DNA from: Nymphaea colorata
Lineage: Eukaryota > Streptophyta > Magnoliopsida > Nymphaeales > Nymphaeaceae
DNA length: 64,000 nt
Reading direction: 5' to 3'
NCBI RefSeq assembly: GCF_008831285.2
Contig: NC_045140.1
Span: 5,621,528-5,685,527, forward strand
Below the pieces are notes generated by a model that made no database searches, had not been told where the DNA came from, and was given only the letters and a program-made list of their open reading frames with translations. Positions 1 to 64,000 of the stretch are shown here, piece by piece (within the stretch, counting starts at the first letter, position 1; each line of letters opens with the position of its first letter). The translations under genes were made by a program, and so were the position numbers.

Positions 1-363
1 TTGTTAAAGCAGTCATTGTGATGCTTCTCAGTACTATTTGTGACGAGAGGCAAGGTCTGTTGTTCCTGATGAAATTGTATCCAAGATATAGTTGTTTAAG
101 ATACTCCCATTGGCATTGGTGGCATGCTTTGTTATAGCAATTTTTTGGTAACACTTCACATCCCCTAGGAGACAGGGATGTGAACTATGGACCTTATAAT
201 TCACAATGTCAATCTGGTGCTTGATAGTCACTGGTCTTCTGACCAATTAGATGCATGCATGTGTACTTGTGTCTTGAATGTTTTCAATTGTGTTGATTTT
301 TGAAGGTAGTGTTTAATCCTTCAGAACTTTCACTAGCACTGAAAACCTTTTTCTCTTATGCAG

Positions 364-3300
364 AGCCAGGCAAGGCCATTCAGGAAATAGCAAAAACTAT
401 GGTTGGATCAATCATTTCTGTCAAGGTATTCATTCATTTGTTATTAATTAAATAGAACGTTTTGCTTGCTTAAATTAATTTATATTCCATCCTGCTGTCA
501 GTTTTACTTTATTTAATTTGTAGACGTGAAGTTCATATGTGCATCTCCCATATCTGGGGTTTTGCTAAGAGATAATTGAATCTCTTTATGATGCTATTCC
601 TTGTTGCTGCTCATTGAAGTCTATAATGATTACCTTGGCTACTCCTTTTGAAGTATTATTTTATACTGTGTGATGCTTATATGCATTCACTACAGAAATT
701 AGGCAGTATGGTGAACATCCATAGCATATCAGGTTTGTTCAGGCTATCTCAACAACATAGAGTTTGTGTTTTCTATTTCCCTTTTCCCTCATCCATACAT
801 AACTAATTTGGATTCATTTTCTAAAGTTTCTTAGAGATATGCCTTTTTATATCACATAGAGATCCATAAATTCTTATAGTGTTTCTGCATTTAAGAAACA
901 CTTTATTCTGTTAATTGCATTTGGGATGGCCTAGCTAGAGTTATTGAATAAATAGAAGTTATTTTGCCTTGAGGCAGAATTTCACCAAATGACTTGATTG
1001 TGAGTGCAGTTAGTCTTTCTTGAACATAATGTTTCATCATGGTATAAATGTTCAGCATGACCTACAGTCACTGACCCATAGTTCTCAATCTCATGGACCT
1101 TTTATCCTGCTTCAAAGAAACATGTGAGGTTAGCAGTTTTCACATGGATGAAACAAGAGTGTGTGCTTAAATTTGTCAAGATCAATCTTGAGATTTTCTA
1201 TGTCCATCATGATGAATATGAGGGAAAATTTTCACACCCCTTATGGCTTCTTGCAACATGATTTGTGGCATTCCTAATGACAAAAACCTATGCACATGTG
1301 CAATGTGCACGAACACCAATTGGCATGACAAATGGAGATAATACAAAATAAAGAATAAACAGTTTTATCTAAGAAATTTGAAGTGGAGTGGTGCATGTGT
1401 TTGTAAGCTTTATTAGAGCATCTGATCTATTTCATACTGAATGTCACTATCAAATTGTGTTCATGGATGTATACTAGCTCTCTGAAGAACCATTGCTTAT
1501 AGTTGTCACATGCATGTGCATCTAACAATACTCAAAGTTTGAATTTTCTTGTTCTCTAGGTTATCCATGCAAATGAAGAAAAAAGGAAGCTGATTTTCTC
1601 GGAGAAAGAGGCAATGTGGTCTAACTATTCTAACAGTGTCAAGGTTGGCGATATTTTTGAAGCTAGGGTGGGTTCTGTTGAAGACTATGGTGCTTTTGTG
1701 GACCTACGGTTTCCTGATGGTACAACTTTTTGGTCACTTTAGAAGGGGATTCCATTTTTTTATCATAAGCTTCTGGCTTTTGGACACCAGAAGTTGTCAA
1801 TTGTAGTTAGACATTTTCGTGACCTTTCATTGCTTCAAAATGCTTTTGATTAAGATTGTAAATGGTTTGTGTCATATGGGAGATCATGACTGATTTTTCT
1901 GCAAAAAATTTCAGGGTTGTATCATTTGACTGGACTTTTACACATCTCAGAGGTTTCTTGGGATTTGGTTCAAGATGTAAGGGATGTAGTCAGTGAAGGT
2001 GATGAAGTACGGGTGAAAGTAATACACATAGACAAGTAAGGACTCAGATTTCTGTAATTGTATTTTGAGTCCCTGACCACTATCCTATTTGCTTAGCTAT
2101 TTCCTTTCAGCTCTTGAAACTCGACCTGGTTGCATACGATTGCTTACAGGAAACCTCTTTACATAGTTGTATATTTGTTGGACTATGTTTTTAGCTCCTA
2201 TTTTGTGTAATTGCCTGAATGATATGCTATAGATCTCTCAAATCATAGAAAAAAAAAGTGTATTTTATAGGTTATTGTCATGTAAGCATGCACTGTTTTG
2301 CTTGCAGTTTTTTAGAATTCTCACTTGGGCTTGTGTATGCAGAGAAAAAGCAAGAATCAATTTGTCAATGAAGCAGCTAGAGGATGACCCGTTTCTAGTG
2401 ACTCTGGATAAAGTGATAGCCAAGGTTAGCTGTGGCTGTCAACTTGTTTTAAGATATATACTGCAGATGAGAATTTTAAACTTAGCCAGGTTTCAGATTT
2501 CAGAAACATAAGCCATAAAGACAACTTCTAACTCAGTGATCAATTTTGTATCTGTAGGAGGATACATCTAGCCCAGAAACTTCACGGTCAACTGAAGAAG
2601 TGAACGCAGAGCCATTTCTAGAGCTGAAAAACATATGCCAGGAACTACTCCAAGAGGATGGGTATGATGGACCTTCCTTCCCTTCTTTTCTTTTTCCTAA
2701 TGCTTCTTAATGTTGACTAATAATTAGTGTAGAGCTCATTAATGTAGACTTTTTTTATTCTAGTCTTGTTATGGCTAAGATTTTTAAAACTGTATGCAGA
2801 AGCACAGGAAGCTTGCTTTTGGAAAATTCTCTTACTAATTTATCCTTTGTTTCTAGAAGCTTTGCTGTGGTTGCTCGTAAAAGTCCTGTTTCATTAGTTA
2901 TATGAGCACATATTCTTCTTATCTTGGTGTTTCATGTTTCTTTTTGCAGTATAAGTGATGTACAAATAGGCAGACAAGGATTTGAGAAGCGTGTTGTTTC
3001 ACAAGATTTGGAGCTTTGGCTTTCAAACGTGAGATATTTTTGCTTCTATGTTTGGTTGTAGCTAAGCTCTTTATGGAATGTTTATGACTGGTTTCTTTTT
3101 CACATCAGAAACCAGCATCAGATGGACAATTTACTCTGCTTGCTCGAGCTGGTAGGCAGGTGATTTCCTAACTTTTCTGTGTGCGTGGAATATTGTTGAC
3201 AACTTTCTTGTTAACGTGGGTTGGTTTCAGCCTCGCTAGACAGAGCACTGTCTGTTCACATTGAATTTGGTAGACTATTCAATTACTTACATCTAACGGT

Positions 3301-3514
3301 GGACATGTTATAATGGTCATAAAACACACTGAACAAATGTTCTCTTTGTGATAGTCGTATAAGCCTTCTTTAGAGGTCTACTTCTTAACCTTTGTTTTCA
3401 ATTGATGACCGATAATGTCATGCTGTACAGGTTCAGGAGATACAGTTGAAAACTTCGCTGGATCTTGAAGGCATAAAGAAGGCTGTGCAACGAGTCTCTG
3501 GACGGGTTCAGTAG
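364..3514 (+). CDS. SRRP1: S1-domain RNA-binding protein, plastid SRRP1-like (3' part, 8 exons)
   Basis: The end of a multi-exon gene whose start lies left of the window. GT-AG exons that join in frame: 364-425, 1560-1719, 1915-2035, 2343-2424, 2558-2661, 2950-3028, 3109-3159 and 3431-3514 (stop TAG), giving 246 C-terminal residues. They hold the end of one S1-type segment ([10 protein letters not shown]) and then a complete S1 OB-fold from [10 protein letters not shown] through [21 protein letters not shown] and [10 protein letters not shown] to [12 protein letters not shown]. The tail has [18 protein letters not shown] and [14 protein letters not shown]. This arrangement matches, from memory, Arabidopsis At3g23700 (S1 RNA-binding ribosomal protein 1), a chloroplast RNA chaperone. 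S1 family membership is certain; the exact orthologue is inferred, and the plastid transit peptide is outside the window. The 3' UTR probably runs to about 3860, where AT-rich polyadenylation-like sequence occurs. Confidence 0.88.
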
Positions 3515-5100
3515 TCAGCTCCAAAGAAGCGCCTAGCCAAATTTTTACTGTAATATGATGATTCATTTGTACTTGCATTTCGTTGTTGAAGACTGATACT
3601 AAGAGGGCCATCTTCAGTTGGTTCGAGTTATTGTTTTCTAGCAATCGGAAAATGACTGAAAATTGGGGAAGCCTGTAAAGGGATATTGTTTCATCCTGAG
3701 TTGATGTCAAGGACTTTTACGTTGATAAGATGAAGAGGCGCCTGAAATTGGGGTACGCTTGTAGACGGTGGTCATTACTACTGGAGAACTAAAGATCTAT
3801 GTAATGTGAGGACGGCCTATATCAATGTGATGCATGAAATGTCACCCATTTATAATTGTAAAAGTAATCACCAAGTGCATAATGCTTGCCTCTCTCTCTC
3901 TCTCTCTCTCTCTCCTGCTGCATTTAGCAGAGCAAGGAAGACCAGTTTGGGATCATCTAGTGCATAGAGAGTTGAGCTCGGATATCAACGTCTACAGTTA
4001 GAAGGTGCAATCTCCTTCCCTGAATTTAGACCTTTAGTAACCTAATGTCCTATCCACCTGGATGGAATTGAGATCAAGTTGTTCCCTGTGTGAGTTTCGG
4101 ATTAGGTCCCCCCTGTTCACTTGTGGGCAATAAACTTAAGAGAGCCGTGTACCTGATCTTGTTCACGTGGCTGCTCAACCTCCTAAACAAAACTGCATGT
4201 CCCAAGGTTAATGGGTTTCACCCCGAAAATTTGAAGCTCCTTTTCTGTCTTGGAAGAACCTTACCGTCCGTGGAACAAAATGATGATACAGGAGAGGGCT
4301 AACCGGCAATGTGCTGTCTTGTTGAAGGCTAGAGAGCAGTCGTTCACTTGGTCCCATTACTGTATCCTTTCCTCGTCAGAATGTTATTTCTATGAAAACT
4401 CTCACAACATATTCGTTTTACTTGCAATCCTCAGTTCATAACTATGCCTTGACTATTGCCAAGCAAGATCTCTGCTAGGCATCTTCCTATCTTCATTATT
4501 TTGCATATGTAAAGTAAACTGCGGGTGGTAATGGCTATCGAATGTTGACAGGGAGACAAGGATGGAGGACCACTGAAGCTGTTGCTGGCTTGGCCTTAAC
4601 TTTACCGTCCATCTGAAAGATGGATCGCAGTAATGGCTCCCCACAAAACAGCAGCGTAGCCATTTCTTATTGTTGGTGAATTGTTTTTGCTTTTCAGATC
4701 CGCAGAAAAGAATAAAGATCTCCATATGGTCCAAAAAGGTTCAACGCTGCAGAGAAAGAATGGTTGGTACACATGGACGCCGTGCTGAGTGAAGGGGTAA
4801 GAGCAGAGATTGTCGAATACCTGTACGTCCTCCCCCCTGTTGAGTTGGCAAGGACAAAAGCACTGTTCTAGCAACCTCTTTCTGTCCGTCAAAAGTTGCT
4901 TTCTTGCCAGTCCTTTCAGTATCTCCTGTAAAAACGCCAACCGTCGTAGTGTCATACTTACCTAGATAGCCATCCCCAAGAAAGGAGAAGGACCTTGGGA
5001 GTCGATACCTTCACCCGGCAGCATTATCTTCTTCTTCCTCCTCATTCTATCTCTTTCTTAGCACGGCCATAACCTCTGCTCTTCCTTCCTGCGTTTTGAG
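3515..5100. other. Intergenic stretch between SRRP1-like and EPFL9 genes
   Basis: Contains the SRRP1 3' UTR (to about 3860), a (TC)12 microsatellite at 3891-3914, and the promoter and 5' UTR of EPFL9. The pyrimidine-rich leader at about 5020-5100 is consistent with a plant 5' UTR. Short open frames on both strands (for example 4602-4955 minus) show no recognisable protein. I see no TATA box I would defend. Confidence 0.5.
3891..3914. repeat. (TC)12 microsatellite
   Basis: Uninterrupted TC dinucleotide run just downstream of the SRRP1-like 3' UTR. Confidence 0.95.
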
Positions 5101-5205
5101 ATGGCTCCAAAACTCACTACCACCACTTCACTTCTCAACGTCTGCTTCCTTCTCTTTGCTGTTTCTTTCTTGACTTTTGCCTTCTCTCTATCAGGTACAG
5201 CAGAC

Positions 5206-5259
<54 letters not shown>

Positions 5260-5947
5260 CTGTCTTTTTTACATACATACAAGCACACACACAAGCATAC
5301 ACACAGAGACAAACGAAGCTGACATTCTTGTTCGTTTGATTTCTTTACGTTCTCTTATTCACAAGATTTTTTGAAACATGCTTAAATAGAAAGATCCCTG
5401 ATTTGGGCGCCATGATGTGCCAACAAAGTACTCATCCACATGCTTTTCCTTTTTCCATTTCTCAAATTCTTATCTCCAATCAGCAAAAGACGATGCATTC
5501 TTCATTTAAGAACTACATTGTCTTCCCTTCTGTGTAGTACTACAACACAAAATGAACGCAGACACTGCTGATGTGACCACCCAACTCCCACAAAATCACC
5601 CTGTCGACCAAGGCTCTCAAGGCCACACACAGGTTATTATCTCAGCCGAACCAATAGAAATGTTCATTCTCCTTGTATAGATTTTTTATTTTTTTGGGGG
5701 TTTTCAGTGATAATGCTCTGTCTAATCTTTTATGTTATTGTTTATATAATGGTGGCAAATTCTTCAGGAAACTGATGGTGGTAACAGAAAGGGAAGGAGA
5801 ATACTGATCGGTTCCACTGCACCAATCTGCACATACAACGAATGCAGAGGCTGCAAAACCAGATGCAGAGCTGAGCAAGTTCCTGTGGATGCCAACGATC
5901 CCATCAACAGCGCATACCGTTACAGATGTGTCTGTCAAAGAAGGTGA
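5101..5947 (+). CDS. EPFL9: EPIDERMAL PATTERNING FACTOR-like 9 (STOMAGEN) precursor
   Basis: Three exons with GT-AG junctions, 5101-5194, 5538-5632 and 5768-5947 (TGA). Phases agree (94 + 95 = 189 nt; exon 3 is 180 nt), giving 122 residues against 102 in Arabidopsis. Residues 1-31 form a signal peptide (MAPKLTTTTSLLNVCFLLFA, then a hydrophobic run). A poorly conserved propeptide follows, ending in the basic stretch NRKGRRIL. The mature peptide starts near Ile77 (IGSTAPICTYNECRGC) and ends YRCVCQRR, with six cysteines at 84, 89, 92, 96, 117 and 119. IGSTAP, the C-T-Y-N-E-C-R-G-C block and NDPINSAY are hallmarks of STOMAGEN, not of EPF1/EPF2. The known role in Arabidopsis is a secreted mesophyll peptide that raises stomatal density by competing with EPF1/EPF2 at TMM-ERECTA receptors. 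The function here is inferred from the near-identical mature region. An AATAAA lies near 6095 in the 3' UTR. Confidence 0.95.
5207..5256. repeat. (TC)25 microsatellite in EPFL9 intron 1
   Basis: Perfect TC run starting 12 nt after the exon 1 splice donor (GT at 5195-5196), followed by CA-rich sequence (about 5266-5305). It forms most of the 5' half of the 343-bp intron. If the intron is retained, the frame stays open through a Ser-Leu repeat to a stop at about 5320. Confidence 0.97.
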
Positions 5948-6742
5948 AAAAGTAGAAAGCAGCAAATTCCATGCGTACTCGAATACAGTTTTGCCTATAT
6001 TTGCTGTCAAACGGACAAGTGATAGTTATTTTTCTTTGGACTTTTTTTTTTCTTTCCTTTTCCATTTACCAGCATCATATCACAGAGATCAAAAAATAAA
6101 GCGTTGGTAGTGGAAATAATGCAAGGGAAATGTACGGTGGTTCTAAAAGAAATCTACCAATCAAGCAGCCACCAGTGGTTTACTTTAGCTTGTTGAAGCT
6201 CCATGCATGTTCTTGGTTCTTAGTTGTTACAAGCATTTCTTTCTTCTCCCGTGCATCTTTTTTAGTGGAAATGGATTTTTGTTTTGTGAACCCTGAAATT
6301 TGGACGTCATGTTAATGAATTAATAATGAGAAATATTTTTAGTTTTTTTGTTTTCCTTTCGTAGCTTTGGCAAATGAAACCCTATGGGTGTGACTTCTGC
6401 ATCAGACTACGACCAATCAAGAACATGTGATGCTAACTTGTGAGCAAGCTTTTAGGAAATTCATAATGCAAAGTGCATAATAGTTGTTTCCTTTTAAAAT
6501 AAAAGGCCTTAAGATGCACAATTACTAACAAAACATATTCAAAACTGTGCTTAAAACTGTTATCTTTTAAAACTGTTTGTTTAAATTTCAAAAAAAAAAA
6601 AATGTCGCAGGGCAGGCGACCCCACCATGGCATCATCTCCCACACGATAAACACGGGCCGTTCGAATCGTTTCAATCAGATCGACCATCATAACTTTTTG
6701 TTTTCGAATCTTGGTCATGTTTGTCGTGTAGGTTTTGATGGC

Positions 6743-6744
<2 letters not shown>

Positions 6745-6782
<38 letters not shown>
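6745..6782. repeat. (TA)19 microsatellite
   Basis: Uninterrupted TA run in intergenic DNA. Confidence 0.97.
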
Positions 6783-6784
<2 letters not shown>

Positions 6785-9700
6785 AACGATGTATGACAGG
6801 ATGGTCAATTTTTTTATCGTGTCATGAAAACCATCGTAACAAGTACCTTGACAACCTGCCCTTGTTTGGTCATAGTTCTTAATGACAATTCACACCTTTT
6901 GTAATTGTTTTCAGTGATACAAAATAAAAATAACATAAATCATATGGCATACAGGTAGTAATATATATATATAGATTTTGGGTATTTGATCCTAAACTTT
7001 TCATAAATACTTTAGCTTATAAAAATGCAATTTTTTCCTCCAAAAAATTTTAGTTTACCTTCCGTAGTTGATTCTCAGTGAAAACTCTGTTTCATTTAAA
7101 TTATTCCGTCAGACTCCTCTCAATCAATCTCCTTATTTGATGATGTCATTGGAAATCATATCAAGACAGAATAATAATAAGATGCTTCTTGCGCAGATCG
7201 TGTATTAATTGACTACAGTCTTATGTGTGTGTGAGTGTGCAGGCATGCGTGGGATGTGTATGTGTGTGTGCACGTATTCACGCATGCATGTGTGGGAAAG
7301 GAACGTTAGAATCTTTTTTTCTGCACCCACGTAGGCTTCATAATTCCGCCAAAGATGCTCTCATGGCGATGGTCAATGTGGACAGCGACTGCTAATATTG
7401 GCTGGATGATGACTCCATCTCACTTTGTTCTTATCTGCTGTCACACACAGGACTCCTCTTTTGTTCTTTACCTCCACTTCCTCTGAAAGCCGAAGAACAC
7501 GAAGAACATGTTGGAGAAATCGAAGCTAGAGCAGTCCAAAGATGAACACAAATTCATCTTATTCAATCTAATTCATATTCTGTGAAATGAATCAGTACGT
7601 GAGCTTTCCCAAGATGCGGCCTGCCAATTTTCTTCATGGTCGGATACAAGGGTGTCCACTTATGTCACAGACTAGGGATTTTTTATAATCTATAAAATAT
7701 TTTATAATTTTCCTTTTATCATTAGTTTTAAATAATTTTCTTTTACTTTTTTTCTTAATAATGCACGTATAATATTTTTTTTGCAGATCCCGAACAAATT
7801 CGGCTGAATCGTCGAATCAGCCAATTCTTTGAGGGCCTTTCGATGCCTTGAAAATATAAAAACGAAAAGAAGTTTTCAGAAATAAATTTTTGAAATTGGT
7901 AAATTGAAAAAACAAAATCCATATTTCCAAAACCTCTTTGTGTTTGTTGTACTTGGGTTTATGTTCCAGAAACAATTTTCTCAATTTTCTCAGTTTGATA
8001 AGAATGAAAGAAGAAAAAACAAATTAGTTGGATTCAGCATTGCTTGAAAATCCAAGGTAACTTTTTTCATCCTGAAATTTTTTTTCCACCCTTGAGATGG
8101 AAAGAAATTTTCAAAAAAAAAAAAAATCTGAAAACCAACTCAACGTTTATTTTTTTCATCTCAAGTTTGATGGGCAAGAAATTTTTTTAAAAATTTAAAT
8201 TTGCTACACGAAATATCCTGCCCATCGTTAGGCAATCAAGAGGGAGCTCCAGCAACAGTTGTTCCCATCAATTTCTTTCCATTCCATCAAACACAGGAGA
8301 AAGTATTACCTGGAATGAAAATCTCATTCCATCACACATCATAGAAAAATGGAATGGGGAGCAAAGTGTTCCCATTCCACCAATTCTTGAATGAAGTTTC
8401 CAGTTCCAAAATTCCAAGGCAATCGAAATATATCTCAAGTTGAGGATCTTATCATCTTAACCACTGGCCTATTGAAGATTTCCTATTCTGCAATGTGCCG
8501 ACAATTTTAAGGGGAAAATTAAGAACTTGGAATTGAACAGTCCAACCTTCTCAATGACAAAATTTATATAGAAAGGGTAAGTCATTATCAGAATCTCAAT
8601 AGGGACCATAGAGGCCTTTTGAGTGGCGGATCCCGCCGGTGGCAGCCGCCCGGCAATGGCTGACCTCTTAACAATTTCTGGTCAGGGTTGTGGATATGCT
8701 TGTAGCTTCATCTTCTGGCGAGTTGGTTGAAGAGGATGGTCCCCCGGGCCAGGACTCTTTGGTCAGAGCTTCCATTCAGCATTCATCTCAGGGCCATGAA
8801 GTCCTTGAGGTCCCCGCTCTCTTCTGGGGAGCTTAGAGTTGTGCCCATTTACGGCTTTCATTGTTCTTCAAACCCTTCATCTCACCCTTGATTTCTTTCA
8901 TGCAAATCTTCAGAGCATTCATCTGTTCTTAAGGTCTTCCACTTGTGTTCTTTTCAATTCTACACACATTCAAGATATCATGAAGAACTTCTCTTTTCCC
9001 CATCTTTGTCATGCATCGGCAGCCAATGAATCGGACTCGATCATCTGATTCTAATCAACTGTTCAGTAGCAAATCGAATTCAAGTTTCCTGTCAATTTTT
9101 ACATGTTCTAAATTTTCTTCCTAGTCTTAGTTTTTTTAGTAGTTTTCTCTTTTACCTAGAAACTGTACATTTTTTTTTTTTTGGAAAAATTGGTATGTGC
9201 TAGACACTTAAATGATAAATGGATCAGGAACAATCTCTGCCTTTGATCTTTAGCGGTGGAGAGAAAAACAAAAACAAAAAGATGATGAGGCATTTTAATA
9301 ATCTAGGATCATAAGAACAGGAGAACAGCCTTGAAGGGTTTTAGGTTCCGAGCATGTGAAAGTCTCTCAGCCCAAGTAAAATTCAGGAAAAAAAGATATT
9401 CATATCAATGTCACAAGAAATTGAAAAAAAGGGTGGAGGAAATGTATATGGGGGACTAGATGTTCTTGTTCTCCTCGAGCCCCATCTAACGAAAGGGACA
9501 CTTAAAAGCGCCTCTTGCTTCTGTTTCATCATGTGCATGAGATAACATGAAATTAACCTGAGAAAACTTCAACGCTGCCACCATTTTCTGAATTTAAACA
9601 ATCACCTGCAGCTTTAGTATCCTTGTCCACCAACAACTCAAGATTAATTAATCGGTGAATTAAGCTTCAATAATGGCTTTTAGCTGTAAACTGTTCATTT

Positions 9701-10417
9701 AAGTTTGATAAGTGGGATAACTGTGAACATAGTGTCACTTTGGAAGACATCATCATTGAGTGAACAGTAAGCATAAAAACCAACGTGGTGCTTCAGATTT
9801 ATGTCAGTAATACTTTTCAGTGTTCTTTGTGGTTGATAAGTGGGAGAGACGAAAGAAGACGCTTTGCTTGCATCTGTTTTTACAGACCAATTTGGTGGCG
9901 CAATGATTCTTGTCATCTGCAGGCACCTTCCTTTGTTTCTTAATCTCATGTCTTATGTAAGTGTTGTACAGCTTAAGTACCTTTAATTATATCGTAGAGA
10001 TGTCACATTTCACATTTTATAATATGTCAACTGAATAAACAAATATAAAAACTGTATGAACTGATTGATGAATGGTTTGATCAATCTTGATTGATAGACT
10101 TTTCAAAATCAAATGTAAACTTTTTAAACTTGCATTTTAAAAAGTATCTACTAATTGATTAAACAATTCCCCATATGTGCACACGTAGACATCATATTTA
10201 GTCATATAATCTCCTTTCATGAACCTTTCCTACAACTTCGACCAGGAGTGACAATAGTTTTGCAGTTACACATGCACTGACTTGCAAATAAAATTACTTA
10301 TAACTCAGCCCCTTGCAAAGCTAGTTATGCCAACAACCGATAAGAGGTCAGCAATTGGTCTAATTTCTTTTATAGGTGTCAACAAGTTAACTGTCTCAAG
10401 GAACATAGCATAGGATT

Positions 10418-10583
10418 TTTTTCAAGGACGAGCCAAACGGTTCAACGAACTTATCCGAGTAGGGCCAAACTAAACTTGAATACAATACATTATTCAACCA
10501 AAAAATTTCAATTTTTTTAATGTATTTTTTTTTTCAATTAGTTGAGGTGGGACCACATTCTATGCGAGCCCCCCTTGCCCCTG
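10418..10583. mobile_element. Decayed hAT-like MITE (second family, copy 1)
   Basis: Shares its layout with the better-preserved element at 23759-23940: a GC-rich start with GTAGGGCCAA, an A/T-rich middle, then GAGGTGGG(A/G)CCA and a CCCC-rich end finishing in GCCCCTG. The left end is eroded and no target-site duplication is evident, so the left boundary is approximate. Confidence 0.45.
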
Positions 10584-12224
10584 CCTTCACACACAAGGGA
10601 TCTAAAGTTTGAATGTCATGGTTACTGTGTGACGTCCAGTGTGTTATTCATCTGAACTACACACCAAAGTTCCGAAACAAATCATGACCTTAAAGACATA
10701 AAAGTGTGTTATTCATCTAAACTGCACACCCAAGTCCCTAAACAGATATAGCCTTAAAGGTTTTAAGGAGATAGTTTTTCCTAAGTAAACATTAAAAAGA
10801 AATTAAAAACAAAACTTTTGCAACGTCATCGATCAATTAAATATCTCAACCCAGATGGATTTTATCGAGTCAAATTAAAAAAAAAAATCCTACACCTTGG
10901 AGTGCCACTTAAAACGTACCCCACCACTACTGCAATTACAGCATTCATCACTCTCATCTGAACAACAAAAGGAAAGGGAGAAAGTATATTCACTTTTTGG
11001 AAAAAACGAAGTTGTGAAGAAAAAGAAATGATTCCAAACCTAACCCCTCTAAAAAGCATCGGCAAAGCCCCTCAAATTGCTCTTGTTAACACCCCAAATT
11101 ATAACTTGGATTTATGAGAAAAAGTTAGCCGTTTCATTATACTTGATAAGTGGGCACGCAGAAACACACGCGCACAAGCAACCGAGGAGAATTGTTAAAG
11201 CTACTTTAAGTTGGTGTTCCAAGAATCATTTAAAAAGATCACGAGCAATTAAGAAATGGGCTAGCACCGCCTGCTTTTCAATATCTCCATCATTTGTACA
11301 ATGAAAACGAAGTCCAAACCCTCTTCTTTATTGTTTTTAGTGTCGGTAATCATTCCCACTAAAAAAATATCAACTCGCACCTTTTGGCCACACCACTCAT
11401 GAATTGACAAAGTTCAGGTGACTAACAAAGACAAAGACCTTTTCAACCGAGCGAGAGAGATGAAGCTGTTATTGCTGAAGTTTTCAGTATGCAACAGAGT
11501 GAAAGCTTACCGGAACCGTCCTTACTAGAGAGTTAAGGGAAGGTAGCTCTTCTCTCTTTCCATCTATCTCTCTTGATTGCTTATATATCTCTCCTTCTTT
11601 CGCGTTGAAAGTCTAAAAAGCTTTTGGAAGACAAGCAAGCAAATGATGTCCCATTCTCTGGAATCTCTCCTAAAATTAATGGCCACTGTGAAGAGAAACG
11701 TACACCTTTTCTCCTTTGCTTTCCAGACACCTCCCGACAACCTACCCTTTTTTGGGCACCACTTACATTCCAAACGCCACGTTACCCATTTGGGTAAAAG
11801 TCCCTGCGAAACTTTTTCTTCCTTGGTTTCACGCTATCTTTCACCCCCAAGAGAGAAAAATGAGGCCCACTGTAGAGATAGAGATAGATATATAGAGAGA
11901 GAGACCAGGCTGCTGGTGCCCTTGACTCTCTCTCTTGGCGCCTTTGATTCTCTTTCTTCTTGCTGGAGGATTCGTCACATCTGCAACTCGAAAGATGAGT
12001 TCAAGGGTGTTCCCCGATTCCCATCTGAACACGCCACCCCAGATGGTGTTCATGCAGCCCCACCACCAAAGAAACAACAAAACACCCACATCAGGAAAAC
12101 TCCTCCAACTCCTCCCCAAAAGTAGAGAGAGAAACAAAAGAGAGAAAGAGAGATGAACTAGAAAACCCAGATTAAATCAACAAACTGTGCATCAACATCA
12201 AAAAGTCATGAAACATGATCCATG

Positions 12225-12245
12225 TGAGAGAGAGAGAGAGAGAGA
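12225..12245. repeat. (GA)n microsatellite in the DCTPP1 3' flank
   Basis: GA run just beyond the DCTPP1 stop codon. It is a CT run in the sense of the transcript and probably lies in the 3' UTR. Confidence 0.9.
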
Positions 12246-12251
12246 CTGGCT

Positions 12252-13388
12252 TCATTGGTTGCCAGTGGAGCCGCTGTTGTAAGAGGTGTGCTTGGCGGAG
12301 GAGCCCTTGCAGAGTTTGACGGGGTATTTGATAGCGTTGAGCTGCAGCTTGCGCAGGGCCGCGCTGCCGAGATCCACGCCGCAGATGTCGGCGAGCCTCA
12401 CCAGGTAGAGCAGCACGTCCGACAGCTCCTCGCCCAGGTGCTCCTTCTCCTCCGCCTTCCAGTCCGGCAGCCCCTTCGGCACCTCTCCCTTCCACTGGAA
12501 TATCTCAGACAGTTCTCCCACCTCTCCCACCTATACGCACAGCACGCCCCCACAAATCGGAAGTCACCAAAAAGGACCAAACAACAGCCAAATGCACAAC
12601 TACTCTATGCATTAACACATTCGCCCACAGATTCTTCGGCAGTAGTCTGTGTTGTATACTTTAAAATGTAAATCTAACAGATGGTATTGCAAACGGCTGA
12701 CGAATGTGGTTTACCACTCACCACCAAGAAATTTTTATTCACAAACACAAAAAAAAAGGTAGAGGATTCATAGGCTCTTAGGTTTTGGCCTTCCTTCTTT
12801 TCTTAAAGAATGTAAAGCGTGGGGTCCTTTAATGGATGTTAAATGCTATATTCAAGCTAGTATGTTAGCCTAGAAAAGGAGAGATGCATATTACCATATG
12901 ATAGGCTGTCATGGGGAAAATAGACATCTAGCTATCTACAAAGGGAAGGTGATTTCAGTGTTAAAAAAGAAAACTTATCAATGAAACCAAAGCAAAACTA
13001 GGGTTTCGTTTGTATCTCAACAACAAGAACAAGAGAAATTTGTATTTTCTATTGCGGAAAAAAGGAAAACCCCAAGAACCAAACGCAATCTCCTGATGTA
13101 ATTGTGAAGGGATGTAGAAGAAAACCAATGTTTTCTCCCAAGCAACAGAAAAATAAGGAGAAACCATCTGAAAAACCAAGGCATGGGGCTTCTAGAGAGA
13201 GAAGGGCGAAAAGGGTAGGAAGCGAATGGGCATACCAGGGCGAGGAGCAAGTTCCTGGGACTGTGGAACCGATCCCAATCCCTTTCTTTGGCAAACTCGG
13301 CCATCTTCTCCCTCAGTTCTTCGAGGGTAACGCTCTTGCAGGACTTTCCGTTCTCTCGGTGGTCGCTTTCCGTCTTCACGCCGTCCAT
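12252..13388 (-). CDS. DCTPP1: dCTP pyrophosphatase 1 (MazG-like NTP pyrophosphohydrolase)
   Basis: Two exons on the minus strand: 13388-13236, with donor GTATG, and 12530-12252, with acceptor TATAG and stop TGA. They join in frame (153 + 279 nt) to encode 143 residues, close to the roughly 140 usual for plant homologues. Exon 1 has SVTLEELREKMAEFAKERDW and FHSPRNLLLAL. Exon 2 opens with VGEVGELSEIFQWKGE and continues through EEKEHLGEELSDVLLYLVRL and ADICGVDL. The acidic residues of GEVGELSE and EELSDVLLYL are the Mg2+-binding EXXE...EXXD set of all-alpha MazG pyrophosphatases. The family hydrolyses dCTP and modified dCTPs (such as 5-methyl-dCTP) to dCMP and pyrophosphate, cleaning the nucleotide pool. 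The 705-bp intron is simple. The substrate is inferred from the family. Confidence 0.93.
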
Positions 13389-13760
13389 CTCTCTGGACTT
13401 CGGCCGGAAAGTTATCGGAGTGCAAAAACGAAACAGACGTAGGGAGAGAGAGGGAGGTGGGTATCAATAGGAGAGGAGAGTCAGGAGACGCATTTTATGT
13501 GGGAAGCACGGGCCTCACGCCTGGGGGCTACCGGCTATCGGCAGTTTCTCGGTCACATTTTAAAGAGAGAGCGATACGTGTCAACTGCGGGTAGAGTGGG
13601 AAAGGTGAACGGCCGCCCGGCACTACCCGCTACCTCCGGTTTTCCGGTCGGCCGGCCGGCCGGCCGATTGCCTGTGGGACCCACAAAGTATCCCCATCTG
13701 ATGGGGTTGGTACCATATTCTCTTCCTTCCGGCAACGTCGACAGAAATTCCTCCTCCTCC
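13389..13760 (-). promoter_or_regulatory. Probable DCTPP1 promoter and 5' UTR, GC-rich
   Basis: This upstream region is much more GC-rich than its surroundings and includes an alternating GGCC run at 13649-13666 that is nearly self-complementary. A purine-rich stretch next to the ATG (CT-rich in the transcript) looks like a leader. The promoter role is inferred from position and composition only. Confidence 0.45.
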
Positions 13761-13928
13761 TCTCCAAAATCTTTCTATTTGGTATTGTTTTGGTTGATTG
13801 AGCAGACAATGTCTATGTTCTTTGGCATCATTGGTTTTGGTAGCATTCAAATTTGTCCCAGCCAAAAAAAAGGAGAAATCTTTGAAAATCAATTATTGTG
13901 TCCTTTTTCAAGGGAAAATGAAACATAA

Positions 13929-16236
13929 TCAACTTCAAGTTAGAGAAAAAAAATTATGTGAGGCACAAAATGACACATCTCATGTCCCAACGAAAGTGCT
14001 ACTGGTTAAACTCTAAGATCCTTCAAGTTGAAGTTGGTCAGAAGAAAAGTAATCTCAAAAGACCCCTTGGCAGGATTGACATGGGTCAAGAATTCTCAAA
14101 AGAAAAGAGAACAGTTTAGGTGGTGAATTTCAATTGGTTTTGGGGTTTGAAAGAGTTTTTTAGGAATGTTTGGCTATTGCAACACTCCCAAAAGCATTTT
14201 ATAGACTTATCCTAATATTTGTAGCATAATCATAAAATATTATTATGTAGTGTTTTAAGAATATTTGAAATAAATTTATATGATATTTAGTTTGTATTCT
14301 AGTTGCCAAAATGTCCATACATCAGCCCTTTCTCCTTCTTCCTTCTTTCTTTCTCATATTTTTTGGGTCTAGAACTGCTTCAACACATAAGTGGTCTTAT
14401 CATACATCCTTTGTCACGCATACCATTGTTTGTAGTCTAAAAAAGTAGTATCCATGAAGCTACAAAATAGTAAAATGAGATGAGAAAGCAAAAAAATATG
14501 ACCAACAATATGGGTCACTCATACCAATGTTTTGTCGCATATAATATATATATATATATATTGATGAAAGTATACTGATGCCTCCGATGGAAGGCTCTTA
14601 CAAACAAGTATACCTTCAAAGTAAAACAAATGGTAATCGGATGGTGTTGTTAGAAGAAGAAGGCTAATTCTGTTCATATCTCCGTGAATAAGGATACGAG
14701 GACATGGCTTTGGAAAAGCTACTCCGAAATTGTTTGTTTTCCGGGGAAACCGAAGCACAATCAACTTGAGTTTGGGACGACAATTCCACATGGAACTCTT
14801 GAATAGTTTGAATTTGATCGTCGAGCGCATTACAATCACGAGGACCCAATGAAGTATAATATGTTGCTGGTGAGGCCCCACCATGTGAACATTGAAGCAA
14901 TTTGCAGAACATGTATATCCTTCCAGGAACAATGTGAAATGGTTGATAGTGTCTACGGGGCCGTTGTTTGACAATAGTGATATTATGTTATGTTATTCTC
15001 TCCTGCCTCCGACCCAAAATAGTTAGATTTATTGGACACTTTAAAGAATCAGATCTTCTTTTGGAACAAGTGCAGTAATATACTGTTACTTTTCTCAAAC
15101 AGCTATGATTGCTTACCATACATCTTCTTAGCCTTCTTCTATAGTCATTTTATTAGGTATTATGATATCTCTAAAGTTATGTGAAGTTTCTTTAACCGGT
15201 GAGCCTTGGCATCATGTCTTACAGAGACGATACCGAAGGATGGAGGCATAGTAGAAATATTGGTCCAAGATCTTTAACCTAACCTTCCTCATGTTTCCCT
15301 TTTACCACTTGCACAAATCTCTATGTTGGCTATCTTTCTTTTAAACAAAGTCATAAGATCTACACTTGAAGATTATGCATGGCCACTTAGTAATAGTTGC
15401 ATGGTGAGGCCAAATTTAGTTAGTTGAAGATCAAACAAATGACCCTCTCCCTCCCTCTCTCTCATTAGTGCAACCGATCGAATAGGATAGGATTGCTCTA
15501 ACCTGAATCAGTGACCTTCAGTATCATCAATGAAAATGAAATTCATCCGTTGTAACATGCTATACGAACGCCACTTGATTCGATTCTTGGATGGTGCTTT
15601 TCTGATGGTATTGTGGAGTATTGATTCGGGTCAAGGGTTGCGTTCTTGAGGCTAATGTGGCCGGTTCTTAACCTCTCTCTCTCTTTCTCTCTCTCCCCCA
15701 TTATTGTGACTACTTTGGAACTGAGGTTAGGTAAACTATTTCTAGATTAGGGTAAGGGATATGTAGACCCCAGGCACTGGACTCTTGATCTTCTTTTCAA
15801 CTCTAGGGTTTTAAGCAAAAGTACCCTTAGATAAAGACACATACATGCAGAGGCATGGACATTCACAGGAGCTGTCTATTTAGGTGTCTAATCTGAAAAG
15901 ATCTGAAGCTTATCCCCTGTTGAACCAGTTAAGTCTAACTCACTGCTGTGGGTGTGGAATGAGAGTTATGTCAATCAAAATATTGGTATAGATATGGACA
16001 AACATCACCAAGATGAGCGCATTTACAATGTGGAATATGGATGGTAGAGATTCCCAGTTGTGACAGAGATATATTTGATGTATCATATATTAGTGCTCGT
16101 CGATAATTTTCTAAGTATTTGAGGGATCAATTTTAGTTATCAAAATTAAGTTTCTATGTACTAGTGCCTCTAAGGAAAAATTTACTAGATCAACTACTTA
16201 CTTGATCCTATCTGAGATGCACTAAATGCAAATTCA
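13929..16236. other. Intergenic, nothing recognised
   Basis: AT-rich DNA with a short (TA)n at about 14539-14560 and CT-rich patches near 15444-15464 and 15671-15697. A minus-strand open frame at 14519-14974 (151 codons) encodes no family I recognise and runs into the TA repeat. Confidence 0.4.
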
Positions 16237-16428
16237 GGGGCGTTTGATATTATCATAATCATGGAATTTTAGAATCAAAATGCTCATTTTTTAAGAATAA
16301 GAATCATTGAACAACAAGATATTTTCTTTTTAGAATACCTGGAGTTTTGATTCCATTCCAGCTTGAAGAGGAATTATGATTCTAGAATTTACGTTCTTAA
16401 ATCAAAATTCCAAACCATCAAACGCCCC
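16237..16428. mobile_element. Tourist/PIF-Harbinger-type MITE
   Basis: Inverted termini GGGGCGTTTGAT (16237 onward) and ATCAAACGCCCC (ending 16428), with further inverted similarity inward (ATGGAATTTTAGAATCA against its reverse complement). Flanks are TCA and TTA, compatible with the TTA target duplication typical of Tourist elements with one mutation. About 192 bp with no coding capacity. Confidence 0.8.
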
Positions 16429-16549
16429 TTAATCTATCACTAATATGATGAGATACTACAACTCCAAATTTGTAGAAAATATGATAAGATCCTCTCTAGA
16501 ACTTATAAAAAATATGATCCCCCTCTTAGTGCATCCTGGGGATGCCAAT

Positions 16550-16837
16550 TAAGGGTGGGCCCAGCCCGGCCCGACCCGATGTCCGAAACTCGGGCCCAGG
16601 TCTGGCAAACCCGGTTATAATAAAAAAATATTTTTTTAAAATATAAATTTTTTTTTAATATAAAATATATTTCTAATAATAAAATATATATTATTAATAA
16701 AAAAATTCTTTTAAAAATTATCGGGCCAATCCAGGCAAGCCCATCGGGCCCGGGCCAGGTTTTTCGAGACTAGACCTGGGCCTGTACCGGGTCGAGTACT
16801 GGGTATGAACGGCGGCCTGGCCCGGTGCACACTCTTA
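16550..16837. mobile_element. hAT-like MITE with GGGCCCGG-rich ends
   Basis: Begins TAAGGGTGGGC and ends GCACACTCTTA (inverted, imperfect). Flanked by 8-bp direct repeats ATGCCAAT (16542-16549) and ATGTCAAT (16838-16845), a 7/8 match. The arms are rich in CCCGGGC words and the middle is pure A/T. The 8-bp duplication suggests hAT. Confidence 0.75.
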
Positions 16838-17021
16838 ATGTCAATGGGTCAGATATCTAAGTGAAAAACTTAAAAAGAGTTGGATATGAAAAAAAAAACT
16901 TAACATCAGATCAAGATAGCAGATATGATTCAGATTTAGTAAATAGCATTTGATCAGGTTTGAATTCGAGCACAATTACATTTTGAAACGTGGTTTGGAT
17001 TCAAATGTTCACTTAAAAGTC

Positions 17022-17121
17022 GGATTCAGATCCAGATGTGAAAACAAAGCTAGGTTTGAAGAGTAAACGTTGAATTCAGATCCAGATATGAAAACAAAGC
17101 TAGGTTTGAATAGTAAATTCA
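17022..17121. repeat. Two-copy 50-bp tandem repeat
   Basis: Two adjacent near-identical units share ATTCAGATCCAGAT and AAAACAAAGCTAGGTTTGAA. They sit in a wider region (16890-17250) rich in GATTCAGAT words that ends GACATCCCTA, itself like a MITE terminus. Confidence 0.85.
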
Positions 17122-17608
17122 AAAATTAGATTTCGTATATGGTATCACTTTTCTTCATTTGTATTCAAATCTGAATTTGAACATGTAAACATCCGTTAAA
17201 TCAATCTAGCAAAAGATACATCTGATTCAAATCTAATCTTTTGACATCCCTACGCAATCCAGTTTTTTTTTTTTTAGGCTCTGTCACCAGTCAGCCCGGT
17301 GCGGAACCCAAGGAATTTGAGGACAGTAATTTTCAAGAATATTTAAAAACAAATAGAATCTTAGGCCTTCCAAGGACCCCTTAGTCCTTCATGCAAGAAA
17401 GATCCCACAAGTCACTGTTTACTTGGATAAAGTTGAGGCACTGCCCAAGGCAGAGTCAGCCAGCAAGCATCACAAGTTCTCATACATGGCTTCTTTGCAT
17501 TGAAATAGAAGCTTGTCTGTAGTGGATGACCAAAGTTGTAGGGTACCCTACAGTCCAACCAAGAGCCAGCTCACACTAAGAAGGTCTTCCCATCACATCC
17601 TTTATAGA

Positions 17609-17808
17609 CAGGGGTAGGGGTAGAGCTAGAAATTTTTCATGAGCGGGGCTGAATTAAAGTTTTTAAATTTTGACTATGGCCGAAATATCATTTTTCAAAA
17701 TTTTATATAAAACAAATGAAATTTTCTAAAATTTACATGTAAATTTTAAAAAAAAGTTTGAGGTGGAGCCAGGGGCCATGCGGGGGCCCTACCTTGGCTC
17801 CGCCCCTG
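17609..17808. mobile_element. hAT-like MITE, family A (best copy)
   Basis: Starts CAGGGGTAGGGGTAGAGCTAG and ends TTGGCTCCGCCCCTG. The flanking 8-mers TTTATAGA (17601-17608) and TCTATAAA (17809-17816) agree at 6 of 8 positions as direct repeats. The interior has the signature ATATCATTTTTCAAAATTTT then ATAAAACAAATGAAATTT, shared with copies at about 20178-20300, 56955-57136 and 58722-58827. No coding capacity. Confidence 0.8.
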
Positions 17809-17829
17809 TCTATAAACGAAAGTGGTGCA

Positions 17830-20160
17830 CACTCTTCTGTTCAACAGCAACATTAACAACATCAAGTCAGTTGGAGCAGTGAAAGGCAACATGCACTGTC
17901 CCAATTATAAGGTGCATTCAATCTCATGGATTTCTGAAAGTGGGCATGTCTCAACATGTGTTGTCTTGTATTTGGGTATCTTTTTTTTTTTTTTTTATGG
18001 AGGTCTCAAATGGGGCCATGAATGAGTAGGATCCATTACTGTTCCACCACTGTTTACTGCTTCATATTTAGTGGCAGTGCACTTTTTGGGATTTTTGTTT
18101 CCTCCTTTTCTTGTGATGAGAAATGCACTAACTTTTAGTTGTTAATGGCCACACCACTGCAAATGTGAATCTCAAGAGTGATTGGCAGTGAGTTCTACTT
18201 TTGTGTTTGGCCCAAAAAAGAGAGACCATGGAGAGAAAAGAACTTAAGATGAAGATGCCATTAGGGATGTAAACGGTTCGGATTCGATTCAGATCTACCC
18301 TTGCAATCCAATTTGGTTTCAAACTTAGACTTGGATTTTACTTGTTGGCATCACCTCAGGCATTTATATTTAATTTGATTGGGTCTTTATTGGGCACCAA
18401 TCATGTACCAAACTGATACTCAAATTTATATATGAAAATTAGAGAAGATTTATTACAATTGAATTTTTTTGTATGATTTCAAAATCCAATGCAGTCGCTA
18501 AGCCACATTAGGGCTGGTATGGGCAGTTGCCAGCACCAGCGCCATATCTTTAACTTTTCCTTTATTTTCACATGAATGCCTTTAACTATTTGCTTAAAAT
18601 TCGAGAAAAAATTGGAGAATTTTGAAATAGTGCCCTTGGATAAAAATTTCAAGCTCCACTGCTAAGGTCAATGATGTTAAGTTAATTGGTAGTCATAAAT
18701 TTCGATTTTTGCAACTCAAAATCACAATTTTTGTATTCAAATACTTTTTGATATTCCAACCACATGGCATGACCGGATTTTTAAAAATCAGCCGATAAAA
18801 ATTGCCTTGTACTGGGATTTTTCTATTTTAGAAATTAATCAATAAATATTATAAAATAAATATAATAAAATAAAAGAACTCGTTCTTCCAACTCTTCCAT
18901 CAGTCAACATGACTGGGTATGGGCCCATACTGACCACTCTGCCTCTAGAGAGACTTTTGCTCTTACTTTTTAAAATTCTCATCAACGTTCTCCTCAAAAA
19001 CATGTCACCAAAGACAAAAAAAAAAAAATGCAAAATAAAAAGTATCTTTCACAAGTTTTACTGTTTTTTGTTTTGGCATCAAAACCAAAGCAAAGAGGCC
19101 AAATAAGACACAAGACTCAAACCAAAACCAAAGTAAAAAGGCCAAATAAGACACAAAAGGTAAGTTTGGAGTTCGACTCGTTAGCAAATGACTCGTTTGA
19201 ACTCGTTCACGAATCGAGCTTGAGGTCACCCCTATAAGACGCATAAGCCTTTAGGGCAGAGGTGCCATCCTCAATGTTTTATGTTCTCCAGTGCATTATG
19301 CAGTAGAGTCAAAAGCTTAGGTTTAGTGTAGGCACCTTAACGTAATTTTTTGAATCTTCCCTTCTAATGAAATTTTTCTTGAGCTAGTGTGGGCAGTGGC
19401 CCACACCAGCCCCCTTGCATATAACCACTGCAAACGTCAAAGCCTGTCAAAATATAAACAAAAACCCTTGTTTAAGCTCTCTAAAACTAAGCTGTTTGGA
19501 GCTAATGTTGCAGATTGCAAAATAGGCGTCGGTTGGGGAATTATCAATTATGTATTTCATTTATTTACGATAAACAGAATTATAAACTTATGAGCTAACG
19601 GTCGGCAAATTTCTCGAAGAACTCGGGGAATATTAATATTGAGAGAGAAGAAAAAGGACCTGCAGGCGAAACGAACGGGACAAGAAAGATGGCAAGTTGG
19701 TAACGCAAGGGGGAGAAAAAGGAAGGCGATGATGGCAGGAGGAAGGAATGTTGGTTATTGGGGAAAGTGGAAAGTGAAGGGCGTGGATGAATTTGGGGAG
19801 AAGCAATGGCTGCTCCGACCTTTTGATTTCCGTTCCCTGAGATTATCGACGCGTCTCGGGGCTGACGCCCTTTCAGCCCCACCAAGACGACTTGTTGCCG
19901 GAGTTATGGCGGCCTGCATGTGGAAGCACAGGCGCAGCTACATCTCCACAAAATATATATAATGTTATTTATTACATTATATATATATATATATATATAA
20001 AAGTGTTCTTATAACTTATAAGCATTGCAAATTGAGTTAGTAATTTCTGGTTGAATGAAAGGAAAAAGTGTTTTTAAAAATTTTGAGTTAGTTTTCTCTC
20101 TGCCAGTGAATCGAGGCTTGGCTTGACCGTGCTTTAGCTTGTTGGCTAAAAGGGTAACTT
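17830..20160. other. Intergenic with repeat fragments
   Basis: No gene supported. Contains a MITE-like start TAGGGATGTAAACGG near 18265, a GGGCAGTTGCC-type near-palindrome at 18521-18531 and another (GTGTGGGCAGTGGCCCACAC) at about 19388-19407, a GACTCG/GAGCTT patch at about 19170-19215, and a short (TA)n at about 19979-19999. A GC-richer block at 19610-19930 resembles gene-leader sequence but has no recognisable product on either strand. Confidence 0.4.
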
Positions 20161-20177
20161 CCATCGTTTTAGAGGAC

Positions 20178-20300
20178 ATTTTTTAAGAAAAGGTTAAATT
20201 ATAGTTTTAAAATTTTGACAAGAGTCGAAATATTAATTTTTCAAAATTTTGATATAAAATAAATGAAATTTTTAAAAATTTATATGTAATTTTTTTTAAT
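20178..20300. mobile_element. hAT-like MITE family A, internal fragment
   Basis: Matches the interior of the 17609-17808 element (CGAAATATTAATTTTTCAAAA, then ATAAAATAAATGAAATTT) but lacks both GC-rich ends. Confidence 0.65.
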
Positions 20301-20490
20301 TTTTACCAATGTTCACGATAAAACGTCTATAAAAGTATCTTGTTTACTGACGTTTGCATGTCGAACATTGGGTATCCAATTTCAACTAACATCCTACCCA
20401 TCGGTGAAAGATGTTCTTCGTTCATGTTTCTTCGGACATCAGTCGGTGAATTAATCCTTTTTGTAGTGCTACTAAACATTAAGCGCGGTT

Positions 20491-20695
20491 CATTCATTTT
20501 TTATATGCAAAACGACTATAGACATTGTCACCACCAAGGCAAAAAATGCATGTCAAAATCATATTTCAGTGCACTCCAGGGGGAGGAAGGAGAACATTAA
20601 GTCATTAATCTCGGGATTATACGCATTATAAAGGCTTATGTTAGATCTTCTAGATGAAGCATGGTTCCAACATTCATTTTTTATATGTAAAATGG

Positions 20696-20739
<44 letters not shown>

Positions 20740-20790
20740 ACCAAAGCAAAAACATGCATATAAAAATCATATTCCAGTGCAATCCGAGGG
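20491..20790. repeat. Imperfect duplication split by a (TA)19 repeat
   Basis: The segments 20491-20580 and 20671-20790 both read CATTCATTTTTTATATG...GTCACCA...ATCATATT(T/C)CAGTGCA. The second copy has expanded a CTATAGA-like site into (TA)19 at 20699-20736. Confidence 0.75.
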
Positions 20791-20989
20791 CTAGGGGAGA
20801 TCAGCGAATCTATCTGATTATATGTGTCATACTGGTGCATAGAATTTTCGTGTGTTAGTATGGTTAATGATAAAATATCCCTAGTTCACATAGAAAATAA
20901 AACTTTTTATATGACAAAATTGAAAATCGAAAAAAAGTAAAAAAAGACTACTAAGAACATTCTTTTTCAATGAGTTACAAAAATGTCCC

Positions 20990-21640
20990 CTCTGCTCTTA
21001 CAGAGGATATGGGTTGCGTGCACTTAATGGCGCATGCAACTCGCTCCTGGAGATCAGACCATTCCTTTATTCTCACTCTGCACTCTTTCCTGCGCGATCT
21101 CCGGCCATTATTGTGGTCTAATCCTTTTCTTGTGAGTAGAGGCAGCACAAAGAGTTTGAAGAATTTCTTTGACTCTACAAATGCAGGCTTCTTAGACCAG
21201 ACTGTGCAGATGTGGTCAAAGACTGTTGGTACTCAGAAGTTAGAGCTCGCTTTGAAGTTGGAGATTACGTGGAGGAAAGTTCTGTGGTGGACTTTCATTT
21301 CTATGGCAATGTCTCCTCTTTGACAGTTGAAATTTGAGTTAAAGAGAGTTCAATTGGGAGTTCTGCCCTCTAGAAATGTTAATTATGAATGGATGTTGAG
21401 GAAGGAGTTAGAGTCGATTATCCATGAGGAGAAAATCTTTTGGAAGCCGAAATGTAGCATTCATGGTTGAAAGAAAGTGACTGCAACATGAGTTTTTTCC
21501 AATTTCAGTTTCAAAGAAGTTGGCTAAAAAATAGAGTTAACTCTATAGGAGTTAATGGGGCGTCAGGTAGAGGACCTTATAAAAATGATGCAGGACCTTT
21601 AGGCGAGCAGGAAGTTAACATTCCACTGCTCGAAGAAGAC
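20990..21640 (+). pseudogene. Decayed L1-type LINE ORF2 fragment (endonuclease end to pre-RT linker)
   Basis: Plus-strand reading with several frame breaks. It shows RSWRSDHSFILTLHSFLRD followed by RPLLWSNPFL, resembling the SDHSPIL...RPFRFENMWL segment at the end of plant LINE endonucleases. Further on, ELESIIHEEKIFWKPK and LKESDCNMSFFQFQFQRS, then NRVNSIGVNG, match the EEIFWKQKSRxxWLKEGDRNTxFFH...NRIxSIxxxDG linker before reverse transcriptase. Stops and shifts mean it is inactive. No poly(A) tail or target duplication was located. Confidence 0.7.
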
Positions 21641-21679
21641 CTGAAGGCCTCCTCATTCCCCCTGCCTCTCTAGTCGTGG

Positions 21680-23235
21680 GCTATGTCAGGAATTGGGTGA
21701 AATACGGTATACCTTTCAACTTGGGTATTGTGACCCAACTTTTATAGTCCAGGAGAATACCACCCACAAGAACATGTGATGTGTCTTTTACATGCCTGCA
21801 GCTATGTTACGCCTCTTAAGGCCACGACTCATGACCTTGGTAGAGTATTCTTCATTGATTTTTTTGCGGATGATGGTAGGGGAAGATCCTTACTTGGTGA
21901 GCTCACGGGAAGGCTCTCCTCAAGAGAATGAGAAGTTATGATAATCTCATATGCTTTCCTCTTTTCGGTCACCATTCAATGTGAATTACGCCTAAGAAAT
22001 CATTTGATTGATTAAGCTCTTGACATGATCTCTTGAGTACCTGCAGTTACTCCTAACTTGGACTTTAGAAGTTAAATCATATTTGTTTATGTAATTTCCT
22101 TTTGATACTCAATTAGATCTTTCTTAATAGGGCCCATACCATCATTACATGCTATCTATTCAACCAAATGTCAAGTAGTATAGTGGGCACGATTATAGGC
22201 CTGAATATAATCCAATCAAAATGGAATCTGAACACATTTATGTTTTCCTTGAGTGTGATAAAATGAATTTTGAATCCCAATCCAACGTTTCTTCTAATGG
22301 TTTCATTAGATGGACATGGAATTGTGAGAGTTGATGTTCCTTTGGGATCGCTTGGTAACAAGGAGTGTCTTATGAATCTGCCTCAAAGATCAAGCCAGAG
22401 TCATGAAATATTAATACTGGTATTCCATGAATCCACCCCAAATTTTAGGATGTGGGTTCATAGGACAATGTCAGGGCCCGTGTTCCTGCTGCTAAACAGC
22501 ACCTCTAAGACGGAATCAAAGTATAACTTTGTGAAAGACCAACCTATACTCAATAAGCAGCCGTTTGAATCAAGCTATGAATATATGTTTGGAACTTGAT
22601 TTAGCATGAAAAGAGATTATTTCATATATTCCATACTCATGTTGTCTAAACCATAAATGAATGTTGTATTTTTTTTCAATCTGACCTTACTTATACATTC
22701 AATTTTTTAATAATGTTATTTGGACAGAAAGCATGAATTTTCAGGTCTCAAAAGTTAGTCAGCACAATTTGAGTTTGCAGATTTTTAAAGATATCAAATT
22801 ACTTATAATGATGCTAAAATTACATTATTTATATTTTCCATTAAAAGTGTAAGTTGATCATATGATAAGGTTGAATAAAAGAAAAAATTATTATTTGTGA
22901 AAAGAGAAACTTTTTCTTATCAAATATACTGCTTGTGCTCTTATGAGTCTTATATCCTTACTATATTTAAAATTAGGTTAGGAACATTCGGCAACATGGT
23001 TTCAATGTCTGGCGTCCATAGTGGACTGCACAATCTTTAGGCCTTTTGAGATTATTATGCCTGAAATTTTATTCTCTTCGAGCAAATACTAAAGTTTTCA
23101 TATGTTCATCTTACCAATTTATTCTCGAATACAAAACTAGGTTCACCCACTTTTCTGTCATTGTTATCTCTCTCTCTCTCTTTGTGTGTGTGTGTGTCTA
23201 TATATATATAATGTGTGTGTGTGTGAAATCAGAAA
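21680..23235. other. Intergenic, nothing recognised
   Basis: May include further LINE-derived sequence after 21640, but I could not align it. An open frame at 22270-22599 (109 codons) shows no family I know. CT, GT and TA simple repeats lie at about 23168-23225. Confidence 0.35.
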
Positions 23236-23472
23236 TATGAAAAATTATGTAGATCAAGAACGAGTCATTCAATCAACTAGATTCTAAGTTTACTTGTTCA
23301 AAAATGGTGAATGACAATTTGTAGTTTAAATATATATAAAAATTATTAAATTATGAAATGTGAAAATTATATAGAACAAGTATGAGTCATTCAAACAACT
23401 TGATTAGAAATTCACATAATCCTCTAAGGTTGCTTGTTCAAAAAAAGTGAATGACAATTTGTTATTTGAATG
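23236..23472. repeat. Imperfect two-copy tandem repeat (~115 bp unit)
   Basis: 23236-23335 and 23357-23472 share GAGTCATTCAA, CAACT(A/T)GATT, CTTGTTCAAAAA and GTGAATGACAATTTGT. The second copy has about 20 extra bases in its middle. Confidence 0.8.
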
Positions 23473-23758
23473 TAAATTTGCATGTGCCTTGAAAACTACC
23501 ATTGATTTGATGACTAATAATCCAATATATTATCTTCTAAACGTCAATTTAAAAATTATAAAAGCTTAAAAAATAGAGAATATGACAACGTAATAATAAA
23601 AATCCCATGTGTAGACATGGGAGAAAGAACCTATGCATAAACTTTTACCAGAATCCGACAACCAGTGTGCATGGTACAGGTGTCCGCTTCAAAAGGAAGG
23701 GAGTTCAAGGCAAACCTTTCTGCAACCTCTTTCCTTGTAGCCTTATTGTGGGGGACAA

Positions 23759-23940
23759 CAGGGGCGGAGTCAGGCTTTTTTTTAGGGGCGGGCCGACAGT
23801 ACAACTTCTGAATCCGGGTAGGGCCAACTGAATTCAAATCCAAAAAATACATTACACAATTAAAAAAATTTATTTTTTTCAATGTAAATTTTTTTTTTTC
23901 CATTGGCCGGGGTGGGGCCATGGCCTAGGCAGCCCCCCCG
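23759..23940. mobile_element. hAT-like MITE (second family, copy 2)
   Basis: Begins CAGGGGCGGAGTCAGG and ends in a C-rich terminus. Flanked by GGGGACAA (23751-23758) and AGGGACAA (23941-23948), a 7/8 direct repeat. The internal GTAGGGCCAA, A/T tracts and GGGGTGGGGCCA are shared with the copy near 10418-10583. Confidence 0.75.
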
Positions 23941-24299
23941 AGGGACAATATTATTAGCACTGGATGTGAATGCAGGCATTTGTTTCCTACCCACCACCTT
24001 GTCCCCCTACTTCTTCAAGTGCATTGCATGCGATTTTATTGAAGAAAGCAATAATTTGGCTCTCCCACACACACATGCATGTATGTCAACTACTAAAAAT
24101 GCTCCCCACAATCTCAAGAGGGAATCAGCTGTTTCAAGAAATAGATTCATTTGCCATTATTAGGGTTAGTAGGAGAGTCAGAAATTTTTTGCTAAGAGCA
24201 ACTAATGCATAGTAACTCCATTTTAGACCTTCAAAATCTCATATGCTCTTCAAATATATACTAAAATAATGAATTGATGAATCAATAAGTAGTAAAGTG

Positions 24300-25300
24300 A
24301 ATTACATGGGTGGCAACTGCCCACACAGGTCCAAATGTGGTTGGCCACTGATTAGGATTGTGCATTACTTAGTTAAGCCCGGGCTCAGTGCGGAGATCAG
24401 TCGACCCACCCATTATGGCCTGATCCTCAGTTCAGTATCTAACATCTAAATGCTAAACTTGGTTGAATTCTTTGATTTCAACCTCATTTTCTGAATTAAA
24501 CTCAATTAAGGCAAACACATTAAATTTTTGAGATAACACAATGCTAATGCTATACTAACCAATAAGAGTTGTGAACTGGGTCGAGCAAGTCAAGTAGAGT
24601 AAAATCCTTCTTGATGTTTTGGATGCTTTTTAAAAGATGTGAAAAGAAAAATAAAATGGAGAAACAAACAAAAATTTGATGGTGAAAAGAAAAATCAAAT
24701 CACAAACTGAACAAAAGCTTGGTGGTGAAAGAAAAAAAAAGTCAAACTCTTCACTAAAATAATTCTATTTAATTATTTCTTCTCAGTAAACAAGCACTGA
24801 AAATAACATCTACAAGTGGGGTTTCAGAAGAAAAAAGAAACATTATTTGCAATGTTTTTGCTGGGTCTATCGTTTGGCCTGACTCAAACGGGTCAATACA
24901 CGAAAAGCAAGCTGAGCTTGAGCTCGGCCAGATCAAGTTCAATCAGCCACATATTGCTCGAGCTTGACTTGGTAAACCGAGTCCGAGCTCAAGCTCAACT
25001 CCTTTAAACTTGTGTCACTTGATTCATATATTTTTATTTAAATAAAAATGAAAACCACAAAAAGGTGTTAATATCATAAAAAGTTACTGACATACCCGGA
25101 AGATTATAGCAGAGAAAACAGCGGTGGAGTCGAGTTTAAATGAGTTGAGCTCATGTAACTCGAACTTGATTCATTTATAATTGGGGTTTCAACTCAAGCT
25201 CGAGCTCAACTTGCTTCAATTAAACAAGTCGAGCAACAATCAAGCTTACATAGGTGAGTTCGAGAGCCTGAGTTGGCTTGACTTGTTGTACATCCTTATA
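24300..25300. repeat. Dispersed repeat rich in CTCGAGCT/GAGCTCAAG words
   Basis: 24860-25010 and 25130-25290 carry many overlapping GAGCTCGAGCTTGACTCG-type words, as in the MITE at 60469-60894. The segment ends GACTTGTTGTACATCCTTA, like a MITE terminus. A short CCCGGGCTCAG patch (24377-24390) and a GGCAACTGCCCACACAGG motif (24312-24329) lie upstream. Exact element borders were not found. Confidence 0.5.
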
Positions 25301-25619
25301 CACATGCCTTCCCTGCTTTAAAGAACTTCAAGATGGCACCCTGTAAAATTTTCTCATGGTCCTACCATTAATTTGCTTTAATCTCATGATAGGGTTTATT
25401 GTTTCTCAATATCAAGATACAATCCAAATGTCTGCCAAACTTTCACATACATGCCTACCTCTATCGTTGCCTCTTATCTTAGATTAAAAACTGACTACCT
25501 GAAATGGATCTCTCCTTCAAAATGAAACAAAAAGCCTCAACTAAAAAAACAAATTTAAAACTGAATTTTTCCCATCTCATCAAGTCACCTTGTGAATTTT
25601 TGGATTGTGCATGATTCAC

Positions 25620-27110
25620 CAACGGCTGAAAAATGTCGATCAAACATGGCGACACGTCAGTAAAAGTTTTACCGGCTTGTACCAACACTCGAGGCTGTCG
25701 GCGGTGAAGAAATTGTCTACGAAAACTATCATCGACATTTCGGCGCACGCGTCGGTGTAGAGTTCTGCATTGACACGTCATATTCATATGCAAATAAATA
25801 AAATTATTATTACCCAAGTTCATGGATGTCAGTAATGATACTTTTACTGATATGTGATGGACATCAGTAAAACTTTTTATTGACATATAGGTGGACTTCA
25901 GTAATATATTTATCAATGCAATTTCATGCGTCAATGGAGATTTGTTTAATTTTTTTTTATCGACTCATATGCATTGCATTTAGAGTTACAACACATAGGA
26001 TTCTACAAGTATTTAAACAATGCCGAGAAAAAAAAAAGTTTCCATGGAAAGATAGCATTTGAGTAAAGAGCTTTTACAAGTTGAATTCAAAATATATCAA
26101 ACATAAATAATAGAGACCAGCTGCAGCGAAAATGAAAAAAGTGTAAAACAAAAAAAAACCTAAAATCATGTGGTTCAGGTTCAGGTGGATTTGATTTGGA
26201 GCAGTGAGTGAAGGAGGCCTGCAAGATCCATGTCATAAATTGCATAAGCTCGAAATAAAACAAGCATCATTTAGAAAAACAAAACAACCTACGAACTGGA
26301 ATGCGAAAAACCTTAAATCATTGCCCTAAAACAATTTCATAACCTAAAATCATTTGCAAATAAATAAATAAAAAAAACCTTAACATTAAGTTCGAGCAAC
26401 CTAGCTTTTTATCATTGAGACGTTAAAAATTGATAAAGCACATATAGAATCGTTTGAAAACTTCGGTAAATGCTGGTGGGAAGAAGAGGGAGGAGAAAAG
26501 AAGAGAGAGAATAAGAAGAAAGGAGAAGAAGGCTCGGGCATAGTGATAAAGTCGGGGAAGCCTTTAGAAGATGCATGGATAAAGGTTTACTTAAAAACAT
26601 CAGTAAAATATTTGTTGTAACTTTTACCGACGTTTGACGCGTGTTGGTGAAAGTGGCTTTATCGGCGAGAGCATGGCCACATGTGAATAAATTAACTTCT
26701 TTTTTAGTGATGTATGCAAAATGGACGTTGGTAAAAGGTTTTTTTACCGATGTTTAGAATAGAACGTCGCTAAAAGTAACATGTTTAGCAACGTTTCAAG
26801 CTGAACGTTGGTAAAAGCTCAACTTTAACAGCTCACGTCGGGAAAAGCTACTTTCCACACCGACGTCTTGTTCCGGATGTCGGTCAAAGTAATATGTTTA
26901 TTGACGTTTCGAGCTAGATGTCGGTAAAAGCTCAACTTCAACGACATCCTAGTGGCATGTGTTGGTGAAGACTGCTTTCACTAACATCTTGTTCTGGATG
27001 TCAGTAAAAATTCATTTTCACCGACATTTAAGGCCGATCATCGGTAAAAGTAACATTTCACTGACTTTCCTTTTTCCCATGCATCCGTGAATCCGTCTTT
27101 TTTTGTAGTG
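25620..27110. mobile_element. CACTA (En/Spm-like) non-autonomous remnant
   Basis: The right end reads CTTTTTTTGTAGTG, the inverse of CACTACAAAAAAAG, the classic CACTA terminus. Inside it, 26620-27060 is packed with about ten alternating copies of a GACGT(C/T)GGTAAAAG-like word and its inverse (TTTTACCGACGT), typical subterminal transposase-binding arrays. A looser set is at 25650-25915 on the left. A matching left terminus was not found, so the left border is approximate. No transposase frame remains. Confidence 0.75.
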
Positions 27111-27257
27111 AAGTTTTTTGGATGATCAACTATCGACTGGCACATGATTCATTTGAAATTTGAGCCTCGCAGTATGAGATCCAATCAGACAAAGATGAAT
27201 CCAGATCTATATGCAACAAAGACATAATAGTGGACCTACCAGTAGAGGATTGGGAGA

Positions 27258-27284
27258 AATATATATATATATATATATATATAT
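27258..27284. repeat. (TA)n microsatellite
   Basis: TA run of about 13 units between the CACTA remnant and the FAR1-like relic. Confidence 0.9.
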
Positions 27285-27779
27285 TGCTTACTCAGCTTTA
27301 GCGATAGTTTTATGGTGTCTAACAACAATTTATGATATCCTATTTTATTCCTCTTTGCCTTTTTTCATATTTTTTATCAAAAAATGCAAGATCTTCCATA
27401 AGAAGTTATTTTCTCTTACTACTTATAGATTAATTGTTCAATTTTATTTATACTTGTTGCATATATGATATATACACACCAATGTCTAGGCCATTGGACT
27501 GCTGTAAAAAATTTTTAATTCCCAAAAAAGATGTCGTGGGTGACTTCAATGATAGAAACTGTAATTTTTCTTTTTGAAGTAAAATATTTTTATTTTCAAG
27601 TAAACATTCCAGTTTGTTACGTTAACTTGGTTTTCTCTTTTATGTTGCAATAAGGGTTTTTTCATGTATAGTTATGATGAGGGTGCTCTTCTAAAAGAAT
27701 AAAAGTGCCTATAACTGATTGAAACATGTAGTTTTTGTTTTTCTTCTTGGCTTGAACTTGCACCCCTATAAGTTCAACT

Positions 27780-29430
27780 GTGGCAATTAGGAAGGCAGGC
27801 ATGGGTACTGAAATTTCAAATGCAAAAGTGGTAGCTATTGAAGAAAATGAAATGCCTATGGTTTTGGATAATGAAAATGATGTGGAAGATGAAAACATTG
27901 ATTTGGATGAAGGAAATGAGATAATAGATGATGACAAAGAAGTTATTGGTACTAATGTGACAAACTTAGAGCACTGGCTAATTCCAAATGTTTCAAGTGA
28001 ACATGTACTATATGTTAGTGATGATAAAGTGTATGAGTTTTAGAATACATATTCAAACTAGGCAGTTTTGATATGCATACACATGATAAAAAAAGGAAGC
28101 CAAAGTGTTATTTATTGGAAACAATTTTCTTGCAAGAGAAATGGAAAAAAGATATAGAAAGGCAATGAGAGAAAGGAAATATGCAACTACAAAGTATGGT
28201 TGCAAAGCATGAATGACTATTTCAATTTGATTCAAAGAAGAAAGTATGATGTGTGCATAATATTCAATATGCACATAACCATTAGAAGTATTTCCTTCAA
28301 AAAATGAATTTTCATTTAATAACAAAGAAATTGGCACTTACAAAAAGAATTACAATAAATACAATGCTTGATATGAAATGAGAGCATGAAAAGTGTTGGA
28401 TTTGAGTGCTTTTCCTCGTACACATGTCTTGATCCAATGCCTAGTGTCTGGCAATGAAAGATCAAATTATCTCCTTTAAGATAACCAACCATGCAGAATT
28501 TTTTTTTGCAAATGAGGCTGGATGTATGAACATTGTGTCATTCAGTAAAGAGCAGCTATATAAGCTTGCCCAGAAAATTTGCAAACTCAAACTATGCTAA
28601 ATTACTTTAAGAAGAAGAGAGATGAAAATCCAGATTTTTATTATGTAATTCAAGTTGATAAACTTGGACAAGTAGGAATTTGTTTTTTGATGAATGTAAT
28701 AGGATGACAAGATTATTATTATTTTGGGGATATAGTGTTAATTATTTGAAACAATGCATAAAAGAAATAAATATCACATGCCTTTGTATAAATAAACCTA
28801 CTACGACATGGCATCCTATGAAGACTCACTTGCAAAATACTTTTAATTTTGAGATGTTGAGAAAACACTTTGAAGAAGAATTTTTGAAAACTACAACTTG
28901 CATTATTTTGCTCAACCAACACATTGTTGACTTGAGATCATATACTACTAGACAGGTGATGAAAGATAATGATATTGCACTTGGAGCAATTCTAAATGAT
29001 GAGTACATGATCTTGTATGATCAAAGAAGTTATACTCTATCAAGCCATAAATGTAAATTATGGAATCCTTAAGTGTTGTTTATTGTCATATGCTTACAAT
29101 ATTTAATGCAAAAAAAATATTCAAATGGTTACAAGCTTATGCACTTAAAAAATAGATTGGATCAGACATGTGAAAACAAGTGTGATCCGACATTTCCTAA
29201 AGCCTCAAATGAGTTCATATGCAACAACTTCTTTGTTGATGAAGAAAAATAGTCTTCATTTAAAGGCTGGTAGATGCATTAATGAGGCATCGCTAGCTGA
29301 TGAATGTTATGAGGATGGAATACATGGGCTTGATAACTTGTTTGAACATTTGCAAACTGTGAAGAATAAAGCAAAATGTCTATACAATAGCAATTGTAAT
29401 GAAAGTTCACATATGAACGTGTAGTACGAC
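27780..29430 (+). pseudogene. FAR1/FHY3-related (MULE transposase-derived) relic
   Basis: A broken plus-strand coding region recognisable across several frames. An acidic leader (27780-28042; ENDVEDENIDLDEG) ends in a VYEF motif, like the EEAYEFYNTYA start of the FAR1 DNA-binding domain. At about 28590-28680, NYFKKKRDENPDF followed by YVIQVDKLGQVG matches the FAR1 block that precedes the MULE transposase core. At 29030-29160, HKCKLWN followed by YCHMLTIFNAKKIFKWLQAY corresponds to the SWIM zinc finger (CxC...CxH). The tail (29221-29420) resembles the FAR1 C-terminal helices. Stops and frameshifts throughout. It could be a domesticated FRS gene that died or a MULE transposase; the sequence does not separate these. 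Confidence 0.75.
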
Positions 29431-32400
29431 CTCAATTAGAATGAAGATGATGATGTGATTTGAAAGATCATAAACTAGTTCATGCTAAAATAAGTGTGAA
29501 GTGAATTATTTTAAGCATCCATCAAACTAAATTTGTGACATCTTGTGCCAAATGTGGTTGACATGGACATGATTCTTGCACATGATTTGAGAATAAAATC
29601 AATGTAAAATTATTTATTTAACCTATTTCAATTTACTTGTTACATGTTATTTGTATTCAATAAACAACTATGCATGAACACTTCAATTATTGGTGAAGTT
29701 GCAAAACAAAAGAATATGTGATTTATGTGCATGGACATGCTATCACAAAAGAAACTGTCCAAAGTTGACACCCACAGATAAATATAATTACTAATATGTG
29801 TTAAACATTGAAACAAATATGACATTTTCTATAGTTGTTTGATTTACGCTGAATTTTCTTCTATGGTTTAATAGCTTTCATAGTCTTACTTTGTTGTGGG
29901 ACAAGATTTTTTTTTTTTTTGCTTTGAAGAAAACAAGTGATAATAGTTGATGAACTAGTGGGAAACAACAAATTTATTGAATTCTTTAACTACCTAAGAT
30001 TTCCTATTCTCTAGTTTTGTGAAGAATAATTTATTATCTAAGCTAGGCATGAGCATGAAAATTTATTTTTAGTAATTTTAAAGTAATTTTTTAGATCCAT
30101 TTGAAAGTAGTGAATATTGGTTATAATCTCTTGGCATGATAACTATATCCACTTAAGATGACAATACAAGCTTTGTGTGTATTCCTTTTCTCTATTATCT
30201 TGGGTTACATGCTACTAGAATATTTTTATCTCTTTATTCTTTAAAATTTTATGTAATTCCACAATTGTCAATCAATATGGAATTAAACATTTTTTTAGTA
30301 TTTTATGTAATATCACAACAATAAATCAATATATATGTTATTGAACTTTCTATTGGAATTTTGTATACAATATGAAATCTATGGTGTGGAAAGTTTATCC
30401 ATCAAATGTGACCATTTTTTAAAGAGTATATAATATTTATTAATCTGAGTTATATAGGATGCTCCTCTACAGTTAGTCAATAGTGTCCACAGTCTTGCCT
30501 TTCTATGGAACAAAAATGTTGCTGCTCTAAAGATGATATGTTATAATAGTTGATGAATGGTTAGGAAAGAAAAATTTTGTTGTTTTATTGATAGAAGTGT
30601 TAATGGTTGCATGAGATGACTACGATCATATTGCATGAGTAATGTTATTTGGCCTTTTCAATTGTTCATCTTCATTCAAATATATGGCCATGCACCAATA
30701 CATATGTAGTATTCATGCTACTAGGTTGAAGCCAACTTTGATTTTGCATAGCAGAGAGGGTCTTATCAATTAAAAGCACATCCAACTAAGTAATTAGTGA
30801 TGGACGGTTTCCCTTGACCAATCCTTTCTTGCATAACCACAAAGCATGTAAGAGCCACAAAGATGCAACATCCCCTTCCAATTTAGTATAAGAGTTCAAG
30901 TTATAAATAGGTTAGTTTTATATGAAATTGTGGCACTTCAACTAATAAAACTTATAAGCAATAGTTTCTATGTTACAATGTATGCATTCCTTGCTGCAAG
31001 TAGATATCTTACTATGGTTTCTTCACTAGACTGGGAATGCTTGTCTATGTTGTGATCCTCCTTTGCACGTAGATTATATTTAGTAGGAGCTACTATCTAA
31101 CTACTTTAGATTAGCTATATTATAAGGAAACCAATGTAGAATAGCTTCTTTTATTAATGTAGCTTATAGTTAGAGTAGATGATTTTATCATGAGTCTATT
31201 GTCTTTCATTAATCTGTCTTATCATGAATCCAATTGTAGTAGTCTGATTATAGGTACCAAATAGATTCAAAGGGGTTTTAAAATGGACCATTAACCAAAT
31301 CGAGCATCTTAGATGTTTTGTTTACATTCCATAGGTGAATTTTGTTGTTAATAATGGAGGATGAAGTTGCTGTCTTATTTGTGCTCGAGGCATCTTTTGT
31401 TTTGACTTTGATGTTTCTACTTGATTGTAGAAAATTTGTGAGTCTGCAACATTTGTTTCCTTAGGCACAAAGGACTAGTGATAACATGAATTATGATAAT
31501 GAGTTCTAAGTGATTGAGAGTCCACAACAGACAAGGCTTATAGTTTGTTATGTTTGACATTTTGAAGAACGTCCTTTTGAAGAAGGTTCGTCTCAATAAA
31601 TTTTGACTTTCTACAAGAAATGAGTACATTTGTTATTTTAGATTTATCTTATTTTCTTATTCTATTTGTTGTTGGTAAAGTTTAAATTATGTTTACATTA
31701 TGAGACAAATGCATGAGATATATATTTGGTTTCCATTTACAAGGTTCCTTTTGAAAAGAGTGGTGTTAGTAATCATCCAAGAGTTTTGAAGAACCATTTG
31801 GGTCGAGTCAAATTCATGTGAAATGAATCTAAATTTCCTCAAGTTGTTATTTCTTGCTAATTATGTTCATGTGAAGTCAATTGTCCATAATGTTAGCTAA
31901 CTGTGTTTATATATAGATGTCTATGTCACAAGGATACCAACTCCTTATTGAGTAGGTGACCAGTGCCAACAACAATTCAAAACTTGTTTCTCAATGTGTT
32001 TTAAGGGGAAATGTAACTCTGGATTACCCAGATGGTGAAACATAATGCATGGAAGCATGTATAAGTTTCTATCCATGCTTGTGGTCATAAACTTTGTTGA
32101 TGAATATCTTTTGATATTTATATGATTAAGGAAACATTAGAAGGGGCTCAATTAGCCTCTCTTGTGACATTTCAGCAGAAATTAATTGTTTTTGCTATAT
32201 TTCAACAGCACTTGAGTTTCTTCGCCATATTGGTTCAATATTTTTTGCCTACTATTCATGACTTTTTACTGAATATCACACCATGTAGATTAGGAATTTT
32301 GGGATTTGTGATTATATATTATAATGGTTTCCCTACATATCATATTCTTGAAAAAATCATGAATTGTTCGTGATGACTCATTTTGGTTGTGAACAATGTC

Positions 32401-32955
32401 TAAACTTAGACCAGATGATTTGAATCAGAATTACACTTGAGATCATATTTCAATCAAGTTGGTTGAAAAGGAAATCTTAGTTTGCAAGGTTGACAAGATT
32501 TTAAAGGTTCATTACAATTAAAAGACCATTAACAAGTTTGAACATTAGGGTTTATGTCAAACGAGAACAAGCTTCTTAAGAAGAGTGATAGTTTCATATC
32601 ATACAACAATTTGCAATTTATGTTTCAGTGCACCATCTTCATGTAGTCAATTAGTTTTCATGGATTATCTACGCTCTATAATCCTTCCCTTGATTGCATA
32701 TGACTCAAAACACTTGGGTAAGTTATGGCTAATTATCTTCCAAGCCTTTGAAACTTCGGATGAGGACATTGTGGACGTGTAATTTATGGTCATAAATATG
32801 GGTGACTCTTTTGCAGCAACACAAGTACTAAACATCATCTATAATTTTGGTATAGTTTAACATCAAGATGAACAGTTTGTCAGTTGACCAATGCTTTTTT
32901 GAAATGTAGGTGAACATTTTTTGTCGCACGAGGTGCAAAAAGACAACTCTTTAAA
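29431..32955. other. Intergenic AT-rich region, nothing recognised
   Basis: 3.5 kb with no supported gene. Weak internal duplications are visible: about 29882-29980 resembles 30484-30575, both with a GATAATAGTTGATGAA-like core. It may be further decayed transposon sequence continuing from the FAR1-like relic. Confidence 0.4.
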
Positions 32956-32965
32956 CAATGTTATC

Positions 32966-33083
32966 CGGGTGAGTGGGGGTAAACCCACTGTCTCACTTAA
33001 GCCAAAACCCTCATCCAACCCATTGTTCTCTTAAGGTGCAGGGACTACTTTCAATTCTTCGAAGTGCTGCCCCTGCTTTTACA
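32966..33083 (-). mobile_element. Short SINE copy (same family as 44551-44792)
   Basis: Begins CGGGTGAGTGGGGG(T)AAACCCACTG and has CCCTCATCCAACC, shared with the SINE at 44551. Flanked by CAATGTTATC (32956-32965) and CAACATTATC (33084-33093), an 8/10 direct repeat. Probably truncated. Orientation is taken from the better copy. Confidence 0.55.
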
Positions 33084-33371
33084 CAACATTATCAATATCA
33101 AAACATATAAGCTTCTATTTGTCACCTGGCTAATGCAACGTGGAGACCCGATATATATGGGTTCCTTCAAAAATCTACCAATTAGAACTATATTGACTGG
33201 TAAGGGCTGATGAAAAGTAAACAGAAAAATGAACATGATAACGTGGGTTCCTCTCAGTTAAGCTCCGGGCACATTTACATGCAGCATTTTCATTTAAAAT
33301 TACAACCACATGAAAAATTTTCACTGCAGAACGACAAACATGCCTCTTCTATGATCATCTTCATGACATAG

Positions 33372-33473
33372 TTATGTGCAACTCATGGTGATGCTTTCTT
33401 TTGGTGGTTCACTATACTGATCGGGCCCTTTAGCACGATGTACTACATAGTCGCTTATACTCCCTAGGGAACC
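33372..33473 (-). CDS. Terminal exon of an unidentified minus-strand gene
   Basis: The minus-strand stretch after a good acceptor (TTTTGTAGTGCAG) is open for 33 codons and ends TAA. It reads GSLGSISDYVVHRAKGPDQ, then a tail ending ITMSCT. The acceptor, clean frame, balanced amino-acid mix and local rise in GC suggest a genuine last exon, but I cannot name the family. The upstream sequence (33480-34290) is TE-like. A minus-strand open frame at 34132-33866 (88 codons, LKHIVRVGAFETRMHKLAKE) might belong to the same gene or a relic. Either a truncated gene fragment or one whose other exons I cannot see. Confidence 0.4.
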   Translation of the reverse strand, partial: GSLGSISDYVVHRAKGPDQYSEPPKESITMSCT

Positions 33474-34319
33474 CTGCACTACAAAATGCATAAGATATTA
33501 TCATTCATTTACCGCCAGCTTCAATGAGAAAAAAAGAACACTTGTTAATTAAAAAAACTACTTTCAGCATAATAAGGTTGACAGTAGAATAATACATAAT
33601 TCAGAATCATCATAGCAAAAGTATGCATAGTTCATCTTCAAAACATGGTTAAGCTTGCATCTACGTCCCCAACTTTGCATTTTTCTTGCTTCCATCAGAG
33701 GTAGAGGTTCTATTGCATCTACAGCATTTCCTTTCAACAGTATGCATCTTCTCCGATGTTCTATGCATATTTATTTTGAAATTGTGTTTATATGGAACAT
33801 TACATACAACCTTTTGTTTTGGGTACATCTAGCGAGCAAAACGTCTATGCCTCGCATCCACATCTTTAAATTTCAAACTCATTTTTCTCACCCCCTTTTG
33901 TTTCTAAAAGCATTATTGTTGCAGCTAAATTGTGTTCAATAAAAATGCACGTCTCCTCTTCTTTAGCTAGCTTATGCATACGTGTTTCAAATGCACCTAC
34001 CCTGACAATATGTTTTAGAGAATTGATACGCTTTACTGATACTTTCAAACCCCTTTCTAACATGAGATGTAAGTACAAGTCGCACTCTTGGAACTTGTTA
34101 TTCCTCAAGCAATTCCTTTGTTTCATTAGCAACTTCCAAAAATATCTATTCCTTCAATATGTTCATCCAAGCCAATCCCAACATGTAAGCCCATCTCTTT
34201 CCCCAAAACTTTGTGTAATTGGACCGCTAATGTTAAGAGAATTGGGGAATTCAAAAAACTTGAATAGAAAAAAAAAAAAGTAAAACAAGGCAGCAATTAG
34301 AACGGAAAAACTGTGCGAT

Positions 34320-34690
34320 TAGGGCCGTATAACGAGTCAAGCAAACTTGAGCTCAACTCAAACTCGCTCAATTAAGCTTAACTCGTTTGTTAAACATATA
34401 AACTAGTCGAGTTCAAGTTGCACAAATGTGACTGAGTAGCATTATTTAATTTAGGTTTTTTTTTGTGATTTTCAAACTTAAGATGAAGGACAAACGGGGT
34501 AAACGTGTCGAGCTGGAGCCGCCACTCGGTCTGTCAAGTCGAGTTCAAGCTGGCCATGTACAGCTCGACTCGAACTTGAGCCATGTACAGCTCGACTCGA
34601 ACTTGAGCCAAGTAAGATATGAGATAAGCCGAGCTCAAACTGATCGACCCTGAGCTCGAGCTCCATTCGGTAGTGTGCAACCCTGCAATC
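34320..34690. repeat. GAGCTC-rich dispersed repeat, with a short tandem duplication
   Basis: Starts TAGGGCCGTATAACGAGTC and ends GTGTGCAACCCTG, resembling the MITE at 60469-60894. Inside, CATGTACAGCTCGACTCGAA repeats twice in tandem (34554-34605, unit about 26 bp). The flanking duplication is not convincing. Confidence 0.55.
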
Positions 34691-34839
34691 TCCAGCGCCT
34701 TGGGAGCACTTGTACCGTGTTTGAGAGTGTGAAGTGCACTCGCAGAGCAAGGAAAGCACCAAAAAGCAGAACGTGCGGAACGGAGCGTCCCTGCTGTAGA
34801 AGACTCTGCGTCCGCCATCAGCGCCCCCCCGGTGAACGC

Positions 34840-35058
34840 CCGACTTGAGGAAAACACCTCGGATTCTGTCTACTTCCCCTCCTCCACCGCTGCCGGCCAT
34901 CTCTCCCTTCTCTTTTCCTCCTTCCTTCTGGACCGCCAACTTTGGATGTCCTGCTGCGATTGGCGCCACCTGCTTCCAGTGCAACCCTCTCTTGCGTTCG
35001 GCCGCTTCTCGGGTGGCCTCTCCCTCGATCGGCTGTTTTCCCATCATCCTGCTCAAAG
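34840..35058 (+). promoter_or_regulatory. Possible EMC6 promoter / non-coding first exon
   Basis: A GC- and CT-rich block unlike the AT-rich flanks, ending in CAAAG followed by GTAAAA (donor-like at 35059). With an acceptor-like TTTTCAG at about 35559, just before the EMC6 ATG, it would make a 5' UTR intron of about 500 bp. This is inferred from composition and splice-like signals only. Minus-strand open frames across it (34478-35107) look like shadows of the biased composition. Confidence 0.35.
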
Positions 35059-35578
35059 GTAAAAACACACCCACGCACACCGGTGTGTGTGAGAGAGACG
35101 TGACCACAGTTCTCCTTTGTCCTTTTCCCTTCTTCCTATCCCCTAGGGCTTCTATTTATGTGTCACGGTTGTCTCGATTTTGTGGGTCGTCGTTTGGTTT
35201 CTGCTCACTCCAAATCAGGACAAGCGAGTTGATCATCTTTCTATCCTTCCTTTTTCACTCTGACTGGTTTTATCAATGGATCAATTCATGGGTTCGTCTT
35301 CTCTCTTGGAGATGTGAGTGTCAAGACTCTGAGTAGTTAATGGATCTTCAGTCCAACTGGGAAACTTGCCCAGAATCTGCTTCGTTTTGGACAGAGGCTG
35401 ATGATGATGAGTTTTTGTTTTTGGGGGTCTTCGTTTGCTGGATCAATTAGCAGGAATTTTGTGTAATTCAGTAACTTAATTATTTTGGTGTCCAAAGTTT
35501 CATGGTTTTCTTCTTCTTTCCTGTCTTACTCGAGTGCCTTTTCTTCTATTACTTTTCAGTTTTTAGTTTGGAAGAAAT

Positions 35579-38500
35579 ATGGCGATTGGAGATGAATTGG
35601 GTGCTTCTGAGAAGAAATTGAAGAGTGGTAACATTGATGTGCCTATCTTTAACGCTGAGAATTTGCAGAACAATATGAAAATTATCTATTACAGGTTCTT
35701 TTTTGAATCCCTGCGATCCTTTGATGTACTGTTTTTTTTTTTTTCTTTTAAGCGTGCAGATTTTTTTAGAATATTTATGGATGAAAGTCAAGGTATACTT
35801 TTGGCGTTCATTGTGCATTTTCCTTTAAGTTAGGAAAAATCGGCTACTTTAGCAAGCTTTACTGGCGGATGTACTGCAGTTGCACCTAGGTTTATGCTTG
35901 CTCCGTGGTACCATGAGCACCAGCAAGGCCAGACCCAAATTATCCATTCAACTGGTAGAAGATCATAGTTGTTATGGTGGCTAATATGAGATTATGATGG
36001 TTTTAAGTCTTAAACACCTGGCTCCTTGCATTTCATACCAGTCTCTGGATTCTATGTTAGTTCTTCTGGATACTAGCTGCTACTATTGTTTAGTAGTAAA
36101 TATTCGTCTGCGTGAACCGTACATGGCCAATAAAAGATGAATTCATGTTGGTAACTGTCCACTAATTTACTCTCTGGTAACACATTGCAAATAGGGAATG
36201 AGAATCTGATTTGAGAAAAGGAAGCCAGAGAGATCCTTACTGTAACATGTTAATTGGTAGAGTTGAAATAAGCTTGTTTCTGAATATGATTGTCTCAGTC
36301 ACTTGTGTAAGATGGACTTAAGTACTTAAATTTATGTACTTAAGGAATTTGCTTAATTAGTTCTGTGATAGCTCGTTAAAACTTAGTATGTGTTAAGTTA
36401 GAAAGTAGGGAAGCACAGATGGGAGTAGCACAATAGTTTTATACAGCGAACAGTTAGTAGGAAATATATCTTGTTGAATGAAACAAATAAGTGGTTGTTC
36501 CAGCCTCCCAGGAGGCTTTAACGCAACAATCCCAATAGAGATGGACTTTCAGTAACATCTATAAGTATCTAATCATTAATTTTTTACTGCTATTTGCATG
36601 ATACTCACTGTAACACTGTTTCATCTAGCTCATTTCAGGGTTTCCTGAAAACTCAATTGTTAGACAAGTTTTAAGCTGCAATACATTGTGTATGAGGTCG
36701 GATGTTATTTCTTCGAATTAATTGTATAGATAAGAAATCTTGATTACCGATTGTTCGTTTATTCTGTTTGCAACAAACCTAAGGCATAAAAAGGTTATAC
36801 AAGAAAATTTTCAGAATTTAATGCTTTCGTCAGATAATACATCTTTTGGTAGCACATATGAAGCGATTTTCCATCATAAGACATCCAAAGGTCCTTTCCT
36901 ATGTGCATTAGTAAGAATATACTTGAAGATATTTCAAGCAAATAGCAATGATGTAGCTCCTAAGTATCTGAAATTACTCAAAACAACAGTCAAATTCATA
37001 CAACGAAGTTTCCTTGAGTGCATATGAAGCTATGTAAAGCACGAGGTGCTGCCTAGACAGTGCATTGCACATATAGCATAAGTGGGTGCGATATGGAGCT
37101 GGACATCCAAGAAAATATTTAAAAAAAATACACTCTTAAATGTAAGAACTGTTAGAAAAAATATATTTCTCGATTAGAAAGTGACTATTGATTTATAATT
37201 ACAACAGTTAGAACACACCATTTGTACATTAGACATATCATAACATGAATAAGTAAATATAATTAAAACTTTAAGAGTTCCAAAGGTTAAGTTTAACAGC
37301 TATGCAACATAAAAAGAGCAAATGTGCAATTTAACATCGATGCTCCTCAATGTCTATGGCACATGGAAAATCTTCTAAATTTCTAAAATCCCAACTTCTA
37401 TCTCTAATTTAATTTCTCAAGCCTAGACAAGCCCAAGCTAGAACCTGCAATAAGTAGTTTGATATGAAAGGGGAAGGTACGTAAATCATCAACATATATT
37501 CATCATAGTTCCATGTTAATGTTGCTTGTTATATATGGCCAACTAAAAGCTGGAAAAACACATAAATGTTAAGTAAAAGGGTATTACATATTCAAACAAT
37601 AATAGTATATATATCCCCATGCTTCTGGTGCAAAATCATATGCAACATCAAGAAGAGTGAGGAAACGAAAATCTGCATAAAAGCAGGAGAAAAATAAAAA
37701 TAAATAAATTAATGAAAAGAAAGAAAGCAGCCGAAGAATGAGACGGAAGAACAATTGAAGAAGAGAAAAATGGCAAAGTAAAAAAATGGAAAAAGACTGA
37801 ATTAGATAGGCAGCAACAAAAAACAAGTGGGAGAAGAAAAAGAAGCCAAGAAAAAGCACAAAGAAATTAAAAAATCTGCCTCAGATTGAAGAAGAATAAT
37901 TGGAAGAATAACTCCAGATGGCAGAAAGGGAACAGAATGGGAGAAGGAAATAAAAGGAAGAAGAATAAAGGAAGAGAAAGACCAGATGTATCTCGGACAG
38001 ACAAGAAAAGACGATGCCTATCCAGGTGTCCTTGGCAATTACTTGAGTGTTTTCATGGGGCAAGTGAACTAGGAAATGGTATGAACGTTAATAAGCAAGA
38101 TTGTTAGCAAGAGTTAAACCAAGTTCACATTCAATGACCATTTCTTTCAACTAACTCACTGCAAGTAGCTCTGTGCTCTATCATTGTTATACGTCGTATC
38201 GTACGATACGTATCTTATCGTTTACAAAATACGATAAGATACACCCCATGTATCGTAAATAGGGGCGTATCGTGCATGTATTGTACGATATGTACGATAC
38301 AGGCCCCCGTATCGTATGATACGGGTTGATTTAAAAAAAGGGGGGCTTGAATCCCTCTTTTTCGAGTTTTCTTTATAAAACCCGCCCCTTCATTTCTAAC
38401 CTAGAGATTGTGCCGCCGTGGAGGGAAATCATTGATTTTCACCGTGAAATAATCGATTAAACCATGAATTTTTGTGTGGGTGGCTGATTGTCGTTGGGAG

Positions 38501-40838
38501 GAAAGGGGTTTTTTTAAATCGTGAAGATGAAGATGAAGAAGAAGATGGAGATGAGGATGAGAATGAATATGATGAAGATTATGAATGAGAGACGAGAGTG
38601 CTTTCATTTTATATGTCTTGATATTGAACATTTTCACAATTTCATTATCATCTTGTGATATAATACATAATATCTAAAACTTGTTTTTTGATGTGGCATC
38701 TCATAGACTTATGGACCTTATGACTTATGAATCTATGGTTATGAAATTATGATATATGTTATGTAATTGTTGACTTGTTGTGCTTTCTAGATTGATATTG
38801 TTATGAATTTTGATGCTTACGAATGATGAACCATAACTTTATAGCAATAATAAGTCTTATCATTTTCCAAAACATGTTTTTTCTGAAGAACATATTATTC
38901 TTGATGATTTTTACTATTTTTTATGAAATTTTCGATTTTTTTTCCTATTTTTTCTGATTGATTAAAAAAAAAACGATACGGTTACGATACGTTACGATAT
39001 TTTACGATACGGCGTATCTTAAAGCCAGACCGATACGGCTTACGATACGCTTTTTACAACATTGTGCTCTATGACTTCTATTCCTTCTTAGTTTGATGCA
39101 GTTGACATAACAAGCGTGCCCAAGATTCTTCCTATCAAAACAGATGATAGTTGATAGCTCAAAAAAGAAAACGACAATGTTATGATGTGAAATTTCCTAT
39201 TAGTGCCTATTCATCAATGCTTCAATTTATCAGTCTGGTTCTTCAGGATTCTGTTGGCTGAAATATGGTGCAAGATCCATAATCAAGCTCCCCTATCTTA
39301 TCATGTTAGGCCTGGTTGTGTGGCATTTTTCTTTATGTCACAGTTTATTTACCACAAGAGTTGTGCACTGTTCTTCGTTTCATGATGCTCTATTGAATCT
39401 TTCACAGCCCTTCTACTTAATTTGTTGCTTTCATATTTATTTCATCACAGAAAACCAAATATCATTAGACAAGGACGATTCCAATCCCATGAATACCGAA
39501 CAATATGCATTTTAAAGATGTTAATGTTAGTATTTGTTTGACAAAGGAAAAAGGAAAAAATACTGGAGGAATGTGTGTTCAGTAATTGTTGGGTATCGAC
39601 CATAACTCACCTTTTTTTTCCCAAAACTAGGTTTGTACCAAAATTTAGCTCAGATGCTTTATTAATTATGGTTCTGCAATATTTGTCATCTTAAAGGAAG
39701 CTTGGCTATGAAACAATAGAAACATTTACTGTGCTTCGTTCTCTGTCTGCAGCCGCACCTTTTTATCCATTATTGGTGGTGTGGTAGCTGGAATTTTGGG
39801 GTTCACTGGTATGATGGGCTTCATATTTTATTTCCTGATTATGGCGGTAACTTCTCTGGGAATTGCAATAAAGGCAAAGTTTTCTATTCATAACTACTTC
39901 GATTCTTGGAACCGGGTTCTGCTTGATGGCTTCTTTGGCGGCCTTATGGTATGTTGCTATCTCTGAGGTTTTATCTGTAGCTGACAGTTTCCTTTGATAT
40001 AAAGATGTGATGTGCAATGCATAAAATGCTTTATTTGGGTTATCATTGAGCATCACTCGTATACCAGTAAAGGCACAGTATCTGGGTGCCAGAACATATT
40101 GTGGTGAAACTGAAACTGAAACTGAAAAAAGAACTAGTTTGACCCTTCAAACCAGGAAAAATAAAGTTGTGCTAGTACTGAGCATATCCATGCCAAGGCT
40201 GCAGCAAATCCAGAAATTGATTGTTATTGCTTGAGCTTCCCTTTCTTTCCTTTTTGCAATTTCAGAAAGATATCTAGACCTTAGCTGAATACAGTGCATG
40301 ATCCGTAAGTTGTTGTCCATGTTTCATACACTGCTAAACTTGTAGCTCTCTATATGGTCGCTTTATTTTCTTCTTATTTCCATTCCATTTATCATCATAT
40401 TTAATGAGGGAGAATATTGTTTCTGGGGTTGTCCCGGGCATGCCCTTATGGTGATAGAAAAAAATGAGTTTAACCGACGTAGTTAGTAATAAGTCATCTG
40501 TTTGTCATGCTCATAGTCTTCCAATATCGATTCCCTTTTCCTCCCTACTGTTTTTATGCTGGCATCAAGTGTAAAATTTTACCTATTTTCAATTTCTTGG
40601 CCTATTAATTGTATGTTGAAATGTTTAAGGATCTACTAACTTTGTTTTTCCTTTATTGCAGTCGTTCGTGCTCTTCTGGACGTATCCTTATTATTTTGTG
40701 GTCCTTGTTTTCAGAATCTATAAAACTCTTTAAGTTGTTCTCAACGAGTTGCTTATGCCTATCATGATTAGTTTCATGTTTGTGAATCTTTTCCTTAATG
40801 TTCTTAGATTTGCGTATGACATTGTGCATATATTCTGA
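35579..40838 (+). CDS. EMC6: ER membrane protein complex subunit 6 (EMC6)
   Basis: Four exons: 35579-35694, 39753-39948, 40662-40681 (only 20 nt) and 40808-40838 (TGA), all GT-AG and in frame, giving 120 residues. Exon 1 has a hydrophilic N-terminus and VPIFNAENLQNNMKIIYYS. Exon 2 encodes RTFLSIIGGVVAGILGFTGM, MGFIFYFLIM and a loop with SIHNYFDSWNRVLLDGFFGG. Exons 3-4 give SFVLFWTFAYDIVHIF. The three hydrophobic segments, GILGFTG, GFIFYFL and the LFWTF(A/L)YxxVH(I/V)(F/Y) end are EMC6 hallmarks. EMC6 is the conserved membrane core of the EMC insertase, which places tail-anchored and multipass proteins in the ER membrane. Intron 1 is 4058 bp, carries an 882-bp MULE insertion, and falls mostly within an inverted duplication with 46.4-51.8 kb. 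Confidence 0.94.
38182..39063. mobile_element. Mutator-like non-autonomous element in EMC6 intron 1
   Basis: 882 bp flanked by perfect 9-bp duplications GTGCTCTAT (38173-38181 and 39064-39072). The termini are inverted: CATTGTTATACGTCGTATCG at the left against AATGTTGTAAAAAGCGTATC read inward from the right, and both arms are filled with CGTATCG/CGATACG words. The interior has a GATGAAGATGAAGAAG simple repeat and no transposase. The matching site in the right duplication arm (near 48990) has no insertion, showing it landed after the duplication or was never in that arm. Confidence 0.9.
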
Positions 40839-40916
40839 GAGCTGATAACAAAGATTTTGTGGTTCGAGGGCATTGGAGGACAATTGACTCTTAGAAGAAT
40901 ATGATGTTTGCTGAGA

Positions 40917-40998
40917 GTTTATGTTTGGCTACTCAGAAGATCCGAACAATTTTGAAAGTTTATATTTGGCTACTCAGTAGATCTGAACAATTTTGAAG
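40917..40998. repeat. 41-bp tandem duplication in the EMC6 3' UTR
   Basis: Two adjacent units read GTTTAT(G/A)TTTGGCTACTCAG, then AGATC(C/T)GAACAATTTTGAA. The right arm (about 47290-47330) has only one unit. Confidence 0.85.
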
Positions 40999-41890
40999 TT
41001 CCTTGTAATATTTTATTCATGTTCTTTACGCTAGAGATTTATTCCTTTATGGATGTAGAATTTCTGCAGCAGAAAGAAAATGATTTGTTCTGAGTACATA
41101 TTTTGCTTTCTCGAACCAGCACGAAGATTGCTTTCCTTAACCAAGCTAAATTGGAAGATCAAATACAAATTGATCTTGGAATTCACTCGAGAGCTAAGAT
41201 TCTCAGGGGATGCTTTTATGGCTTTCAAATATGTGTGCCTTCTCTCACCTGTTTTATTAATTATAAACCGAAGTATAGTTTATTATATCATCGACACTTG
41301 TTCTGTATCTTTGTTCTATTTTCATTTGTTTTCACTATCTTTTGAATGCAAACCTTTCAAATCACATGTTTTGTACCTTGATTTGGATTTTATTTATTTT
41401 TTACTAACATCGATCTGTTGCAGGCAGCTCATGAAAACAGCCACTTTATTGCTTAATTCTTTTTTTACATTTAACTATGTGAAGTTTTGACAAGGAGATG
41501 AAGTGAAAAAATGTTTTATTAATTTTGCAGCTATTTGCAGCAGAAACAGATTATATAACATTTGTCTGGTGGGTACTGATGACAGCACATCCCATAAATA
41601 TAATCCTTCTTTTCTCATCATTGCTAAAAAGACGAGCATCTCCGAATATGTTAGTGGTGCACTTTCTTGAAAATTTTCTGACCTTGTCAAGACATACCCC
41701 ATTTTATCAGCTTGGCATGACCGACAGATCGTGCACGATTGGGGTGGGATGGATGTGAAACTAAGAAAGGCCAACCCAACGTGAAACTAAGAAAGACCAT
41801 ATGCTACTGCATAAGAAATGCACTGTTAACTGCAAGTACCAAAACCACCTGAAAAACATGTTTCTTAGAAGCATCGGAAATGGCAGCAGT

Positions 41891-43071
41891 GTTAACGCTA
41901 TGGCTGGGTCTGAAAGCTGGGACGTTATCACGTTGGATTACATTTCCAGAATAAGTGGTCCCTGTCGGTGTCATTGCTGTACCATAGATAAATATATTTG
42001 TGGTTGAATAACGTAAATAAAATATATTAATGATTCTTTTCTGCGTTTGAATTATAGGGATACAAGTTTAGTACTGTATTTCCTTCCTGCTGGGCTGAAA
42101 GTGGTCAAATGAAAGATTCGTTTCACCGCAAGTAGTGCATTCATGGCATAAAATGAAACTACTCCAATAGCTGTGCTCCTTCCGCCCATGCAAGAGAGAG
42201 AGACTGCCACATTATCCAGATTTTCTAGTTCTCTACCAGGAACAAGAACAGTATACAAGCTACCAAAATCTCAACAGTTCTATATTTCATCATCATGCAA
42301 GACCTTACACCAACTCAGCGTGATTTCGTATCCTTTTACAGGCTCCCTCACTCCAAGAACTTACTCCAACTAAGGAATCATTTCTTCTTAGTATCAGTCC
42401 CTAACAAGGAAACGCATGTACAAAAGACTCATATGATCTTACAGTAAAAATTTGGATAGCACTTCTCTGAAGCTGACCAGGATTCAAAATCAACTGAAGT
42501 TTTCAACATCCCTTGAACCTGTGCAGCATGAGATTGTTGCTCATCAACTTAGAACAAAGTGTAAGTAGACCTTCAAAGCGGGCTTATACGAATGTTACAA
42601 AGAGATCCTTTCAGTGTGTTTATGACCATTTTAACATGCATTCTCCATTGAATTATTGGATAATTTACCAAAATACAACACGATCAGACAGACTCTGGCT
42701 AGACAAGATGGTTGTCCGGCATTTTCCACACACACACACACACACATACACAAAGAGAGAGAGAGGTGGGGATCACCTGCCTAACATATCAAGCAAGCGG
42801 GGTAAATTGTCCATGTGTTTTAGGTCAAGTAAAAGAATAATTACATGAACAATCCGGAACCAATAAAGTGGCTACAAACAAATCTCAAAAGAAAATTATG
42901 TCATAGTTCAAAGCCAAAGCTCCAAATCTTGCTAAACAACTTTCTTTTCAGCTCTATGTTTACCTAGTTGTACATCACTTGTACTGCAAAAAGAGACATG
43001 AAATGCCAAGATAAGAAGTTTACGCCTTTGTTATTTGATTCTCCGGCTCATATGAAATTTGGTAAAAAAAA
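41891..43071. other. Left part of the inverted-repeat spacer, nothing recognised
   Basis: No gene. A (CA)n run lies at 42729-42745, followed by a short AGAGAGAG patch. Open frames here are short and without recognisable domains. Confidence 0.4.
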
Positions 43072-43099
43072 ATGGATAACATGGGGTTAAGAATTGGTG

Positions 43100-43770
43100 A
43101 TGAAATTAGCTCATGCTATCGCGTCCATCAAACGCAGTTTTTCCTTTGTTACAAGGCTTGTCCAGTGTCTCCTTTTCTCTTCTGCGCGGAAGTGAAAAGT
43201 CTATTCTTATTCAGCGACAACGAGGTCTTTCCGAACCAGTTTCCATCCTTGGATATCATGGCAATTTTGTCTAACATGCAAGTACATGTTTTATGTCCTT
43301 GCTTCTCATCTTATGATTATTCGGTATGGCTTCAAGGATTAAAATTATCAAGAACAACTGTAAGGTGGACATGGTTAGAGGTGGCGAAGGTGTTTAATTG
43401 TAAGGCAGGAGATTTAATCCTCAACTAGTTAGGTCACCCTCTTCTTATGTCTTATGGAGAATTAATCATGGCACTCAATTATCGATAAGTTATAAGGGAA
43501 ATTATAACCATAGAAATCTCATTCCACCTCTTTCAGGCTGCATCGCTCTCATCAAACATGTCCTCACCTCCCTGCCTCATTCCCTCATGTCCATATTCTT
43601 CATGCCGACCACAGCTGAGAAGACTATAAATAGTATTCTCAAAAAATTCATGTGGGGTGTCACTTCTAATAATTATGAGAGCCACCCAAAAATTCTTGTG
43701 GGAAGGTGCTTCTAATCATTGTAAGAGGCATTTTGTTAGCTGATCCTAGAGGTTACCAAGTCGTTGATCA
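43100..43770 (+). pseudogene. LINE reverse-transcriptase fragment (palm to thumb), plus strand
   Basis: Plus-strand reading: ACPVSPFLF (RT motif RQGCPLSPFLF), then SSYDYSVWLQGLKLS, where the catalytic FADD has become SSYDY, then WLEVAKVFNCKAG. At 43541-43690, IALIKHVLTSLPHSLMSIFF and KKFMWG match the thumb region of plant L1-type LINEs (RIxLIKSVLxSIPxYxMSxF...FLWG). Broken by stops. Orientation is opposite to the neighbouring LINE piece at 43799-45450. Confidence 0.75.
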
Positions 43771-43798
43771 AGCGAATCTCTCGTGATCGGAGACAACC

Positions 43799-45450
43799 TT
43801 ATATAGCCCGAGTTGCTAAAGCAATTGGCCTGAAGTTTTGAATCCTACTAGCATTCTCCTTTTTGAGGACGACCAGATGAGAACAATCTATGATATACTT
43901 AGGTTTCTTGGCCAGCTTACCTGTCATTAGGAAAGAGTTATCCATCTTCGTGATCTCTCTGCCTATCAAATCCCAATAAGATGCTAGAAACCCGTCCAGC
44001 CCTAGAGCACTATCTGCGTCGGAGGTGAATACAATGCTTTTCATCTCCTCTATCAACGTGGGTCAGAGGAGGAACATATTTTCTTTACCCATGACCTGCA
44101 AACCAAAATCAGAGCCCAGAAAGAACTCACCATTGCCATCTTCCGTCGCCAAGAGATCAATAAAATCTGCCTCACAAACCTGTTTAATGTATGCCGGATC
44201 CTTTGTGATACCCTGATTCCCTTCAATCCTACCAATAGAGTTTTTAGTGGCTCTACCTTTCACCAGAATCACCACCACAGGAAAGAATGTTGTATTAGTC
44301 TCCTTCTGCAATCCACCTGACTCTAGATGTCGGACACCAAGCACGCTAATCTTCTAAGGGAGTATATTGAACCTCTTGTTTGAGTGTCAAAAGCTAAGTT
44401 TCCGCGCCCCACATACCATCTTCAGTCTCTCTCTCAGCCACATCAATAGCAGCCCAAAGGCTTCTAATTGTATCGTGAGGAGTACCAAGAGCTTTCAACT
44501 ATTCTGAAAGTTTCACTCTAGCAGCCTCAAGATGGTTGATCAATCTGATTTTTTTTGGGTGAGTGGGGTTTTGACCCACCGCCGAAATCTGAAGCCCCCA
44601 CCCAACCTTTCATCCCCGGTACAAACCCTGCATAGGTGCCTCAAGATGCTGTCTTTGCCACGCTCCAACTTATGTGTCAGTGACCCTTTGTTTGCAGCAC
44701 AGAGAGTTGGTCTTTGGAGAATCAAAGTGAAGACTGGTCACCTGCCAATGCTATTCAATCTCGTTGGACCAACCCCTTGAGGTTCTGATTATTCAATCTG
44801 ATTGCAAGGCACTTGTATACAGGCAGCTACCAAACCTACTCAACAATTTGTCTGCACTCCTCATGTCTGCTCCAATGTTTAAAGTAGCCGAACATGCCAT
44901 GCCTACTGGGAGACTGAGTAACGAACCTAACATTGAACAGTAGAGGCAAGCGATCTGAATAAACAATAGGAAGAAATTTGAGAAAACCATTGCTCCATTT
45001 CTCCTGCTAGGAACGATAAAGTTATTAACAAAGCACCGGTCGAGCCTACACCAAACGCTTGTCTTCCAATCTATTACTTGACCAAGTAAATCTTCGATTA
45101 GGATCTTTCAGGCAACCAGGTCACCATTAGGATATGAGAGTACCGACATTAGGCTCTGTCCCGGTTTTGTCAGCGAAACCCGACATGACATTAAAATCTC
45201 CTCACAACAGAGGTAAGAACAGCATCACCCACCTAAAAAAAGGACCTTCCTACGAACAACCGGATCGTTTTGCGTACACACGCCACCAGTAAAAAGTTGC
45301 CTCCAGATTCTTTATCGATCCCAGGCTCCCACAATTCCAGCAATGCCTTCACAAGAAGAGGCGTTGGCAGCAACTGCGTAATTCAGGAAGCACTCCACCT
45401 TCGGACTTTATCTTCATGTGGCATATCAAGCTGAAACCAAATTTCTGGTC
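43799..45450 (-). pseudogene. LINE ORF2 fragment (endonuclease end to RT fingers), minus strand
   Basis: Minus-strand pieces in order: an endonuclease-like DFNV region and RRFTW motif (about 45220-45060, frames broken); YSDRLPLLFNVRF and FGYFKHWSRHEECRQIVEQVW (about 44970-44830); the linker VRHLESGG...NTTFF with NSIGRIEGNQGI (44344-44190); ADFIDLLATEDG; then SALGLDGFLASYWDLIG (RT finger ADSALGPDGF) and KKENASRIQNFRPIALA at 43940-43800. These are L1-type ORF2 signatures. A SINE sits inside at 44551-44792. Confidence 0.8.
44551..44792 (-). mobile_element. SINE nested in the LINE fragment
   Basis: 242 bp flanked by perfect 11-bp duplications TCAATCTGATT (44540-44550 and 44793-44803). A T-run at its left edge is the A-tail in minus orientation. 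In the minus-strand sense there is an A-box-like TAGCATTGGCAGG and, about 35 nt on, a B-box-like TTTGATTCTCC, consistent with a tRNA-type Pol III promoter. Removing it restores the LINE reading across the site. A second short copy is at 32966-33083. Confidence 0.82.
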
Positions 45451-46380
45451 TCTATTCAATAATGAGCGAAAAACATTCGTTGTGGCCTGCTCTGCAAGCA
45501 AGTCCGTGGATGTTCATGAAGAGGCTGATGGCAAGACATGAACAATAGGGGGAAACCATGCTGCTTCTTGTTGCCCCATATCTTGTTTATCCATCTCAAA
45601 CTCAATTGCATCGTCTGGAGCTCTACAGGCTCCTTGTCTTTTGCCGTCAGACCGGTCTTCGGACTCCCACTGAAGAAGGTTACCAAGTCCCTTCAGCAGG
45701 GGTCTATTCCACTATCCCTTTCTTGAGCAATTCTTGTTCGAGAGCGACTCTCCTTTGCGTAGACAGGCAGAAAGCCCTTTCTCACCGACACCTTCTGGAG
45801 TTACCGACTTAAAAGGAAAAACCAAGCAGGAGGTTCTCCTCTGATTCCCCCATAAAAGGATAGTCCAGTATAATCGGCGATGCTTACAACGACTTGTTTC
45901 CGCCAGAAAACTCTGGGAGGTCGGATTGTGGGGAGTCTGATTTACGGTGTGTTGGGCTGACCAGTGTCCTCTAGGTCGTCCATTAAAGGCGAGAAGCTGT
46001 TTCCCTTCGCCATCAATTTGATTGACAAGTTCTCTCTAGATGGTTGGCGGCGCATTCCATGCCTCTCGTATTGGTGACAGTTTCTCCACTACTAGACTTT
46101 ACCATGCTCTATTGACTCCATACATCCACCGGTTCAAAAGCGTTATGTGTAGGGTAAGGAACCTGCTCTAAAGACAAAGATTCAAACATGGTTAGTTATA
46201 CAAGAAAGGATTCAAACTCAACTAAATCTGCATACACGGGGCTTTCAGTCCCCAAGTAGGAGTTTTTAATAGTCCCATAGTGAAAAAAAACTAAACACTT
46301 ACTTACCGACCTTACTTCGCGAACCCCTGTTTTGTTCTTAGGCCAAATAAAGTAGTAAGGGACCCTATTTTTTGCACTGC
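45451..46380. other. Right part of the inverted-repeat spacer
   Basis: Probably the upstream, more decayed end of the minus-strand LINE. I could not align it to a named domain. No gene supported. Confidence 0.35.
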
Positions 46381-47596
46381 AGCCACTTCCGATGCTTCCA
46401 AGCGATTTATGTTTCCCAGGTGATTTTGGTAGCTCTAGAGAGTGATTCACTTGAAGTTAACTAACAGACAATTTCCTATGCAGTAGGGTTGCATATGGCC
46501 TCTCTTAGTTTCCATCCATCTCCATCGGCATTGCCAAGCTAGTAAAATGCAAAATGCAATTTTCAGTTAATCAGTTTTGACTTAACAAAATCAGAAATTT
46601 TCAAGAAAATGCACCACTTGACGGATTTGGAGATGCTTGTCTTTTTTAGCAGTGATGAGAAAAGGAGGATTATATCTATGGGATCTGCTGTCATCAGTAC
46701 CACCAGGCAACTGCTATAATCTGTTTCTGCTGCAAATATCTGCAATATTAATAAAACTTTTTTACTTCATTTCCCTGTCAAAACCTCCAATGGTCAAATG
46801 TAACAAAAATTAGGCAATAAAGTGGCTGTCTTCATGAACTGCCTCCAACAGATCGATGTTAGCAAAAAAGAAAAATCCAAATCAAGATACTGAGCACATG
46901 ATTTGAAAGGTTTTGCATTCAAATGATGGTGAAAACAAATGAAAAATAGAACAATGATCAAGAGGAAGTATCGACAATATGATAAAGTCTACTTTGGTTT
47001 ATATTTTATAAAACAGGTGAGAGGAGGCACGCATATTTGAAAGCCACAAAAGTATTTCCCCTGAGAATCTTGAGAGCTCTCAAGGGTGAATTCCAAAAGT
47101 AATTTGTAATTGATCTTCGGTTTTTTAGCAAATTCAGCTTGGCTAAGGAAAGTAACCTCTGTGCTGGTTTGAGAAAGCAAAATATGTACTCAGAACAAAT
47201 TCTCACCTCTTTGCTGCAGAAACTCTGCATCCATAAAGGATTAAATCTCTAGCATAAAGAACATGAATGAGATATTACAAGGAACTTCAAAATTGTTCAC
47301 ATCTTCTGAGTAGCCAAAGATAAATTCTCAGTTTGAATTCTTCTGAGAGTCAATCGACCTTTAATGCTCTCCAAACCACAAAATCTTCGTTATCAGCTGT
47401 CAGAATATATGCACGATGTCATATGCAAATCTAAGAACTTAAGGAAAAGATTCACAAACATGCAACTAAGCACGATAAGCATAAGAAACTCATTGAGAAA
47501 AATTTTAAACTCTTTACAGATTCTGAAAGCAAGAACCACATAAATAATAAGGATACATCCAGAAGAGCACAAATGACTGCAATAAAGGAAAAACAA

Positions 47597-47738
47597 AGTT
47601 GCTAGATCCTCAAACATTTCAACCTACAATTAATAGGCCATGAATTAAAAAAATAGGTAAACTTTTAAGTTGCTAGATCCTCAAACATTTCAACCTACAA
47701 TTAATAGGCCATGAATTGAAAAAATAGGTAAACTTTTA
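47597..47738. repeat. 71-bp tandem duplication
   Basis: Two adjacent units (47597-47667 and 47668-47738) differ by a single base (GAATTAAAAA against GAATTGAAAA), so the duplication is recent. The left arm has a single unit near 40580-40640. Confidence 0.92.
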
Positions 47739-48160
47739 CACTTAATTCCAGCCAAAACCAGTGGGGAGGAAAAGGGAATGGATATTGGAAGACTATGAGC
47801 ATGACAAACAGATGACTTATTGCTAACTGTGCCTGTGTAACAGGCAAGCCTCTTGGTGCCTGATTAAACTAATTTTTTCTATCAACATAAGGGCATACCT
47901 AGGACAACCCCAAAAACAATATTCTCCCTCATTAAAAATGATGATAAATGAAAATGGAAATAAGAAGAAAATAACACCAGCATACAGAGAGCTACAAGTT
48001 TAGCAGTTTATGAAACATGGTCAACAGCTTACGGATCATGCACTGTATTCAGCTAAGCCTATAGATATTTTTCTGAAATTGCAAAAAGGAAAGAAAGGGA
48101 AGCTCAAGCAATAAAAATCAATTGCTGGACTAGCTCTAGCCTTTGCATGGATAAGCTCAG

Positions 48161-48228
48161 TATTAGCACAGGTTTATTCTTCCTGGTTTGCAGGTTAGCA
48201 CAGGTTTATTCTTCATGGTTTGCAGGAT
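48161..48228. repeat. ~34-bp tandem duplication
   Basis: TTAGCACAGGTTTATTCTTC followed by (C/A)TGGTTTGCAGG appears twice in tandem in the right arm only. Confidence 0.85.
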
Positions 48229-49789
48229 CAAACGATTTGGTTTTCAATTTCACCACTATATGTTCCAGAACATAGATGTGGTGGCTTTATTGGTATGATG
48301 CTGAATGATACCCAAATAAAGCATCTATACATGACTCATATTACATCATTATATTACAGGAAGTGTTAGCTACAGATAAGACCTCAAAGTTAGCAACATA
48401 CCATAAGGCTGCCAAAGAAGCCATCAAGCAGAACCCGGTTCCAAGAGTCAAAGTAGTTACGAATAGAAAACCTTCCCTTTTCTTGCAATTCCCAGAGAAG
48501 TTACTGCCATAATCAAGAAATAAAATATAAAGCCCATCATATGAGCGAATCCTATCACACCACCAATAATGGACAAAAAAGTGTGGCTGCAGATGGGGAA
48601 AGAAGCACAGTAAACGTTGCTATTGTTTCATAGCCAAGCTTCCTTTAAGATGATAAATATCGGATAACTGTAATTAATAAATCATCTGAGTTAAATTGTG
48701 GTACACACCTAGTTTTGGGAAAAAGGGGTGAGTTATGGTCGATAACCCAACAATTACTGAACATATATTCCTCCAGTTTTTTTTCTCAGCCAACAGAAAT
48801 CCTGAAGAACCAGTTTGGCTGATAGATCGAAGCTTTGATGTGTAGGCATTAATATGAAATTTGACATCATAACATTGTTCTTTTCTTTTTTGAGTAATCA
48901 ATTATTTTCCATTTCGATACGAAGAATCTTGGGCATGCTCGTTATGTCAACAGCAACAAACTAGGAAGGAATAGAAATCATAAATCAGAGCTACTTGCAG
49001 TGAGTTCGTAGAGAGATATGCAGTGATTAAATGTGAACTTGGTTTAACTCTTGCTAACAATCTTTGTTTATTACTATGGAGATACCCTTTTGCCACATGA
49101 AAACATTTTAAGTAATTGCTAAAGGCACCTGGATAGACATCGTTTCCTTTCTTTTCTGTTTGAGATAGATCTGCTTTCTCTTACTTTGTTTATTCATCTT
49201 CCTTTTCTTTCCTTCTGCCATTCTGTTCCTTTTCTGCCATCTGGAGAAAATTCTTCTTATTATTCTTCTTCCTCTACAATCTGAGGCAGCTTTTTTTCTC
49301 TTTTCTTTTGCTTCTTTTTCTTCTTCCTCGTGCTTTTCTGTTGCTGCTGCTGCCTATCTGATTCAGTTTCTTTCCATTTTTTTCTTTGCCAGTTTTCCTC
49401 TTGTTGTTTCGTCTCGTTCTTCTGATATTTCTTTCTTTTCATTAATTTCTTTCTTCGTATTTTCTTCTGTTTTTGTGCAGATTTTCTTTTCCTTGCTCTT
49501 CTTGATGTTGCATGTGATTTTGCACTAGAAGCATGACGATATAGATAGTTTAAATATGTAATATCTTTTTACTTAACATTTGTATGTTTGTTCAGTTTTT
49601 AGTTGCCATATATTTGTTCTTAATATTTTTTTTATAATGATTATAATGGAAGGCAGTTCCATGACAAGGAACATGAACATGGAAACTGAGATGAATAAGT
49701 TGAGGATTTATGTACCTTCTGTTTTTATACCAAACTACTAATTTAGGTTCTAGCTTGGGCTTTTAGGCTTGAGATTTGAGACTAACATT

Positions 49790-50141
49790 GTCACAAATAT
49801 CGTTTTCAGGTATCAAACAGCAAGGTTTTTCTTGGGTATAATCTAATAGAGTTGTTTTTCTCGGGAAAATCTCGGCAAGTTTTTAAAAAGTTAAAAAAGA
49901 AAGATCCTACTAATAACATGTTAAAGAACTAAAAGAATGTAAACAAATGCAAAGATATGCAAACAATAAAAAATGAAAAAAATGGAAAAAAGTGAATAAA
50001 TTGCAAGAGTGTCAAAAAAACGTGTTTATTTTACATTTTGGCATTTTTTTCAAAAAACACGTTTTCCCACTTTTTTCGTCTGACCTGTTCTTTTACATTT
50101 CTTTGATGCTTTTTTTTTTAATAAAACATGTTTTCTGTGAC
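49790..50141. mobile_element. Mutator-type MITE, GTCACA family (copy 1)
   Basis: 352 bp beginning GTCACAAATATCGTTTTC and ending CATGTTTTCTGTGAC, with flanks ACTAACATT and ACTGAATTC that are weakly alike over 9 bp. Shares CAGCAAGGTTTTTCT(T/C)GGGTATAAT with the copy at 51328. Absent at the matching left-arm site (about 37405). Confidence 0.75.
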
Positions 50142-51327
50142 ACTGAATTCAAGATAGCAGTTGGAATTTTAGAAAAGTAGAAGATTTTCTATGTGCTATA
50201 GACATTGACGACCATTGATGTTAAATTGTAAATTCGCTCTTTTTATGTTACAATATATAGCCATTAAACTATCTTTCAAGCTTTTAATTATATTTACTTT
50301 TCATGTTATGATATGTTTAATGTATAAATCATATGTTCTAACTGTTTTAATTATAGATTAATAGTCATTTTCTAATCAAGGGATATATTTTTGTAAAAAG
50401 TTGTCACGTGTAAGAGTGTATTTATTTTTTAAAATATTTTCTTGGATGTCTAGTACCATACCGCACCTACCTATGCTAATTCACTGCCTAGGCAGCACTT
50501 CGTGCTTTTGACTACATAGCTTCATATGCACTCAAGCAAATTGAATTTAACAGTTGTTTCGAATAATTTCAAATACTTAAAAGGAGCTAAACCATTGTAA
50601 CAACTTGAAACATCTACAAGTACATTATTACTAACGTATATAGGGAAGGACCTCTGGATATGTTATGATGGGAAATAGCTTCATATGTGCTACCAAGAGA
50701 TGTGTTATCTGACTAAAGCATTAAATTCTGAAATTTTGCTTGCATAACCTTTTACGCGCTGGGTTTGTTGCAAACAGAATCCATAAACAATGATATATGC
50801 TAGTATTCTGCAAATAATTAACTTTTTTCATATGCAAGATGAAAGTGTAAGCAGGAAATTAAATTTCATGTAATTGAGATTGCTTATCTATACAGTTCAC
50901 TTGAGGAAATAACATCCAACCTCATTCACAATGTATTGCAGTTTAAAACTTGTCTTACAATCGAGTTTTCAGGAAACCCTGAAATGCGTTGGGTGAAACT
51001 GTGGGCATCATGCATTCGCAGCAAAAAATTAATGTTTACACTTGGAGATATTACTGAAAGTCTATCTATCTTGGGATGGTTGCTTGAAGCTTCCCAGAAG
51101 GCTGGAATGATAACCTATTTGTTTCTAGAACTCAGTGTGCTTATACATTAACAGCATCTATTTCCTACTAGATGTTTGCTGTATAAAATTATTGTGCTAG
51201 TCTCATCTATCGTTCCCTATTTTCAAGCTTAAGAGAGTACTAAGTTTTATCTATCACAGATCTAATTAATCAAATTTCTTAAGTACAAAAATGAAAGTAC
51301 TTAAGTCCATCTTTGACATTTAAAATA

Positions 51328-51714
51328 GTCACAAATAACGTTTTGAAGTTTTAAACAGCAAGGTTTTTCTCGGGTATAATACGACGAGTTTGAAAAAAAA
51401 GGGAAAAAATACGGTGATTTTTTAAAAATTTTAAAAAACCAAAAATGGGAGAAAAATAAAATTAGTGAGAAATTAATAACACAAACATCACAAGATAAGT
51501 AGATTTGCAACAAAGAAAAAATATAAAATGAAAAAAAAAATGTTTGGCATTAAAAAAACTGAAAAAAAATGAAAAAAGTGAGAAAAAAACGCGTTTTTTT
51601 CGTTTTTAATGTTTTTTTCAAAAAAACGCGTTTCTCTTTTTCTAAGTTTTAAACGGCCATTTAATTTATCGCATTTTTTTGCCTTTTTCTCGAAAAAAAC
51701 ATGTTTTCTATGAC
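51328..51714. mobile_element. Mutator-type MITE, GTCACA family (copy 2)
   Basis: 387 bp, GTCACAAATAACGTTTTG to CATGTTTTCTATGAC. Flanking 9-mers TTTAAAATA (51319-51327) and TATTAAATA (51715-51723) match at 7 of 9. Contains inverted AAAAAACGCGTTTTTT words near its centre. Absent from the left arm, where CACTTGTG joins directly to TAAGATGG near 36305. Confidence 0.8.
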
Positions 51715-52254
51715 TATTAAATACACAAGTTACTGAGACAATCATATTCAAAAAGAAGCTTATATAAACCCTAGCAAGTAACATGCTACTTAATATTCTT
51801 CAATAAGTTTATCTCTGGCTTTCTCTTCTCAAATCAGATTCTTAATACCAGTAAACTAGCAAAAAAAACGCATTTTTTTCTTAAAAAGGGAAGATTTATA
51901 ATCACTATAAATAACCACAGATATATGTTAAGGAGCTTGTATTAGTTTTTACATGAAGAATTGTAGATGAGCCAAAAACTTAAACTTGCAAGTAAGAAAC
52001 AGAACCAAGCAAAATGTTCCAGAAACACAACCAATAATATTTCAGGGTAAAAGTCACCTTGATAAATATGCGGCAATTTTGGTTCAGGTAGTTACCTTTA
52101 GGAGATGGGCGCAAAATGTGCAGTAACACAACTCTGGAAATGCTCTCCTTGAAGCATAGACAACTAGTTGACTTCACCAGAGAATGATGCATCTTCTATC
52201 AACCAGAAGCTCTCACGATTCAAAATGCCTATGAATCTGTTCTCAGTTTTCCTA

Positions 52255-54810
52255 TCAATTTTTTGTCAACATTTTCGTAACAACCCCAAGATCATCAACA
52301 CTCTGTACTGACGGAATGCATCCCTGTTCAATAATAGTTTTCACATCTACAAGGGAGAGATCATCTTCACATATTTTGCACAGTAACTTCAACAGTGATA
52401 CGTAAGACTTTTCATCAGGAGTAGGGCACTTCTCTTTTTCAATCATCTCTCTCAAAATGCTTAAAGCTGCAACAAAATCTTCCTCGACCACAAATACATT
52501 TACCAGTTCTACAAAGAGAAAGGAGTCTGGATCGAAGCCCTTGATCTGCATGTCACGATAAAACTGCAGTGCAGTATGTACTCTGTTGCACTTGCATAGT
52601 CCACTTATCAAAGCTGTATATGCTATCCTGTTTGGAGAACAACCTTTCTTTTCCATCTCATTCCACAGCCTTAGGGCATCCTCCACTCTTCCAGAATTGC
52701 ACAGTCCGTGCACTAAAGTCGTGTAAGTAATCACGTTGGGCGGCCTTGCTTTAGAATTCATTTTGGAAAACCAAAAAAGTGCCAGGTCAACCCTCTCATT
52801 CTTGCACCATGCATCAATTATTGAATTATAACTAACCACTGAGGGTACGAGACCCTTCTCCAACACCTCGTTCAAAAGGTTTTCAGCCTCAGGTATTCTT
52901 CCAGCCTTGCAAAATCCATGCATGAGAATGTTATGACACACCATATCAGGAATACAACCATTTTTAGACATGTCATGGAAGAGCTTTACAGCATTGTCCA
53001 GTTCTCCCTTTTTGCACAGTCCATGTATAACTGTGGAATAGACGATCATATCTGGTTGTACTCCTGCTTGAACCATGCTATCCAAGAAATTACATGCTTC
53101 TATTACCTTTCCTCTAACACATAACTTCTTTACAAGCAAGGTACAATGCTTTATCCATGGTTCACATCCCTCAGTTTGCATCTCCTTAATCAGGTCAATG
53201 GCACCGTCCACATTCTCTCTTCTACAAAGACAACCAAATATGGAATTGTAAGTAAAGTGGTTGGGCTCAAAGCCAGAGTCCTTCATATTTTTTACAACAA
53301 GCTGAGCTTCCTCGAACCTATCGAAGTTGCATAGTTCATGGATTAGATTATTGTAAATCAGCTGATTTCCTTTACATCCTATTCTTCGCATATCTTTCAA
53401 AAGCTCCAAGGCAGAGTCCAAGTTGGAGCTCTTACATAAACCGCCTAAAACAATACTAAAAGAAGAAACATTTGGCAGCTCGCCCTTCAGTTTCAAGGAC
53501 ACCATGCTTAGAGTCTTCAAAATGTGTTCCGTAGGCTCACCTGTTGCTGATGCCACCATCACTTGCAAAAGTGATCGAGCTTTTTCCACCTCACCACACG
53601 CCACAAACCCTTCAAGAACTGCATTATAAATGAAAATCGAGCTACCTATGTTCAAAATTTTTGCTTCTTCGAGCAACTTCTCCAAAATTTCCATCTTTCC
53701 CTCTGTACATGATGCTGCTACAAGATTACCAATGATTGCTTTATCAGGAAACAGCCCCGAGTCCCTCATCTCCATATATAGATTAAAAGCTTTAAAATAT
53801 TCTTTGTTCTTACAGAGATCCTCAATAATCACACTGTATAAACCCACGTCCCTTCCAATACCATCTTCCTTCATCTTATCGAGTAGCACCAAAGCCATGT
53901 CAATTCTATTTTCCTGCTTAAACCCATGGATCAAAACATGGTAGGTCTTCTTATTCAAATTCAGATTCATTCTCTCCATTCCTTCTATCAATTCAAAAGC
54001 CTTATCAACGGCCCCAGATTTGCTAAATCCAAGAATCAGGATCGTGAATGCATGTTCATCAGCCCATCCATTAGCGCACATCTTATCAAGAATTCCCATA
54101 GCTTCAGTCAATCTCCCGGAATTGCAGTATGCCTGAAGAACGGCTGTCAATGTAAACTTATCAGCTCTCAGACCAGAATCATTCATCTCCTTCAACCTGA
54201 CCTCCAGTGAGTCATAGCGCCTGCATTTTGTCAAGGCCTCCAACAAACAAGTATAGGTATAGCTACTAGGAACACAATGCATCATCCCAGCGTGATCGAA
54301 CACATAATTCGCTTCATCAGCCAATCCTACGCTACCCAAACACCTTATCAGGAAGCCCAATGATCCAGCCGTCATGGAACACCTGCTCCCAACCATGTTC
54401 TTCACCAGCACCATCAATGGACTCTTCTGGTTAGCTCTAGACAAAATTGAAGCCATGGCATTGAAGGTATAACGGTTGTGCCTAAACCCATCTTGTTTTT
54501 CAGCCCACAAGAAGAACTCGTAGGCACAATTCCATCCACACTTCAGCTCTCTCAAAACAGACTCCACAGTCTCAGTGGTGAGAGTCCTCCCCAATACACA
54601 CAACATCTCCTCGCGGTTTCTTTGCACTGGTTTCTTGGAGAATATCGACCAGAGATCATAAACGGGATTGACGGGGAAATACTCAAACGAGTCGGAGGAC
54701 GCAAGGTCATTAAAATAGTTGGATATGGTGGAAAGGGCGCGGACCCCGCCAAAAACGTTTACATCTCTAAATGAGGATAAGAAGCGACTAGTTTGCATGA
54801 AAGAACCCAT
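52255..54810 (-). CDS. P-class pentatricopeptide repeat protein (At5g08310-like), organellar
   Basis: Intronless 851-residue frame. The frame stays open upstream to an ATG at 55095, but I chose the ATG at 54810. From there the N-terminus (MGSFMQTSRFLSSFRDVNVF, then GGVRALSTISNYF) looks like a mitochondrial presequence, whereas the extra 95 residues are hydrophobic and non-PPR. From about residue 150 to 820 the protein is a chain of roughly 18-20 35-residue PPR motifs (for example VITYTTLVHGLCNSGRVEDA; RIAYTALISGLCKCNRVHTA). No E, DYW or SMR domain is present. Stretches such as DGFRHNRYTFNAMASILSRA and EPWIKHCTLLVKKLC match my memory of Arabidopsis At5g08310. P-class PPRs bind organellar RNA for stability, splicing or translation; the RNA target is not predictable here. 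Confidence 0.93.
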   Translation of the reverse strand: MGSFMQTSRFLSSFRDVNVFGGVRALSTISNYFNDLASSDSFEYFPVNPVYDLWSIFSKKPVQRNREEMLCVLGRTLTTETVESVLRELKCGWNCAYEFFLWAEKQDGFRHNRYTFNAMASILSRANQKSPLMVLVKNMVGSRCSMTAGSLGFLIRCLGSVGLADEANYVFDHAGMMHCVPSSYTYTCLLEALTKCRRYDSLEVRLKEMNDSGLRADKFTLTAVLQAYCNSGRLTEAMGILDKMCANGWADEHAFTILILGFSKSGAVDKAFELIEGMERMNLNLNKKTYHVLIHGFKQENRIDMALVLLDKMKEDGIGRDVGLYSVIIEDLCKNKEYFKAFNLYMEMRDSGLFPDKAIIGNLVAASCTEGKMEILEKLLEEAKILNIGSSIFIYNAVLEGFVACGEVEKARSLLQVMVASATGEPTEHILKTLSMVSLKLKGELPNVSSFSIVLGGLCKSSNLDSALELLKDMRRIGCKGNQLIYNNLIHELCNFDRFEEAQLVVKNMKDSGFEPNHFTYNSIFGCLCRRENVDGAIDLIKEMQTEGCEPWIKHCTLLVKKLCVRGKVIEACNFLDSMVQAGVQPDMIVYSTVIHGLCKKGELDNAVKLFHDMSKNGCIPDMVCHNILMHGFCKAGRIPEAENLLNEVLEKGLVPSVVSYNSIIDAWCKNERVDLALFWFSKMNSKARPPNVITYTTLVHGLCNSGRVEDALRLWNEMEKKGCSPNRIAYTALISGLCKCNRVHTALQFYRDMQIKGFDPDSFLFVELVNVFVVEEDFVAALSILREMIEKEKCPTPDEKSYVSLLKLLCKICEDDLSLVDVKTIIEQGCIPSVQSVDDLGVVTKMLTKN

Positions 54811-56590
54811 CGAGATGAAGCTCAAAGAGGAGAAGAGAAGCAGACCTGTCTCCACCTGAGAGAGGTGAGGAAATGTCAATGGAGTCGGGAGAATCACAAC
54901 CAGGTGTAATACTCGAAGCAGGAAACAAGTCTTTTTCCAGCGATGTTTGGGCGGGAGGAAGAAACAGATGAATACGAAAAATTTCGAAGTGGGGATTACC
55001 AGAAGTCCATCAAAGTCTGTGAGGCGAGTTGCAGAGGGAAGGAAGAACAGGGAACCAGGTGGTATCACAAGGCATGGAAAATTTTGTGCTTCCACAACAG
55101 TCGTTTACCCAGATATAATGTAACCATTAGGATTGGACTTGGACCTGTTTCTTTTACCATCCTGAACCCATACGATCAATTAAGGAGCCAGTGTCTACCG
55201 GTTCAAAATGTTTTAGAACCGAAATTGGGGCATTCTGGTTGATTATTTTATGCACTCTCTGACATCTTTTGTGGGTTATGTTAACTTGTACATTTACTTA
55301 TTTGAAAGTTCAAGATTTAGATTCAAACTTGGTTTGTCTAGTGTCTATAATCTATCGCGTACATTTATGTGTTTATGTCGTTAAAGTGACCTTTATTTTG
55401 TTAATTAACTTGTTTTAAACATTAGACGCATGAATATGATAGTATGCATGAATTTATGTGAGTAATACTCGGGCCAGAAGAAGGCTTCTGCTTGGCATTG
55501 TGGTCTCTTTTATTTAGGCATTTTTGGTACAGAAGGTGGCATCTCTCTATAGCTGCAAAGGTTGTGTCAATAATTACTTAAAATCATGGATAGGAAAATT
55601 GATGCACATACCATTCCTTTGAGTTCCTAACTCACAGTGCTAGTGAAATACAGAAGTTATTATTATATTACTTGCCTGCTTACTCTAATTGCACTTCCTT
55701 GATGGGTAGGCTGATCTAATACGTAATTTCAAATTCCATTCTAGAGATTCGATAGCTCCGATTAGGTTACCCATAAAGAGTAAATGATCAATTTATCATA
55801 TAAGCTGTTATTGCAAAGAGTAGTTAGTGAGGGGTCGGCGTTCTGTCCTATCCTGTCTTCTTGTTCGGACCTGCATTTAGATGCTTCGAATTGCTTGATT
55901 CTAGACATTAATTACTGCGAAATTGCATGCTTCTGGGCCTTTGCTGGCTGGTTACACAAGGAAACGTTCAACTTGATCAAGCTTCTATCATGATTTGTAA
56001 ATAAAAGGAGGAATATGACATAGTTGGCTCTTAAACTTTGCTGAAAATGGGTAGCTATGAGTAGAAGGAACATTGAGGAAGCCATGCACATTGGTTGTAA
56101 TCTTGTGATTTTGGTCAGAATGCTTCATCTATATATAATTCTGCTCATTGGGATGTTACATGATATAATGCTTTTTACATTGTTGAATTAAAGGTTCGTC
56201 ATCTGGATTTTGAACTCGGACATATCAGCTAGCTTGTGTGATTTTGAGACTTAGTGTATTTGAAGTTTTGAACTATTAGCGGAATCAAAAAAATTTTCTG
56301 GTGAGGGCACTCATTCAATACCTATAAGTTTTTTGGGGCACTTACCTGTATAACAATCAAATATGTCAAAACATTAACATACATATTAAACTAATTTTGT
56401 GAAGCTTCCACCATGTGGCTGTACTGCTGTTTTGAACTAGCATTTTTTTCTTTTTTATGGCTTGATTTTTCAAATAAAATGTTATTATGGTAGAAATCTT
56501 GAAGTCACTCAATTAGACGTGCGTTCAGGTGCTTCATTATGCCAGACTACGGTAATATCAATATGAAAGTAAGAAGTTTTTTTTTTTTTT
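54811..56590. other. PPR 5' flank and intergenic DNA, nothing further recognised
   Basis: The PPR leader and promoter lie just to the right of 54810. No other gene is supported. A frame at 55784-55993 is short and unrecognised. Confidence 0.4.
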
Positions 56591-56606
56591 TGGGGGAGGG
56601 GGGGGT

Positions 56607-56626
56607 GTGTGGGCAATTGCCCACAC
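56607..56626. repeat. Perfect 20-bp palindrome in a repeat end
   Basis: GTGTGGGCAATTGCCCACAC is its own reverse complement. It follows a T-run and G-run and is followed by GCACCTGCCTCC. Near-relatives occur at about 18521, 19388 and 24312, so it is part of a dispersed element rather than a unique site. Confidence 0.85.
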
Positions 56627-56954
56627 GCACCTGCCTCCATCCCTGCAGATGGTCAGAAGACACAAACACTACTAAGTGAGTTGGCACTTCAAATTTGATT
56701 TTTTGCTTCCATCAACTACAACCGATTGACATATAATGAGTGCATATGAGTATATTTAGTAAACTTGGTGATATTTCTCAATCTACAAAATAACAAACTT
56801 CAGTTGTGAAAAGTACAACACAAAAAAAAAAAAAGTAAACTCAAGCGATTGGCAAGTTGGATTATTATATATAACTTTGTTCCTCATTGTTCTAAAGTTC
56901 ACACTAGAAGTCTACTTCTCCTTTTTTCTTCATGCATGTTTTTCACGTTACTCC

Positions 56955-57136
56955 GTATTTTTTTTTATAAGGGGGTTTAAATTAAAGTTTTAAAATTTTG
57001 ATTATGGACCAAATATCATTTTTCAAAATTTTTATATAAAACAAGTGAAATTTTTTAAAATTTACATGTAAAATATTTTTAAAAAAAATTGAGGTGGGGC
57101 CAAGGCCCATGTGGGCCTACCTTGGCTTCGCCCCTG
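56955..57136. mobile_element. hAT-like MITE family A, copy
   Basis: Same interior as 17609-17808 and an intact right end (CCTTGGCTTCGCCCCTG). The left terminus is reduced to AAGGGGG, and no clear 8-bp duplication was seen. Confidence 0.7.
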
Positions 57137-57795
57137 TATATGAAGTGTCTAAGTTTGAAAGGTATAAAATTTAGTGACTATCTATTATTGCGTCTCAACT
57201 AAAAAAATCTAGCTCCGCGATTAATGACAGTTAGCACTAGACTTAGCTTACTCAAGATTGGGGGTAGAGAGACAAGGAAACCTGGCAAAGGCCATGAAAT
57301 TTTACATGTTACAAATATTTTTCAAAAATCTTAATTGTCCACTATAAGAATCTTGAAACCCCTAGTCAGAAAAATTTTCAGAAATTTTAATTTTATTTAG
57401 TTGGTCCCTAAATAAACTGCATACTCATAAGTTGCTATTTTGAAGCTAACTTAAATGATCTTTATCTATATATAACCCTAATTACTTTCTGAAAGGCCAT
57501 TCAAATGATATCGTACTTCTGATTATACATAGAAAATGCAAACTCATAAATTGCTAATTTAGAGTACTTAATGTATATGGAGCACTCGTAAATGTTGCCA
57601 TAAGGGCACCTGGATAAGTTCCATTGAGAGATATTCATGAGTTTTACCTTTCACTCATATATGTCTTCACAAGCCACACCAGATTATTTTCCTTCTTCTT
57701 CTTTTGTTTTTTTTTTTTCTAAACGCTCATGTATGGATCATCAAGCAGCTACCTGTCACAACCAATTGAACTGTAAGGTAGATTGGCACAGTAAC

Positions 57796-57834
<39 letters not shown>

Positions 57835-58411
57835 GGAGGCACTAGAAATTAAGTGGTTCGGTCTGGAAAGAAGCTACGTCCACGGAAAGGGAAAGAACAT
57901 TTTTATTCAGCAACAGACCAAAGTACACAGATGATGTTTTATAGCAGTATTCTTACAGGATGTAATAACATCAATCCTGAATTTTTTGGATTCTACAACA
58001 TGTTCCTTCTTGATCTCATTATATTCTTCCCCCTTCTATGTTTATTGCCTTATCTCCAAATTTGTAAAGCTCGAGATAACAGTTTTGATCTTATCGCAAT
58101 CTTTGACAGCTGCGTTTTTACCACCAACGCCTGTTTGTGGGAAAATTTTAAGGGAAAAAAACCAACCTTGCAAGTTTGTTCATGGGAGGTGAGCTGCCGA
58201 TTCTCATTGCCAAAAACATGAGGCATGCATATAAAAGCAAAGCAAAAGTTTAGAGGGAAGAAGATGCTAAGCATCAATCTCCTCACCAAAAAGTAGCTGC
58301 AACACAAACACAACAGCTTTTGGCCAAAAAGAAAAATAAAGAGCCTTATAAAGGAAACCATGCAAGGATCATGCCAATATTCCAGCTTCCATCCAAAAGC
58401 CCAAATCTGTA
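57137..58411. other. Intergenic with a (TA)n microsatellite
   Basis: (TA)n at about 57799-57829. An open frame at 57853-58221 (122 codons) has no recognisable domain. No gene supported. Confidence 0.4.
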
Positions 58412-58552
58412 CTACAAAAAAAAAATCGAGGATTTATCGACGTGCCCGGAAATGAGGACGTTGATAAACGGGATTTTACTACGCGTGGAAAGGTGGACGT
58501 CGGTGAATTTTTACCGACGTCTAAGGACTTCCATAGCCTGTACTGTGTCGGC
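58412..58552. mobile_element. CACTA-like subterminal fragment
   Basis: Starts TACTACAAAAAAAAAATCG, close to a CACTA terminus, and continues with GACGTCGGTGAATTTTTACC and GACGTCTAAGG words like those of the 25620-27110 remnant. Short; the other end was not found. Confidence 0.5.
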
Positions 58553-58721
58553 AGATCCTCCACAATAACGACCAAGCTTCTGATCCTATCCCCGTCGATC
58601 TGAATTTTGCCTTCTACCCTCTACCATTTCTTTTATTTTCGGTTTTTAACTCCAATTATTTAAAATAAGTTTAATTGCTCCCTGCCATTGTAACGAGGAG
58701 TAACAGCTTAATTTTTTTTAT

Positions 58722-58827
58722 GAGGGGGGCCAAATTAAAATTTCTAAATTTTGATAAAAGTTGAAATATCATTTTTCAAAATTTTCATATAAAACAAGTG
58801 AAATTTTTCTAAAATTTATATGTAAAG
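58722..58827. mobile_element. hAT-like MITE family A, truncated copy
   Basis: Contains GGGCCAAATTAAAATTTCTA and the ATATCATTTTTCAAAATTTT interior, then breaks off at TATATGTAAA into unrelated sequence. Confidence 0.65.
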
Positions 58828-60468
58828 GAATGGCAGAGTCCTGGTGGCCGGTTCTGCCGCTTCTGATTGTATCATCATGCACTGCAAACAAAGAGTAAGT
58901 CGTGCAGAATCACAGCTTTCAATAGCCGGCAGCACAAACCAACCACCATGTGAGAAATTTCCCAGCACCGACAATTTTTTTTTCAGGATAATTTTTTTCA
59001 TTTACTGCCTTTAAAAATTTTAAATTTTATAACTAGTACCCATTAACCAGAATTTTCAGACTTCATCGGCCATGTATTCCTTCATTTATAGTCTGGCTTC
59101 CCGCAGATCATTGCCTAAAAACATGAGTCCCAGCTTTCACTTTTTCATCCATTTTAAGTCTGAACTTGATTTGATGCCATTAATGAACATCTCTACTTGC
59201 CAAGGACTTCTCATCCTCCCATACTTTGACTAGATCCATACTTCTTTCCCTGCCCTACAAAAGAATGTGACTGTTGCTTTACTTCTCTTTGCTAACCATT
59301 GAAATTTTAGTCTTTTGATAGTGTTCGGAATTAGTAACACATTGTTACCACTCTATGACTCATGGGACAATAACAAGGTGCTACTGTTGCCAAATAATTT
59401 TAACTATCTCTTATGTTGGGAGTTTACCTTCACACGCTCCATAGAGAAATCAATTTGCTCTAGTCATTGCCAACCGATGAGAGAGATTTTGAGGTTAAGA
59501 AACAAATAAAAGAGGGGCTGGCACTAGCAGCCCAGAGTCTAAACTTTGGAGGGACATAAGGTGGTCATACAGTATACCTTTCAACTTAAGTGTTGTGCAT
59601 GCTAGCTGAAAATATATCACCAGCATTACTCTTACACCAACCAGTTATACTACGCTCCTCATGGTTGAAAGGAATGAAGTTAGCGATACCAAAAAAGATG
59701 ATGTAACAAGGCCACGAACCAATTGGGCATAACATAATAGTTTTTCTTTGAAAAAGAAAGATCCAGATCCAGAAAATAGAGATGGGTCACACTTTTCCCA
59801 AATCTAGCCTAGATTCAAGAAGAACTTAGGCATTTTTAATTCACCTTTTAAAAATTTATAAAATTCCAAAAAAAAAAAGAACTGCAAATAATAATACATA
59901 TGACAAATGTTGAAAAGTTTTTTACAAGAAAGAACTTACAAGTCACTACTTTCTTCGGCTTCGATATATGATCACTGCCATTAACCAAGTTATTTTTTTA
60001 TTGGTTAACAGGGTTTTTAGAAGAATCGACCGACCTTAAAATTGATGGAAGCCTTGACTGTTTTCAGAGATTTATATCATTTCAATAAATTGATTGTAAT
60101 AAAATCATTAAAGGTTGATTATTTAGAAGATTATTGCATTAAGCTGATATTTAGTAGTTGCATGTCGCCTTGTTATAGGTAATGAAGCTTTTACAGCTTA
60201 AGCACAGATGTACTAAGGGCAAGTGATATTTCATATCCTGGGCGTAAATTGAGAATAAGGGACCTAGTTGTGTCAACAAAATTATATATATATATATATA
60301 TATTATGGCGTTTTTTATTGATTTAATAATTAACCTGCTAAACATAAATTGAAGTCTGTTTTCAACAATAAATGGCTATGCATATAATATTTTATTATTG
60401 TCTGTTAATCTTTAAGTGTGACTAAGGAAAAAAAGAACCATCTTAACACATTATAAAGTGAATACATG
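58828..60468. other. Intergenic, nothing recognised
   Basis: AT-rich with a short (TA)n at about 60283-60302. Open frames are short and unassignable. Confidence 0.4.
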
Positions 60469-60894
60469 TAGGACAGCACATGGCCAGCTCGAACTTGACT
60501 CAACTCAAAAAATCAAGCTTGAACTCAACTCGAACTCTAATCGAGCTCAATATAACAAGCTTGAGCTTGGCTCTTCAATACAATGTTGAGCTCCAACTCT
60601 CTTCATTTAACTCATTTATATTAAACATGTCTTGTTTTTCCTAACTTGTTAAGTCATTTAGTTGCTACTTGTTTAGTTTTTTTTTTCTTCATTATAATTC
60701 AAACTATGTAGTCAAGCTGAGTCGAGTTTAAATGAGTCGAGTTCTTACAACTTGAACTTGATTCATTTAACATTTCAAGCATACATTTGAACTTAAACTC
60801 AACTCGTTTATAAACAAGTCGAGTTCGAGTTAACTTTTGACTAACAAATTCGAGTCAAGCACGAGCTGACTTGACTCAATGTAAAGCAGCCCTA
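60469..60894. mobile_element. hAT-type MITE with GAGCTCAAC-rich arms
   Basis: 426 bp with inverted ends TAGGACAGCACATGGC and AAAGCAGCCCTA, flanked by perfect 8-bp duplications AATACATG (60461-60468 and 60895-60902). The arms are dense in CTCGAACTCAACTCG-type words, the same class as the repeats at 24860-25290 and 34320-34690. No coding capacity. Confidence 0.88.
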
Positions 60895-61664
60895 AATACA
60901 TGTGCTTTTAAGAAAAATGTTTGACTATTTTCGATCCCTAGGATGCCAAGAACACGGCGTCCTGTTCCTACTGCTGAGGGACCGAAAAAAACCAACATAG
61001 CTCCAAGAGGGACGGCGTTTGCCTAAGACACTCCACAATCCATTTGTCTTCTTAGGTTCTTATGATCATAGCCATGTGTTTGATGTGGTTTCTTCTTAAC
61101 GTAAAAAAAAAAAAAAGGGTTCGATGTCCTTTCTAAATGAAATACTCAACTGCAGGACAAATGTATATTTTTTCGTCGTGTTTGAGTTTGTGCTCCTACT
61201 AGGACACGTCGGCATGTATCTGCCCTCATTAGCCTTTAAACTACAAATTTAAAATTAAATGTATGTTCGTCTGAGTGATGTAATATAGCTGGTCGGCCTG
61301 AGTGATGCTTTGTCGAAGTAAATTTGATTTTTACATGTGTTATTTTTTATAACTGCAAATGGTGGCATATACAATATTGAAACTGAATAGTATATTATAT
61401 GATCATCCAAGTTCAAACATAGTTTGACCCTAAAAATGGAAGGCTTCGGCCCCTCGCTCGGGGATTGTCGGATTCTCATCGGAAATTTATATTTATGTTG
61501 CACTAATATATTGGGCTCATATTGGACGGCCGTTAATCAACGCCATCTTTGGAAAACTATCACATACATCATGTTTTATGGCGACAATTTAAAGGCTGAT
61601 GTAATGCCAACAAAACCTCCACTAATTGTTAACATTGAAAACATTTTACTTTTAATTATATACT

Positions 61665-61974
61665 TAAGGTTGGGCACCGGGTCGGGTACCCCATACCCAG
61701 TTCGATCGGGCCCGAAAAAAACATAGCCGGCTGGCCCCATAACGGCCCGAGTTGAACCGACCGGGCTCCATTCTCTCTAATATGTTTTTTAATATTATTT
61801 TTATTATTCTTATTTTTATAATAATATATATTTTAATAATTTTATTTTAACCGGGCCAAGCCAATCTCAGGCTCGGGTTTCGTGTGTAGGGCTGGGCTTG
61901 GGCTGTATGGCCGAGCTATGGCCTTACCCAATCCCGACAATTATTGGGTCAGGCCGGTCCGATGCCCAGCCCTA
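61665..61974. mobile_element. hAT-like MITE with CGGGCC-rich ends
   Basis: Begins TAAGGTTGGGCACCGGGTCG and ends CGATGCCCAGCCCTA (inverted), with a pure A/T centre, the same architecture as 16550-16837. The flanking duplication is not clear. Confidence 0.65.
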
Positions 61975-63042
61975 AATTAAATATGAAGCTAGTTTGAGAA
62001 AGTTGAGAGCTAGTTAATTTCTTATATGCATACATATATACATGCATAAGTAACTTAATTTTTTTTAAAACTTAAAAATCAATATGCTATATGTAACTTT
62101 CTCATGATGAGTTTTGGAATTAATTTAACATCTAAATTAGCCATCAAAAGATTACCAACGATAAATAATTCAACTCATAGATTTTGGACGTGTAGATAAT
62201 TCATTCATACGTCCGGTTATGTCAAAGATGCTTCTAAACAAAATTATAACAAACGTGGATTATAAACGCTAAAAAGTACTCAGTTATATCAAACGCAAAA
62301 AAAAAACACCCAGGTTTTTTGAAAAAAAAGATCTTAAACTAAAAATGACATGTTTGATTAGCATTTCCCCCCTTTTTTTTCACGTTCTTCCCATTTTTCC
62401 TTTTTTTTCATGTTTTTGGTAACCAGATTTTTATTTCACATTTTTTGCATTTTATTTTTAAGATTTTAGCCACCTGTCTTTCGGACCAATTGTGTTGCAA
62501 TTTACTGAAAATTTCTCACTTTTTCGATAAAAAATAATTACCATTTTATGTCCATATAGAAAAAAACGTGAAGCAATATCTAAGCCCATGGTTCGTATAT
62601 ATTCATTAAAAAAAAGGCACTAGGAATCTAAGGTACGCATATATGTGTATCAATTTATTTTTTTTACAAAGCATGCTATTTTTGTCTGTTAACTAACAAA
62701 TTTACAGAAAATATCGAAACAAAAATCATAACGAATGCGGTTAAGACTAACAGTTTGGCAATTTACAACTTAAAAGGATTAAAAGTAGAAGAAGGAAAAA
62801 AAAAAGAAAAAGAAAAAGAAAAAGAGTTCCAGCAACTTCCTTAATGTTGTTACGTCTAACGTTTGTGCTTCGAAGTTGACGTGAAAAAATCTCATATTTA
62901 TATCATTGTGTCTTTTTCGGAAAAGAACTCTATTCGAGAACAATGGTAAGGTCAGGAAGGGTTGGACAAAATTTTGCAGGAGCTTTCATCTCTGTAATGA
63001 CGGTCTGTAGCATTATTTTCTTTTGTTTTAGCTGGATTCAAC
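61975..63042. other. Intergenic, A/T-rich
   Basis: Poly(T)/poly(A) blocks at about 62300-62410 resemble the interior of the GTCACA MITE family but without clear ends. A (GAAAAA)n stretch lies at about 62795-62825. No gene supported. Confidence 0.4.
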
Positions 63043-63066
63043 TCTCTCTCTCTCTCTCTCTCTCTC

Positions 63067-63136
<70 letters not shown>
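63043..63136. repeat. Compound (TC)n-(TA)n microsatellite
   Basis: A TC run (63043-63067) joined by CTACA to about 33 TA units (63071-63136), the longest simple repeat in the window. A second compound CA/TA tract lies at about 63513-63549. Confidence 0.95.
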
Positions 63137-63139
<3 letters not shown>

Positions 63140-63511
63140 GAGCGAATGATGACAGTGAGTACCAAAGTCATTCAATTATTTAATCAAAATCATTATATTT
63201 GATGCAGACGAATAAATAAGAAAAAAAAAGGCAACATCTTTGTTCTTGATTTACTTTTAACTGGATATCATGGTAAATCTAACAAACAGAATGGTCGCCA
63301 TTTAATTTTTTCATATTACTTTTTACTGGTAAATCTAATAATTCAATTCATTTTCAATTAGGTCTTGCTCTAGTCTCTTTGAGGGTTATTATTTTCTTGG
63401 TAGTTCAAGACATGTACTCTCTGTGCTTATGCATTTATAACACAAGACTTTACTACGCTGCGTTGTATACTCATCACCATACATACATACATTGTAGGTC
63501 ACCATTTAATT

Positions 63512-63549
<38 letters not shown>

Positions 63550-63889
63550 AAATCTCGAGCGAATCAATGAAACATACAAGATTCAAATTTTATTTGCGAA
63601 ATCATTTATTAAGAAGCATTGACTGACGCCCACCTCTCAACCCCACAACGCAGTGTGGCAGCCTTTAATCTACTGTCACCTTTATTACGGTTGCCAAACC
63701 CGTCTCATCTCCACTTTCTCCTCAACAACAGAGCCTTCCTGCCTGTCGAAGTGTTCTTACAAGATCTCCGCCATTGTTTTCCTAGAATTCTGCTGAACTC
63801 CAGGACGGATCTTACTTTCATGGAAGCCAGCTTGTGGTTTCCTCTCAAGGCTAGGAGCGCTCCGTCGGTTCTTGTACCTCGTGACTTTT

Positions 63890-64000
63890 GAGAAACAAAA
63901 GAGCTTTGTAGTTGGTTGAATTTTGAGGTTTTTCTTCCTGCGTATTTGCTGATACGTTCATGGAAGAAACATCCAGTTTCTGTCTTTTTCTCCGTACTTC
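63890..64000 (+). other. Possible 5' end of a gene running off the window
   Basis: After a GC-richer block (63610-63890) comes leader-like sequence and an ATG at 63960 opening METS-like codons (MEETSSFCLFLRT) to the window edge. Only 13 codons are visible. The open frame 63619-63891 upstream has no recognised product and may be leader sequence. Speculative. Confidence 0.2.

Follow-up and report, generated by a model that had tools for sequence, protein, structure and literature searches.

The EMC6 locus and its inverted duplication

The window analysed here, a 64,000-nt stretch of Nymphaea colorata contig NC_045140.1 (positions 5,621,528 to 5,685,527, forward strand), contains, on its forward strand, an intact gene for EMC6, a helper of membrane proteins. 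The coding part of exon 1 (35579-35694) begins with ATG, ends at a GT donor and is spliced in frame to exon 2 (39753-39948), which has AG/GT borders and matches the Pfam EMC6 family (PF07019, E = 6.8e-16). Exon 3 (40662-40681) is a 20-nt microexon, also with AG/GT borders, that preserves the frame into exon 4 (40808-40838), where the spliced gene model reaches its stop codon and yields a 120-aa EMC6. Farther downstream, an open frame on the reverse strand (52255-55104) encodes a PPR protein (Pfam PPR_2, E = 5.8e-128). A second EMC6 Pfam match, on contig C6, scored above the cut-off (29.2 bits) and contains two internal stops; it has nothing recognisable in common with the present EMC6 (best tblastn E = 0.16) and was set aside. 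ARAGORN returned no hits in the window.

Most of EMC6 lies within one arm of a large inverted duplication. Self-BLAST returned a collinear chain of inverse matches, whose top block covers 945 columns at 84% identity (865 bits), and permissive scoring placed the borders of arm A at 36194-41891 (forward) and those of arm B at 46375-51849 (inverted). An earlier note on this DNA had put the arms by eye at about 36.2-41.9 and 46.4-51.8 kb, almost exactly where the computed borders fall, and had rightly described them as spanning most of EMC6. Arm A comprises exons 2-4 together with the greater part of intron 1 and ~1.05 kb past the stop codon, and leaves exon 1 outside the duplication. Arm B, its inverted copy, has neither exon 1 nor the sequence preceding that exon and ends ~0.4 kb from the 3' end of the PPR gene.

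The self-alignment for which that note had called also fixes arm identity, at ~84-86% away from the ragged ends. Counting the ragged ends, the arms are 82.9% identical over the full 4348 aligned columns; with these ends cut, identity is 83.7% over 1783 columns of the outer part and 86.2% over 1837 non-coding columns of the inner part. Identity stays between 0.80 and 0.905 in 19 of 21 windows of 200 columns and is lower solely in the two end windows. The inner part had at first looked much more alike than the outer (~85-89% vs 81%), but trimming shrank the difference to 86.2% vs 83.7% (p = 0.03, uncorrected), so we make no claim of gene conversion between the arms.

Inverted repeats are a known form of assembly artefact, and a fold-back or chimeric read could in principle have produced this arrangement. 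Such an artefact would be nearly identical in its two halves, whereas the arms differ at ~15% of aligned sites, show 76 gap runs in their alignment and carry arm-specific stretches, which leaves this explanation next to no probability. Arm A alone contains 38172-39064 (893 bp), probably an insertion, with flanking 9-bp direct repeats read by eye, and 39262-39553 (292 bp); both face gaps in arm B. On the reverse strand, arm B alone contains 49776-50141 (366 bp), with MITE-like ends as judged by eye, and 51319-51721 (~400 bp), whose ends resemble those of the 366-bp stretch. The identity of ~84-86% (ends aside), the many indels and the different insertions in each arm argue that the duplication is old and is not an assembly fold-back.

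The 4483-bp spacer (41892-46374) contains old dispersed repeats and may be LINE-derived in part. The description of this spacer as LINE-filled is weakly supported: old dispersed-repeat sequence occupies ~44541-44791 (29 of the 44 matches listed), but no reverse transcriptase or endonuclease match was obtained for the spacer pieces searched against Pfam, either as frames or as pieces with X at stops. One piece compared with PDB sequences likewise gave no meaningful match. By eye, the spacer frames appear LINE-like.

Decay of arm B and origin of the duplication

Arm B is a non-processed (duplicated) pseudogene. Introns 2 and 3 align between the arms and the AG/GT intron borders of exons 2-4 are kept in B, which rules out a processed pseudogene. 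Pseudo-exon 2 (48402-48586, reverse strand, borders hand-counted from the alignment) carries a 12-bp deletion, a 1-bp insertion and several missense changes; the frameshift, the deletion and the absence of exon 1 are disabling changes relative to the intact parent. EMC6 codon differences between A and B comprise 12 synonymous and 10 non-synonymous changes.

These features are very probably explained by an old inverted duplication of an EMC6 gene segment, the copy having decayed as a non-processed pseudogene that was later sampled by a hAT transposon. A segment of ~5.5 kb, from the interior of intron 1 to ~1 kb past the EMC6 stop, would have been copied, in reverse orientation, into the interval that separates EMC6 from the PPR gene, presumably in a single event. 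Arm B, without the first exon or the upstream region, would then have decayed while EMC6 stayed intact, and the arms would afterwards have diverged and taken different insertions. If non-coding DNA evolves at the synonymous rate published for N. colorata, the duplication may be ~18-26 million years old. The locus may therefore serve as a datable case of the fate of a gene-sized inverted duplication in a probably early-diverging flowering plant.

EMC6 pieces inside hAT transposons

On seven other contigs, a hAT DNA transposon carries pieces of the EMC6 region in nine or more of its copies. The pieces correspond to arm B at 47404-48451 (reverse strand), and at nine of 11 dispersed EMC6 sites the piece is joined to one common body. 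Both flanks of the EMC6 piece are common to the C5 and C2 (20.66 Mb) copies, indicating a host gene fragment within the element. Pfam detects hAT domains in three of eight distinct frames of the body, from the C10 copy and the C7 copy at 8.96 Mb (PF05699, E = 2.5e-14 and 8.3e-12; PF14372, E = 2.8e-8), and none in the other five.

The recurrence of part of an arm within hAT elements raises the alternative of a mobile origin for the arms themselves, either as an element in their own right or as the cargo of one. However, the hAT body of five compared copies is not found in the window, no target-site duplication was seen by eye at the arm borders, and the outer arm is not dispersed save for short repeats: among the 19 matches listed for outer arm A (36194-38190 only), one is to itself, four are to arm B and 14, of 49-134 bp, lie elsewhere in the genome. 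We consider this alternative very unlikely and favour capture of a host segment by the transposon.

The hAT-borne pieces are more like arm B than arm A. At sites where the arms disagree, ten pieces pooled are B-like 134 times and A-like 33 times, counts that do not represent 167 independent trials because the hAT copies have one common history. Outside this count stand an eleventh piece, C5b, which matches A and B equally (21:21) and does not fit simple capture from B; C12, which gave 5:3 while wrongly oriented and 0:6 once turned; and three pieces of an unlinked C14 fragment (A:B 8:8, 6:5 and 0:29). The two well-aligned C14 pieces together give A 14 and B 13, and the third, 29:0 for B, lies within a badly aligned inner edge. 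Comparison of these sites suggests that a hAT transposon captured ~0.9 kb reaching from the last part of exon 2 to exon 4, with the B lineage as the most likely source, and would later have spread it to other contigs.

The elements resemble the hAT members of Pack-TYPE transposons and other cases of transduplication, as far as the portion of PMC8903248 drawn on here describes them, in that a hAT carries host-gene fragments on several contigs, a likeness judged by domains and fragment. Pack-TYPE elements are defined there as non-autonomous. In contrast, the elements described here retain remnants of a transposase gene and appear to have taken their fragment from a pseudogene arm.

The proposed silencing hairpin

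The earlier note had also proposed that a transcript crossing both arms would fold into a hairpin that feeds small-RNA production and silences EMC6. In its active form, this model has read-through from EMC6 or the PPR gene spanning both arms, folding and being diced, with the resulting small RNAs dampening EMC6. The geometry permits folding: with 60 A residues replacing the spacer, predicted pairing with B takes in 1880 of the 2152 nt of inner arm A, and the arms share 16 exact runs of at least 21 nt, the longest of 45. Were both arms on one RNA, the inner arms would still pair; small-RNA feeding and silencing of the parent remain unsupported. The two genes, EMC6 and PPR, both read the arm closer to them in the EMC6-sense orientation, and either would have to transcribe >10 kb beyond its own end to enter the other arm. 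EMC6 is, moreover, intact, and no known RNA family was found in the window at Rfam gathering scores. Poly(A) signals were scanned as well; plant signals are too loose to carry weight.

An inverted-duplication origin of plant MIRNA genes was reportedly proposed by Allen et al. in 2004. The locus shares with that model the inverted duplication of part of a gene and differs in having no known miRNA family at Rfam gathering scores. Rice offers a closer parallel. The inverted pseudogene pairs described in the relevant portion of PMC2708354, which like the present arms (~84-86% identity) are inverse copies of a single gene segment lying next to each other, are 83% and 96% identical with stems of 154-185 nt and, in the detailed case, a 1283-nt loop, and small RNAs were seen, including at 83% identity; loops >2 kb were outside the search of that survey. 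Both rice copies are pseudogenes, whereas at the present locus one of the arms belongs to an intact gene, the arms measure ~5.5 kb and the spacer 4.5 kb. Long endogenous inverted repeats are also diced in Arabidopsis: IR71, in the part of PMC12825306 consulted for this comparison, has kilobase inverted arms and is transcribed and diced. The locus described here is, unlike these rice and Arabidopsis examples, known from sequence alone.

Long-term RNA-directed methylation may leave an excess of C-to-T decay in the CHG context, a criterion of our own that is not strict. By this measure the arms show no CHG excess (CHG 38/440 vs CHH 188/1954; OR 0.89, p = 0.59); a second alignment gave CHG 52/456 vs CHH 233/2021, and a third a CHG/CHH ratio of 0.97 (bootstrap 0.72-1.28). 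Given the read-through needed, the absence of CHG-type decay in all three alignments and the intact EMC6, we regard an active silencing hairpin as improbable. A 21-22-nt post-transcriptional route stays compatible with the data because it need not leave a CHG footprint. Arm B might, as the source of the transposon-borne EMC6 fragments, contribute in trans, with small RNAs derived either from the hAT copies or from low-level inverted-repeat read-through acting on EMC6 RNA between exon 2 and exon 4, a scenario to which we assign still less probability. The outcome at the locus is that the parent gene has persisted, its copy has eroded with no methylation-type scar, and a piece that most resembles the copy travels in a transposon.

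Comparing CHG-context decay with a same-genome transposon control is a cheap test that may help to separate long-silenced from inert inverted repeats. As this control, four hAT pairs were pooled and gave CHG 60/266 vs CHH 421/3496 (OR 2.13, p = 5.7e-6), with a CHG excess in three of the four pairs and none in the remaining one.

The EMC6 inverted duplication and its estimated age

Self-BLAST of the window revealed a collinear chain of inverse matches between two arms, in agreement with the inverted copies that the earlier note had described. Under permissive scoring, arm A, which belongs to the intact EMC6 gene, spans 36194-41891 (+) and its inverted copy, arm B, spans 46375-51849; these borders leave a spacer of 4483 bp. 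The arms are 82.9% identical over 4348 aligned columns, ragged ends included. With the ragged ends cut, the 1783 outer columns are 83.7% identical and the 1837 inner (spacer-facing) non-coding columns 86.2%. The alignment contains gap runs in A (40) and B (36), and each arm carries sequence of its own (893 bp and 292 bp in A, 366 bp and about 400 bp in B). Because the arms differ this much in identity, gap runs and arm-specific stretches, they do not look like an assembly fold-back artefact.

EMC6 is intact, with four coding exons encoding 120 aa and only GT-AG introns. Exon 1 (35579-35694) lies outside arm A; exons 2 (39753-39948; Pfam EMC6, E=6.8e-16), 3 (40662-40681, a 20-nt microexon) and 4 (40808-40838) lie within it, as the earlier note had stated. 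Two PDB entries annotated as ER membrane protein complex subunit 6 also match exon 2, the better one at E=7.7e-10. Arm B keeps the intron borders of exons 2-4, but its exon 2 carries a deletion of 12 bp and an insertion of 1 bp, and its codons differ from those of A by 12 synonymous and 10 non-synonymous changes. With these features, arm B is a non-processed pseudogene lacking the first exon.

The K2P distance between the arms reaches 0.22 in the outer part, against 0.196 when all columns are counted; by our own estimate, the cleaned identities correspond to a divergence of about 0.15-0.19. A reference duplication with KS of about 0.9 is dated to 107 Ma (PMC7015852), which gives a rate of about 4.2e-9 per site per year and thus an age of roughly 18-26 Ma, assuming that the plant is Nymphaea colorata and that rates are equal in introns and at synonymous sites. 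On the sequence comparison, most of EMC6 was duplicated long ago in inverted orientation, and the copy has decayed to a pseudogene. Among the papers listed by our non-exhaustive literature search, none concerned this locus, judging by title or start of the abstract.

Some arm-specific stretches have features of their own. The 893-bp stretch of arm A (38172-39064) is rich in a TACGATACG-like motif, has a CpG o/e of 1.6 (38191-39064; 0.53 across the window) and is flanked by a 9-bp direct repeat, read by eye; it looks like a young DNA transposon. Two stretches found only in arm B, 49776-50141 and 51319-51721, have similar ends by eye (GTCA...TGAC) and probably represent one MITE family. Arm B also contains a 72-bp tandem duplication (47596-47738, 98.6%).

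EMC6 pieces in a hAT transposon family

Searches of the 407.8-Mb assembly (783 contigs), in which the window is C3:5621528-5685527, with the inner arms listed at least 14 and at least 20 matches, the arms included. The dispersed EMC6-region pieces listed lie at 11 sites: two each on C2 and C7, and one each on C4, C5, C10, C11, C12, C13 and C14. At nine of these the piece is joined to a common downstream body; the C12 piece has no body within the stretch examined and the C14 fragment is unlinked. Three of eight distinct body frames match hAT domains in Pfam (Dimer_Tnp_hAT, E=8.3e-12 and 2.5e-14; hAT-like_RNase-H, E=2.8e-8; C10 copy and C7 8.96-Mb copy) and five match none. Two copies, the one on C5 and the one on C2 at 20.66 Mb, have shared sequence on the other side of the EMC6 piece as well, and the piece is therefore internal. 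The largest piece, on C5, corresponds to 39905-40834 of the window, with two interruptions.

At sites where A and B disagree, ten hAT pieces match B at 134 and A at 33. A further piece, C5b, matches both equally (21:21), and the C14 fragment (C14:2452889-2453289) matches A at 14 and B at 13 in its two well-aligned pieces. On the simplest reading, the transposon would have sampled the duplicated region later than the duplication, capturing a piece from the B lineage; the C14 fragment would be older or of separate origin. The outer-arm stretch 36194-38190 was absent from hAT copies among the 19 genome matches listed, of which five are A itself and B and the other 14 are 49-134 bp long and lie elsewhere.

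The C14 fragment comprises part of the EMC6 3' region with internal deletions, A and B being about equidistant in two of its three pieces. In the hAT family the EMC6-region pieces lie just before the transposase region, in stretch L019 at about 5036-6800; Copia-like retrotransposon frames, seen by eye, adjoin this copy (85-2771). The family also occurs in L016, L020, L021, L022, L035, L036, L037 and L040.

Hairpin potential and the mutational record of methylation

With the inner arms joined by 60 A in place of the spacer, the predicted fold has an energy of -2760.7 kcal/mol. In this fold 1880 of 2152 nt of inner arm A pair with arm B, forming 22 helices of at least 21 bp (longest 59 bp, G-U allowed); exact A/B runs of at least 21 nt number 16 (longest 45). 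In rice, an inverted pseudogene pair at 83% identity has small RNAs (PMC2708354). Judged by the predicted pairing, the exact runs and the rice pair, the inverted arms would be competent for hairpin structure.

A hairpin would also need a transcript across both arms. EMC6 RNA, starting from exon 1 at 35.6 kb, would need to run 10.8 kb before reaching arm B. Only about 0.4 kb separates the end of the minus-strand PPR gene (52255-55104) from arm B, but that gene reads the arm in the EMC6-sense orientation, and its transcription would need to extend about 10 kb before reaching arm A. Antisense EMC6 RNA would thus arise from either neighbour only with such a long run.

Under long-term RNA-directed methylation, cytosines at CHG and CHH sites become methylated, and a methylated cytosine is prone to decay to T. 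Across 3729 columns of BLAST blocks between the arms, 87.7% identical, C-to-T differences are seen at 38/440 CHG and 188/1954 CHH sites (OR 0.89, p=0.59). A second arm alignment agrees (CHG 52/456 vs CHH 233/2021), as does a third (CHG/CHH ratio 0.97, bootstrap 0.72-1.28). As a control, four disjoint hAT copy pairs of the same genome, all of one family (6447 columns, 87.8%), give 60/266 CHG and 421/3496 CHH when pooled (OR 2.13, p=5.7e-6, sites taken as independent here and in the other tests); one pair, C2b-C4, has no CHG excess (2/24 vs 37/316). CHG decay differs between arms and hAT pairs (p=5e-7), and CG decay is alike (38/149 and 52/206). This record argues against the arms having been under durable silencing of the 24-nt type, and may be compatible with 21-22-nt post-transcriptional silencing. 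Of the silencing hairpin proposed in the earlier note, the structural competence stands, but runs of at least about 10 kb would be needed, CHG decay is not in excess and, at the level of sequence, the duplication bears no sign of a silencing role.

Repeats of the spacer and the window

Among the 44 genome matches listed for the spacer, one is the spacer itself, 29 span about 44541-44791 (67-78%) and the other 14 lie within about 42386-43018, a segment with an inverse relative at 2915-3604 of the window (about 80%, self-BLAST), both belonging to one old repeat. Parts of the spacer are thus old dispersed repeats. The spacer, which the earlier note described as LINE-filled, may derive from LINEs in part: by eye its frames resemble a plant LINE, but Pfam scans of the pieces searched and a PDB sequence search of one piece returned no match backing a LINE. 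Elsewhere in the window, a frame at 13017-13463 (minus strand), without a Pfam match, resembles a plant dCTP pyrophosphatase by eye.
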